From assembly GCA_016169945.1 (NCBI GenBank), contig JADLSH010000201.1:186001-250000 (forward strand): a DNA stretch of 64,000 nucleotides, given 5' to 3'. Positions 1 through 64,000 of this stretch are shown here, in pieces (position 1 is the stretch's first letter; each line of letters begins with the position of its first letter). Source of the DNA: Trachythela sp. YZ-2020. Taxonomy: Eukaryota > Cnidaria > Anthozoa > Malacalcyonacea > Clavulariidae. Below the pieces are notes generated by a model. The model saw only the letters and a program-made list of their open reading frames with translations, was not told where the DNA came from and did no database searches. The position numbers and the translations under genes were made by a program.

Positions 1-1864
1 GAAGTAAATTCATTAAAGAAGCTATTATAAGCCATTTTGGGATCATTATAGCCCGGAAAATTTCCCCAAACAGTCTCATTTAACTGATTCTGAAATTTTA
101 TCAAGTTAGTTTTGCTTTTATCTCGAGACGATATACTGTATACTTATTTTTTGTTTCTTTAAAATAATCGTGATAACTAACGCAAAATACAGGCAGATGA
201 TCAGAAATATCTGTAAATAATAAACCAGTAAATAAGTGGTGATCAATATGATTTGTAAATATGTTGTCGATTAGTGTAGCTGTGTGAGAAGTTATTCTTG
301 TTGGGCGAGTGATTAAAGGAAAAAAAATGTTAGAATACATAATATCCAAAAATTCACTGATCTAATTGTGAGATTGATAATGTAATAAATTCAGGTTGAA
401 GTCACCCATTAAGTAGCAAGACTTGTTTTCCTTAGAGATTTTTTCAATTAACGTATTAACTGCTCTACCTCCTCCTCAGGCCCTTTTTCCCGCGGGCGGG
501 TGATATTTTGCTTCAGGGAAAGAGTAGACGAAGGGCCTACCAATTAATGGTCGAAAATCAGGCATAAATGTCGACAATCGGGAATCCAAAAAAATTTGCC
601 TGAAATATTGCCCATCACAGCGTAAAACGATATATTTTCGTGTTTTCCATCTTAGATGGGTATATTTTAAAAGTTATTGCTGAAATATGATCCATATTAA
701 TCGAAATATGAAACGTTGAATCAAAGTGTTTTTGTCCTCAGTCTCGATGGGCGACAACACCGAAAAATGCACTCAAAATGCGAAGGGTTCAATTGACTTC
801 AGTGATAGTGATGTCGACATCATTAATGTGTCATTCAGTATGTAGTATGAGTATGTATTTGACTACGAATATGTATAACTTGAAAGGAAAATTATATGCA
901 AAATAATAACAAATATGTATAACAAATCTAAAAGTATATATGCGCATTTATTTTGCCATCAGAAGCGTGACAGTTAGGGCAAAGTACTTTCCCACCTTCC
1001 TTAGCCTTTTTGTAAGAGCCTACGTTCATAAGAATCATTAACAAGCACTTTCTCCGGACGATTATAGTCAAATAAGTGGTGAATAGCTTCTGCCATCTTG
1101 AGAACATTAGTCAGCAGACGCTTCCCTTCGCCTTACCCGCATTTTTTATGCCGCCCGTGCGTCCCTTCCCTAATTTTCCAAGCCCGCTCCAATTAATAAA
1201 GCGCCTGTGAAGGAGGTAGTTAACTGCTTGAATAAAATCATCAACACTTTGTGAAGGTGGTCTATAAATTATTCCGACAATAATACCTTTCCCTTTATTT
1301 CTACATATTTCAACGAACAAAGATTCCACGTGTTCAAGACCACAAGAGAGAGGTCATCCCGCATTTTAAACACCATGCCATTGTCCAAATAAAGTCCCAC
1401 ACCACCCCACACCGTGTTCAAGACCACAAGAGAGAGGTCATCCCGCATTTTAAACACCATGCCATTGTCCAAATAAAGTCCCACACCACCCCTGACGAAC
1501 GACAGTTTTGAATAAAAGTATAACCATCAAGATCAACATTAGTGTATCAATCAGATAACCAAGTTTCCGAAATACCATTTACAATCTATACTAGCCAAAA
1601 GGTTTTTTAGCTCATCAGTATGAGCGGGAAGACTACGGATATTGAAATGTAAAAGTAAAAATCGGTTGAATTAATATGAGGTATTTTGATTAATTTATCA
1701 TTCAAAGCACACTCGCTATAGAAATCGCAACTACACAAATCTGCATATAATTTGCTATCGGGATCAAGGTCATTTTGTAGTGTTAAACTTTTATTAAACC
1801 TTGGTAAAAAAGGATTAAACACTAAAGTAGAGAGTCTATCATGCACGTTCAAAGCTTGGTCCAC
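1..1864 (-). pseudogene. Non-LTR retrotransposon ORF2 endonuclease relic (CR1/jockey group)
   Basis: Read right to left on the minus strand: a frame near 1530-1640 with DELKNLL, then GVGLYLDNGMVFKMRDDLSL, VESLFVEICRNKGKGIIVGI, IYRPPSQSVDDF, then CYLMGDFNLNLL (near 400) and TRPTRITSHTATLIDNIFTN with DISDHLP (101-349). These are ordered blocks of the APE-type endonuclease. The relic has several shifts, a tandem duplication at 1330-1491, and about 0.7 kb of unrelated sequence between roughly 475 and 1210. No RT is present in the window; it may continue to the left of base 1. Confidence 0.8.
1330..1491. repeat. Tandem duplication of about 80 bp
   Basis: The block starting GTGTTCAAGACCACAAGAG and ending in TCCCACACCACCCC occurs twice in direct orientation, inside the endonuclease relic. 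The copies are essentially identical, so the duplication is recent compared with the decay of the element. Confidence 0.9.
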
Positions 1865-2139
1865 GCGTGTGTGGTAAGCATAAGGGGAAGAAAAAGGCTA
1901 AACAAAGAAATGCGGTGAAGCATGCGACATAAGACGAATAAGCAGCGAAAGAGCACAAAAGCTGAACAAAAGACGGCACAAAAGAATTTACTATTTACTG
2001 TTATTCTTTACCTTGGAAAGTCCAGGAGGAAAATCATGCCTTTGTTTTGGTACCGGTGCTTATGTTGAATACCTCAAACGGCTGAACAGAGCATTACTGT
2101 TTGATCGGAACATGTTAATTATGTTTAAAATAAATACAG

Positions 2140-2255
2140 AGCCAAGGATCTTGAACTGGGACTCGAGCTCGGACTTGAGCTGGAACTCGAGCTCAGGACT
2201 CGAGCTCGTACTTGAGACAGGACATGACCTCGAACTTGAGCTCAGAACTCGGACA
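2140..2255. repeat. GAGCTC-rich degenerate repeat
   Basis: Repeated ACTCGAGCTC / GACTTGAGCTC units. A related stretch in the opposite orientation lies at 62110-62190; both include the same neighbouring word (GCCAAGGATC / CCTTGGCTCC), so they are copies of one repeat family. Confidence 0.6.
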
Positions 2256-2377
2256 AGAAAAACTATATCGAAATAAATAAAGAACCACTTTAATTCTGGA
2301 ATTAGTGGATATTACATTGAAATTTAACCTTATATATAGCTGAATGCGTTATTATAGCTTCTCAAACACGTTGAATG

Positions 2378-3642
2378 AAATCATATAACATTTATATAAC
2401 TACTAAAACAATACATACACTAATCAAGGACACCAAACATGCTCTCCAAATCTTTCATAACATTCAATTTCATAACACTCATAAATTCATTTTCACCATG
2501 GATGTCAAATCCTTGTACACTGTCATTCCCCATCATGATGGTTTGAGCGCCCCAACCCGGAACCGTCTACCACTGTTTTGATCCGTTTGGCTGAATTAGT
2601 GCTCACCCTCAACAATTTTTCATTTGATGGTGTAGCCATGGGAACGAAAATGGGTCCCAACTATGCCAATTTATTCGTTCGTTTTGTGGAAAAGCAGATC
2701 TTCGAGCAATCCACTGATCCCATACCTGATTACCTTGTTAATAACTTCCACCCAGCACTCCAGTTTACGTGGGAGATCAGTGAGACCAGTGTATCGTTCT
2801 TTGATATACTTGTATCTATCAATGGCAATAGACTCCCATAGCTATCTTCTCTTTACTTCTTCCCACCCCAACCACACTAAAAGGTCTATTCCCTTCTCTC
2901 AGTTCCTTCGCCTTCGCCGCATTTGCAGTGAAGATGAGGACTTCCATACCAAAAGTCAGGAAATGAGAAACTTTTTTGTCCAACGCGGTTATCCAACTCC
3001 TCTCTTAGATACTGCCTTTTCGAAGGCGCCCAATGTTCCCCGATCTGAAACCCTTAGAGACCCTGTGTCTAATGTTTCCAACAACAAAATACCCCTAGTT
3101 CTCGGTTACCCTGAAACATCTTCCATTTTCACCAATAATCCCTTAGTCTCGTTTCGACATAGTAAAAATATCCGTGAAACCCTATAGTCCACAGCTCTCT
3201 ACCACACGACCCGTCGTCACCTAATGGCACGTTTCCTTGTGGTGTGAAGCTGTGTAAAACATGTAAGTATATAGATTCTTCCACTATAATTTCGGCACCA
3301 AAATCTAAGTACACCATTAAGCACTATTTCACGTGCAGTTCCTCTCATCTCGTCTACTGTATTTCATGCAGTAAATGTGGGATGCTCTATATTGGTGAAA
3401 CTGGTAGATATTTAAGGATAAGGTTTGGTGAGCATCGTCGTGCTGTCATAAACAATGATGCTAAACAACCTGTTGCTAGACATTTCAACACTGGCAATTA
3501 CAGTATTTCAGATATGAAAATTCGAGCTCTGTGTCCTATTTCTGGTAGTAATGATAGCCGTAAAAGCCAAGAATTGCGTCTCATTTCCCAACTTGGCACC
3601 ATACATCCTCTCGGCATTAATGAGCGTCTCTCTTACATTTAA
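2378..3642 (+). pseudogene. Penelope-like retroelement: RT fragments and GIY-YIG endonuclease
   Basis: FTMDVKSLYT..IPHHDGL and FDGVAMGTKMGPNYANLFV are the signature RT blocks of Penelope-like elements. The reading shifts frame near 2540, again near 2840 and 3190-3240. Between PIPDYL and VNNFHPALQFTWEIS the segment that should hold the catalytic YxDD box is missing, so the RT cannot be active. Downstream blocks include RRICSEDEDFHTKSQEM and FFVQRGYP. The final frame (3244-3642) has a CKTCKYI finger-like motif and a GIY-YIG nuclease core (LVYCISCSKCGMLYIGETGR and FGEHRRA). GIY-YIG at the C-terminus places it in the Penelope/Poseidon-type branch. Confidence 0.88.
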
Positions 3643-3903
3643 CTCCTATCTGTTTATGCTTGCCATCAGCAGAACTCTACATCTCGCCTTATCTAGTATT
3701 TCGTTCCTTGTTTTCTGTCTTTCTTGCTTTGTTGTCTTTGTTCGCTGCTCCTTATATGCTAATATATTTTGTGATGTGATTTCCATATTTTGTTTATAGT
3801 TTATTTTGATTAAATCCATCTGATTGGTTTATTTTTTATCACGTGATCGCTTTTGTATTCACTGTAAAAGCACATGTTTCCCCCCGACCCATTCTACAAA
3901 CTT

Positions 3904-3936
3904 CCAGAAGAAGGGCCTTCGCTCGAAACGTCGAAG
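3904..3936 (+). ncRNA. Hammerhead-ribozyme-like core of the Penelope-like element
   Basis: CAGAAGA (3905-3911), a wobble-containing stem GGGC-CTTC-GCTC (3913-3924) and GAAACGTC (3925-3932) follow the arrangement of the hammerhead core (CUGANGA ... GAAAC). Hammerhead motifs are established in the terminal regions of Penelope-like elements. Here the core U is A, so cleavage activity is doubtful. Confidence 0.45.
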
Positions 3937-4051
3937 AAATAGTTGATGTAGTGCTTGTCATAAAATCCAACAAAAGTTAATGCCAGAATTATCTTAAATT
4001 TCGAATTTTGTACCGTACAGATCTGTTTATAAGCTTTATTATAACTTTAGT

Positions 4052-4410
4052 CTTTAGCGTATACATGTATTCAGTTTTACTGACGCGATTTCATACAGTA
4101 TGAATCTAATATTTAACCTTTAAAATAAAGGGCTTTATCATGCAAGAGTTTTTAGTGGTTAAGGAGGTTACTTAGTTTTTTAGTAAGATTTCACCTGAGT
4201 TAGGGGCTGCCTGATCATGTACAGGTATAATTTTTAGCCAGGTTGCATGAGACCTAAGTTGCCTGTTGCTTGACTATATAAAATATATAGCGTGCGGTAT
4301 ATATCGCATACATGGTCTTTAGCGTATACATGTATTCGCGATTGCATCAGTATGAATCTAATATGTTTAACCTTTGAAAACAAAGGGCTTTGCATGTCAT
4401 GCAAAGGACA
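4052..4410. repeat. Diverged direct repeat of about 90 bp
   Basis: The stretch from TTTAGCGTATACATGTATTC to AAAGGGCTTT occurs at 4052-4140 and again at 4317-4392. The copies are diverged. No gene is seen in 3960-4735. Confidence 0.65.
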
Positions 4411-4739
4411 GCGATGAGCTGCTGTCCAACATGCTCCTGTCCTACATCGTAAAATGTCGGACAGGCACATGACCCAATCAAGGACATATGATTGGTCAAT
4501 TGCATGTATGAGAAAGAATGTGAGAGTATAATAAAACCTAAATTTGATCTCTTCGCGATCATTTGCATGTCATGTAATGTAAACAGTGGATAAAATCGTT
4601 TACATAACATGGTAAATTGAATGACATGGGTAAGTACCATCGTTAGAGCTGTTTAATTTAACTCAGTGTTACAAGACGGGAAGTCAACTTTAAATCATAA
4701 TTATAATAATACTAGAAATACATGCTTGCAGTAACCCCT

Positions 4740-5800
4740 CGCCCCAGCTGAACATTGCCAGACATTACATTCCAAAACATTACTATTGCTAATCTTTTTT
4801 ATCAAAAAATCTGCCATGCAAAGGTTGTAGGCGAGTTGGATATCTGCGTTCAAAACAAATTTTTGGCATAGAAAACAAAATTGGATCCTTCACACCCTCT
4901 TCACGACGCAATCAAAGGCTATCGCCAAATGAAATGTTTTACCTGACGTAATCACTGTGGCTTCCTTTTAAATTTGCCATTAAAAGAGTGGAAGGAAACA
5001 ATATTATTTTGGGAAATTTATTTTGAAAGAATAAAAAATTGAAATTTTGTTTCAAGAAGAGGAAGCACAGTAGCCATGGCAACACGATAAAATAAACTTC
5101 TTTTATGGAGTACAAAACAACAGGTTACAAAAACTACAAAAATAATTAAAATATTAGTTGTTTTAGCCATACAAATCTGAGATATATGGCGTAGGTATGT
5201 TCTTATGCATTCTATAAGCTTCAAATTAATGTTTAAATGCAACCTTCCGTTTACTAAAAGTAAAACGTTGCCAAAAGTTTATAAAACTAAACTGCCTTTT
5301 ATAAATTAGTTTTTGAAATTAAATCAGTAGAAAATATACAAATTCTCTCGTGTGAAACGATTTCGCTTTCCTTTTAAGTTGGAACTTTTTGATAGCATAA
5401 AATATAGGATATTTTAATTGTGAAAAAATGAAAATCTATGTAAATAAAACAACATTCTTACGGCTATATCAACAATTTAATATAAGAAACTTGCCATATT
5501 TTTTCTACTATCTATCTCTATTTATCCTTTTTTATAAAATGTAAACGATAAATTTGTTCCGCAGCTTTTCCTGAAGTCCCAAAAAGACTTACTGATATTA
5601 CTTACTCATGTTTTTTATAATTCGCTCATTCCACTCCTAACAAAGATTAGTGAGATGACCACCCATCACACCCATGCGCCCGCAAAACTTGATGAACTTT
5701 GGATTTCCCATTGCTTTCCTTTTTTTCCGGGTGTAAATATCCGCGCGGAATTAGTACCCTCGCACGGCGCTTCGCGCCGGCTCGGGGATTAAGATGTCGT
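4740..5800. repeat. Interspersed 1-kb repeat, copy A
   Basis: Starts near ACATTACATTCCAAAACATT and ends near GGAATTAGTACCCTCGC with a G+C-rich hairpin and CTCGGGGATTA. The first 600 bp are similar to 19030-19570, and 5370-5800 to 22145-22440, both in direct orientation. The 3' end is also found reversed at 40440-40680. No coding potential is evident; the class is unknown. Confidence 0.75.
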
Positions 5801-6069
5801 ATTTTCTTTTGTCTGAACTGCCTGAAAAAGAGTGAAAACACTTTGACCGGCGATGGCTAACGCTAGGGCGCTACCATTAACATGCATGGTCAGACCGGTC
5901 AGATCGATCAAATTGTTAAATGCAACACAAAACGTTTGGGCTTAGGACCGGGCTGACTGAAAAATTTGGATCAAATCAAAAGGAGATTCATTTTAGCCAG
6001 ATTTTTAAAAAATCGGGACAAGATATTTCCATCAATACAGAGACAGAAATTCTGGTATGACTGGTCTGG

Positions 6070-6420
6070 CCATTAAATGGAACGATTAACGATTAACACA
6101 TTTCTATAGCGCAAATTTACATGTGAATATGATCAAATGCGCTTTACATCAAGTGTTACGCCTACCTAATTACATACTTAGCCTAGACTATTTTATCTTT
6201 ACAACGATTGTGATATTACTTTCTTAACTGTGTTTATCCTAACCCACCCTGTCAACTTTCCCTGTGGGAGGAAACCGGAGCGCCCGGAGAAAACCCACGA
6301 CTTTCGGCAGAGCGTTGACCGACTCTTTTCACGTCAGTCCGTTGCGAGAATCGAACCCACGAACTCAGAGGTGAAAGGCGCTTGCCCTGACGACCGCGCC
6401 ACCAAAGCGCCCCTAGACAG
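6070..6420 (-). mobile_element. tRNA-derived SINE
   Basis: On the minus strand starts GGGGCGCTTTGGTGGCGCGG and contains a box B (GGGTTCGATTCTCGC) about 50 nt inside, followed by GGGTTTTCTCCGGGCGCTCC and CGGTTTCCTCCCAC, a conserved SINE central word. The AT-rich 3' body extends to about 6070. RNA polymerase III internal promoter elements are therefore present. Confidence 0.75.
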
Positions 6421-6425
6421 GTGGA

Positions 6426-7438
6426 GATTAGTTGGCAACACTGACCATCGATCACCCTGGAGAACGTCGAAAAGTTTTTGATTTTTTCTAGATACTTGAA
6501 TGCAAACAACGACATATCTTTGTATAATAATGTCTACACTGGACCCCCCTCGTTTGACATAATTATATCACCTTGACTGAATCGAGCTGAAGGTATTGTC
6601 TACACGTCTAGTATTTAATCTACATATAAATTATATAATTATGTATGTTTAATTTGAATTAGTTTCTGAATGAATTTGCTGGAAATGGATTTGCCTTCGA
6701 TTAATTTTGGACTTTGTATTAAAGCTTTTGACACATTTTACCATTTACAAATGCAAACAGCCTATATATATAAGTATATCATTTTAGGAAATTTGAGGTA
6801 AAGTTTACAATGAATGACAAATGGAAACAACTTATAGCTATGCAAATAGGAAACGCAAAATGCATGCCGACATTCCGTTTTGGTTGCAATAATATATCGG
6901 ATCAACTTGTTACTCTAGTTGCACTATTGCACAACAAGTATAAGAATTCCTTACACGCTGAAACTTAGGGAAACAAATTTAGACATCAAGAAAGAGCTCG
7001 TTAACTTGAACTCGAAAAAGACGGCTAAATATACAACATGGACGCCGTACAGTAAAATCGCTCATGGTGACAGCTATTTACGTACGGAGCCAAAAGAGAC
7101 ACCATCATAAAACATCGATTTATTCATGTTTCAGAAAATATAGGAAAATCGACCGAGCTTTGCATTCATTTGCTTGAGAACCAGAGTGACGAACGAAATC
7201 ATGTCTGATTATAACAGAGTGTCCAATTAAAAGCAAAGACTAAAAGCTAAAAATAGACAACATGCAATACTTACGTGGAGTTTAGTGCATAACACGTTTT
7301 GGAACATTCGAAATGTTTTAAAGCATTTTGACATGTTGTAAACAATTGTCATTTTTAGTTGACAACAGATCTAGAAAAGGAGGGCTATTATGAATGTGGT
7401 AAAACCTTTATAAAAGACTAGAGACAAGCTGTATAGAA
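6426..7438. other. No gene recognised
   Basis: A 63-codon open frame at 6919-7110 (ends DSYLRTEPKETPS) has no recognisable motif and no supporting splice context. The rest is AT-rich. Confidence 0.5.
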
Positions 7439-7615
7439 AATAAGCGTAGGAAGCAACTTCAACTTGGAAAAGCACTTCGTCTTAAAGGTACCTCTATACT
7501 ATTAGAAAAGCGCACTTTTCCTATTGCATGTTTTATCAGGAGAAAGTGTAGTTTGAAGGAAACTTGGGGGGGGGGCACGTGCTTCCTTTGTCCCCCGGTT
7601 CCTAGGCCACTGTCG
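7439..7615. mobile_element. Degenerate hAT-type MITE, inverted relative to 8196-8357
   Basis: Similar to the reverse complement of 8196-8357 along its length, from GCGTAGGAAGCAACTTCAAC to CCGGTTCCTAGGCCACTG. No target duplication is recognisable. Confidence 0.7.
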
Positions 7616-8195
7616 CTGCTCTATATAATGTATATAAACGTTTCAATTCAGAATCACTATCAGATCTTTTTAGAAATGCACACATATACAAAGAACGTGG
7701 TCGTGAGTAGTTCACACTGAACATACTTGTAATTGAAACCGACATGGGTCTTGAGAGAAGTCTATTTTGACAAACATTGATATCAACTGGGTCCTAATTT
7801 GCCTACGAAAATGCTTTACCGCGCGGATTTAAAATGCATCCTGGGTAGAGGCAACGTAATCGGTGTGTCCAAAATGGAGTTCATTTGCGAGTCGAATACT
7901 CTTGCTGAAAAATGTATTTCTGATTGTCCCAACCGGCAATCGACCTAAGGAATCTGATCTAAATTAAATGCCAGTACGTACTGACTGGCCCTCAGCTATA
8001 TTGGAAAATCTAATCTGCAAGTTGATATTTCTACACTGCTGACGTTAACCAAAACACAATATTAATTTCTGAGAATAAAGACGACTAACCGCCACTATTT
8101 CACGGTGCTAGCCGTGCATGCAAACTTGTACTCATATACTGTATGTATACACAAACAACTCTTTCACGAAATAATAATAAATCTATAATTATAAT

Positions 8196-8357
8196 CAGTG
8201 GCGTAGGAACCGGAGGGCACAGGGGGCACGTACCCCCAAGTTTTCTTCAAAGTGCCTTTTCTCCAGCTAAAACAATGGAAAAAGTGCCATTTTCTAATAG
8301 ATGAGGTGCCCTTAAGACAAAGTGCCCCCCAACTTGAAGTTGCTTCCTACGCCTATG
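8196..8357. mobile_element. hAT-type MITE, 162 bp
   Basis: Termini CAGTGGCGTAGGAA and TTCCTACGCCTATG are inverted repeats, flanked by a perfect 8-bp duplication ATTATAAT (8188-8195 and 8358-8365). Confidence 0.85.
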
Positions 8358-8365
8358 ATTATAAT

Positions 8366-9959
8366 CCATATACATAAACCATAAATCTATTACAATTTTG
8401 AAGTATTGTCCATTGACTATAATTTCCAGACGTGTATATGAAATGTCTATCTCCAGAAATATAGCACCCCACTGTCTTGTCATTTTGGATTGTTTAATTA
8501 ATTTAAGTACATGGAGTCTGTTGTTAAGGAAGGCCAAATCAAGAACAATGCTTTAATTAAGGATTGAGCTGGAGTCTAGTGTGGTTATGCAGTATATATC
8601 ATTCAATATCTATAATTTTCCGCGTAAAAGTTCACTTATATACAGGGACTCACAGATTTGTAAGTTTGTTCAAAACTATCCAGGTTGCATTCCAACAGCA
8701 AGTATAAGCAGTAAATGTTCCTGGATAATTTTAAATTAAGTGACAAGTTTTGGACAGCTGTTTAATTATTTTCAAGTGTATACGGGGTCTGTCAATGAGG
8801 AAGGCCAGATTAAAACAATACTTCTGGTATCAAGCTGAAACTAGTTTTACAAACTATTGTCCTTGCTGTTAAGTTTCGTGGGAAAATGGGCCAGCAATCT
8901 TACTGTACATCTTCCTGTTATTGTAATATCCGAGATTATAAATATATGTGTTTGGGTCTGACTTGATCAGAATATCTTGGAGTCTTCAAGATTCGACTGG
9001 GAATCGTCGCGTTCAATATAAATGTTCTCAGGTAATTGCTATATATTCTATTTCTGTAGGCTACAAATAAATAAGTAATAAAAGCTTTATTTAAATTGTT
9101 ACTAATCCCATCATCATTGCTGCTGGTATATTAACGGGAGAACAGTAGTTGCAATTGCTATAACTAAACTATGTCTATACAATATAAAAAGTTACTATAG
9201 AAATTCTTTATACACTATACGTACAGATATGAGACTTATTGTCGATAGATGTGATTTCTCTAAAGTTCGAGGGTAAATAGTTCCAGTCTTTTGCACCAGC
9301 ATACTGACATCTCTGTCGTGCATGTTACATCTAAATTTAAATGTATCTCGCAATTGGTCAGGGCTGTCCAATTAGTTATGCAGTATCTTGAAAATACTTA
9401 TAAATCGTAAAAACCGTCTCCTATACTATCGTTGCGCATTTCTTAAGAACGCTTTCGTCTTCCTTGATAAAGAATGTTTCTCGAAGCACGATTCTGCAGT
9501 TAATTTTTCCACCCGTTTTGTTTGAATTCACCCACACTCGTGCCACACAATCGAACCATAGTCTAAAATGGGTAGTATAGTTTGTTTGTATATCTATATA
9601 TATGTATGTGTATTTTCACCTGCTGAAAATATGATATATTAATAGTATAGATATTATACACAGAATATTATAATATCTAGAGCCAAATGGCCCAATCTTA
9701 TAAATTATAGGGTTCTTAACTCTCATCCACACGTATTTCGTTTATTAATATTTTCATCCCAGGTTTGGCAACTTCTGAACTTTCAGAGGGAATTTTCAGA
9801 GTATATTTTTGTACGAATTTAAAGCCATGCATTTTGTACGAATTTAAAGCCATGCTATGGCAGTATGCGTAAATTGTTTGTAAAGCTTGTTAAAGGACAA
9901 GGCTTAATAGACACTAAATGTTTGATTCCTATACTCCTTAGTTTTCAGACCGATTGAAG
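8366..9959. other. Upstream region of the FReD/D8C gene, no gene recognised
   Basis: AT-rich sequence. The only structure noted is a 23-bp direct duplication (TTTGTACGAATTTAAAGCCA...) at 9809-9855. I see no convincing promoter motif. Confidence 0.5.
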
Positions 9960-10025
9960 ATGAAGTGTTTTTGGATCATACCTCTGCTACTGGCCGGCTT
10001 TGCACTTCGTGTTGGCAGTAAACAG
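9960..10025 (+). CDS. Exon 1: signal peptide
   Basis: Twenty-two codons from ATG to a CAG|GTTTG donor. Residues 1-20 have a lysine, then a hydrophobic core (WIIPLLLAGFAL) and a small-residue GS cleavage context, a classical signal peptide. The ATG lies 12 nt after a TTTTCAG that could be the acceptor of an intron in the 5' untranslated region, so the true promoter may be further upstream. No TATA box or other promoter element is convincing in 9600-9950. Confidence 0.75.
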
Positions 10026-13000
10026 GTTTGTTTTTCATATTTAAACTTATTTATATAAATGGTAAAATCGGTAAATATGTCCATGTATATCAGTTGCATG
10101 GTAAAATTTCAGCGGGGGTTTCATGTCAATTTAACAATTTACGATATTTATCAATACACGGTAGAGATTAACTCAATAAAAGCCAAAAATAATTACTATT
10201 ATATTAAATAAATTAGCCTAATAGGTGTTCAATAATAATAATTGCTAATTTTTAAATGTGTATAAATGGCAAAAAAAGCTAAGCCTATTTTAACAGCAAT
10301 GTCATTTGAATCCTAATTGATGGCAATCCGTGAATTATATTTAAGAAATATAAAACGAGTCCGCGTGCTTTATGTTGTGATAAAGCACGAGGGAATGTTT
10401 TGAGAACACGAGAGACTTGTGTAAAAACACGAGGCGTAACCGAGTGTTTTACACGCTTCTCGAGTGTTCTCCCAACGTTCCCCGAGTGCTTTATCACACG
10501 ATAAAGGCACAAGACGAGTTTTTCTATTTGTGGCATATAAGCACAGTGAACAATTTTGTTCAAAGATCAATATTGATATTCTCCTAACATGTAATGAATA
10601 ACGTCACTCGCAAGCTTTTCAATGCTTTCATTGCTTGGCAACAACTACCAGCTTGAGTCCTGGCCACTGATCTGAAAATATAGTACCTGGATCGAGCTTC
10701 TATACCTATGAAAATTGAAGCCAGTTTTGGTTTGGCGCAATCTCGTCCCCCGAGCCTGCGATCCTTTCGGGGTACGAGATTGGGTTTGGCGGCCATATTG
10801 GAGAGACCACCAATGGCCGTCGTACGTCGAAGCAATTTGAAGGAAGTATTTTCAATTTGCGCTGTGTTGGGCGATGGAATTATTGAAGTTTAATTGGAAA
10901 TATGTAAAGGAGTTTGTATATTGTTAAAAGTCACCGATTTGGGTTGATTTCGGGCGTTTCTCGGCGAAAAAACTGTTCGCGTGTGTATGTTGTCGCCACC
11001 CATCAGTGAGCATATTCACGTGAAAATTTTGGAATAAATCGCCGTACTGTGCCTCTCGGCGTAGTAATGAAAGAAATTAGAAGAAAGGAGACAGTTTCAC
11101 ATGGGGAAGTAATACTGGGCAAATAGTGATGGTGAAAGATCGGCCTTAAAACGGGTTTTTGTGGCGATTAAAGTCGACGAACTTTGCGTGTTTTAGCTAC
11201 AATATTATGTTGCCTTCCGCAGTAATAGTAAATCAAGAAACGAGACAGGACATCTTGTGGAAGTAATATTGCGCGTATAAATAATGAGGAATTGCTTATT
11301 CAGGCTGAAAACGAATGTGTTAACAGAAACTTTACGCGTAAGTGGCCGTGATGTACTGTCGCCTTATAGGACATATAGAATTTATAGTGTTTATAAATAA
11401 TAGTATACTTAATACTTTCTATGCTCAGTTGCTTCAAATTTAGTATTATGTTTGTAGTGAAGTCATAAATATATTTCTTGTAAAAGTATGTTTTAAATTT
11501 CTCTGAAAGATTTTACCTGTCTGAAACTTCTGTATCTTGTGAAGAATGTTGCAAAAAAACTGTATGCAATAAATCAGCATACGATGATAATTGGCCAATG
11601 CTATTGTAACATTTCTCATTGACAAATGTTTTTATTAATTCAAATTTATTTTTAATATGTCTTTAAACTAGATTTATACCATTAGGTTCCTAATCTACTT
11701 GTCAACTATGGTGTCAATTCCTTGGCACAGGAAAGAACAAGGGCTAAATATATCAGGCCATCCTTTTAAGGCAAGGTCTGAAATTTGCTGTATCCCAATA
11801 TCCACAAGATACTAAAATTTGGTGTTGGATACTAAACTGTGAATGACTTGTATCCTGATTCCTGACTGGATACTACAAAGTTAATTTCAAACATTGGTAT
11901 AACATTAAATGTCTTAATTGATCAACATTCAAGACAGATGTACAGAAGTTTTCTTAAGGTTTATATGCATCTTAGTGTATCATCTTACCAACTTATTTAG
12001 TGTCTACACAGCAAAAAATCCATTTCTTAAGAAAAAATTTTTTCTCAATTTAAGAAAATATTTTCTGAAAATAAGAAAATTATTTCTTAAGAAAAACATT
12101 ATCTTAATTTAAGAAAATATTTTCTTAGAATGAGAACGTTATTTCTTAAGAAAAGTTATTTTCTTCATTTAAGAAAATGTTTTCTTCAAATTATTGAGAT
12201 GTTTCTCAAAATAAGAAATACTTGCGCCATAAGAAAAAAAATTCTTAATTGTTCTTGAAACAAGAAAATTTTTAAAAGCTCAAAAATATATAGAAAATTC
12301 ATCACAGCAAAACTAACATTTTTCTTGATTTTTGCGATGTTTCTTGAAAAGGCAGTTGTTTTTGCAATATTCTTAAAATTAGAAATACCTAAACACCAAC
12401 GAAAATAAGATTTTTTTAACCACATGGCTATAGAAATGCATGCAGAACTTTCTGTTAATTAACAGTGCAAAAAATAAAAGTCTAGCCTAGAATAAAAGTT
12501 TTATTTTTAAGATAATTTTTCAGTCTTATTTTGAGAAATTATTTCTTGTCAAGAAACATTACACGAAAAATGTTCGTGTTTTAAGAAAACATTTCTTAAA
12601 ATAAGAAAATTAATCTAGGCAAGATAATCCAGGGGATTTTTTTCTTTAAACAAGAAAATTATTCTTGTTGAGAAGTGAACTAAAAATCTATAAATTCGGT
12701 AGACAATTATATTTTCTCGTTGCTTTTTCTTAGTTTCAAGAATACTTGTAACGTTATTGACACACTAATTCGATCGATTAGGTCAATTCGATCGATCGCA
12801 AACGTTGCATTTTTAATTATGCTTTGCGTCGTATCAAAGAACATGCATTTTTAAGATTTTCCTGTATACTTTCAATTGCCAAGAGAGCCTTTTCACCCGT
12901 AGCCATATTAAACAAATTAAAAGTAAAAATCTATCCGGTATTCGACATAAGTATGATCGAGTTGAAAGAACTTTGTTTCAGTTGAGTTGTGGCCTTATAC

Positions 13001-16000
13001 GCGCGAAAGATTCAAATACAATGGTGAAAAACAGATGGAACTCTGTACTGCCATACAAATAAAGATTAATGAATTGGGGGGATATAATGACGAGTTTTCG
13101 TCAGAAAGACAGAGATTATCCTTGCTAGATATTTGAGATCAGTGCCTTCAGTGGTATGATGGTATCCAGACGCGTGCCATATGTGGGCACCCAGATGCCT
13201 TAGCGAGCGTGCTCTCACAGCGCGTCCTTTCAAAAATTATTTTGAATTGGAGCTTTATAGTATTTACATCCAAATATTCTACAAATTTTAAACGAAATAC
13301 GAAGAAATATTCCAACATTTGAAGATTCAAACAATAATTTGGAAAGTAAGTGTTAAACTATGTAAATATTTTTAGATTTTGCGTCTAAATATAGAGTATA
13401 TAATTGATTGTTTTCATGTATAATTTTGGCCAGTCGATCGTTGTCCCTTTGGCTTCAAGAATATATTATTAATAGCGATTAAAAACTTTATATGCTTTTG
13501 TATTTACAGATTATCATTTCAAGCAATAAATACTGAAATAATATGTGGTCGAAGCGAGTCGAACTGTCTAAAACAATACAACCGACTACAAACTACACTT
13601 GTCTGCCGCAAGGTATGGGAATATAATAATATATTGTTGATGATTCATGAATTGATACTTTTAATAGTATATGAAATAATGTCTCATTTAGCTTTGATGT
13701 TAATACAATCACCAAAGCAAAATATTTAGCTTTCTATGAGAGGGGAACAATCCTTACAGTGTATTTACTATATTGTGCTATAACAATAATCATTCAATCA
13801 GAACCTGATATGGCATTACTGATTACTGACTGTTTATGTTGGTGGTGGTTAGGGAAGTATTTATATGGAATAGAACCTAGCCAGCATGGCTACCAGGGCT
13901 ACCAGGTCGCTTGCCCAAGAGAAATTTCATTCGTAACACTTTTCAGGCCTTTCAGGAGCACAAATACCTGTGTTTAGCACAATATATAATATATCAGATG
14001 AAATATATTTGGCAATTGCACACAGATAAAATGACATCCCTATCTAGATTTATGCTTGCTTATTGCTTGGACTTCCTATATACAAGGGCCAAACACAGAT
14101 AAATTTGGTGCGGCACTGTTTCTATTTATGTTGTACCAAACCTGAAATCACATACAATTTTCATTAGCAGTGACAATTAATATTTCACAGTTATAGCCCA
14201 TAGAAATAATAAGTCACTTACAGTATTGTTAACTAATCCATACTAATTTTTTTAGCTACTAATTTTTTTGGGGGGGTCAATAATAGGGGCTAACCTTTAG
14301 ATCCTCCTGCAAGGGCCTATTATGTATTTATTAATTTTAAGGGCCCTGAATAAATATTTTGATGAATGAATGATAATAATATTTTAACAGGGGGTTCATG
14401 TCACTCGAAGGTGTTTTTCGATGAAGCCCTGATTGATATTAATTTAAATACAGCATTAATACTCTGCCCAGATCTTGGCTGGGATATTCCATAGGCTGGA
14501 CAGCTTAGTTCCCAAATAAACAAAAATGAAAATTATTAGGAAATAATACCAAATGCTGATCAATCTAACTTTGGCTTGTGGGGCGCCCAGCCTTTATTGA
14601 AAATAACTAACAGGCACTAGGTGCATTGGGTGTAAAGTCCTCCTTAAGTCAAACTGTGGCTCGGTTTCCCCCAGGGGCTCTTTCGAACAAGATCCCATGG
14701 GTTGGTCAGCCTCATTACCAAATAGATAGACAAAAGTTGAAAATCACTAGTTGAAAAGCAAAAATAAGCCAACTTTCCCTTGATCTCCCTTTCACAGGGT
14801 AAAACTACACTTGAGGAGAGTACGTTTTAATTTTCTGAGTAACTTTTAACCCTTTAATTACAATGTGCCCTGTTTACTTTATTATCCTAACCTTGTTATG
14901 ATGCAAGGCATGCTTTATAAAACCTAAAATTGAAACTCTGGAATTCAACAGAACTAAAGCTCATGTGTTGTTGCTGTTGACACAAATAATTCATTATATT
15001 GTATGTAATCCCAATTTTCATTTTCCAGCAAATTATTGTACCACAGCAAATGAAAAATTGACAGAGCTGGGTTACTCTAACTCTGGTTTGAGTAACTGAA
15101 ACAAGCATCATGTAAACAGCCACTAAGTTCTATAGCAAGAAATTCCTAAATACTTTTCAGGAAAATGTAAGTTTATATTTTACTTTAGATTGCACTTCCT
15201 TGCAGCTTTAGGGTTGTTTGTTTAATTTTACTTAGGATTTAATATACCTTTGTGCATAAAATTTTAACTCGGCAAGTGGTAATGCACCCTATTTTGCAGA
15301 CAATACTATTTATCAACGGCTAAGGGAAAAGTGTTGCACTTAGGGGCCGATTACATGGAGCATTTTCAACCCCGGGGTTGAACTCAGCCCTGTTTACTCT
15401 ATCAAAATTAAACGCACGATTACATAGCAAAATTTTCAACCGAGGGCTGAGTTCAACCCTGGGTTGAAATTTCAACCCTGCTAGCTGAAACAGGGTTGAA
15501 CTCAGCCCTGGGTTGAAAATTTTGCCATGTAATCGTTTCAATCCAGGGCTGAAATTATTCATGAGTTATTGGAGCATGCGTGACTATTTATTACTATTTA
15601 GTGACTATTATTACAAGAAAACAAAATGGAGCAGTTCAACACCGGGTTGAAATCGTCCATGTAATCGCAATAAATTTCAACCCGGTAAACAGGGCTGAGT
15701 TCAACCCAGGTTGAGAATGCTCCATGTCATCGGCCCCTTAGCCTACTAACCATATTAGCACTGCTGTGAAATCAGCAATAATGATGACTTACAATGTTTC
15801 TGGTTTATGTTGTCAAAATGTCAATGATGCAGTGACACAGAACTGCACAGATTTGATATTTTGGCTGAAGTTAAAGTTGGGACAAAGCAGTTATGATGAA
15901 TGTCCAATTATATATGTTAGAGTTTACGGCAATGGCTAAACATGGTACAAAAGTATACATAATGTGAATATCACTCAATATGTCCCTTCATGCATTTGTG

Positions 16001-19000
16001 CCTTTGTGTTACTATTAGACTTTTATTCACTCCTACCTAACTTTGTAAGATTGCAGAATTTCCTTAATCTGAACTTTTGAAATGTTTTGTTTTCTTTTGC
16101 AAAAGAGATGTATTTGCCAAAAGAGATTTGTCATTTCGAATCTAGTATCATGTACAAAAATTGGTAGTATGACCTGAACAAACTTATGGCTGATATCTGA
16201 TGTGTAGATATCATAAGTGTATAACATAGGTAATGTTATTTCTTGGCAAAGAAAAACTTTTTGCTTTCTTACTTAAATTACCAGATCATCGAGGAAGCAA
16301 GGAGAGTCTTGGGAATTGGAGGTTGGGAAGGTAGGGATGAATTTAAAGAAAGATTGTCTTCAATGGTTGACTGAAGAAACGAGACATTGATATGTTATCA
16401 GCACTAAGTATTGCTGTGATAGATCTATAGAATGTATATTTCATAAGAATTCATGATAGATAGAACTTGAACTTTATAAATATAAACTACCATGCAGGAA
16501 GTGCATGGATTCCTTAAAGAGGCAGTCAAGTCCGTTTAGTCATGCATGTGGGATACAAGATGTTAAAAGTCTTTGATCCACTTCTTCTCACAGTATCCCT
16601 TGTATAATTGCATGCGAGATTATGAGTGAAAGATTACTTCAGGACGGATCTGTTTTTGTTTCTGTTATATCACCTCAATGTAGAATGCATCGTGAACTAT
16701 GTATTCTTGTGAGGATCATCACAGAGCGCATATGCTGAATGGACTTGACCGCTTCTTTAAGCTCTTAATCTACATATAAATCTTCCTCTGCACAGATCAA
16801 AGCTTAAAATACATGTTGTAAATAAATTGTTCACTTAATTCATAAGGAAACTAAATGCCACAGTATCATGCTTTATATAGATGGCCTGTAATCAATCTCT
16901 TGAGATACAGTAGACAAATTTGTAGTGACAAATTCTGTCAATCTGACCAGCATAATTTAGTAAATACATAAGTACTTTTTATTTATTGTGCTTCAGCAAA
17001 CAATGAACTATTTTCTTGGACATGTTAAATATACTGTCGTATTTGATACAAGTATGAACAACGTCTGTTCGCCGGGCAACAACAATCCACTATTAATTGT
17101 AGCTACAACACGCAAAGTTCGTCGACTTTAATCGTCACAAAAACCCGTTTTAAGGCCGATCTTTCACCATCACTATTTGCCCAGTATAACTTTCCCATGT
17201 GAAACTGTCTCCTTTCTTGTAATTTCTTTGATTACTACGCCGAGAGGCACAGTACGGCGATTTATTCCAAAATTTTCACGTGAATATGCTCACTCATGGC
17301 TGGCAACAACATACATACGCGAACAGTTTTTTTCGCCGAGAACCCAAATCGGTGACTTTTAACAATATACAAACTCCTTTACATATTTCCAATTAAACTT
17401 CAATAATTCCATCGCCCAACACAGCGCAAATTGAAAATACTTCCTTCAAATTGCTTCGACTTACGACGGCCATTGGTGGTCTCTCCAATATGGCTGCCAA
17501 ATCCAAAACTGGCTTCAATATTCATAGGTATATAGAAGCTCGATCCAGGTACTATATTTTCAGATCAGTGGTCCTGGCCTGGCGGAGGAGCGAAAAACGT
17601 GCAACTAAAAAAAAATTAGGGATTAAAAAGGCACAAAATTAAAATTGTTGGAAAAATTTCAAAAATAGTCTACAATGATAGACAGATTGGTTTTTCGTTG
17701 TTCTGCCTCACTTTTGTCCAGTATTCGGTATAAAAGCGAATGTTTTTGTCAAGCTGCTTTAATTTGAGTCCATTTGACGACATTGGCTCACAAGTTGGAT
17801 TTTTCATCTTGAACAAAATATATCAGGCAGTTTTTGTTTGAAGGTACTGTTTGAATATTTTTGTTGTGTTTTTTGTTGTTTAATGGTTGGTAGTAATAAA
17901 TTTTCTCAGACAAACTCTCAAGAAATCCATAAACATGTCGTATTTGTGTAGGTTTTTGTCGTTGCATTTTGACAGCTTAAAAACAATGCTCTATAGACAT
18001 AGTGTTATCTAAGTAAAAATGCCAAACCATTGTTTGGTTTGTGTTTAAATAGAGTTTTTGTACCTTTGAATGTCAAAATAGCACAGATTTTCGCGTTTCT
18101 TGTCGCCGTTGAATGCGAACTTTCAAGCAAAAAAGTATATTTCAAACTCAGAAACAGCTACGAATCTTTGTTCGCCGTTTATGTCCCGTTGTCATTTGTT
18201 GGCTGGCTTTTTCCATCTCGTTTAGGTCTACTTTTTCTTGCTTTCCGACAGACTTTGCATTTAAAACTATTATAATTTTGTTTATATTGTATTGACAATT
18301 CCGAGAAAAATTTAACGACGAAAGGGGAAAATCAAAACAGTGGCGGAGTGCTTCGTAAGTGAAATATCCTTCTTCGAGCGTTAAATTCCCTTTTTTTACC
18401 CGTTAAATTTCCTTGCAAAAATCACGAAATTTCCCTTCAAATTTCTTATACTCGGAGACTTCACGGAGACTATGAAACCCATCACAACCTCGTACCCAGG
18501 GTTTCTGCGCTTGTGGCATAAGCACAAAGCCATGGGTACGAGGTTGAGCGCATGAATGCCTCATCAGCCGAGAAGCCCTGGGTACGAGGTTGGGTTGTGT
18601 CTCACAGTGGCGGTGGAACATTAGCTTGGTTGGGGGGCATGGGGGATAAGAAAACTGTAGTGTGGTCCAGGTGCATCCTCCCCCGGAAAATTTCGAATTC
18701 TGGAGTCTCCAGGCCTTTCCTGCGTTCTGGGGAAGATTTGACATGCAGAAACCAGGTTATTTTGCTCATTTTGCATTTCAGGCAGCGAAGAATCTGACAT
18801 CTTAAAATTTCCTTTCAATTTCCTTGCTTGAGGCTAAATTTCCTTGCCATTTCCTTGTAAATCTAATTTCCTTGCATTCTTCCTTGCAAAGGCCAAAATT
18901 TCCTTTTGCAGGGAAATTTCCTTGCAAGTGGAAGCCCTGAGTTGAGTGGCCGTGCTTTATTGCGTCATAAAGCACGCGCAATTAGCCAATCAAATCGCTC

Positions 19001-22000
19001 ATTAAATACTACTTATATGAGCATTGACGGACACTACATTCCAAAACGTTACCATTACTAAGCTTTTTCATCATAAAAACTGCTATGCAAAGGTTGTAGA
19101 CGAATCGGATATCTGGGTTCAAAACAAAATTTTGGCTTGAAAAACAGAATTGGATCCCTGCTCACACCCCTCTTCACGACGTACTCAAAGACTATCGCCA
19201 TATGAAAATTTTGAAATTTTAAATTAAAATTTTGATTATTACTGTAATCGTTTGGAAAGAAGAGTGGAAGGAAACAATAATATTTTGGGAAATTTGTTTT
19301 GGGTCAAGAATTTTTGAAAAAATAAAATATGGAAACTAAAAGAGGAAGCACAGTAGCCATGAAACCCGACTGCAAAAATAATTAAAATATTAGTTGTTTT
19401 CCCCATTAAAATCTGAGATATATAGTGTGGGTATGTTCTTATGCATTCTATAAGCTTCAAATTAATGTTTAAATGCAACCTTCCGTTCACTGAAACGTTT
19501 CGAAACTAAACTGCCTTTTACCGATAAATTAGTTTTTGAAATGAAACCAGGTGAATATATACAAATTCTCTCGTGAACTCCAGATATCGCAATGCGTGTC
19601 GGTAAAAGTGGTTATTCTTCCATTTCGCGCAAAATGGCGGACGGAAATGTGTATTTTACACGAAGCTATATTTTTAAATTTTTATGCTTTATCTTTCGCT
19701 CCAAACACTGGTTTAAAAGTTGTATTTTTAGCTCTTAAACGTAAGTTTCGGCGAAATCCATTCGATAATTCGCGAGAAAATTGCTTTCGAGTTGATACAG
19801 GAGTGAAGCAAATTTGGCAAAAAGCTGGCTTCAAAAACTACTCTATCGCACGTTTTGAAGTAAATAAAGTGATCGGTAAGAGCACTGTAGACAATTTACC
19901 CCTTCAGATGGAGCTCTGTAACCAAATAATCTAGATTTATTGTTTTTATGTATTTCTGACTGCTTGATTTCTACGTACAGGCAGTTAAATATCAAAATGT
20001 TTTAGCCGACATTTTGTCAACATGTCCCAGAGGCATGGCTTCACTTTGATATGGTTTGTCGCGAAAACAAACCCGGTTTACTAGCAACTTTCTCGTTATG
20101 TCCGAACAGTATTGACTGTAAAATACTCCTACTTTGCTGTTGACTTTAGCTTGGCTATATTTTTGGTTGTGGCCACATGTGTTTATAGAATAGTCGCAAA
20201 AATAGTGTTTTGGTTGCTGTGGGTATGCAAAAGGTTGTATTTTTTAGAAACCCTTCCATTAAAATAACTGAAAATATATTATATGCAAAGTCCTTTGTCT
20301 GCCCACTACTCCAGACAGTAAGTAGTGACTACCAGTGATTGCTGAAAGTTGTTAATAAACAGCCCTTTGTCCCATGATATACTGTAGTTCTCATATAATT
20401 GTTTAGGGGCTGTTCATAAGAACCATGCTTGCTATGCCCATACCAAGATTTATTCATATATTGTTTTCTATAAATCTGTAACCTTGGGGTCCAGTGTCGG
20501 CTGCAGCCAAAAATATACAATACTGCTAGTCCCACAACATTCGGGGGGCTTGTGGTTGCAGTCCACGACTGCCCGCTTGCTAGGACCAAGGCCAGATTTT
20601 AGTGTACATGCTGGGAGGTGAAATAAATTTTAGGGGAGGTGCAATGTCTGTGCCCCTGGAAGAGTGGGTTCTTGAATTTTAGGGTTTATATAGTTGTTAA
20701 ATAAACTGCTCCTATTCTTCCACAAAGTTTATACTTAGAGGTCTGAACTATCAATTTATTCTTTCCAACACAACTAAAACCAATATATTCACTGTTGAAT
20801 ATGCATTCATGCAGATATGCTTACTTTAATGTAAATGCTGTGGAAGTTGCACACCTTGGGGAAAATTAAAAGACTAGGTGCATGTTGCTGCTGATCACTG
20901 TTGGTGCATTCATGACAATCGTTGTAGATAAAGAGGTTAGGGTGGTTTTAGTGTGCCCAATAGTAAGAATTGGCACTTTTAAAGATTTTGTCTTTATATA
21001 TTATAACAGCCAACTCAATTACCTTTGTTTATAATCATATTTCCTGGAAAATGAAATTAATGTATATTTTTCAAAATATTTAGGTAATTACAGAAAATGT
21101 TCACACTCCCCCTCAAGGGAAATGGGAAGTTTGCCCACTATCTCCACCCTCCTGTTAGGAATTGAAGATATCTCCCCCTCTTAGTAAGATATCTTAAACA
21201 GGGACTTAATAAGGTGCCCCTTTGAAAGTGCCAATCTGAACCAGATTTCATCCACCACCAGTGAACTTGATAAATTATTTAATTGATTTACTTGAGTGAC
21301 ATACAGTTGGAGACCCTTTATGAAGCAGCAAGAGAAGCAGAAACTGACCTGATGGTCCACAACAGTTTGGAGTTTTACTGTCTGGAGTAGTGGGCAGACA
21401 AAGGACTTTGTATATAATATATTTTCAGTTATTTTAATGGAAGGGCTTCTTAAAAATACAACTTTTTGCATACCCACAGCAACCAAAACACTATTTTTGC
21501 AACTATTCTATAAACACATGTGGCCACAACCAAAAATATAGCCAAGCTAAAGTCAACAGCAAAGCAGGAGTATTTTACAGTCAATACTGTTCGGAAATAA
21601 CGAGAAAATTGCTAGTAAATCGGTTTGTTTTCGCAACAAACCATATCAAAGTGAAGCCTGCCTCTAGGACATGTTGACGAAATGTCGGCTAAAACATTTG
21701 TTTGCCTGTACGTAGAAATCAAGAAGTCAGAAATACATAAAAACAATAAATCTAGATTCTTTGGTTACAGAGCTCCATTTAAAGGGGTAAATTGTCTACA
21801 GTGCTCTTACCGATCACTCTATTTACTTTTATTTACGTGTGACAGTATTTACGTGCGAGTAGTTTTCGAAGCCAGCTTTTTGCCAAATTTGCTTCACTCC
21901 TGTGTCAACTCGAAAGCAATTTTCTCGCGAATTATCGCCGAATGGATTTCGCCGAAACTTACGTTTAAGAGTTCTGATCACCTCTGCTAAAAATACAACT

Positions 22001-25000
22001 TTTAAAGCAGTGTTTGGAGCGAAAGATAAAGCATAAAAATTTTAAAATATAGCTTTGTGTAAAATATACATTTTCCTTCCGCCATTTGGCGCGAAATGGA
22101 AGATAACCATTTTTCCCAGCATGCATTGCGATAGCTGGAATTGCCTATTTGGAACGTTAACTTTTTGATACCATAAAATATAGGATACTTTAATTCGAAT
22201 AAAATCTATGTAAATAAAACAACATTTTAGGGCTATATTAAAATACATCAACAATTATAAGAAACTTGCCATATTTTTTCCACCATCTATCTCTATTTAT
22301 CCTTTTTTATAAAGTATAAATGATAAATTCGTTCCGCCGCTTTTCCTGAAGTCCCAAAAAGCGATTTATAAGTTATAATTCAGCGGAATTAGTACCCTCT
22401 CTCCGGGCTACCGCCCGGAACACCGTTGGCTCGGGAATTAATATTATTCTTACAATATTTGGTATAGTTGTTCGATATTGTATATATTCTCATATTTCCT
22501 GTGTGATTTCGTAGTGAAATTTTTCTTTGAGATCGAAGTTGGCTGGATTCCTAAAACTATCCAAAAATTTTAGTGAAAACAGGAAAATTGCATAGAAATC
22601 TATATGATCGTATCATGGTTTTATGTATGAATTTTTCACATTTAAAGAAATTCTAAATTTAATACTTTCAAACAGGTGTAATTTACCTATTTGCATCAAC
22701 TAATTACTATTATACAACTTTTTTAAACAAATTGCAGCGTATTCTAGTAATGAATGGTTATAACCCAGGTCCTTGTAAAAGCAAAACTCATGGTAAAGAA
22801 ATATTGGTTAAGAATAGAGCTGATGAAGAGAAAATCGTTATTTGTGTGAAAGATAAAGGTGTTTACCAATGGAAGTCTGCAGCTGGTAAGATCTAAAGTT
22901 GTTGAGGATAGAACTGTTTTTGGAGATAAATGTGACTGAATAGTTGCTTTGATGAAAATCCTGGTTTTTAGATCAAGAAGGTCTTCCAAATACATGTAGT
23001 GTTTTCCACAAGAAAAATAGTTCAGAACCAAGTGCATATTTGAAATTGGATATTTGCTATAAAGTTCCCAGGCATTAAGACATGATTAGTCAATTTCACA
23101 CAAAAATGGTGTTAAAGAGAATAGTGCGGAACATCGATTTTAACACCAGCATCTGATTTGTTAAATTAACACCAGAAAAGGTTTTGTGTAGATATCTTTA
23201 CTGCTGTGAATGAGATATTTAACATTTGTTTGTCTGTGAGCGGGACAACTGAAAAAATTAATATGACAGTTGGTGGACCTGATGGTAGTCTATAGAAGAA
23301 CAAATCGATCAAATTTAGGTTCAATTTGGATATTCATTGGATGAAAGATTCATTGGATGAAAGATTCGCAAAAGTTGTCTAGCTTTTCCCAACCTAGTAA
23401 AAATCAGATACGCGTTTAACACATGATGGGGTGGTGAAGCCCCTTTCCCATATATTGAATTGCATCGATATTAATTCACTCGAAATAGATTGCTAGCTGC
23501 GATGGAGACTAACATCTAACAAAACGATAGCAGTATTCTACATGCGCAGGCACAAAGCAGTAGATACATAATGCATACAATGTATAACGCATGAATATGC
23601 TTGAGTCTTGATTTTTACGTATTAGAGAGAATTTCAATAAACGTTTGCACACGATTTGCCAGAATGATGGCAATGTTATTCAACAACATACGCTCTTGTA
23701 TTATTGTTAACTGCACGTGATTCCATGACAAACATGTCCAGTTACTTTCAATCAAATTAGTCATCTTGTTTGAAAGGGTCACAAAATACAGTCGGTGAAT
23801 TTTTCAACCCTGGTTATGATTGTTCTGATGTTCTGGACAAACTCCAAGATGCCAAGGATGGCTTTTACTGGATAATTTTAAAACTTTCGAAACCGAAGAG
23901 GGTAGGAATCTTTTCATAGAATATTTTTATCAAGAATGCTAATCTTAATACAAATAGATTAAAAAAGATGCTTCAATACTATTTTTAGTAAAGTGGTATT
24001 ACGTCATCTTTAAGGTGTGGTGTGATATGTCCACCGATGGCGGGGGGTTTATATTGATTGGCAGAAAAAACAATTCGATCACGTGGTCAGTTCCATCCAC
24101 TGACATTCCAGTTGAACCTTATGGTGAACCTCATTGGTCGAGCTCCCTTGGTGATGCACCAATCCTGGACTTCAGAGTACAGATCGCTACGAAGGAAGAT
24201 CTTAAAGCTACCATAGCACACTGGTGTGTACCATATACAGCCAATTCAATTAAGGTTGTCCTTTCAAAAGCGTAAACGATAAACTATGAGCGCACAATGG
24301 ATGATGGGTTATTGTTTATTTAGACCAGTAAACTCGAAATTTTTTCTTTTAAACGATGTCTATAGGCATATAGAAAACTTACGATAGAAAACCAACTGCC
24401 TTGCTACAAAAGCCTTGAGTTTAATGACCTAAATAGGCGATATCCTATCATCGTTTGATCGCTCAGAGTTTACGGTTCACGCTTTTGGAAAGACAACCTT
24501 TATTGAATTAGCTGTATATAGAAGTAGTAAACGCTAGAAGAGTTAGAATCTTTGGAAATACGTAATCAAATTCCGCATATAATGCAATGTTAAAACTTAT
24601 TAATATTCTTTTAGAAGAAAACATTTTAAAAAACCTCTTTGTACGTTAAATTTCCAAAATATGTGCTTGCCTTTCCAAACAGGACTTGGATAACATATTC
24701 AAATTTTATCCTCAAACATTTGCTGAAAACAATTCACGATAATCTTATTCAATCAGACACTTTTATTCGATAACGAGATTGCAGGTTTAAATCCGACTGT
24801 CGTCAAATCGAACCTCGACTTACTACAATAGTATATATGCTTAGATTTTTTTGGACTTAACATCTATGGTTGAAGTACAAACTTTCTTAAACTTCAATAA
24901 TTCACAACAAACGAGCTAGCCAGGTGTTGTTTAGGAAAATGGTAATAAACGCTTATAAACTGAATCAACTTTAGAGATGAATACTTTCTAAAATCATAAA

Positions 25001-28000
25001 TTTATTTGAGGAATTAAACGAATCCAATTTCCAAACACTGCGAAATTTTTTAAAAGCTTGACTATATTGTCTCGTTTTTTCAACAAATTTTCTTCCTGTT
25101 TGGAGTTTGCGTAACAAAATAGTTTTTCCTGTATTATATATTTTTCCCATGGTAAAATTAGCACATGTAATTATAGGTCATTACGGTTGCAGTCGAAACG
25201 TCCACTGAAGAATCTATTGACAACAACAAATGGATGTGATCAAAGATCAGCTGGAATTGGAAATATTGCTTACGTGAAAGATCTTCAAACTGAGAGCATT
25301 GTAACAACTACATTGCGATGTTCAAAATTTGGTTTTGCGCATCATTCTTCATCACCATTTGGATGGGTTTGTTATTGTCTAATTATTAAAATTATATTCT
25401 ACGATATTTTAATCTTCTTCCTCTGCTGCTGTCCATCGGTTTTTGATAATTATGTTGAGTCTCCAATATTGTTATTAACATCCAGTAGATTTTAAAAATA
25501 TATATCTACTGATATAACACAAGTCCGGCGACAGCCAGTCACGGACCCAGGGAAGATTGATGAACGCGGGCCCCCCTCACTCTCTCAGTGCAGTAGCGTA
25601 GCCAGAGTTTTGACTTTGGAGGGCAAAACAAACATAGATTCGGAATCGGAATACGACCACCAACGATGCGAGAATGCTATGGAGATTCAGGGGCATGCTC
25701 CCCATGAGAGATTTTGAATTTCTAGGGACTCTAGAGCAGCATTTGACGCATTCTGAAACGAGTTCTGAAGAAAAATCATAACCATACCGAAAAAAGCCAT
25801 TTTTATTGTTATTCCAGACAATGCACTTTCTGCCCAGATTTAAACTTTTCACAAAGTTGGTGTTTGGCAGACATGCAGTTATGGTTCTATTATGCCATTT
25901 ATTTCAGAAATGTATAATATACATGTGACGCGAACATCCTTAAGCCCCGGTCAAACGAGGATGAGACTATGAGAGTTGATGAGAGTTGGCATTTGTTCGA
26001 CTCTCATACCACGGTCAAACGAGAACACGAATTGCACAAGATTCGCTGCAGAAATAATTTAGCGCACGAAACGGAGCCCTGAGAATAACTCTAAAATATT
26101 TGTAACCAAAGTGTTTAGATTTCCTTCTTAGCTTTTCTTGCTATAGACACGGTAATAACGTGTCATTTCGTTAAGCTAATGCTTATAGAAAGGCCAAAAC
26201 ACTAGTCTGACTATAGTTGTTTCAAGTTCTTATGTAACTCTCTTGACCCGTCAAACGAGCAAAATTTTCATCAACTCTCATCAAAATTTGAACCAGCTCA
26301 AAGTTGATAACAGTGCATGAGAGTCGATGAGAGTTGGTGGTCATACTCTCATCAACTCTCATCCTCGTTTGACCGGGGCTTTACCCAACTTTTCCGGGCT
26401 CCTCTGAACAGCCCGGGCTCGGGTATTTTGCCCCCCCCCTGCCTCCCCCCTCCCTCCCCCCAGTGTGTCAATGATATTATTATTACATGTTATTCAAATA
26501 TTAAATATTTTGGATAAATCCGTTAAATGGACGTGTTAAACATATATCTATCAGCCTTCTGCATAAGAGTACATGGTATAGTAAAAAACGAGGTCGCTTT
26601 AGCGTTGCCTGACTATACGCTTTATTCAAACAAAATTACATCAGCAATATTCTTTTAAAAGGGTAGGCTCTTTATGTAGCCCTATACGAAATGTATAATT
26701 TAACCCCAACCCCACCCTAACTCCAGTCCTAACCAACCCTAACCCTATATATAATCACAGACATAACTCGTGTAGAGCTACATAAAGAACCAACCTTTAA
26801 AAGTTGACGTTTTACCAAATGAAAAAAAAAGTACGCAATTCAAACAATTCAAATTGTTCTGCAGCATTATTTAATTGTATGGCTATTACATATAATACGA
26901 TTCATGACACAATTTTGCTTTTTTTGTATTATTTCAGCCGAAGATGAATTCATGTTTGACAAAGCCATGTCCATGGGGTTTTGCCTATCTTGTGGCCGGC
27001 AAATATATACATCAACTAGATCATTACGGAGCTTTCAGGTATTAATCAATTTACATGCGTATTAAACTATCAGTATAGGAAATTGGTGGGTTTTGGTCGG
27101 AATTGCAGGAAGCAAATAGTGCTACAGGTCAACTTCATTTGTGTTGACACTTGAAAAAGCAAAGTAAACTATATCTCATAATTATATCAAAGTTATCAAT
27201 TGGCCATAAATATCTACCCACATATATATATAGTGAAAATAGTAAACATGCATTATTTTTTTCATTTGGATAACTGTCGAATGATGACCATGTGCTGCAA
27301 ACAGTGTCTGTTGCAAACCACCTGTACACCTGAGCAAAAATGCTTCTGAATCCATTTATTTTTCTCATCATGCAGTTATAGCACAACTGGAAGAGTTTCA
27401 GGAATAGAATACAACGCAACCGCATTTGTTGGATGTGATAATCAAGTTGTAAGTATATACAGTAATATGCCTTATTATTCAATCTATTTACAATGTTCGT
27501 CAGAGGGTCAGTGTGAAAGTGAATTATAGCTTAAATTTGTAAGTAAGTATTTTTAAAACCTGAATGGAGATGAACTAACAGGATATTTTTCAGCAGACTG
27601 AAAAGGAGGAAGTTATATCCAGTCATTTTAGACTACTAAATAGAACTGTCCTTTAGTTACTTAAATTCCTTCAACGAGATAACAAGAACAAATTTGTCCT
27701 TATAAAATGTTTGTTCATTTCGTATAAACTATATTCTAGTGTTGTGCTTGTTACGGACCTGTGGGAGGTACGAAGGAGTACTGTGCCAAAAATTGTCATG
27801 CTATTAATGGCGGTACAGTTAAAAAGGACGTGTTCACGTGGTTTTGGGTCCGGTCCAGTCTCCCTAAGAGATTGTGGAAGAAATGTATGGACTATCAAGT
27901 AAGGAGAATAGATGGAAAGATGATCTGGTACAAGTTGGTTGGCCAAAGTGCCATTCCAGTCCAGGTAGATATATTTCCTCTTCTGTTTTGAATTTTATTA

Positions 28001-31000
28001 ATAGAAATAGCTTTTCTCAATAGCCGGTTAAAATGCCGACAAAAGCAATGCTCGCGATGAGTGTCAAAAACATATCGAAGCAAAACAAAAACAAACAATT
28101 TCGTGAGAAAAATACTTTGGAAGAGCTCAAATACAAATTAAATAAGATCGTTTTAAAAATATATCACGACTAAGTTTTTACTAATACTTTACAAAATGCA
28201 TGCATGTACATTTCAACAGAAAAAAAACACTGCCTTTATAGAAGGAAAATAGTGTACATGTTATCGCTTACCAATAAAAATGTAAAAAATATATCCTCCT
28301 TGAATTTAGCGGTCCTTTTTTTCATTTAATACTTTGAATCAGGCTAAAAAAGTGATAGCCACTGGCTGCCCGACCACTCAAAATTCGGGAAAGCAACATA
28401 GCTACCTCGCAATTTCTATAGTATAAACCTATATTAGTAGGCTATTATAAATCCTGCGTTCTGATTGGCTACTCTACTAAAGGGCCACCAGGCATTAGCC
28501 TATATACTATATAGTAGCGAAGAGTATAGTAAGAAAAAGCTTCACAAAACTTCCTTGACAACTGCTTGGTTGTAGTTTTAAAGTTTTGAACATGAAAGTG
28601 CATGACTCGCGAATTTATGAACATGAACAATTTTTGTTTATATTTCGAGAAAAATCAATAAATCATTGAAAACACAATCGCTTGAAGTGATTTAACTATA
28701 TTTTCTTGGTTTTTAAAACACTTTCTTTATTTAAGAATGTTGTCATCTATTTAGCTATAAAATGTCGAGGTTTTTTCCGTTTTAATGATATATTTTATGT
28801 GTTTCGAGATTTCCCGCATTATTGTTTCATTACAGTTTGAAAATATCTAACGTTTTGGCTTTTTACGCATTTTTTATTTCCTTTTATTAGGAAAATATGA
28901 CTTGAAACTTTCTTTTGATACATACGGTCTGTTTTTAAAAAAATTTTGCACACAAGTTGCAAATGTTCAGTGAATTTTCACTCGGGCGTTCGCCGTTTTA
29001 TGACAAGAAGCCGGCGAGAAAGTCGAAGGAAGCCATTAAATTTTGCTAAAAACTTTCCTATTTTATTCCTACAGCTTGAAATATACTCGTAGGTTTATAC
29101 TAACACAATTCGTTTCGTTGACTATTCGCTAATAGCCAACTCGGCCTCGTTGTCTAATGGTTAAATGGTCAGTGCAGGGGCGACACTACAACCTTTTCGT
29201 TGGGAGGCTGTCTAGTAGAACTACCATGCCAAAACCTATGATGCCCTGCAGCGCTATGAGGGATTACGGAGCGATTTTTGGATTGAGGGTGCTAAAAATC
29301 TCCGAGAGCGTAGTGAGACTAGTAACGAGTGCTGAAAGAGCGAGACCTTTAGGGGGTATGGGGGCATGCTCCCCCCGAAAATGTTGAAATTTACAGCCTC
29401 TGCCATTTCATGCACTTTGGGGGAAGATTTAAGAGGAAAGTGACAAGAATTCTTTTCAAAGAAGACTGAAGAGAAAAAAGTGCCTAATTTAATACCTTAA
29501 ACATTCATACATTTTAAAAAATCGATCTGAAAGCCGCGCCAAAAAGTCCGACGATTCCCTTCTCTTGCTAGATTTAAAGAAACAATTAGTCTTAGACATA
29601 GCAGAGATCTTGAATTATGGTTTTCTCCAGTTAACTTCTTTATAATTGTGAAAAATTACAATATCTTTAACTATGCCTGTTCTACTGGAAATCACAATAT
29701 ATATGTATGACAGTTATAGGTAAAAATTCAACATGTAATGTGTATACCGTTGTGTACAGGTGCTAAGGTCACTTATTGACAATTCGTACTAATTATTATA
29801 ATTGATATGTTTTGGAACAGTATTCATCGTATTTTGTATTGATCTGTACAAAAGCAACAAAATCAATACAGAATCAAAATGTTCGTTGGTAAAACTAAAA
29901 AAAATCACGTAGGAAATTAATTTTTTAGTTCAACTAATCTTGTTCTTTTTTCTAAATCGTTTGTATTTTGGGGGGTGTCACCCCCCACCCCCCTCGTCAG
30001 AGTAAGACGTGTATATCTGAGCTCCGCTATTTTATCAAATAATACATAATACTTCAAAATTGTACATGCAGTACATCTATGTTTATTGATAAATGGAATC
30101 TTTAAACCATAACTTATGCTTTGCATGGCAAGGCGACTACGATTCTTTAAAGAATTTTTTTAGCGACGAATTAAAGCTTGTTGGCGTCTGGGAGCAACCT
30201 GGAGGTGATAAAAAGATATTTTCTGCTGATGATATCTCAATCTGCTGGCGTAAGAACAAGAACTTGTTACACATTTCAGGGGAGAAGGAGGCCGAATACA
30301 AAAAGCTATTTTGTTCGAAGATCATCGAGAACATAATATGGCCACAAACTTCAAGCGCGGACGTAAGCAGCCAGACAGAGAGGGTTATTCTACAGTCTAC
30401 TAATGTTGATGATATTGCTGATCTCCAATCTGGCCAAGAGCTCAACAGAGTTGCAATTCAATCCCTATCACACTCTGTAGAACATCTCTCTGAAATTATT
30501 TCACAGTTTCGCAAGGAGATAGACAATAATCAGCATCATAAAGCCGAAAAAAAATCGAGAAGCGAAATCAACGAAGCATTTACTGACCCCAGTGAAGCCG
30601 AAGAATTTGCAATCCAAGCATTAGGCAATGAATCGCTGATCACACCAAAGCCTAGCAAGACAAAGAATGTCGTCAATGGCAATGTATCTGGGTTGCTTAC
30701 TGGTCCGATTAACGACCCCAGCGACGTCATAGAATCGACTCAATCCTTAAATGATGAATCCTTGATTACACCAGAGTCCAGTAAGACAAAGAGGGACGTC
30801 AAAAGCGAGGGTTCTATTCTATTAATCGGCGACTCGATAATAAAAAACATACACCCCAGGAAATTATCTAGAAGGAAAGTCAATAAATGTACATTCCCTG
30901 GAAAGTCTGCCGAAGAGATCATCTCGGAAGTGAAACACCTCAAGTCCGATTCTCCTTCACATATTATTGTGCATGCTGGCACGAATAACCTGCCAGTAGA

Positions 31001-34000
31001 TAATCCGGCGGTTTGTATCAAGAAGATTGAAAGCTTGGTGACAAATATTAAAGAAAAGTTCCCTAATTCTACAATTGGTCTCTCTAGTATCACGTTAAGG
31101 CGTGATCTAGATTTGGAAGAGCAAATCGCGAAAGTCAATGACGGGCTACAAGATTTCTGCTCGAAGAACGAGTTTAATTTTATAGATAACCGGAACTTGG
31201 ACAGCTCATGCTTAAACGGTAGTCTGTTACACTTAAATGCTAAAGGTTCGGCATACTTGGCTGCCAATTTTATTAAATTTTTACGAGGAAAGACTTCCTT
31301 TGCTCCTTCTATCGGCCCCAAACAAAGACGCAATCAGGATTTTCTCAACAACACAGCTCGGCTGAGCTTCCTGGAGGACATTCTGCGTATGATGCTGAGT
31401 CCCCAAAGGCCCAGCAGCCGTTCAAGGAGGTCCTGACTGAACCTTGGTGTGACCCATTCGAGATAAGTAGTGATGTTAATAATAATAATCAATTCTCCCT
31501 TAATGACTTAAGTAATTTGAAAGGGTTAAAAATCGCATGCTTAAATATTAATAGCCTATCTAAGCACATTGATGAACTTCGAGTAATTATGCTAAATAAT
31601 TCCTTAGATATCCTTTCTATCAATGAAACTAAAATTGACGAGTCGGTTTCGGACGACGAAATAAACATTAGCGGTTTTCAACTAATTCGAAAAGATCGCA
31701 ACGGCTACGGAGGCGGTGTATTGATGTATATTCGGGAGACTATTCCCTTTAGCGAACGGAATGACTTACTAACGGCATGCTCGCTGGAAATATTATGTGT
31801 TGAAATTAGTAGACCATGCAGTAAGCCATTCTTAGTATCTACATGGTATAGACCCCCTGGCTCAGTTACTCGCTTGTTTGATGATTTCGAAAATTTTCTG
31901 AGAAGATGTGACTTGGAAAACAAAGAATTATTACTTATGGGTGATCTAAATTGTGATGTTAGTAAGTCTCCCCCTGATGCTCACACGCGTAGGCTGCTAT
32001 TTCTTTCATGCATCTACCAATTTGAGCAGTTAATTAACGAACCCACAAGGGTTACGAGAACGTCAGCAACCTTGATCGATTTGATTTTTACTAATAAGAA
32101 AGAAAATATTACAAAATCCGGAGTTATTCATCTTGGTATATCCGATCACAGTTTGATTTTTACCGTTAGAAAATTTTTTACTCCAAAATCTCGTCAAAGT
32201 GTAAGATATGTCCGTAACTTTAAAAATTTCAACGCTACGGACTTCCTTAATGACCTATCACAGATACCATGGGAAAATGTGACACAATATGCTAACCCAA
32301 ACTCTTGTTGGCATTTATGGAAATCATTTTACTTGCAAATACTTGACCGACATGCACCATTTAGATGCATGAGAACCCGAGGTAACTCACTTCCGTGGAT
32401 TACTCCAAATATAAAAAATCTGATGAGAGCAAGAGATTTTCACAAAAAGAAAGCAGTGAAATTTAATTCCCAATTACACTGGTCGAAATACAAAGACACT
32501 CGCAATAAAGTTAATTCTGAATTGTATAAATCCAAAAAGAGTTATTTTTGCGACAAATTTGAGGTTTGTGCTCAGACCAAAGATCTCAAACAAAGTTGGC
32601 ACCATATTAATCACCTTTTGGGTAAGAATTACAAATCAAACAACATTCCCCAATTAATAATAGGCGATACTATTGTTTCTGATAATTTACTGATAGCTGA
32701 GGCCTTTAACGACTTCTTTGTGAGCATTGGGCCAAAATTATCTGCTGAAATTGACCCCGACGCCACGGACTTGTCAGAATCAGAAAGTCCCGTCACTAGT
32801 CCAGAGACTCTATTTACCCTGTCTGAAATTAGTGAATACGAAGTATTTCTTTGTTAAGTAATCTTAAATCATCAAAATCGACTGGCCTTGATTCTATCCC
32901 CGCAAGGGTACTTAAAATCTCAGCTGAAATAATTAGCCCTTCTCTAACGTGGATTTTTAATCTCTGTATCAAATCCGGTGTCTACATAGATGATTGGAAG
33001 AAGGCTTGGTTATACCCATTTATAAGTCAGAAGATAGAAAAAAATGCGAGAATTATCGCCCAATATCAATCTTACCAATTATTAGTAAAATTTTTGAGAG
33101 ATCCGTTTTTAATCAATTATATGAATTTCTGAACGCCAATTCTCTACTCTCTAAACATCAATTTGGGTTCCGCCTAAAAATTCTACTCTGGCAGCTCTCA
33201 TTCAGATGTGTGATGCATGGTATGAGAGCATGGACAATGGTGAATTGAATGGTGTTGTTTTTGTTGATATCCGAAAAGCTTTTGACTCTATTAATCATAA
33301 CATTCTACTGCGCAAAATGAAAGAACAATTTGGGATTTCAAATATTGAATTAAATCTGTTCGAGTCCTATCTTTCTGACAGGAACAGATGTCATTTGTTA
33401 ATGGCGAAATGTCAGCTCCAAAAGGATTGTATGTGGGGTTCCTCAAGGATCCATATTGGGCCCCCTATTGTTCTTACTTTATATAAATGATTTGCCTGAT
33501 TGTCTTGAGAAGACAACCCCTTGTTTATATGCTGATGATTCACAGATATTTTCTCCTGCAAAAGACTGTACAGAACTGAATGCTAATTTAAATCATGACT
33601 TAAACAATGTTAGTCAATGGCTCGTCAAAAACAAACTGCAACATCATTCAACAAAAACTAAATTAATGTATGTCGGATCCTATCACAACCTTGCTAAAAT
33701 TGACAATGATCTTCCCGTAATGATTAATGACCAACTGATTCCTAGAGTGCATTCAATCCCGTGTTTGGGAGTTAAACTTGATGAAACATTGAGTTGGGAC
33801 GACCATATTGAAATGGTTTGCAAAAAAGCCGGGGCTGGCATTGGGGTTCTGAGGCGTATTAAGCCCTATGTTCCTGCAAACACTTTGATATCAATTTATA
33901 ATGCTCTCGTACAGCCTTATTTCGATTACTGCTCTCCTCTTTGGGGCACCTGTAACAAAACCCTGAGAGATAAATTACAAAAGTTCCAAAATCGGGCCGC

Positions 34001-37000
34001 CAGAATAATAACTGGCGCCAGTTATGAGATTAGATCTGCTGACGTTCTCCGATCTCTTGACTGGGAAAATTTGGAAACACGATGGTACTTATCTAAGGCT
34101 ACATTCGTATATAAAGTCTTGAGCAATAGTGCTGCACCGACCCTGAAAGATTCATTCTTAAGTAGGAATACTTTACAAAATAATTATAATCTTAGAAATT
34201 CCCAAACCGATCTGGCCCTTCCAAAGCCAAAAAGAGAATTTCTTAAAAGAAGCTTTAAATACAGCGGGGCTTTTATGTGGAATGACCTCCCGCTTGAAGC
34301 TAAGCTAGCTCAATCAGTTTTCTCGTTTAAAAATTGTATCAAACAAAATATTCGATGTTAATAACCAAGTCATATCTCTACCTGGGACACACCGTAATCT
34401 TCAGTAGCCTTCATTTCTCAGTTTTGATAATGTATATAATTTATGTATATAGTTGCATGTCCTCTTTATATCCTTCCTTTTTTTACTATGTAATATTTTT
34501 ATATCGACGCCTCCCGTGGAAATCAACTTTTACATAGTTGTCGGGGCTAGCGTCTTTAAATAAAGTGTGTAATAATACCCCCTTAAGTTTCGCCCCTGGG
34601 TCAGTGGATATGTGCCTTATCCCTCTATCACAAGGGTTCGATTCCTGCAATATGCTGCAGTGTTATCTGATTGTAACTTTTCCTCAGTCACACATAAAAG
34701 ATGCCGTGGTATTACCAAACTCCGAAAGCTTTCTCCTCCTTTTGTAACACTGGCTCTATAAGAAATGTTTCTCACTGGACCGCTATAGGAGAATAGTCAG
34801 AACTGGTGAAGCATCCACGCATGCATGCATGCATAGTTTAATCATAGTCCCTATAACACAGTGTCTGGAAACGCATCTAAAGCTTTTGTTCTATGTTTTT
34901 GTTCATGTTTGTGCACAGTAGTAGGAGAGTGGGGGTTCTGCGGCGGGCGGAGCAGGCGGAGCGCTTTGCTCCGCCCATGACGTCATCGATTCTTAAATAT
35001 TTTTAATTTATTCACACCCACGTTAATTTATTTAACATTTTTGAACCGCTCCGTTTGTTTATCTACAGTTTTACTTTTAAGGATTGGTCCTCTGGGATTG
35101 GTCTGTCGAGTACAACATAGAACCTTTGAAAAACATTTGAAATTTACTAAAATTTTCAGCTTATATGCAACTAAAATGCTCCTACCGCATGCGGTGCATC
35201 GATAACGCAAATCATACCCACGTATACGCATGCGCAGTAGTAATAACGTTTAAAATTTACTAAAATTTTCAGCTTATATGCAACTAAAATGCTCCTACCG
35301 CATGCGGTGCATCGATAACACAAATCATACACAATTATACGCATGCGCAGTGGTGGTTTTTTATTAGGGTCGATGCGGGGTCGATGTGAGGTCGATGTAG
35401 GTCGATGTGAGGTCGATGTGAGGTCGATGTGAGGTCGATGTAGGGTCGTTGTAGGGTCATTGTAGGGTCGATGTAGGGTCGATGGCCAAACAAGCCAAAC
35501 AGGCCGAACAGGTCAAAAAGGCCAAACAGGCAGGAGCAGGAATGACAAGAAACCATTTTATTTGTAATATGGTCGTGTAAGTATGCCTTGTACGTACGCA
35601 ATGGGATTTTATAGCAGTTGTCTGGAAATTCTCTAAAGCTCCTGTGGAGCTTCTGTGGAGCTTCTGTAAAGCTTCTGTAAAGCTTCTGTGAAGCTTCTGT
35701 GAACATTCTGTGAAGCTTCTGTAAACTTCTGTGGAGCTTCTGTAGATGTGAGGTCGATGTGGGGCACCGGTTCGAGTCCGGTTCGGTAGATGTAAACATT
35801 TCGGGGTTCTGTAGGGGTTCTGTAGGGGTTCTGTAGGGGTTCTGTAGGGGTTCTGTAGGGGTTCTGTAGGGGTTCTGTAGGGGTTCTGTAGGGGTTCTGT
35901 AGGGGTTCTGTAGGGGTCCCCTTGGGGTTCCCTCGGGGGTTCCCTCGGGGGTTTCCTTGGGGTTTCCTTGGGGTTCCCTTGGGGTTCCCTTGGGGTTCCC
36001 TCGGGGTTCCCTTGGGGTTCCCTCGGTTTTTATTAAAAAAATTTTTTAAAGGCCAATCGGGCAGTAAGAGCCCGTATATCGAAATAAATAGCGGGACGCA
36101 TCTTAACGCATCCCGACGTCCCGTTTGACAAAATGTGTAGGTCTTGCCATGGAACAGTCTTACGGGACGTTGGGATGCGTTAAGATGCGTCCCGCTATTT
36201 ATTTCGATATACGGGCTCTTACTGCCCGATTGGCCTTCAAAATTTTAATAAAAGGCAAAGAACAAAGGCTACAAGAAACCCTGAGCAAGCTGAGAAAACT
36301 GAGGAACCCCATGAAACCAAGGAAACCCCAAGGAAACCCTGGAACCTAACCCTACAAATTCTAACTAGAACCCCTACAGAACCCTACTAAACCCTACAGA
36401 ACCCCTACAGAACCCCGAAATGTTTACATCTACCGAACCGGACTCGAACCGGTGCCCCACATCGACCTCACATCTACAGAAGCTCCACAGAAGTTTACAG
36501 AAGCTTCACAGAATGTTCACAGAAGCTTCACAGAAGCTTTACAGAAGCTTTACAGAAGCTCCACAGAAGCTCCACAGGAGCTTTAGAGAATTTCCAGACA
36601 ACTGCTATAAAATCCCATTGCGTACGTACAAGGCATACTTACACGACCATATTACAAATAAAATGGTTTCTTGTCATTCCTGCTCCTGCCTGTTTGGCCT
36701 TTTTGACCTGTTCGGCCTGTTTGGCTTGTTTGGCCATCGACCCTACATCGACCCTACAATGACCCTACAACGACCCTACATCGACCTCACATCGACCTCA
36801 CATCGACCTCACATCGACCTACATCGACCTCACATCGACCCCGCATCGACCCTAATAAAAAACCACCACTGCGCATGCGTATAATTGTGTATGATTTGTG
36901 TTATCGATGCACCGCATGCGGTAGGAGCATTTTAGTTGCATATAAGCTGAAAATTTTAATAAATTTCAAATGTTTTTCAAAGGTTCTATGTTGTACTCGA

Positions 37001-40000
37001 CAGACCAATCCCAGAGGACCAATCCTTAAAAGTAAAACTGTAGATAAACAAACGGAGCGGTTCAAAAATGTTAAATAAATTAACGTGGGTGTGAATAAAT
37101 TTTAGTAAATTTCAAATGTTTTTCAAAGGTTCTATGTTGTACTCGACAGACCAATCCCAGAGGACCAATCCTTAAAAGTAAAACTGTAGATAAACAAACG
37201 GAGCGGTTCAAAAATGTTAAATAAATTAACGTGGGTGTGAATAAATTAAAAATATTTAAGAATCGATGACGTCATGGGCGGAGCAAAGCGCTCCGCCTGC
37301 TCCGCCCGCCGCAGAACCCCCACTCTCCTACTACTGTGCACATTCACGCTCAGTAAACACATTGTTCTCTCAGCATAATGAAGGAAGCAGCCAATAAAAT
37401 CCCTGCAGCTGAATATTAATCTTTGTAAAACAAAGAAAACGTGCACTCTCAGTACACCCTCAACATTAACCCACGGACATGGCTATAAACTTTCGAGTTT
37501 GCCGCGTTTCCAGACACTGTATTTTAGGGACTATGGTTTAATTTAGCAATATTTTTTTCTTTCTATTTATAAACTAGGAGTTACTATCGCAAGGAAAGTG
37601 CTGCCTTGACGCCCAAACTGCATGCAAAATCCCTCGACCAATTAGTAATATTGAACGTATTTATATTGCTAATGGCACACTGTATGTATAGATTTATTTT
37701 CTTGTCCAAACGATGAGATTACAACACTGTGATTATTGTAAATAATAATATATAAGAAGTACACAAGTGGTTTTCAAAGCCACATATCAGAGTGTTCAGA
37801 CTATTGTCAATGGCATTCTTGGTACCAACATAATTGTTCCTGTTATTAGAAATCATTCTGTACTTCAAAGCTGTCAATTGCATCTTGCAATTGCATCTTG
37901 CAATTGCATCTTGCAATTGCATCTTGCAATTGCATCTTGCAATTGCATCTTGCAATTGCATCTTGCAATTGCATCTTGCAATTGCATCTTGCAATTGCAT
38001 CTTGCAATTGCATCTTGCAATTGCATCTTGCAATTGCATCTTGCAATTGCATCTTGCAATTGCATCTTGCAATTGCATCTTGCAATTGCAAATAAATTTG
38101 GAAGAGTAGAGACAATGTATTTTAATATCTTTGTGGTACAATAATAGTTTGCATGTTGTCTGTGTTCATAAGATATTGATACTGCACTTGCCATGTGCTA
38201 AACAAACATGTCACAACAGTCTTTGTTCCCAATCTGTAGATATTTCATTTCATATTTATTTAGCATTTAGCTTCCATCAGTGTTCATCTGTACAGTGAAT
38301 TGTCAAAATACATGATTATACAGCAAACCAACATAATAGCATATCTCTCCAAAACAACTGTGAGCAGGGCATATGTTGGAAATATTTAATTATTTATATT
38401 GCAGATTCCATCCCATTACAGATGATGTAATATATCCATATTATTTTGTAAGTTTGTAACAACCATTTTTTTCAAGTAAATATACCATCTTTTATCAACC
38501 AAATTTGGTTTTCATTTTCTGCCTCAACAGGCGGTCAATGTTACTTTGTGCCACAACTGGCTCTGCCACAATGGGCAGATCAATAATATTTTGTGCCTCA
38601 ACACGCTCCACCACAATGGGCAGATCAGTTCTATTCTGTGCCTTAACAGGCTCTATCACAATGAGCTATTCCATTTAAAATCTGTAACCCCCCCTCCCTC
38701 TATCGAGGACAGGGGTTTTTCTATAACCCTGAAGAATTCCTGACTTTCAACAGCCCCTGAGGAATTTTGTATTTACAACACCTACCCCTGAAGAATTCCT
38801 GTCTTACAGATATTACCCCTGAAGAATTTGACTGCAACCTCCTGAAGAATTCAATTTTTTTACTCAACCCCTGAAGAATTCCAAGCCTAAATAGTCACAC
38901 CCCTGAAGAATTCCAAGGCAAAATGGCCCCTTACCCCTGAAGAATTCCAGGGTCCTCGATAGGGGGGTACGGTATTAAATGGAATAGCCCAATGGGTAGA
39001 TCAATGTTTCTTTCTGCCACAAAATGGGCTCTACCACAACAGGTAGATTGATATTTTGTGCTACGATCACAGGTACGGGCTCTATGACTACAGCTCGATC
39101 ACTATTTGTCACCGTCATAGATGGGGTTGTTTTTGCCTGCACAGGCGATATATTAACTGTGTCGACACAGACTGACATATCTTGTAAGAAAGCATGTTTG
39201 AGCCCGTTGAGGCACAAAATATTATTGATCTGCCCATTGTGGCAGGGCCAGTTGTGGACAAAGTAACATTCATCCGCCTGTTGAGGCAGAAAATGAAAAC
39301 CAAATTTGGTTGATAAATTATGGTATATTTACTTGTTATGGTTGTGACAAACTTACAAAAAATATGGATATATTACATCATCTGTAAGGGCCTAATGAGA
39401 TGGAATTATCATCGTACATGAATTAACCTCCACGGGTAGATTAATATTATTTGTCATCGTACATGAATTATAAACACTAACTATTGTTGGTATTCAGTTA
39501 TCTATAGACAAACATTCTACACCAGGATCTAGGACTAATAAGCCATTACTCAGAGCCTTTAAATACATTTTGTCTCCTTGTATTATTAAAGACATTATTA
39601 AATGTTGTTTTAGACCACGCGGACAATGGAATATTTCGTGCTGAAAGAAGCGCCAATAAACTCATAAAAGCACATTGCTTTCCTCTAGAATGAACACTAA
39701 ATAGTTCATCGCCTTGACGAATATTGGCAGAAAGAAATAAAGCCATACTTACCTAACTTACCTGTGTTTCTTCGGGAAATGTTTGTATATTTTGCATCGA
39801 TCTAGTCAGATCCAGAAATACAATATTTTCTCGCCCTCTCCCCCCACTTTAAAAATTGTCCTTGAGCTCGACTTTCTGCCTGGAATTGCGGACAGACACC
39901 CGGACACATTCGATCGAGATCTTGCCCATGCCAATATATATGTCGCGCGAAAGACTGGGTCAAGTGAACTCTGGCGAAACAAAAGGGCGTCAAGAATAGG

Positions 40001-43000
40001 GAGCTGCCTACGGCAGCAATTACTTTATTCAACAGATATTATTATATTTTTATTCTGAGTGAAGAACTCCCAAAACAGATTCAAACACTGCATTTAATAA
40101 ATTGTTGAGTTACCCAACTATAATTATAAAAACAAACATTCCACAATAAAAAATAATTGTATGACACTAACTTCAAACTTTTTCGTCAAAGGGACGCTGT
40201 AACAAGGAAACAGCACTTCTGCATGATGGAGTAAGTAACCGCTGTTAAGTATATAAGTACTAAGGAGGAGCTGGTATTACAAATCATGTAGCTATGACCA
40301 AACATGCGTTTTAACGCATGTTGATGATTTGAAATTAGCTGATCTGCAACCAACTCTTTCTTCCTAAAGTCATAAATTTAAGCGGTGTCATTAAATTCTA
40401 TAGTTTCCCGAATTATGGAAACTATCTCAAACTGAAATTATCCTCGGGGCGAGGGTACTAATTCCGCTCGGCTATTTACTACACCGGGGAAAAACCGACA
40501 TCCATGGGAGAAATTGGAGATCTAAAGTTCATCAAGTTTTGCGGGCGTGTCACTGTGTCTCATGGGTGGTCTTCAAAGTATGGCGGATTGTCAGGAGTGG
40601 AATGAGTGGGTTTTTTCGAACATATGAGAAAATAGTTTGAAGAAATTGGCAATAAAGCATATATTTTTTCTCATTTACTTTAAAATATTTTATAAGAAAC
40701 TTTACTAGGCCAACAACAAGGTAATTTTATATTGTTTATGTCTTTGACTCTTTGAAATGTCAGTCTAAGAAATATGATGGTTATACACTGCTTTCCATTT
40801 AATGTCAGTGTAGGCGTAGGTTTTTTAGATTACCCGATTATCTTGAATAGACCAGAATTACTGTTCATTTCAAACCATTCATTTTAGACCAAAGTCAAAA
40901 CGACGTTAATGGCAAAGCGTATCAATTGAAAAGCAGTAAAGTTTTATAAGCATTTCAAAAAGTTTTAGAAAAGGTCTAAGAATGTATATGCTTTGTGGAT
41001 TGAAAATTCTGTAGGAAAAACTGTTAGTTTTTCAAGTCATTATGTAGAAAAAAAACAAAAAACATACGATCAAAAATGTTTCCGTGCATGTAACTTAACT
41101 ATGATGACCACTGATGGCGACAAAAGATACCACAGCGATATATCACGCTGTGGGCTCTGCTAAGTAGCAATACTTCATGTAAACATGCGCATAATTAATC
41201 ATTTTGTTAAAAGACGAAGTACTCTACAATACTTGGATTTTTCTATTTATTTTTTATTCAAGGAAATTAATAACGTTGAAAATATTTATGAACTATAATT
41301 GTTCCGTTTAACAATGCGAGTGGTTGCAACATGCATGTATTTCTAGTTTGTTAGTACTTTTAAGAGGAAATTGCTAAACTGCTAAAGGTAATGCCTGCAT
41401 GTGCTCTAGTTCTATATCAGAAATGTTAAATGTACTTATTATCGCAATTTAAAAGGAACATTAAACATTTTCTGTATATATACTCTACAAAATAATAGAA
41501 TCACTTGCTTTGCTGTTTGAACTGTACTGTACTAGCTGTCTTTATTTAGATTGTGGTCGTACCAGATTCCTCGACCGCGCAGAAAGTACCAGCTATTGAT
41601 GGTCTACTGGAATACCGGCAGGACAAGCAAGAACTTTATGTAAGATCAAACAAAACATGGAATGTGGTGGCACAAAAGAACAAGGTAAGTGGTCATAGAT
41701 GTCAAGAAGGCACTTATTTCAAAAGGAAGTTTATAATATGTAACGAAGTTTAGTTTGGTAGTTATTGCTTACACGCTTTGGTAGTTGTTCTTGCTTATCT
41801 TAATACAAAAGAAAACTTTCCCCCTAGGGTTTAAAAGGTAAGAGCGGGAAGAATAAATGTCTTTTGTTCTGGCTTAGCTTATGTTTAGAGGCTTGTGCTT
41901 ATATGCTTGTGCTTACGTCCACGTTTATGTTGCACACTTTACTACATCCCTTTGTCTTCCCTTATGCTTGTGCCAATCTCACTCGTGTGAACCTGGCTTA
42001 ATAAAAGTCAATTCTGACAGTCGACATGGCTTAATCTTCAGCAATCTTATTGTTTCAAATGCATGTTGATTGCCAATGCACGATAAATAATGGTAATTGA
42101 ACTGAATGGAGTGCAATTTGGTCTGAAATCAAAGTTAAAAGCAACGGTTACCAAAGGTTTTTAATCGTCATCTTCCCTAGGAAGGTTTCTCTGATTCTTC
42201 TCGACTTTTAAAACGCTATTATTTTGGTGTTTCGGGCGAAGAAATTTTATTATCGATGACGAGCTAGGGCCGCGACCATGCCATTTGAGTGATTATTTAC
42301 CAAAGAGCTGCACTCTGATTCAACTTAGGCTTATTACGGTAAAAACGCCTTTTTCGTTGACTTCTATCTCTCAATATTTTTTATGTTCAAAATGCTCGTC
42401 AGCGGTCGTTAATCAATGCTTATTTTATGTTTAATCACCCCACGCGCAGTTAACTGCGTGATTAGTTAACTACCCAACTAACTACGTTTTTTGCAACGCA
42501 GTTAAGTCATGTAATGAACTAATTACAGTTAAGGATTTAACTACGGTAGTTAACGCTAACTGTAGTTAACTTTAACTACATTTTTATACAACCGGCCCCT
42601 GTTTGGTCATCTAGATAAAGTCCTTCTAGTAGGAGTGCATCTAGATACAGCAGTTGTTTACGGCTTGCATGTATCTTGATATAAAATTTTCATTCCTTAA
42701 TTCATCATTTAATTAATAGTTCAATACACACATAATTCAATGCTTAATTCATCAGGAGCGCTCTTCCCTGCTGAACGAATATTAAATGCATGCACTCCGT
42801 TCTTGAAAAAGTTTGGGCCTAACAAATTGGTATTTATGTTAAATGCAGCACTATGCAAAACAAAGAATGCAACGTCAATTATGTAATATCGGTTTTATGT
42901 CAGGTTTGTTATCATGGTTGTGAAATTCATGAATAATTATCATGCGTTCAATCAAATTGCAGAAATTAGGTCACATGTATACCAGTAAACGCAAATAAAT

Positions 43001-45368
43001 GTTAACCCAAATTCTGTAGTTACAAGCACAAGTGCTTTCTACAATTCACAATTTTACAAATCATACCGTCATTCGCTCGGTCAAGCTATGATTAGCTCGA
43101 ACATTACACCACAGAGTAGAGATCATACAGAGGTGGAACGGACCGTCGTAAACACTTGGGAGACTTACGTTTTCGTGTACCCACCTGATTTCAGGCGGCC
43201 GGGCAAAAAATGAGCAACTGCGCATGCTCGGCAAGTTCCCCCATTCCAAGTTCCCAACATTCTCCAAGTTCCCAACATTTTCGGCTCTTTAACGTTTCAC
43301 AATCTTAAGGTCTTTCGCATTTTTACGTACTGCTAAAAGGTAAACTGAAGTTAAAAGCGAGCCGCCATGTGAATCGTGCACTTTAACTGCGCATGCTCGG
43401 AAAGCGTCTGAAGCATAAGTGGATACACCCGTTACATCTCTGTATGATCTCTACTCTGTGATTACACTACACTTATAGATAAACTCTCGGTTCGGGTATA
43501 CTTGGCACGGGAACAAATTTTATCTAGTCAGGCAGATAAAGGTGAAAACACTCACCAATCGAAAGCAATTTCTGTATACTTTTCTGTCATCTTTGAGCGA
43601 TATTTACAAAACGCCATTTTGTTTATGTATTTCGCGGGAAGAAACGAGCCCTCGGTGTATTTGCGCAACATCTTAATTCTCTTTAAATGGACAAACCATG
43701 AACACCACAAGTCTAATCTCTTGTTTGTAGATTATGAAAGAAACCGACAAAAATATTAAATTTAATCTGGGTGAAATAAGAAAACTCGAGAAAGCAGCTT
43801 TGGATAACCAAACAAAAATTGCAAGTTTTTCTTTTCTTATATATTGATCTTATTTTTTAAGAAATTTTGTTAATTTCCGAGTGTTTATATAATATTTTAT
43901 AACTTTTTGCCATCATAGGCGTACGGGTCGAAGTTTTAAAGGGAGGGGGTACTGTGAACTTTTCTCCCAACTGACTCTTGACAATGTTAGACTTTTAATT
44001 CAACCCTACCCCCCCCCCCCCCCCCCCCACTACCCTATATAATACTTCCATTTCCAAATTACACAGAGACTAGATTGCTTTGATTACTTTTTTGTTTTCC
44101 ATTGTTTACTTTCCTTATTTTTGCCTGACTTGGGTTGAAAATTTACCCAACTTGTCAACTTTTCAATTTTTCTCGCGGGTAGATGCTACCCCCCCCCCAC
44201 CCCATTGTGTTTGTTTCTCTAATATATCCATACTCGCGTATCCATACTCGCGTATCCATACTCGCGCGTTATATAATATATATTTCAGGTAGATCTTAAA
44301 TTTATGCAATTTGAAAAAAAGTTGATGAAATTAAGCTCCGTCTGTGAGTATAGCATCAACTAATTTTGGTTTATTAACAATAGAATAGTAGGAATAGACT
44401 AATTGGCTCGAAACACGATTCCTGTTGCAACTTGGCCCATATAATTATAAAGCGTTCAAATGTTGTTTGTAACGCTTGTGTTTTAAAACAACGCGAAATG
44501 GTTTTAAAAGAATATGGTTAAAAAGTTTATATGTCTAAATATTTTTTAGGTATAAGACCTGTATAGTGTTTGTTTAATACAACTGTACAAGTGCAAATTG
44601 ATTTCTTCTTGCTAATTTTACCAATTGATTTCTTCTTGCTACTTTTTACTCTCTGCTATTTCGGTATTATTTATTTAAAAAAACTTAATACTTATGTTTA
44701 AATTACTTTGGAAATTATTAATCTATTTGCTAGCCGGTAAACAATTGTTGTGAGTGTTTTTGTTGTGTTTAATCCTATTAAGACTATAAAAAGCGAACAG
44801 CGTGCTGTTTTCTCGTTCGCAAAACCCGGTAGATTTTATGCCGCCGCATTTTGTATACTCACTGTATATGAGCAGGTATGCGGTGGGTAGCTTGACCAAT
44901 CATGCAGATAGCAAAATAGCTAATATACAGTGGATGACTATATCATAACTCAATTTATCCTTTTTATATTGTATATTTACAGTACCACAATGCAGCAGTT
45001 ACTCACTGCTCGATAACAAAAATCGAAACGTACGGTCCTCCGGCCGTACTGATTCATTGTGTGACGATAAGATTTCAACCCGATGGTACAGATTTGATGG
45101 TGCTGCTGGAACTCAGATGGCTACGACTTGTGTCCAAGGGCAAGTAAATAACCATTGTTCCACTGTTGCTGCCTCGTGGTTGAACGGCGCTCATCCTTCT
45201 GTAAAGGAGGGAAAAGTCACACGCAAGGTCTGCTTCAATTTTCAGAGCTATTCTAGATGTTGTATAGCTCCGAAAAATATTGAAGTGATCAACTGTGGAT
45301 TATTTTATATCTACAAACTGAGTCCTCCACCTCATTGCTATCTTCGATACTGTGGAACTGATGTATGA
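9960..45368 (+). CDS. Secreted FReD-like / D8C domain protein, 11 exons, 570 aa
   Basis: Spliced model with exons 9960-10025, 22738-22885, 23777-23901, 24015-24223, 25177-25366, 26938-27038, 27376-27448, 27740-27964, 41550-41684, 44289-44343 and 44983-45368. Every intron starts GT and ends AG, phases agree at all ten junctions, and the sum is 1713 nt (570 codons plus TGA), which strongly supports the model. Order of parts: signal peptide (1-20), unfamiliar N-terminal segment (23-71), fibrinogen-related module (about 75-246), cysteine-rich block (247-379), short 'LYVRSNKTW' module (380-424), helix (425-442), D8C module (about 470-570). No transmembrane segment follows the signal peptide, so I infer a secreted or matrix protein. 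FReD and D8C modules are known extracellular recognition modules; the ligand is unknown. Introns 1 (12.7 kb) and 8 (13.6 kb) are filled with transposons. The start is set by the signal peptide. No gene symbol can be assigned. Confidence 0.85.
10345..10530. mobile_element. Hairpin repeat (MITE-like) in intron 1
   Basis: GTGCTTTAT...ATAAAGCACGAG, GAGAACACGAG and GTAAAAACACGAG are mirrored by GTGTTTTACACGC, CGAGTGTTCTC and CGAGTGCTTTATC, giving a long imperfect palindrome of about 180 bp. Confidence 0.65.
12005..12740. repeat. AT-rich short-palindrome repeat (TTTCTTAAGAAAAT)
   Basis: Dozens of loosely spaced TTTCTTAAG / AAGAAAAT words on both strands, giving many overlapping hairpins. Open frames here (for example at 11918 and 12186) are low-complexity K/F/L strings and not genes. 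Confidence 0.7.
13512..13613 (+). other. Possible exon inside the 6.9-kb segment
   Basis: TATTTACAG acceptor, ATG at 13543 opening MWSKRVELSKTIQPTTNYTC and a CAAG|GTATGG donor. It has exon-like composition compared with its surroundings. No homology recognised. Confidence 0.35.
15343..15737. mobile_element. PIF/Harbinger-type MITE, 395 bp
   Basis: Termini GGGGCCGATTACATGGAGCA and TGCTCCATGTCATCGGCCCC are inverted repeats, flanked by TTA (15340-15342 and 15738-15740). The inside has further CAACCC.GGGTTGAA and ACTCAGCCCTG palindromic words and two ATTACATGG/CCATGTAATCG pairs. Confidence 0.85.
16285..16374 (+). other. Possible terminal exon inside the 6.9-kb segment
   Basis: After a pyrimidine-rich tract and ACCAG, the frame reads IIEEARRVLGIGGWEGRDEF, then KERLSSMVD and TGA. 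It looks like a genuine coding C-terminus, clearly denser in coding signal than its flanks. I do not recognise the family. It could belong to a transposase of the inverted-repeat element or to a captured or nested gene. Confidence 0.45.
18483..18599. mobile_element. Short MITE with GTACGAGGTTG termini
   Basis: CACAACCTCGTACCCAGGG at the left is mirrored by CCCTGGGTACGAGGTTG at the right, with a third internal copy (GGGTACGAGGTTG). A related palindrome interrupts the left arm of the 6.9-kb segment near 10745. Confidence 0.7.
19030..22440. repeat. Interspersed 1-kb repeat, copy B, split by a foldback element
   Basis: 19030-19572 is similar to 4750-5350, and 22143-22440 to 5375-5800, so together they form one repeat copy. 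The 2.57-kb foldback 19573-22142 lies exactly between the two halves. Confidence 0.75.
19573..22142. mobile_element. 2.57-kb long-inverted-repeat (foldback) element
   Basis: Arms 19573-20325 and 21370-22142 (about 760 bp each) are inverted copies, from CCAGATATCGCAATGCGTG / CATGCATTGCGATAGCTGG at the ends through GCTTTATCTTTCGCTCCAAA, AGGAGTATTTTACAGTCAAT (mirrored) and CAAAGTCCTTTGTCTGCCCA. The unique centre of about 1 kb has no recognisable transposase. Open frames in the arms (for example 19551-19934) are non-coding by appearance. Confidence 0.8.
22738..25366 (+). CDS. Exons 2-5: N-terminal segment and FReD-like module
   Basis: Exon 2 (22738-22885) opens after TTGCAG and encodes an unfamiliar segment containing NGYNPGPCKSK and ending YQWKSAAG. 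Exon 3 (23777-23901) holds NPGYDCSDVLDKLQDAKDGFYWI, the cysteine and GFYWI start typical of fibrinogen-related domains. Exon 4 (24015-24223) holds VWCDMSTDGGGFILIGR, matching the family's CDM..GGG(F/W) core, and HWSSSLGD. Exon 5 (25177-25366) starts after TATAG with a G that completes TGG, giving HWSLRLQSKRPLKN; the nearer TTGCAG acceptor breaks the frame, which decides the exon start. The module is shorter than a classical ~220-aa fibrinogen C-terminal domain and lacks its usual C-terminal half. Confidence 0.8.
24233..24520. mobile_element. MITE at the splice donor of exon 4
   Basis: TATACAGCCAATTCAATTAA at the left is mirrored by TTGAATTAGCTGTATATA at the right, with the repeat running on through GGTTGTC..TT.CAAAAGCGT. 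The left end is 9-10 nt after the exon 4 donor (24224), so it was inserted almost on the splice site. Confidence 0.75.
25589..25870. repeat. Fragment of a 'GTAGCGTAGCCAG' repeat
   Basis: CAGTAGCGTAGCCAG followed by GGGCATGCTCCCCATGAG, a pattern shared with the hAT derivatives (47322, 53471) and with 29270-29430 (GGGGGCATGCTCCCCCCG). Probably hAT-derived. The second terminus was not identified. Confidence 0.45.
25943..26380. mobile_element. PIF/Harbinger-type MITE, 438 bp
   Basis: AGCCCCGGTCAAACGAGGAT and ATCCTCGTTTGACCGGGGCT are perfect inverted termini, flanked by TTA (25940-25942 and 26381-26383). GAGAGTTGATGAGAGTTGG words are repeated inside both ends. Confidence 0.88.
26653..26806. mobile_element. 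Short inverted-repeat element with CCCTAA words
   Basis: GGTAGGCTCTTTATGTAGCCCT is mirrored by AGAGCTACATAAAGAACCAACC, with TTTAAAAG on both outer sides. The centre has AACCCCAACCCCACCCTAAC and AACCCTAACCCT, which resembles interstitial telomere-like sequence but is too short and irregular to be one. Confidence 0.55.
26938..27964 (+). CDS. Exons 6-8: cysteine-rich block of the FReD/D8C protein
   Basis: Exon 6 (26938-27038), exon 7 (27376-27448) and exon 8 (27740-27964) join in phases 0, 2 and 0. They encode CLTKPCPWGFAYLVAG, a QLDHYGAFS turn across the exon 6/7 boundary, FVGCDNQVCCACYGPVGG and EYCAKNCHAINGG. The paired cysteines suggest a disulphide-bonded extracellular module; I do not recognise it as a named domain. 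The block ends ...SAIPVQ before a 13.6-kb intron. Confidence 0.75.
27965..30092. other. Intron 8, first part: no gene recognised
   Basis: AT-rich. A hAT-like fragment with GGGGGCATGCTCCCC lies at about 29180-29440. CTGATTGGCTAC near 28460 and CTATTAGCG/CGCTAATAG words near 28500 and 29130 suggest another decayed inverted-repeat element, too diverged to delimit. Confidence 0.45.
30093..31436 (+). CDS. CR1-type ORF1 with SGNH/GDSL esterase domain, 447 aa
   Basis: ATG at 30093 gives an N-terminal region (1-160) with a hydrophilic heptad-like stretch around 125-150, two related linkers (NESLITPKPSKTK at 179-191 and DESLITPESSKTK at 221-233) and a C-terminal esterase domain. Catalytic-type motifs are visible: IGDSII (Ser248), HAGTNN (Asn298) and a late D370...H380. 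This domain is typical of CR1-clade ORF1 proteins, which bind RNA and may interact with membranes. The last 40 residues turn abruptly Arg/Ser-rich, while the -1 frame remains open here and continues into ORF2, so the annotated C-terminus may be a mutated reading. Confidence 0.88.
   Translation: MESLNHNLCFAWQGDYDSLKNFFSDELKLVGVWEQPGGDKKIFSADDISICWRKNKNLLHISGEKEAEYKKLFCSKIIENIIWPQTSSADVSSQTERVILQSTNVDDIADLQSGQELNRVAIQSLSHSVEHLSEIISQFRKEIDNNQHHKAEKKSRSEINEAFTDPSEAEEFAIQALGNESLITPKPSKTKNVVNGNVSGLLTGPINDPSDVIESTQSLNDESLITPESSKTKRDVKSEGSILLIGDSIIKNIHPRKLSRRKVNKCTFPGKSAEEIISEVKHLKSDSPSHIIVHAGTNNLPVDNPAVCIKKIESLVTNIKEKFPNSTIGLSSITLRRDLDLEEQIAKVNDGLQDFCSKNEFNFIDNRNLDSSCLNGSLLHLNAKGSAYLAANFIKFLRGKTSFAPSIGPKQRRNQDFLNNTARLSFLEDILRMMLSPQRPSSRSRRS
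31517..34361 (+). pseudogene. CR1-type ORF2: APE endonuclease and reverse transcriptase, frameshifted
   Basis: 31517-32857 encodes the endonuclease: CLNINSLSKHIDEL, SINETKIDE, GYGGGVLMYI, TWYRPPGS, LLMGDLNCDV, TSATLIDLIFTN and GISDHSLIF, all catalytic blocks present. RT follows in pieces: LKSSKSTGLDSIPARVLK (32851 frame), PIYKSEDRKKCENYRPISIL (32994 frame), FVDIRKAFDSINHNILL (33206 frame) and LYADDSQIF (33456 frame, catalytic YADD intact), then the thumb to IRC-stop at 34361. Shifts fall near 32850, 33010-33050, 33170-33200 and 33400-33460. The first ATG-like start is absent at 31517; the frame is open back to 31277, inside ORF1. Confidence 0.88.
34590..34790 (+). mobile_element. Possible tRNA-derived SINE
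   Basis: TGGGTCAGTGGAT (34597-34609) resembles a degenerate box A, and GGGTTCGATTCCTGC (34633-34647) is a perfect box B, with about the right spacing. The 3' end is not defined. It begins right after the 3' end of the CR1-type element. Confidence 0.4.
35757..35790 (+). other. tRNA 3'-half-like motif in the left palindrome arm
   Basis: ACCGGTTCGAGTCCGGT forms a perfect T-arm (box B) with a TCGGTA acceptor-like end, but no D-arm or matching 5' acceptor precedes it. The mirror copy is at 36430-36465. It could be the relic of a tRNA-derived SINE captured in the palindrome. Confidence 0.5.
35806..35916. repeat. 12-bp tandem repeat GGGGTTCTGTAG
   Basis: About ten near-perfect head-to-tail copies in the left palindrome arm, followed by a related GGGGTTCCCTT/CGG series to about 36030. 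The right arm has only about three copies, so the array expanded after the palindrome formed, or contracted on one side. Confidence 0.9.
37875..38090. repeat. Perfect 13-bp satellite CAATTGCATCTTG, about 16.6 copies
   Basis: Head-to-tail identical units. Each contains the palindrome TGCAATTGCA. Because 13 is not a multiple of 3 and no frame of the unit has a stop, all six frames are open, which explains the overlapping 'ORFs' of 65-140 codons here. None is a gene. Confidence 0.97.
38405..39408. mobile_element. 1-kb inverted-repeat element with internal spaced repeats
   Basis: ATTCCATC.CATTA, ACAGATGATGTAATATATCC, AAGTAAATATACCAT and CAACCAAATTTGGTTTTCAT at the left recur reversed at the right (39290-39408). 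Inside are repeats of CCACAATGGGCAGATCA (about 46-bp period) on the left and their mirror on the right, and an inner pair TCTATCGAGGAC / GTCCTCGATAGG. The centre (38725-38955) holds eight spaced ACCCCTGAAGAATTCC copies. Confidence 0.82.
38725..38950. repeat. Eight spaced copies of ACCCCTGAAGAATTCC
   Basis: Copies near 38725, 38753, 38783, 38815, 38840, 38867, 38900 and 38933, separated by 12-20 bp of unrelated sequence. Some copies carry substitutions (GAGGAATTTT, GAAGAATTTG). The layout superficially resembles a CRISPR array but it lies inside a eukaryotic inverted-repeat element. Confidence 0.85.
40440..40680. repeat. Partial reversed copy of the 1-kb interspersed repeat
   Basis: GCGAGGGTACTAATTCCGC, CATCAAGTTTTGCGGGCGTG, CATGGGTGGTC and AGGAGTGGAATGAG match, reversed, the 3' end of copy A (5610-5780). 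No other feature is seen in 39410-41549. Confidence 0.7.
41550..44343 (+). CDS. Exons 9-10: 'LYVRSNKTW' module and short helix
   Basis: Exon 9 (41550-41684) encodes 45 residues including VPAIDGLLEYRQDKQELYVR and SNKTWN. The pattern, a small hydrophobic strand then ELYVR and W, resembles the trimerization segment before endostatin in collagens XV/XVIII; that likeness is inference from pattern only. Exon 10 (44289-44343) encodes VDLKFMQFEKKLMKLSS, a charged amphipathic helix that could be a short coiled coil. Both are flanked by good sites (TTTAG acceptor, GTAAGT donor; TTTCAG acceptor, GTGAGT donor). Exon 10 has a degraded second copy at 60162. Confidence 0.75.
42400..42600. repeat. AGTTAAC-rich short inverted repeats
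   Basis: Many GTTAACT / AGTTAAC words on both strands, including CGCAGTTAACTGCG and GGTAGTTAACGCTAACTGTA, in intron 9. Probably a decayed MITE; the termini are not defined. Confidence 0.4.
43110..43460. mobile_element. MITE, 351 bp, with CACAGAGTAGAGATCATACA termini
   Basis: CACAGAGTAGAGATCATACA and its mirror TGTATGATCTCTACTCTGTG bound the element, flanked by ATTACAC (43103-43109 and 43461-43467), a 7-bp target duplication. Two GCGCATGCTCGG words lie inside. No ORF. It is in intron 9. Confidence 0.85.
44007..44250. repeat. Homopolymer C runs and CCATACTCGCGTAT repeat
   Basis: A run of about 23 C at 44008-44030, a shorter C run at 44190, and three copies of ATCCATACTCGCG at 44227-44265. Simple sequence just upstream of exon 10. 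Confidence 0.85.
44983..45368 (+). CDS. Exon 11: D8C (uromodulin-type) domain and stop
   Basis: Begins after TTTACAG and ends at TGA 45366-45368. It encodes a C-terminal D8C-type module: ISTRWYRFDGAAGTQM, then conserved cysteines, WLNGAHPSVKEGKVTRKVC, a CC pair, INCGLFYIYKL and CYLRYCGTDV. The WYRF..GAAG, WLNG.HP and LRYCG signatures are diagnostic for the family first described in uromodulin, GP2 and OIT3. The protein ends directly after the module, without a zona pellucida domain or GPI-type tail, unlike vertebrate uromodulin. Confidence 0.9.
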
Positions 45369-45488
45369 AATCCGAAGTTAACTGAACTACTGAAGTTTCG
45401 AATCCTTTCTTGAAATTAATTGGTTGTTGCATGTAATGTTGAGTTAGTGTTATGCGAGTTGTGTAAGGGGATTAAGGGAAGTAGTTTG

Positions 45489-45494
45489 AATAAA
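45489..45494 (+). terminator. Probable polyadenylation signal of the FReD/D8C gene
   Basis: AATAAA lies 121 nt after the stop codon. The 3' flank to about 45510 is conserved in the degraded copy after 60716, which supports its being transcribed 3' untranslated sequence. Confidence 0.6.
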
Positions 45495-45594
45495 ATATGT
45501 TGCAGACGTTATTGTCGGCTTTATAATTATAGTCTAATTTTTTTACCACCGTAATGACGAATATATATCAATTTCCCCTGGATTATTTGAAAAA

Positions 45595-45812
45595 CTAAAG
45601 CCTAGTTAAATCGCCACAGCCGTTGTCGCAAAAATCGCAACAAACCTATCCCTGCGACTTTATCGTTGAAGTCATAGTTATCGGCACAACTGACGTTTCC
45701 ATTAAACCGCAGTTTCCATTAATTTTCCCCTTCCATAAAGTCGTTGCGACACTTCCGACGCCACTCTTGCGATAATTACGCTTTAATGGAAACCAGGCTT
45801 GTATAGTGTTCG
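45595..45812. repeat. Possible MITE downstream of the FReD/D8C gene
   Basis: AAAGCCTAGTTAAATCGC at the left is a weak mirror of GCGTAATTATCG / TTAATGGAAACCAGGCTT. Several TCGCAACAA / GTTGCGAC words lie inside. No clear target duplication. Confidence 0.4.
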
Positions 45813-46136
45813 GTTGGTCGTAAGTTTGTTACATTTGTAACATACCAACCGTTTATGAACAGCTAGAGTTCTATAAAATATTATCCAATACTGAATATCT
45901 TACACAATGCAAATTTAATGAATAAATGAATAAACAAAAGCCCTATGGTTTCTAGTAGGCCCCAAGCCAAGTTTTTGTTTATCGATTATTTTATTTGTTG
46001 ATGTAATATTTGGGGGGGGGATTAGAAGAAATATAAATAAATAAAATAAATGTATAATCCATACAGGAAGATTTTGCCGCGTGCTTACATGACGTATCAC
46101 ACAAGTTCACGGGCTCGCAGTACGTCTAAAATCAAC

Positions 46137-46208
46137 ATGGCGACAGTGGAAGGGTTGGCAGAATTTATAAACAATCATAAATCGCAATTATTAAGTTGTG
46201 GAATTAAG
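46137..46208 (+). CDS. TTLL12: First coding exon (5' half) of a TTLL12-like gene, interrupted
   Basis: ATG in a good context (ATCAACATGG) opens MATVEGLAEFINNHKSQLLS-C-G-I, which resembles the N-terminus of tubulin-tyrosine-ligase-like protein 12 (an 'LAEF..LH...L..SGV..RYW' pattern in the human protein, from memory). The reading is broken at 46209 by the left LTR of a Gypsy element and resumes after the right LTR at 55769. TTLL12 is a TTL-family member with a degenerate ligase domain; no ligase-domain exons are seen in this window. The interrupted exon would not be translated past the LTR, so this copy looks like a disrupted allele or a pseudogene. Confidence 0.65.
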
Positions 46209-46361
46209 TGTTTTAAGATGTTAACTATTAACTCTTTTATTCAGTAATACCACTAAACTATTTACAAATTGTTTATATACGGCTGAATCTATCTAATTAT
46301 ATATGTATAGAATATTTGAATATATAAGCACTAAAGTATGCATAATTAACAATTTGTCACA
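46209..46361 (-). repeat. 3' LTR of the Gypsy element
   Basis: 153 bp, TG...CA on the plus strand, identical to the copy at 55616-55768 except for one A/G difference near base 60. A base T follows both copies, so the homologous block could be 154 bp. Confidence 0.92.
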
Positions 46362-46374
46362 TCTCCCTATCTTT
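46362..46374 (-). promoter_or_regulatory. Polypurine tract of the Gypsy element
   Basis: Minus-strand AAAGATAGGGAGA abuts the 3' LTR, the position of the plus-strand primer in LTR retroelements. Confidence 0.7.
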
Positions 46375-46555
46375 GAGCGAATACAAAATATTTTTTTCTT
46401 ATTTTTGTTTTTTACTAAACGTCTCTTCTAACTAAGTGTTCTTAAGTTATTTAATGAAATGTTCCCAACCTAAATCCTAATCAGTATTATAATAACCAAC
46501 ATGTTCTTATATTCTTATGTTATATAATATGTTGTAATATTATACTCTTACAAAT

Positions 46556-46803
46556 TTAACATTCTTCAACATATCGTTTTGGTCTCCGTATAACTCGTCC
46601 TCTTAAAGAACGGTTCACCGGACTCTGTACTGGTTCTTCCGGAGTTTCTTGATCAGTCACCCCATCTTCTAATCCCTCTGTTTCTGGAACTGAATTCAAA
46701 TCAGGAACTTCTGAAGGTATAGCTTGGAGATGCTTTCTATTCCTCCGCAACGTTTTTCCATTTGGAGTTTCCACAATGTATGATCTCGGTGTAGATCCAT
46801 ATC
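46556..46803 (-). pseudogene. C-terminal tail of the Gypsy polyprotein
   Basis: Encodes ETPNGKTLRRNRKHLQAIPS and ends RGRVIRRPKRYVEEC plus stop, the usual basic tail after integrase in this group. It is separated from the integrase by a 134-bp retroposed insertion. Confidence 0.8.
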
Positions 46804-46821
46804 AACAACAACAACAACAAT

Positions 46822-46853
<32 letters not shown>

Positions 46854-46937
46854 ATTTTATTAAGCACTATAACAATTACAAGGGAAATATTTACAAAAAG
46901 AAAATTAAATAACAGTATAGTGCAGGCCAACTGTTAA
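46804..46937 (-). mobile_element. Short retroposed fragment with (GTT)n tail, in the Gypsy element
   Basis: Minus strand: about 75 bp of unique sequence ending AATAAAATTT and then a (GTT)n tail (about 50 bp, seen as AAC repeats on the plus strand, 46804-46855). It is flanked by ATCCATATC and ATCATATC, an imperfect target duplication. A 3' microsatellite tail with target duplication is the hallmark of non-LTR retroposition (CR1/L2-type or a SINE using such machinery). Confidence 0.7.
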
Positions 46938-46945
46938 ATCATATC

Positions 46946-47321
46946 CACGGACAACCGCAACTGGATTCCACTGTTTCTGACCATCATGTTTAACTCGGAC
47001 AGTTTCACCAGGTTCCAATTCAGACAGGGGCCTGGCGCCATGCTTCCGGTTATACGAGTTACTATATCTCCCTTTCATCTTCTCATCTGCTTCACGAACG
47101 GACGAAAGATCCGGCCAGGCTGGCAGCAGATTCCGACTTAACGTTGGCATCGTTGTGCGAATCTGTCTCCCCATTATCAATTGGCTCGGACTCACTGCAA
47201 TTGGAGTCGCTCGATATACCATCAACGCTAGAAATGGATATTTTTGCTTCATGATTCTTTTGGCCATCTTAACTGCACTTTCTGCCTCTCCATTCGCCTG
47301 CGGATAATGTGGACTAGACGT
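46946..47321 (-). pseudogene. Integrase of the Gypsy element, C-terminal part
   Basis: Resumes after the hAT insertion with SPHYPQANGEAESAVKMAKR, containing the third catalytic residue (E of GEAE), then MVYRATPIAVSPSQLIMGRQ and the GETVRVKHDGQKQWNPVAVV C-terminal segment. It is interrupted at 46945 by a retroposed fragment, after which the tail continues. Confidence 0.85.
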
Positions 47322-48636
47322 CAGTGGCGAAGCCAGCCCGATGTGAGTGGTCATGCAACGAGCGCCAAAGGCGCGAGACCTGCTAGGGGGGTCCGGGGAC
47401 ATGCTTCCCCGGGAAAATTTTGCAATATTGACTCCCAGAATTGCCATAAGCAGCAATCTGGGCATCAACTTCTACGAATAGCTTGACCTAATAAAGGAAA
47501 AAATGTTGAGAATTTTGCATATTTCAGAGAACAATAATGAAGGTTAACACAAAAATAGGAAAACCCATTCCGAATAATATCTAAATTTTGACTGTTTCGC
47601 TCAGCCGACAATACCGGCTTCGCAACAAAGAAAGCATTTTCACTAGAATTGCCATAAAAGGGCTAGACCCGTCGAATGGTGGTATTTACCGTGTTTGTAC
47701 CGTGTAAACCAAAGGTAGGAAAGCGAAATGAATATTTAATTAGTTTATATTATTGTTAATTTGTAAACAAACAAAATTCAGAGTGTTTAAAAGCGGCTAA
47801 ATTGGCCGCATAGCGTTGTAAACAAACACAATTTACTTCTCTAAAGAGATCGTAAAACGCTGAATCGAACGATGGTATTGCCATCTACATAGAATGCAGC
47901 GAACCGAAGATATGTCCCCTGCCGGTCAAATAGTATTTTCTTGACGAAAGATCTGGCGTTGGTCGCTGCTTAACAATAATATTCTGTTCAGCAGTACTGC
48001 ATAGCCCAAGCAGAACTAAAAAGGATTTTCTCACCAACTCCGAAACAATATTGTTAACTTCGAGTGAAGAAGAACTCGAAATGCCTGAATGACTTGAAGC
48101 CATGTTCATTCAGGCGGAAAGCTTCGAGCAAAGAGGCTGTGATCAGGTTGGGCTGCCCGTTAGTCATGCAAATCGAAAATTGCATGACCGTAGCGTCAAA
48201 ACAACCGCATTGCGCGTGCGCAAACATCGTAAGCCAATCAGAAAACAAGAAACCTAATATAAAATAATATTAGCTAGTCATGCAATTCTGAAAATGCATG
48301 ACCAAAACAAGCAGCGGGTAACCACGCAGCAATTCCACGCACTCGTTTTCCACTCGTATTACGCAACCGGTCATGCATGTGAAAATATGCATGCCCTACT
48401 CAGTTGCCAAGGCAACAAAGCCGAAATCAAAAACATACGAGAACATTCAGCGAAAATGTCGCGTAAAGACCATTGATTTATGTCAAAAAATATAGCATAA
48501 AGCAGCTGAACGTAGAAAGGCAAAGACAAAGCGTAATTCTGTTTTAGACAATTTTACTGAACTGATTTTTAAACATTTTTGGGGAAAGTTTTAGTCATGC
48601 ACTGCATGACCTGCATGACCGCTGGCTTCGCCACTG
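47322..48636. mobile_element. Non-autonomous hAT-type transposon, copy 1 (in Gypsy integrase)
   Basis: 1315 bp with terminal inverted repeats CAGTGGCGAAGCCAG / CTGGCTTCGCCACTG and a perfect 8-bp target duplication CTAGACGT (47314-47321 and 48637-48644). Length and sequence of the duplication and the CAGTGGCG terminus are typical of hAT elements. No transposase is encoded. Relative to copy 2 it lacks about 55 bp around 47673, including a possible start codon. Confidence 0.93.
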
Positions 48637-48644
48637 CTAGACGT

Positions 48645-49526
48645 AGTGTGGACGAAGCCATACTCAACACTGAAATACCTAAATTCCTCTGAGAAAAAAG
48701 GTGGACCATTATCACTAATCAGGCATTCAGGAATGCCCCACCTTGCAAAGATATTCTTCAACTTAGCTATCACCGTCCTTGAGGTCAAGTCTGGTACATA
48801 AGCGATCTCAGGATACCGCGAGTAATAATCTATTACAACAACAACATATTCCTTCCCTTCCAAATCAAATGCATCGACACCAACTTTTTGCCAGGGTCGT
48901 TCGGGTAAAGGTGATGGTTTTAATGGTTCCTTCCGTTGTGACCGTCGGTTGACTTGGCAGAAATCACGGCATGAAACTTTTTCTTTGATCTCCTTAGAAA
49001 TACCGGGCCACCAAACGGACGACTTCGCTCGTTCCAAGCACTTTGACACGCCAAGATGACCATCATGGATTCTTTGGAGGATTTCATCTCTCATTACGGC
49101 TGGAATGACAATCTGGTCGCGATAAGTTAATTTTCCTCCGACATACGAAAGTTCGCCACGATAAGGGTAGAAACTTCGTGCTTCCTCAGGAACTTGCGCT
49201 TGATACCTTGGCCAACCATTAAGAACAAATTTGGCTACCTCTTGGAGTACTTCGTCTTGACGAGTTGCCTTTTCTATCAACTGAATCTTCTCTCCCGATG
49301 CCGGTCTATTGGATTCAACTGAGTTAATAAATGCTTGGACATCATCGTCGAGGTTTTCGACGCCACTGGTATTGGAAGGCAACGGACTTCGGGACAAGGC
49401 ATCCGCGAGAACAAGATCTTTACCAGGAATGTATACCGCGATGACGTTGAACCTACGTAGGCGCATCAAAAGGCGTTGACATCGGATCGAAACTTTATCC
49501 AACGTTTGTTGATTTATCAATGGCAC
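48645..49526 (-). pseudogene. Integrase of the Gypsy element, N-terminal zinc finger and core
   Basis: Begins [11 protein letters not shown] and runs through YIPGKDLVLADALSRSPL (end of RNase H), the HHCC finger (RIHDGHLGVSKCLERAKSSV then SCRDFCQVN) and the core with VDAFDLEGKEYVVVVIDYYS and LISDNGPPFF, which supply the first two catalytic aspartates. The frame is cut by the hAT derivative at 48644; the last residues of the track frame past that point belong to the insertion. Confidence 0.88.
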
Positions 49527-50149
49527 GAGGGGATTGTGAACTCAAATTGCTGAAGACCACACAAATAGCGATAAAACTTTTCACAAGCCCAAACACCTGC
49601 AAGACATTCTTTTTCGATTTGTGCGTAATTCTGTTCGGATTGTGTCAATGTTCGAGAGCAAAATGCAACTGGTCGCAAAGATTTATCGTCGCCTTCTTGA
49701 AGCAACACGCCACCTATACCGTAACTGCTTGCATCGGCACTGATTACTGTACGGCGGTTTGGATCATAAAACGCTAACACGGGAGCGGTAGATATCAACT
49801 GCTTCGCACTCTCAAAGGCTTTTGCTTGAGCAGGGCCCCAAACCCAGGTAGAATTTGCTTTCAGAAGATCATTCAAAGGCTGTAATGTCGAGGACAGGTC
49901 CGGCAGAAACTTTCCCAAATAATTGACCATGCCCAGAACCCTACGTAATTCTGACACGTCCCTTGGGGGTGATAACTCAATAATTGCTTTGACTTTCTCA
50001 GGATCGGGTTTAATGCCATCCTTACCCACGCGATGACCAAAGAACCCTATCTCTTCTTTACGAAACTCACATTTTGATTTATTTAACTTAAGCCCAGATT
50101 GTAGTACTGTATCTAGGACTTCTTCTAAATGCGAATCATGTTCTTTATC
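49517..50149 (-). pseudogene. RT thumb and RNase H of the Gypsy element
   Basis: Continues in frame after the stop at 50150: [34 protein letters not shown] and the RNase H segment [20 protein letters not shown] with [19 protein letters not shown]. These are the standard post-RT blocks of Gypsy polymerases. The frame ends FEFTIPSCH and stops near 49517, where a short deletion shifts reading into the frame of the integrase segment. Confidence 0.85.
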
Positions 50150-51364
50150 TTATTTCCCATAAACCAAAATGTCATCCATAATGACTTTTGTACCAGGTTT
50201 ACCCTGAAGAAGATCGGTCATCAATCTTTGGAATATTTCTGGTGCAGACGATATCCCAAATGGAAGTCGTCGGAAACAAAATCGACCAAAAGGGGTGATA
50301 AAGGTCGTCAACTTAGAACTTTCAACATGCAACGGAATTTGCCAAAATCCACTAGTAGCATCTAATTTCGAAAACACTTTTGACCCCTGGAGGGATGGGG
50401 TAATATCATCTAAATTTGGCAAAACGTATCTTTCCCGTTTCACTGCTTCATTTAATTTCTTTAAGTCAACGCAAATTCTAACTTGACCGTTCTTCTTCGG
50501 GACCGGAACAATAGGGGCACACCACTCAGTTGGCTCAGTTACCTCTTCTATTATCCCTTCGTCCTTCATTCTTTTCAATTCAGCTTCGACTAAGGGTAGT
50601 AGGGGAAAGGGTATACGCCTTGGGGTGGTAACACTATAGGGCTTGGCATTATCTGTTAATTCTATCTTTACGGGCTCACATTTCAATAACCCTATATCAC
50701 CAAACACGTTGTGATCGGTAATTTCACGCACCCTCTTAACTAACCCCATCTGACATGAAATTTCTCGACCCAGCAAACAGTTCAAATTTTCCCCACGAAC
50801 AACAAAAACACGAACTGTATAATCCACGGATTTATATGACATAACTGCTATGAACTCACCCATGCATGTAATTGCACCCCCAGGACTGCAAAGGACAGCG
50901 GTTGTTGATTGAAGTGGTGGGCATTCTGCTAAGCTATTATATGTAGCTTCTGGTATAACTGTTATGTCTGCCCCAGTATCTATCTTAAATTTGGTTAGTT
51001 TCCCGTTTAACTCGAGATCAACATGCCAGTGATCTTTGTCACCATTACTTGACATTACTGAGTCCAAAAAGAAAGTTTCGTCCCACTCTCGGACATCGTC
51101 ATTGGATTTTTTTGAAACTTCACCAACAGTTCTCCTTTGCATAGTTTTAGTTCTACATGACACGGCAAAATGGCCTATTTTAGCACACTTTCTACATTTC
51201 TTACCTCTTGCTGGGCACTGCGTTTCCTTGCCATGCTTCCTGTTGCACCGACCACACAGCTGCTGAGGTTGAGGCGATGGCGACTGTCTTTTATTCCAAT
51301 CCCCTCGGCGATAATTTCTTCGTCGTTGCACCTCATCGATGTGCTTTGTCTCCGACGTTTCTCG
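50150..51364 (-). pseudogene. Gag C-terminus, protease and RT of the Gypsy element
   Basis: The open frame is 393 residues from 51331. Two zinc knuckles lie at residues 26-39 (C-X2-C-X3-H-X5-C) and 46-59 (C-X2-C-X4-H-X4-C). The aspartic protease motif DTGAD is at 118-122. RT follows with EWCAPIVPVPKKNGQVRICV, FSKLDATSGFWQIPL and the IMDD catalytic box near the C-terminus. A TAA stop at 50150-50152 ends the frame ten codons or fewer after IMDD; the same frame continues beyond it, so this is a single nonsense mutation. Knuckles, protease and RT in one frame indicate a Gag-Pol fusion. Confidence 0.88.
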
Positions 51365-51685
51365 CTCGGTAGGCCTGCTCTGGGATCTTAACTCGCCTTA
51401 AATCGCCCTAACTCGCCTTAAATCGCGGATAAAAATTGGCAACAATTCTCTTAAATCGCTTAAACTCGCACTAAATCGCCTAAACTCGCCAACCAAATTA
51501 AAATGCTGAAAATAGTAAATACTATATACAGTGTAAACACCCTTTCCCCAGGAGAGGGGGGTTCTGGTTGTTTATTTCAGATAAGATTAGGAGTGCGCTT
51601 ATCCGAGGGGGCTTGCTGGAGAGAGGAGGCTTAGCCGAAACAAGGGAAGTTACATGCTTATTGATAAAAGCCGAAAACACAGTAA

Positions 51686-52291
51686 TGCACTAGTAATTGG
51701 AAAGCCACGCACCCCCCTACCCAGGGAACAGCGGACATTAGATAAAGGTTGTGTCCTAAATCATTCTAATCCCCAACCTATACATGGCCTTCTTACTAGT
51801 CTAAACATGACTAAAGTCCCCCGCTACCCGGGCACCAAAAATGAAGGCTACCATAATAATTGTTTTAAAATTCAACAAACTATTCTAAAATTTCCCCAAT
51901 TTTGATCATTGGAGGCCAAACATGCAATCCAGAGTTTGTCAAAACTTTGCCAAAGTAGGTAAATATTTTGCATTTTGTCTGTTAGCTGTATCTTGCAATT
52001 TATACAAAGTCAAATAATACATTATCCTGTAAAAGCTATTTTTAGTAAAACCAATGTCTATAGAGTATTAGGGTAAATGTCGATGAACAAGGCTTAATAA
52101 TACATCTCGAACAGACGAATTCCCACTGATTCCCAGCCCATAATCCCTGGCCATCATGACACATATCTAACATACGCTGTCTAATGCCCTGAGTACCCAG
52201 GCATAACAGATAGGCTAATCTGCAAATAAATCCCCGCTATTTCCCGGCATGTCCCGGATAGGGGGGTGCGAGGCTTTCCATGACTGGTGCA
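51686..52291. mobile_element. PIF/Harbinger-type MITE nested in the 3740-bp transposon
   Basis: 606 bp with imperfect terminal inverted repeats (TGCACTAGTAATTGGAAAGC / GGCTTTCCATGACTGGTGCA) continuing into GCACCCCCCTA, and flanking TAA (51683-51685 and 52292-52294). A 3-bp TWA duplication is characteristic of PIF/Harbinger. Confidence 0.65.
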
Positions 52292-53470
52292 TAAGTTACA
52301 TACTATCAAGCTTATAGGTATATAATATGACATAGAAACCCTTATATTCAAACAGAAAAAAGTCAGGATGGCAAGAATCAGTCTGTTTTCAACATTTTAT
52401 CTATTTCGATAAGTATAATTAATATGCCAATATTGTGATATGAACTTCCAGAACAATTCATAAATTGTTTCGTTTTCCTTTATTGAAAATAGTGCTGGGC
52501 CTATAAATTACAGGGTAGAGGGCTTATCAACTTTCGAAATTTTAAGTGACGGTAAACTGATACTTTTAATAGTCGACGGCCTTATATACAAGTGCTGAAT
52601 TGCAGTGCCTGTAGTGCACAACATTTAATATTTTATATCAACAGTGTTCAAACTTACATAAATTGATAAACCACAGCATGATCCTGGTCAACTTTTATAG
52701 TCAGCATTGTCCGGTTCATATCGTCTTATATAAAGATCCATGATCGTTTTAATAACCGAGGTTTAACATTTTTAGCGTACGATCTTGGGTCGATAACAAA
52801 ACCTGGCATTTTCATGAATTCAGTTAAATACTTCATGTTAGCCACTGCGGGGAGGGAGCCTTCTCTCAGGCTATCCAGCGGAAATTTATTATTCAAGTCT
52901 GGGAAACTTTATATAAACTAAATTTTAACATTAGTGAATTTTTATAAATACAGTAAAATAAAATACTGCACTTTATATATCGAGGGGAATTAAAATAAAT
53001 ACCAATCAATGTTGAGTTTTACTTGAACACATGGAAATGAAATACTATATTTGCAACGTAAATTCAAGCTTATTTGGTAAGTTTATAACACATATGTAAA
53101 TTCGTTTGAATATTAAACTACAATGTATTGCCACATTGGAACATGCATGGTCACAGTTTTAATATATTCTGTACCCTTGGAATTTCCAAGATATTGACAA
53201 GGCATTCATGCATTTGGAAATTCTCAAAATGTAGGATAGCAACCCCATGGGATGCACTAAATCTTCTAGTTCCTACATTCCAGCCACAACCCTGATTTTT
53301 TAGATTTCCAATTGATTGTGGTTCCTGCAGGACTGAACTTAGTAATAGGTATTAGTATGCAATTCAATTTAAAAATACATATTATATACTGGTTTATGTT
53401 CTTCATTGTATTAATTCCAGCAATTTGGTGGTATAATCTTAAAATTAGTAATACGGCAAAATAACAAGCT

Positions 53471-54794
53471 CAGTAGCGAAGCCAGTCCGATGTGAGTGGT
53501 CATGCAACGAGCGCCGAAGGCGCGAGACCTGCTAGGGGGGTCCGGGGGCATGCACCCCAGGGAAAATTTTGAAATATTGACTCCCAGAATTGCCATATGC
53601 AGCAATCTGGGCATCAACTTCTATGAATAGCTTGACCTAATAAAGGAAAAAATGTTGAGAATTTTGCATATTTCAGAGAACAATAATGAAGGTAAACACA
53701 AAAATAGGAAAACCCATTCAGAATAATATCTAAATTTTGACTGTTTCGCTCACTTGACAATACCGGCTTCGCAACAAAGAAAGCATTTTCACAAGAATTG
53801 CCATAAAAGGGCTAGATTATGTCGTATTGTAATAAAAATGGATTCATTTCAAAGATATTACAAAGACCCGTCGAATGGGGGTATTTACGAGTTTGTACCG
53901 TGTAAACGAAAGGTAGGAAAGCGAAATGAATATTTAATTAGTTTATATTATTGCTAATTTGTAAACAAAACAAAATTCAGAGTGTTTAAAACACAATTTA
54001 CTTCTCTAAAGAGATCGTAAAACGCTGAATCGAACGGTGGTATTGCCATCTACATAGCATGCACCGAACCGAAGATGTCCCCTGCCGGTCAAATAGTATT
54101 TTCTTGACGAAAGATCTGGCGTTGGTCGCTGCTTAACAATAATATTCTGTTCAGCAGTACTGCAGTAGCCCAAGCAGAAAAGGATTTCCTCACCAACTCC
54201 GAAACAATATCGTTAACCGAGTGAAGAAGAACTCGAAATGCCTGAATGACTTGAAGCCATGTTCATTCAGGCGGAAAGCTTCGAGCAAAGAGGCTGTGAT
54301 CAGGTTGGGCTGCCCGTTAGTCATGCAAATCGAAAATTGCATGACCATTGCTTCAAAAACAACCGCATTGCGCGTGCGCAAATATCGTAAGCCAATCAGA
54401 AAACAAGAAACCTAATATAAAATAATATTAGCTAGTCATGCAATTCTGAAAATGCATGACCAAAACACGCAGCGGGTAACCACGCAGCAATTCCACGCAC
54501 TCGTTTTCCACTCGTATTACGCAACCGGTCATGCATGTGAAAATATGCATGCCCTACTCAGTTGCCAAGGCAACAAAGCCGAAATCAAAAACATACGAGA
54601 ATATTCAGCGAAAATATCGCGTAAAGACCATTGATTTATGTTTAAAAATATAGCATAAAGCAGCTGAACGTATAAAGGCAAAGATAAAGCGTAATTCTAT
54701 TTTAGACAATTTTATTGAACTGATTTTTAAACATTTTTGGGGAAAGTTTTAGTCATGCACTGCATGACCTGCATGACCGCTGGCTTCGCTACTG
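53471..54794. mobile_element. Non-autonomous hAT-type transposon, copy 2
   Basis: 1324 bp, the same family as copy 1, with termini CAGTAGCGAAGCCAG / CTGGCTTCGCTACTG and a perfect 8-bp target duplication AACAAGCT (53463-53470 and 54795-54802). Near 53838 it has an ATG followed by MDSFQRYYKDPSNGGIYEFV and a possible splice donor (AAG|GTAGGA), which may be the first exon of the parental transposase; that is inference. Confidence 0.93.
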
Positions 54795-55116
54795 AACAAG
54801 CTAATTAATAATAAGTTTCAACTGGGTCTTGTTTACATGACAGTCTAACCAGACCCCCTGGGGTGTGAGGGGGGGAGTGGTGCTCTTTCAAAATACATTT
54901 ACTATGCACTATTAATTATGTGTTATTACTGTATTTTGCTTAAAGTACTATACTTGCATATTTAATTACCATGTATTTTTTCTTAAATCGCCCTAAAACG
55001 CCTTAAAACGCATTACCTAAAAGTTGTGTTTTTTCTTAATCGCCTAAACTCGCCTTAACTCGCATTATCTCGCGGCGAGTTAAGGCGAGTTAAGATCCCA
55101 GAGCAGGCCTCTCGGT

Positions 55117-55573
55117 TAATTGGGTCTTAAACTCTGCGACAAGTTTTTATCCAATGGTCCAATAACTATTCGATCTCGAATTTGTTCGTCTCGTGTATTG
55201 GCAAAATCACAGTTCTCTGCTAATTCGTATAGGCTACGGATTAACGCTTCGACGGGTTCTCCTGCATGCTGTCGGCGTTGATAAAACCGGGCTCTCTCAT
55301 GAATTACGTTTCGTTTTCGCACGAAATAGCCATCAAATCTTTCCAGAATCGCGTCATACTTCTCCTTTTCTTTTCTTTTTCCTCGAGCGAAAATGATTTA
55401 TAGATGTGTTCTGCTTGCTTCCCCATCGAGTAAATCAGGGTACTTATTTGAATTTCGTCGTCTTCTTTGTTTAATTTCGTCGCTATTCTATATCGCTCGA
55501 AACGCTGCTTCCATTCTGGCCATAGTTGTGGCTTTGTAAATTCAAAGTTCTCAGGCGGATTTATTTTCAACAT
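55117..55573 (-). pseudogene. Gag of the Gypsy element, N-terminal part, frameshifted and truncated
   Basis: Starts at ATG 55573 with PPENFEFTKPQLWPEWKQRF, typical of Gypsy Gag. The reading shifts frame near 55310-55330 and continues with VIHERARFYQRRQHAGEPVE and ELAENCDF..TRDEQIRDRIV, the conserved core of the retrotransposon Gag family. It is then cut by the inverted-repeat transposon at 55110. The remainder of Gag, with the zinc knuckles, continues beyond that insertion at 51364. Confidence 0.8.
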
Positions 55574-55597
55574 TCTCGGCTAAAGTTTAATATAAAT

Positions 55598-55615
55598 ATC
55601 CCACACCTGACACCA
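55598..55615 (-). promoter_or_regulatory. Primer binding site of the Gypsy element (tRNA-Leu-like)
   Basis: Directly after the 5' LTR, on the minus strand, reads TGGTGTCAGGTGTGGGAT. It begins with the complement of CCA and matches, with one mismatch, the complement of a typical tRNA-Leu 3' end as I know it. Confidence 0.7.
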
Positions 55616-55768
55616 TGTTTTAAGATGTTAACTATTAACTCTTTTATTCAGTAATACCACTAAACTATTTACAAGTTGTTTATATACGGCTGAATCTATC
55701 TAATTATATATGTATAGAATATTTGAATATATAAGCACTAAAGTATGCATAATTAACAATTTGTCACA
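55616..55768 (-). repeat. 5' LTR of the Gypsy element
   Basis: 153 bp. Same sequence as the 3' LTR apart from one substitution. Being adjacent to the primer binding site, this copy is the 5' LTR. Confidence 0.92.
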
Positions 55769-55812
55769 TTGAAGTCTACTGGAATACATTGTACGAGAAA
55801 CTAAGGCACGAG
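55769..55812 (+). CDS. TTLL12: First coding exon (3' half) of the TTLL12-like gene
   Basis: Immediately after the right LTR the sequence reads EVYWNTLYEKLRHE and stops at a GAG|GTAAAT donor (55813). It matches the continuation expected of TTLL12 ('YW..LL.KL.HEV' in the human protein, from memory). The five bases TGAAG after the LTR correspond to TAAG before the left LTR, an imperfect target duplication with one base lost. Exon 2 is not found downstream within the window. Confidence 0.65.
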
Positions 55813-57600
55813 GTAAATAGGTGTAGTGCTTTGTATAATAATGTAGTTCCTTTTAGAAGGAAATATTTACAATTAAATAATATAAGTCGCAAATGAATCA
55901 AATGATGGATCACTTGAAATGCAGTTGGGCCTCTACAAACCTAACAAACGTACATTCTGTACAACGGACAGCTCCATAGAACAGACAGTGACTGTGAGTG
56001 CAGGTCCCGATTTTTACTTTACAACGGAGTAACGTCATTCAGATAACAAACTGACTATCAATGCACAGGTGTGACAGCGGATCCCAACATGTAAACGTTA
56101 TTTGTCCAACACAATTATTTTCATCTTTCTCTAAACGTGCTAAAATTATACCACATACATTTTGTTTGTTTTCAAGCAAACCCTGGGTGGTAGTGCAGGG
56201 TGCATTCCATGTAAACGATATGCGTTACGCCAGGGCAAACTTGTGCCACGCCAAGGGACAGTGGGACACAACAGTTACTGTAGGTAGACTTGAGATACTA
56301 CAGTAACTCTCACATTTAAAAAATGATAAGATGTATAGTTTAAATCGTGAAAATGCATATACAGCAGTTGAAAAAGGTCCGTAGAGAACATATCAAAAGG
56401 CTGAAAAGTACATAAGCCAATATGCCAGACGGATTAATAGAGACAAAAATCTGATGCTGCTACGCCAAACCTGTTTATCACTAGTTTAACAATTATTTAT
56501 AGCTTTACTAAAAAGACATTATAAATGTATATTTTAGGCAAGTACAATTGATAAACTTTATGTTTCTTATCTTATAAGCATGATGAAGTCTTGAAATAGT
56601 AGGCTTTAAGGTAAAGTATTTGGTCTTTGCTCTTAAAGCATGTTGTATTTTACTTAGCGCAACCCCTGAAATTGGTCAAAATCTAGACAAATTTTGTCTT
56701 CTTAAATCCTTCTTAAAATCTTCCATTTGAAATTTGCCTTTGAGGATAAATTTTTTCTTTAGGAGTTCAATTTTGCCTTTTGTGATGTATTCCGAATGTG
56801 TAATGAGCTATATGTGGGCTCACAGATCAGAATCTTGATTGAATTATGTATTTTGTGAAACAAGATATGTAAACAAAACATGCAATAACATGTGAGCAGA
56901 ACAGACTTGACAGCCATTTTAACCCAATTTAGCTGGCAATGCGCCCAGATGTACCCTACTTTAGTATTTTACTCTATTTAACTTACTCGTCAGTGGTAGG
57001 GTGCTGCCAGTTAATGGGTTAAAGAACGAGTCTGAGTTATGCCATGCAGTTTAATGTTGAGGGGCTGGGGGATACTGTGACTTTCAAGCTGGAAAATATA
57101 GTCAACCACACGAGCACTGCTTGGAGGAAAGTTTAAGCTGCAAGGTTTTAACTTGAAAATTTTAAGGAAAACCTTACAGAACCTGTCTTACTATTGTGCA
57201 TGGTCTGCAGGAATTCTTTATCTTTGGCTGTGCTCACAGCAAGACAATTCTATTTTCCTCCTCTCGTTTCCCCCATAGTGTAAGCCACTGGTACATACTG
57301 TACTAGTGTATGTGACAAATTATATTAACATAAATTGTTATGTCGAAATTTTGAGTCTTTGACCGCAAGGTTTGGTGTTACGCTGTTTGTAATACGATAT
57401 CTAGAAGCATAATATATTATGGTACATTGTGTTTCCTAGTCATGCTGATCAGCCATGATACGGGGCGAAACAGTCATTTTATTGCCTAGCTAAAACAATG
57501 GCGTCCCCCCCCCCTTCCCACCGAAAAAATATGCCCCCTCTCCCTGGGGTAGTGGAACAAAATTTTTTGACTAACGTACGAAAATTCCTAGATCCGCCCC
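55813..57600. other. No gene recognised (intron 1 of the TTLL12-like gene)
   Basis: No TTLL-type exon is found. A C-rich fragment with GATCCGCCCCTGG near 57510-57603 looks like the end of a decayed repeat abutting the next element. Confidence 0.45.
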
Positions 57601-58942
57601 TGGATGGGTTAAGGCCTTTCTAACTAACCGAGAGCAATGTGTAATTGTAAAGCTTGGTAACGTAACGTCGTCGTGGAAGAAAATTAATGGTGGTCTACCT
57701 CAAGGAACTAAACTTGGTCCCCTTCTTTTCGCAATATTGGTTAATTCTCTTCTGGAAGACTGGCCAGGTCGTATAAAATTCGTGGACGACTCCACGGCTT
57801 TGGAGATTATTCCCCGATGCTCATCGTGCTTATTACCACTGGTAGTTAATGAGACGTCCGACTATGCTGGAAAACGTGGAATGGAATTAAACCCCAAAAA
57901 ATGTAAAGACATTTTTTTTATTTTATTTTTTTTATTCAACTTCGCCTCAATGGCAGGAGTCCCAGCGAGCGTCAGCCAATTACCCACATTGTTGGATTTC
58001 TAAGGGTTAGTATTGAGGGGAGAGGTACCCGGGAAAACCATAAAACTCGAAGAGCACAGGAGAGCATGAGATTATTTGAAGCACACTGTTGAGCAATGCA
58101 CAATCTCATGCGAGTCGACGTTTATTTTTTATTCAGCTCGCCTCAATGGCAGGGCAGAGTCCACAGCAGCGCCAGCCAGCCCATTGTTGGTTCCTTGTAG
58201 TTCCTAAGGGTTAGTTTTAGAGGGAGGGGAGGAAACCGGAAGAGGGAAAACCCTCTTGGCACAGGAGAGAATCTCAACTTACATGAGTTATTTGAGCACA
58301 CTGCCAATCTCATGCGAGTACCAACAGTGACCTCGACCTGTTGTGAAACAGGCTCAACTCAGTGGTAATTTACCTTCCAATATTCCCCCTTTGTACGTTG
58401 CTGGAACGGTTGTGGAAAGAGTATCGACATTTAAACTACTTGGTGTAATATTATCAGACGATTTAACTTGGAGCTCACATGTCGATAATGTACTTAAGAA
58501 GGCAAATTCTAGGTTATACGCATTAAGGAAATCAAAGAGAGCTGGTATTAATCAGCAGAACCTTCTCCGTGTATACGTCTCGTTTATTAGATCCAATGTA
58601 GAATATGCATCACCGGTCTGGTCAAATTTGACAGTTGGTCTTTCTAACTTGGTGGAGTCAATTCAGAAAAGGACCTTACGGATAATATATCCTCTTTTGT
58701 CCTATGAAGTCGCATTGAAGATGCCAGGCTTAGAACATTTGCATATAAGAAGAACGAATTATTGTGGTAAATTTGTTAATAAAATAAGCTAAACTTTCAA
58801 TAACCCACTTGAAGGAATTCTAAACCTAAAAGTTAATATTGATAGTGAACATAATTATAATTTAAGATCTGATCACGTTCCTAGGATTTATGCAAACACT
58901 GAAAGTTGTAAAAACTTTATTACCTCTTTTAAATATTATTAA
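57601..58942 (+). pseudogene. Non-LTR retrotransposon RT relic with internal insertion
   Basis: 57601-57915 encodes WVKAFLTNREQC, INGGLPQGTKLGPLLFAILV and the catalytic block KFVDDSTALEIIPR. The reading then enters an insertion (about 57916-58342). It resumes at 58343 with QAQLSGNLPSNIPPLYVAG, STFKLLGVILSDDLTW, RRV-type blocks (NLLRVYVSFIRSNVEYASPV) and QKRTLRIIYPLLSYE, stops at 58792, and continues in another frame (NPLEGILNLKV, YNLRSDHVPRIYANT) to TAA 58940-58942. Block order is that of jockey/CR1-group ORF2 C-termini. It lacks the endonuclease and fingers, so it is 5'-truncated. It is on the same strand as the host genes. Confidence 0.85.
57916..58342. repeat. Insertion of two tandem ~200-bp units in the RT relic
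   Basis: TTTATTTTTTATTCA.CT.CGCCTCAATGGCAGG occurs at about 57930 and again at 58120. Each unit ends in CTCATGCGAGT. The second has GGAGGAAACCGGAAGAGGGA, a word related to the central region of the SINE at 6250, so this may be SINE-derived. Confidence 0.65.
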
Positions 58943-59051
58943 TCAGGTTATATTTTAATTGTATTAGTATGCAGTAGGTTAATATTTTTACACCGTGTAA
59001 TTCAGTTTATACTGCCAAACGGTTTATTAAACAAATTATAATATTAGTATA

Positions 59052-59168
59052 GGTAATAGTATGGTTTCGAGTGCAATTTGGAAAAACATCACGAGTGAGT
59101 TTTTCAAAGACGATCAAACTCACGAGTGTTTGTTTTTCCAAATTTCACGAGAAACCATACTATTATTT
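59052..59168. repeat. Hairpin with ~50-bp arms
   Basis: AGTATGGTTTCGAGTGCAAT..GGAAAAACA and CACGAGTGAGTTT are mirrored by AAACTCACGAGTG and GTTTTTCCAAATTTCACGAG...ACCATACT. Imperfect palindrome of about 115 bp. Confidence 0.75.
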
Positions 59169-59576
59169 ATTAATAATATACATGAAAAAATTACACGCTT
59201 TGATAACACTTGTGCACTCACCTAGCGTTGTTTTCGTTGCTTGTTAGCAAACGTTTTCAGTCTATGTGCTCCTTGAACTTAAATTGTTGTATTCACGTAC
59301 GATTTTCCATTGAAAGTGTAGAAAAAGTCATCAAAAAGTGAAAATTTACATTGCTAATATCCGCCGCCATGTTGATTTTTTCTTGCCTCGTTTCCAGGCT
59401 CTGATCTTGTTTTGTTAATTCGCACTGCTGTAATTGCACAGTGTGCAATTTCAAAAATAATTGCACTGCTCTTAGCCAATCAGAATTGAGTATTTTTTTC
59501 ATCTATATTATTATTATTATAAGTACCCGCATCTATATATAATATACATGAACTTGTGGTTAACGCTTGGCAACTG

Positions 59577-59930
59577 GACTCTGTAGCTCAGTGGCCAGAG
59601 CGCTGCACCGGAATCGCAGGGCCGCAGGTTCAATTCCTGTCGGAGGACTTAGAGTTGCATTTTTCGCAGCCGTTCTCGTTCAGGTCTAAAATATTGTATA
59701 TATTATTTCACTCAAAATATCCATCCACCTAAACCTTCTACTTTAATTTCAGTCGAGTGAGATGCAGGAAAAAGAATAATCTTGTAGTTTACCTTATCAC
59801 AACCCGCAGTACCAGCATCTATATATATACATGAACTTGCGGTTAACGCTTGGCAACTGGACTCTGTAGCCCAGTGGTCAGAGCGCTGCACCGGAATCGC
59901 AGGGCCGCAGGTTAAATTCATGTCGGAGGA
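59577..59930 (+). repeat. Two tandem tRNA-like (SINE-type) units, 283-bp period
   Basis: Each unit has CTGTAGC(T/C)CAGTGG (box A) and GCAGGTT(C/A)AATTC (box B) with a GCACCGGAATCGCAGGGC anticodon-like part, at 59577-59647 and 59860-59930. The acceptor stem is only partly paired (CTCTG/CGGAG), so these are not functional tRNA genes. The 283-bp repeat extends through CTTAGAGTTGCATTTTTCGC and TATCCATCCACCTA. The second box B is damaged. Confidence 0.75.
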
Positions 59931-60161
59931 CTTAGAGTTGCATTTTTCGCAGCCGTTTCCTTTCAGGTCTAAAATATTGTATATATTATTTCGCTCGAAA
60001 TATCCATCCACCTACACCTTCTACCTTAATTTCAATCGAGTGAGATGCAGGATAAAAACATCTTGTAGTTTAAATATGTACACCATCATATCGGAAGTAC
60101 GTTATATTGTCATTTCTACCATGTATTTATGTGGCAATTAAATAGTTTTGTTATATTTCAG

Positions 60162-60716
60162 TGGATCTAAAATTTATGGAATTTGAAGAAAAGATGATCA
60201 AGTTACTGGGTAAGTGAGTAAAGCTATATTTTTTTACTAATTTTGGTCTATAAACAAAAAAAACAATGATGGCATTCTAATCGATTCGAGCTGTGCATCA
60301 TGCATGATTGTATATCTCAATTTATTCTTATATATTGCACATTTACAAAACCGCAAGAATGCAGCACTTATACATCGCTTGATAACAAAGATCGCAACGT
60401 AAATTATGGCAGTAGTTCATTATTGTGTGATAATGGTATTTCAATGGGATGGTACAGATTTGTTGGTGATGCTGGTGTTCCAAGAGATGGTAACGGAAAC
60501 AATCTAATATGTTCCACTCATGGTGTTTCGTGGTTGAATTGAGCTCATCCTTCTGCTAGCGAGGGGAAAGTCACACGTACGGTGTGCTACAATTGGGACG
60601 GCTATTGTTGTAGCTGGCAGAATAATATTGCAGTGCTCAACTGTGGATTATTTTATATCTACAAACTGGGCCCTTCATCTTATTGCCACGATCGATACTG
60701 TGGAATTGATGTGTGA
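60162..60716 (+). pseudogene. Degraded duplicate of exons 10-11 (D8C) of the FReD/D8C gene
   Basis: A copy of the helix exon (60162-60209, DLKFMEFEEKMIKL, GTAAGT donor) is followed about 140 nt later by a D8C exon with C-S-T-Y-TSLDNKDRNVN, WYRFVGDAG, KVTRTVC, NCGLFYIYKL and YCGIDV, ending in TGA at 60714-60716. Two defects are visible: the acceptor TTTACAG of the intact gene is TTTACAA here, and the conserved glycine of WLNG is a TGA stop (60541-60543). The first exon also starts one base out of phase with its counterpart. No copies of the upstream exons are seen between 55.8 and 60.1 kb, so this is a partial duplication. The 3' flank is also similar to that after 45368. Confidence 0.8.
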
Positions 60717-62627
60717 AACCCGAAGTGAACTGAAGTTGCGAACCCTTTCTTAAAATTAATTGGTTGTTGTACTGTTGAGTTACTGTGAAGTGATTTTTTG
60801 CTCAGAGGATTACGGGATGTTGTCTGAATAAGATATGCTGTCAAAGTTATCGTGAAGACTCTACTGGTCATTTTTTGAACCATGATGAAACAAAACATGG
60901 TATAGCACATCGATTTAGAGTATTTGTAAGAAAATAATATACTGTTAGGTTGATCGTTATAGTAGACTTTCGCCAAAGTTTTCATATATAGTTGTTGATT
61001 TAAGTTTTGTCACAAATTTCTATAACTAGATAGAAATTATTACTCGTGCCAAGGCCTTAAGGCCGGGTACGAGTCTTAAAATGCAAGTCGTTAATTTATT
61101 GCGTGCTGCCTCTCAGTGTTCTACTCGGGATTTATTACAAGCGTTTTCTCTGGGCTAAACGTGAAAGTGGACTACACAACTATTTGGAGTTTGAAAAACG
61201 TGGTTGTCAATGTGTGGAATTCTACTTTTGGTACATAAGTAGTTCGGACATAGTTGTTTGGACAATTGTAGTGTATATTTAAGTATTTGATTTAATTTAG
61301 TTACTATTTAAACGCGAATATTGTTAATCAATATTATTGTCATCTTAGTTTTACACAACAGTCAACCGCCGTATTTGCTATACTCTACACACACTGGCAC
61401 CGCACGTTCGAGATATATATACTAAATAACATTAAGCAATACCTATTGTATATAGTTGCTATAATTGTTTTATATATAAATGCAGATTTCATAGAATCTC
61501 TTGCTTAGAAATATTTTTAATTTTCCCTTTGTTCAGGAAATATCCGTATTGCAACTAGGCCAAACACGTTTAAATATTTTTGCTATTTTTTATAAAACGT
61601 TACGTGCAATGCTTTTAGAACAACATTGCTGACAATTTGAGATATATTCTACAGTTTCGTAGTGAAAGTGAGTGCTTGTAATGTTGATCGCAAATTATTT
61701 GTTTAATTTGCCTGTGAGTATTCTCCAAGAATTTATATACTTGATAGCGTATATACGCTTTTTGTCCCTGCCCCTAAAAATTTCACCATGCCCATGGGAA
61801 CTGTACATGTTGAGCAAATATATAGACCTAGACCCTAGACTCTTTTAATCACTTTGCCTATAGTAATGTGACATTGGCTGTCCCTCCTCTTCTATAGACA
61901 GGAAATCTACGCATAAAAACATGCATGACCGCAACATTCCATTTTTTACACTATCGTAACGTAGAGCTGTTAGTATCATCTGTGTGTTTGTTCGGTACAG
62001 TTTTGCTTTTTGGAGTTTCGTGATTTTCTTTTGCTCTCCGATTAACAATTGTTTAAGCGCGCGCCGACAGCGTATAGAAAACGATCAGGATTCAGGAAAG
62101 AAAGAGAAACAAGTCCTGAGCTCGACTCCTGAGCTCGAGTCCGAGCTCAAGTCCGAGCTCTAATCCTTGGCTCCATATTTAGGTACCCTCGATTACATTG
62201 AGAGTGAACAATCTTTGTTTGCGTGTTAACCGTACTATTCTCGGTATTAATAACATAAAATAACTAAAAATATAATATTTTAGGGAGCATTCATTTTTTA
62301 GAAGGGGAGGAGAGCCGGAGGAATCCAGGAGTGGGTCACTATATTTTTACTTGCTCAAAAAGGGGGGTTACTTTGCTCTTAATAGCACTATAAAAAGGGG
62401 GGGTCCCTTCTTTAACAGCATGTGGCGGCAGGGCGGCTGAGAGAATTTGTGTAGTCCGGGGTGGGGCCCCTGTGACATCATAATTTTAAAAACAGCAGAA
62501 ACAGTGCTATATTTGGGAGTCCTCTCTACAGGGCATGAACTCAAAATGGGCATCTTAAAATGGGGCCCCGATCTGAGGAGGGGTATTAATTTATATGGAG
62601 GGGCATGCTTAAGTTTTTGAATGCGTA
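60717..62627. other. No gene recognised
   Basis: 60717-60850 is the decayed 3' flank of the D8C duplicate. A GAGCTC-rich repeat lies at 62110-62190 (counterpart of 2140-2255). 62300-62600 is G-rich (AAAAAGGGGG, GGGGCCCC words), probably a decayed repeat. No open frame of note. Confidence 0.5.
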
Positions 62628-63301
62628 ATGAAGTGCACTCGATTTATTTGGCTCTCTACTTTTTTGTTATTTTCCCTCCTTAAACTTGACATTTTGGAAC
62701 AATTTTTCAACTCAAAATGCGAGGAATCGATCCGGGAATGGCACTGTGTTGTTGGAATGAGGTATTTGTCGGTGGATGGTGTAGAATTGGCAAAAATATC
62801 CTGTCCCGGTCGTGGCTTCGAAATCAGCCAAGCTAATTATTCTACGCCAGCCAAGCGAATTACTCTATGGTTTGGCAGCGTTGGAAATCTGCTGCCTTTG
62901 GTGATTGAAGTATCCTCTGTTGCGAGGTTCCCGAGACAACAGTGCTCTGGAGTATATGAAAGTACAGTGGGATCCTTTGATTCTCGTGAGTTAGATCGTT
63001 TCGTTAAAATAAGCTTCGAGGGGTCAGGTCACGATTTGGTGTCAACAATTTCAAAAGGACATAATAACATAAAGAAACAAAAATTGTCGAAGAGCCGTGT
63101 TGCGTATTATTCCAATACAACAGCTACTAAACAAATATTGCTAATCCGCGCCGGAGATGTTGAGGAAAATCCAGGTTGGGATAATTCAGAAGGGAATGAG
63201 TCTGAATCAGATTATTTACAAAATTTTGCGAGAGAAATAGGCAGCGGATCAAACAATCTAAACGTAGCCCACATTACATACGCAGCCTTAGGAACAAGTT
63301 A
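62628..63301 (+). pseudogene. ORF1 of a non-LTR retrotransposon with a 2A-like motif
   Basis: ATG at 62628 opens a 224-residue frame. Residues 1-20 (basic, then FIWLSTFLLFSLLKL) look like a signal or anchor segment. The body (30-140) is not recognised. Residues 166-183 end in ILLIRAGDVEENPG, the 2A-like translational recoding motif (consensus DxExNPG|P), known from APE-type non-LTR elements of marine invertebrates. Here the residue after NPG is W (codon 63177-63179) and not the usual P, so recoding is expected to be weak or lost. Twenty-odd residues later the frame shifts (near 63270) into the endonuclease start, so the original was probably continuous with ORF2. Confidence 0.75.
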
Positions 63302-64000
63302 GACGAAGTAAAAGTTTTAATGCAAGTATGTCGTTTTGACATCCTGGCGATTACAGAAACACATTGAAATCAAAAGATATCAAACAAGCAACTCGAAATA
63401 GACAACTATAAAATTGTAAGAAGGGACAGAAATTCAGGAGCTGCTGGTGGGGGATGTCTTGTTTATATAAACAATCACATTATTTTGTTCTTCGCGTCTT
63501 AAATCCCTAGAGGTTCTTGATATAGAGGGAATCTGGTTAAAGATCTCGATAAACTCCACTGTCTTTATAGTAGGAACAATACAGACCGCCTGATGATAAT
63601 GAGTTCTTTGGTCACTTTCGACAAATGTTGGAAAGAGTCTGGATGAAATACAGGAACGTTATGATAGTGGGTGATTTCAACTGTGTAGGGAAGGTGATAT
63701 CATTCTGTCAACTTGTGGGAAGAGACTACATAACTTATTAATCCAATTTTAATATTCGGTAGTCAATAACCAACCAACCAGAGTAACAAAAGACACTTCT
63801 ACTCTAATTGATCTGGTGATAACCAGTAAAGCGGAACTAATTAAACATACAATGACGTTAGAGTTGGGAATATCAGATCATAAGCTGGTGAATGCTTGTT
63901 TGGTGACGAAAACAAAAAGACCACCCCGTAAGATTGTGAAAGCGCGTAGTTACAAACATTTTGACCAATCTAAGTTTGTTAAAGATATCGAAGAAGCTCC
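63270..64000 (+). pseudogene. APE endonuclease of the 2A-bearing non-LTR element, cut by window end
   Basis: In the frame after the shift: RSLRNKLDEVKVLMQVCRFD, ILAITETH then TGA (63365-63367). Further blocks follow in other frames: RRDRNSGAAGGGCLVYINNH, EGIWLKISI..S and GTIYRPP, MIVGDFNC, TSTLIDLVITSKAEL, LELGISDHKLV. All are ordered blocks of the endonuclease. Several shifts and stops make it inactive. RT would lie beyond base 64000. Confidence 0.82.

Follow-up and report, generated by a model that had tools for sequence, protein, structure and literature searches.

A Ty3/Gypsy-type element carrying three DNA transposons splits the first coding exon of a TTLL12 gene

Introduction

Ty3/Gypsy retrotransposons (Metaviridae) have LTRs, a primer binding site by the 5' LTR, a purine tract by the 3' LTR, and domains in the order reverse transcriptase, RNase H and integrase. 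The hAT DNA transposons make 8-bp target duplications and have short TIRs that begin with CAG. The gene considered here encodes TTLL12, which one account describes as a pseudo-enzyme that is highly conserved in phylogeny (PMC3520985) and which another reports to be needed in polarized epithelial cells for formation of the primary ciliary axoneme (PMC10883266).

Here we describe a locus at which these three known systems meet. In the reading that we consider very probably correct, a Ty3/Gypsy-type retrotransposon would have inserted antisense to TTLL12 in an octocoral-like animal, separating the codons for ...SCGI from those for (P)EVYW in coding exon 1. A hAT-like element and a 3.7-kb TIR element (holding a second hAT-like copy) would have struck the landed or still-mobile Gypsy element, and its gag and pol would have broken.

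Results

Two halves of a TTLL12 exon flank the element

Within the window (the whole 64,000-nucleotide stretch analysed), a 9,561-bp Ty3/Gypsy-type element (46209-55769, minus strand) lies inside TTLL12 coding exon 1.

46137-46208, plus strand: TTLL12 coding exon 1, left part, MATVEGLAEFINNHKSQLLSCGI; homology runs to 46205 and is followed by AAG
55771-55812, plus strand: TTLL12 coding exon 1, right part, EVYWNTLYEKLRHE, followed by the donor GTAAAT

The left half is identical to residues 1-23 of Paramuricea clavata TTLL12 at 21 of 23 positions and to the Dendronephthya gigantea protein at 17 of 23. For the right half the counts are 11 of 14 (D. gigantea residues 25-38) and 9 of 14 (P. clavata). 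With matches of this kind, the host is probably an octocoral. When the two proteins were used as tblastn queries against the window (P0121 for P. clavata and P0122 for D. gigantea), the left half was recovered with E values of 1.5e-7 (P. clavata; 46137-46205) and 8.6e-7 (D. gigantea), and the right half with an E value of 0.005 by D. gigantea TTLL12 (55771-55815). The P. clavata match to the right half is weak (E 0.13), a point that weighs against our preferred explanation. Ungapped scores were 102 and 94 for the left-half queries and 54 and 69 for the right-half queries; all four exceed the best scores, in the same order, from 30 simulations of the window under a first-order Markov model (33, 40, 38 and 36).

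Taken together, the halves match P. clavata at 30 of 37 residues and D. gigantea at 28 of 37. This is about the identity between the two orthologues themselves (27/38), and no decay of the exon is thus visible. The match takes in GI-(P)-xxYWNTLxEKL, part of an N-terminal stretch whose conservation spans primates to coral. By pattern count (no alignment), 169 of 186 homologues have [VIL]Pxx[FYHL]W somewhere in residues 1-140. The proline between the halves is absent here and present in all 11 homologue N-termini compared. A Pfam search with the 38- and 39-residue exon translations gave no match. Alignment of octocoral orthologues to both halves bears out the TTLL12-like N-terminus that an earlier sequence-only reading had proposed. 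The splice donor that it placed at the exon end (55812 | GTAAAT) fits the consensus at 7 of 9 positions.

Searches for later TTLL12 exons downstream to 64000 gave no match at E up to 1 with the D. gigantea query; with the P. clavata query, the best match (61160-61288, E 2.0) contains a stop, and none was convincing. Later exons, and with them the SET-like and TTL domains, would lie past 64000. The tie to a whole TTLL12 gene consequently consists of 37 codons and a donor site. The split exon could belong to a non-functional duplicate, with an intact gene elsewhere in the genome, and the lack of a detectable further exon in the next 8.2 kb would fit such a copy. We nevertheless regard a duplicate as unlikely, given the good donor, the lack of any obvious sign of a processed copy, and the appearance of P. 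clavata and D. gigantea as one cluster each among the best 120 of 673 entries.

Repetitive genomes are prone to assembly join errors, but nothing direct points to a false join at an LTR boundary here. The outer ends of the LTR pair are bordered by complementary halves of a single exon, which argues against a chance join, as do flanks (TTAAG and TGAAG) compatible with a target duplication, and such an error appears highly improbable.

A Ty3/Gypsy-type element with broken coding regions

The element has the following parts, of which the polypurine tract and primer binding site were read directly from the letters.

46209-46362, minus strand: 3' LTR, a 154-bp direct repeat, identical to 55616-55769 at 153 of 154 positions
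46363-46374, minus strand: polypurine tract AAAGATAGGGAG, adjoining the 3' LTR
46559-47321, minus strand: pol end, integrase C-terminal part and tail, in open stretches of 138 and 81 codons
48645-49541, minus strand: Gypsy integrase (Integrase_H2C2 and rve core), an open stretch; Pfam E 6.6e-14 and 1.3e-11 (48591-49523)
49520-50149, minus strand: Gypsy RNase H with the presumed reverse transcriptase end before it, an open stretch; RT_RNaseH_2 E 1.6e-35 (49517-50026)
50153-51370, minus strand: Gypsy CCHC knuckle, protease-like part and reverse transcriptase; RVT_1 E 2.1e-18 (50150-51328)
55119-55579, minus strand: presumed Gypsy gag N-terminal part, in two overlapping frames with open stretches of 91 and 93 codons
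55599-55615, minus strand: primer binding site TGGTGTCAGGTGTGGGA, TGG... directly after the 5' LTR
55616-55769, minus strand: 5' LTR, pair of 46209-46362

Along the minus strand the Pfam matches run RVT_1, RT_RNaseH_2, H2C2, rve, which is the reverse transcriptase, RNase H and integrase order. The protease and CCHC matches fall under the curated Pfam cut-offs. We named the C-terminal integrase part and tail by eye, since Pfam gave no match on 46905-47465; the gag part was likewise named by eye, and the primer binding site is putatively tRNA-Leu-like. A pattern search of viral_contigs with the first 26 bases of the left LTR found no match.

An intact, autonomous Gypsy element was rejected on account of an in-frame stop (50150-50152) that separates the CCHC/protease-like/reverse transcriptase stretch from the next, the frame changes, and three nested inserts. 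The pol end is broken near a (CAA)17 run (46803-46853). Some of the reading-frame breaks in gag and pol could be sequencing indels.

Three nested DNA transposons

Three further elements interrupt the Gypsy coding region, each with an exact target duplication (8, 6 and 8 bp).

47322-48636, strand not assigned: hAT-like element A, in integrase; TIR CAGTGGCGAAGCCAG, 8-bp target duplication CTAGACGT (47314-47321 and 48637-48644)
51371-55110, strand not assigned: 3,740-bp TIR element, in gag; TIR AGGCCTGCTCTGGGATCTTAACTCGCC, 6-bp target duplication CTCGGT (51365-51370 and 55111-55116)
53471-54794, strand not assigned: hAT-like element B, in the 3.7-kb TIR element; 8-bp target duplication AACAAGCT (53463-53470 and 54795-54802)

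The inverted repeat of the 3,740-bp element is 37 bp long (97%), and the TIRs of A and B are 15-16 bp. B aligns to A with 1232 matches, 40 mismatches and 98 gap columns (the aligned ends being one base wider than those listed). The longest open stretch is 74 or 90 codons, with no transposase-sized frame in either copy, and we therefore call A and B only hAT-like and non-autonomous. These direct repeats of about 1.3 kb (47321-48636 and 53470-54794) might be taken for the LTRs of an inner element, a possibility that we discarded because each is bounded by inverted ends and an 8-bp target duplication of its own.

The insertion junction

55770-55774, plus strand: right target-site copy TGAAG, whose T is best taken as the third base of the Pro codon

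The Gypsy flanks are unequal (left TTAAG, right TGAAG); the lack of an exact target duplication speaks against our preferred explanation. We take the AAG after 46205 as a remnant of the left target-site copy. A 5-bp target duplication accounts best for the junction if its left copy lacks about 4 bp, including the conserved Pro codon: integration would have duplicated TGAAG, and the left copy would later have lost these bases or been trimmed in repair. The letters are accounted for equally well if the LTR is 153 bp, the duplication is 6 bp (TTGAAG), 1 bp has gone from the left side and the exon had no Pro codon to begin with. That alternative requires the Pro codon to have been lost before insertion.

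Three simple removals of the element were compared. One restores the frame, one (LTR to LTR) gives ...GIK-stop at the junction, and one shifts the frame and meets a stop downstream; stops also arise if a solo LTR is left in the exon. An exact in-frame split was rejected on these grounds. The sequence-only reading had coding sequence stopping exactly at the left LTR and resuming in frame after the right one. Its two halves stand, with homology ending three bases short of the LTR (46205), and the coding sequence resumes in frame only when small changes are assumed at the left junction. The TAAG and TGAAG flanks that it gave are correct as letters and are not equal.

Age and allelic state

The LTRs differ at a single position (46268 A, 55675 G), a divergence of 1/154 with a 95% interval of 0.02-3.6%. 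The near-identical LTRs reported earlier are 154 bp long with one difference, and their placement in a coding exon is upheld. The proposal that the insertion is recent fits the LTR pair, but the interval bounds it weakly, and with three nested transposons, a stop, frame changes and unequal flanks the copy is not pristine. The order and age of events, like the loss of function and the identity of the host, are inferred, whereas the identity of the exon, the anatomy of the element, the nesting and the broken frames are shown by the sequence.

One version of our preferred explanation is that the animal is functionally normal and carries the split exon as a heterozygous or rare allele, the other haplotype being uninterrupted. 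We give this an even chance. An LTR difference of one base is compatible with a young insertion, the exon halves show no decay, and the P. clavata genome is described as having 0.71% heterozygosity, with haplotigs removed (PMC7467007); the three nested inserts and the differing flanks point to some age, and LTR divergence may reach the upper limit of the interval. An empty allele, if present, would join ...GGAATT to ...GAAGTCTACTGG without the element.

Consequence for the gene product

Reading from the ATG into the LTR leads to a stop after MATVEGLAEFINNHKSQLLSCGIKCFKMLTINSFIQ. A transcript from the TTLL12 promoter that entered the insert would encode 23 TTLL12 residues and 13 others before the stop, so this allele most likely lacks normal TTLL12, and the insertion probably disables this copy.

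Between the last in-frame stop of the right LTR and the exon end there is no in-frame ATG. Rescue of the protein would therefore call for a start upstream or in a later exon, or for the use of weak splice sites. If the insertion were fixed, a start in a later exon could yield TTLL12 minus its first 40 or so residues. These residues lie outside both the SET-like domain described for hTTLL12 (residues 91-249; PMC3520985) and the best SET_TTL stretch of P. clavata TTLL12 (153-272), and the next Met of the P. clavata protein is at 53. Such a start nonetheless seems improbable: D. gigantea TTLL12 has no Met between 1 and 102, the N-terminal stretch is kept from primates to coral, and the right half of the exon offers no in-frame ATG.

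Splicing could instead treat nearly all of the nested insert as a new intron, about 9.6 kb long, and leave a nearly normal TTLL12 protein. Among 432 donor-acceptor pairs tried, three (donors 46195, 46198 or 46210 with acceptor 55774) take out almost all of the insert while preserving the frame for 12 of the 14 right-half residues. The donors of these pairs fit the consensus at only 3 of 9 positions, and we consider such an intron extremely unlikely.

Discussion

If the insertion is fixed, an octocoral would have lost or rewired TTLL12; if polymorphic, it would provide a natural knock-out allele; otherwise the locus shows transposon mutagenesis of an ordinary sort. With its nesting of up to three levels, it also gives a relative order of transposon activity at one locus.

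Compared with known systems, the event is ordinary in kind but clearly displayed, a gene-disrupting, nested transposon insertion. The TTLL12 N-terminus resembles that of known orthologues, but it is split by 9.6 kb, lacks the Pro codon at the left junction and is the only part of the gene detected in the window. The Gypsy element shares the LTRs, primer binding site, purine tract and domain order of the Metaviridae, and its unequal flanks may derive from a target duplication of 4-6 bp, whereas three DNA transposons and frame breaks interrupt it and its protease and CCHC matches are sub-threshold. A and B share the 8-bp duplications and short TIRs beginning with CAG of hAT transposons; they differ from these in having no transposase-sized frame.

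Identity of the divided TTLL12 exon

The window holds one TTLL12 coding exon, which is divided into two parts by an LTR retrotransposon of the Ty3/Gypsy type. This element in turn carries the nested inserts A, B and C.

Features of the divided exon and the Gypsy element
46137-46205, plus strand: TTLL12 exon, left part, encoding MATVEGLAEFINNHKSQLLSCGI
46209-46362, minus strand: left LTR, 154 bp
47322-48636: insert A, in integrase, flanks CTAGACGT/CTAGACGT
51371-55110: insert C, in gag, flanks CTCGGT/CTCGGT, 37-bp inverted repeat (97%)
53471-54794: insert B, within C, flanks AACAAGCT/AACAAGCT
55616-55769, minus strand: right LTR, 154 bp
55771-55812, plus strand: TTLL12 exon, right part, encoding EVYWNTLYEKLRHE, then GTAAAT at the exon end

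The joined exon, extended with the human TTLL12 sequence, served as a protein query scored over residues 1-46 only; it led to a single protein among three candidates examined, Paramuricea clavata TTLL12 (E 4e-11). Among the best 120 of 673 matches to that protein, Dendronephthya gigantea TTLL12 comes next (78% identity), and the remaining named anthozoan matches lie at 40-44%. The left half is identical to the P. clavata and D. gigantea proteins at 21/23 and 17/23 residues and the right half at 9/14 and 11/14, respectively; those two proteins have the same residue at 27 of 38 positions. Judged from this one exon, the host is probably an octocoral. For each of the four queries, the halves scored higher than any of 30 Markov-simulated versions of the window. 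In tblastn against the window with a cut-off of 10, the whole P. clavata protein (P0121) reached E 1.5e-7 on the left half and E 0.13 on the right, and seven further places stood at E 2.0 or worse. At a cut-off of 1, the D. gigantea protein (P0122) matched nothing but the two halves (E 8.6e-7 for the left, 0.005 for the right). Neither protein gave a convincing tblastn match to a later TTLL12 exon up to 64000, so intron 1 exceeds 8.2 kb or the gene is discontinuous here. The sequence-only reading that a Gypsy element splits a TTLL12 exon is borne out, with corrections.

Structure and age of the Gypsy element

The element runs leftwards, antisense to the TTLL12 gene, with a primer-binding site next after the right LTR and a purine tract just ahead of the left LTR. 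Past the primer-binding site follow a gag-like region (recognized by eye) and Pfam matches to CCHC, protease-like, reverse transcriptase, RNase H and integrase domains, the CCHC and protease-like ones below the Pfam cut-off. Gag occupies two overlapping frames, one in-frame stop lies between the reverse transcriptase and RNase H stretches, and a frame change sets RNase H apart from integrase. The total length of 9,561 bp falls to 4,492 bp when the nested inserts are removed and one copy of each target duplication is kept.

Judging by their alignment (1232 matches, 40 mismatches, 98 gap columns), A and B represent the same non-autonomous hAT-like element. Since A and C sit inside the Gypsy element, it predates their arrival, which may have come before or after it landed in TTLL12; B either entered C after C had reached the Gypsy element or travelled in with it. 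A further match to the hAT-like terminal inverted repeat, with one mismatch, occurs at 25591-25605 and has no partner among the five such matches found in the window.

The LTRs differ at one position over 154 bp, a divergence of 0.65% (95% interval 0.016-3.6%). This allows the recent insertion proposed earlier but does not prove it, and LTR gene conversion is another possible source of the likeness. The frame breaks and the inserts nested in it tend to favour some age for this Gypsy copy, unless it was mobilised with the inserts already inside.

The insertion junction

The element is flanked by TTAAG on the left and TGAAG on the right. A proline lies between the two halves in all 11 TTLL12 orthologue N-termini displayed, and the pattern [VIL]Pxx[FYHL]W occurs within the first 140 residues of 169 of 186 homologues. 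Three of the 17 pattern-negative homologues (sequences P0001, P0058 and P0091) have the proline in a different spelling; in the other 14, the region is not seen among the 80 residues displayed. A stricter pattern matches 100 of the 186, with the proline in 100/100.

In the simplest history, the 5-bp TGAAG would have been duplicated at insertion and the left copy would then have lost 4 bp, removing the proline codon and leaving AAG. Alternatively, the proline codon may already have been missing, with a subsequent 1-bp loss. Deleting the present sequence from LTR to LTR leaves a stop, as would a solo LTR in place of the element. The claim that the exon resumes in frame therefore holds for both halves as coding sequence but not for the junction itself.

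Predicted effect on TTLL12

Translation from the ATG runs into AAG and the LTR, adding 13 residues before it ends. No in-frame ATG occurs from the last in-frame stop of the right LTR to the exon end, and the next methionine is residue 53 in P. clavata TTLL12 and not before 102 in the D. gigantea protein. When donors at 46140-46599 were paired with acceptors at 55400-55811, eight of the 432 combinations were in frame and open. Three of these retain 12 of the 14 right-half residues, with donors matching 3/9 consensus positions versus 7/9 in the native donor. A null allele would be the most probable outcome.

Other repeats in the window

Several further repeats were observed. Near-duplicate 283-bp units at 59522-60072, whose head resembles tRNA-Ser (ARAGORN call at 59576-59649, anticodon gga), are probably a tRNA-derived SINE dimer. 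A plus-strand non-LTR retrotransposon at 30093-34361 has endonuclease and reverse transcriptase matches and a GDSL-like match under cut-off (three frames scanned). The reading frame at 3178-3639, with a weak GIY-YIG match under the curated cut-off, is presumably Penelope-like. An inverted repeat at 34910-37342 has outer ends 100% identical across 246 bp and 11-bp tandem repeats within; a 13-bp unit is perfectly repeated at 37875-38090 (16.6 copies, 100% matches); and two inverted copies of a ~420-bp repeat lie at 10780-11203 and 17096-17506 (93% identity).

Comparison with octocoral genomes

The P. clavata genome is reported to have 0.71% heterozygosity and, by k-mer estimate, 42-56% repeats (PMC7467007). 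The Eunicella verrucosa paper gives 46% repeats and 6,766 removed haplotigs for that genome, and only 12% repeats for D. gigantea (PMC10243833). By these accounts some octocoral genomes are both heterozygous and repeat-rich, and in a genome of this kind a hemizygous insertion would be nothing remarkable. The type of event is already well known; this is a new example, in which a conserved gene is hit and the nest is unusually legible.
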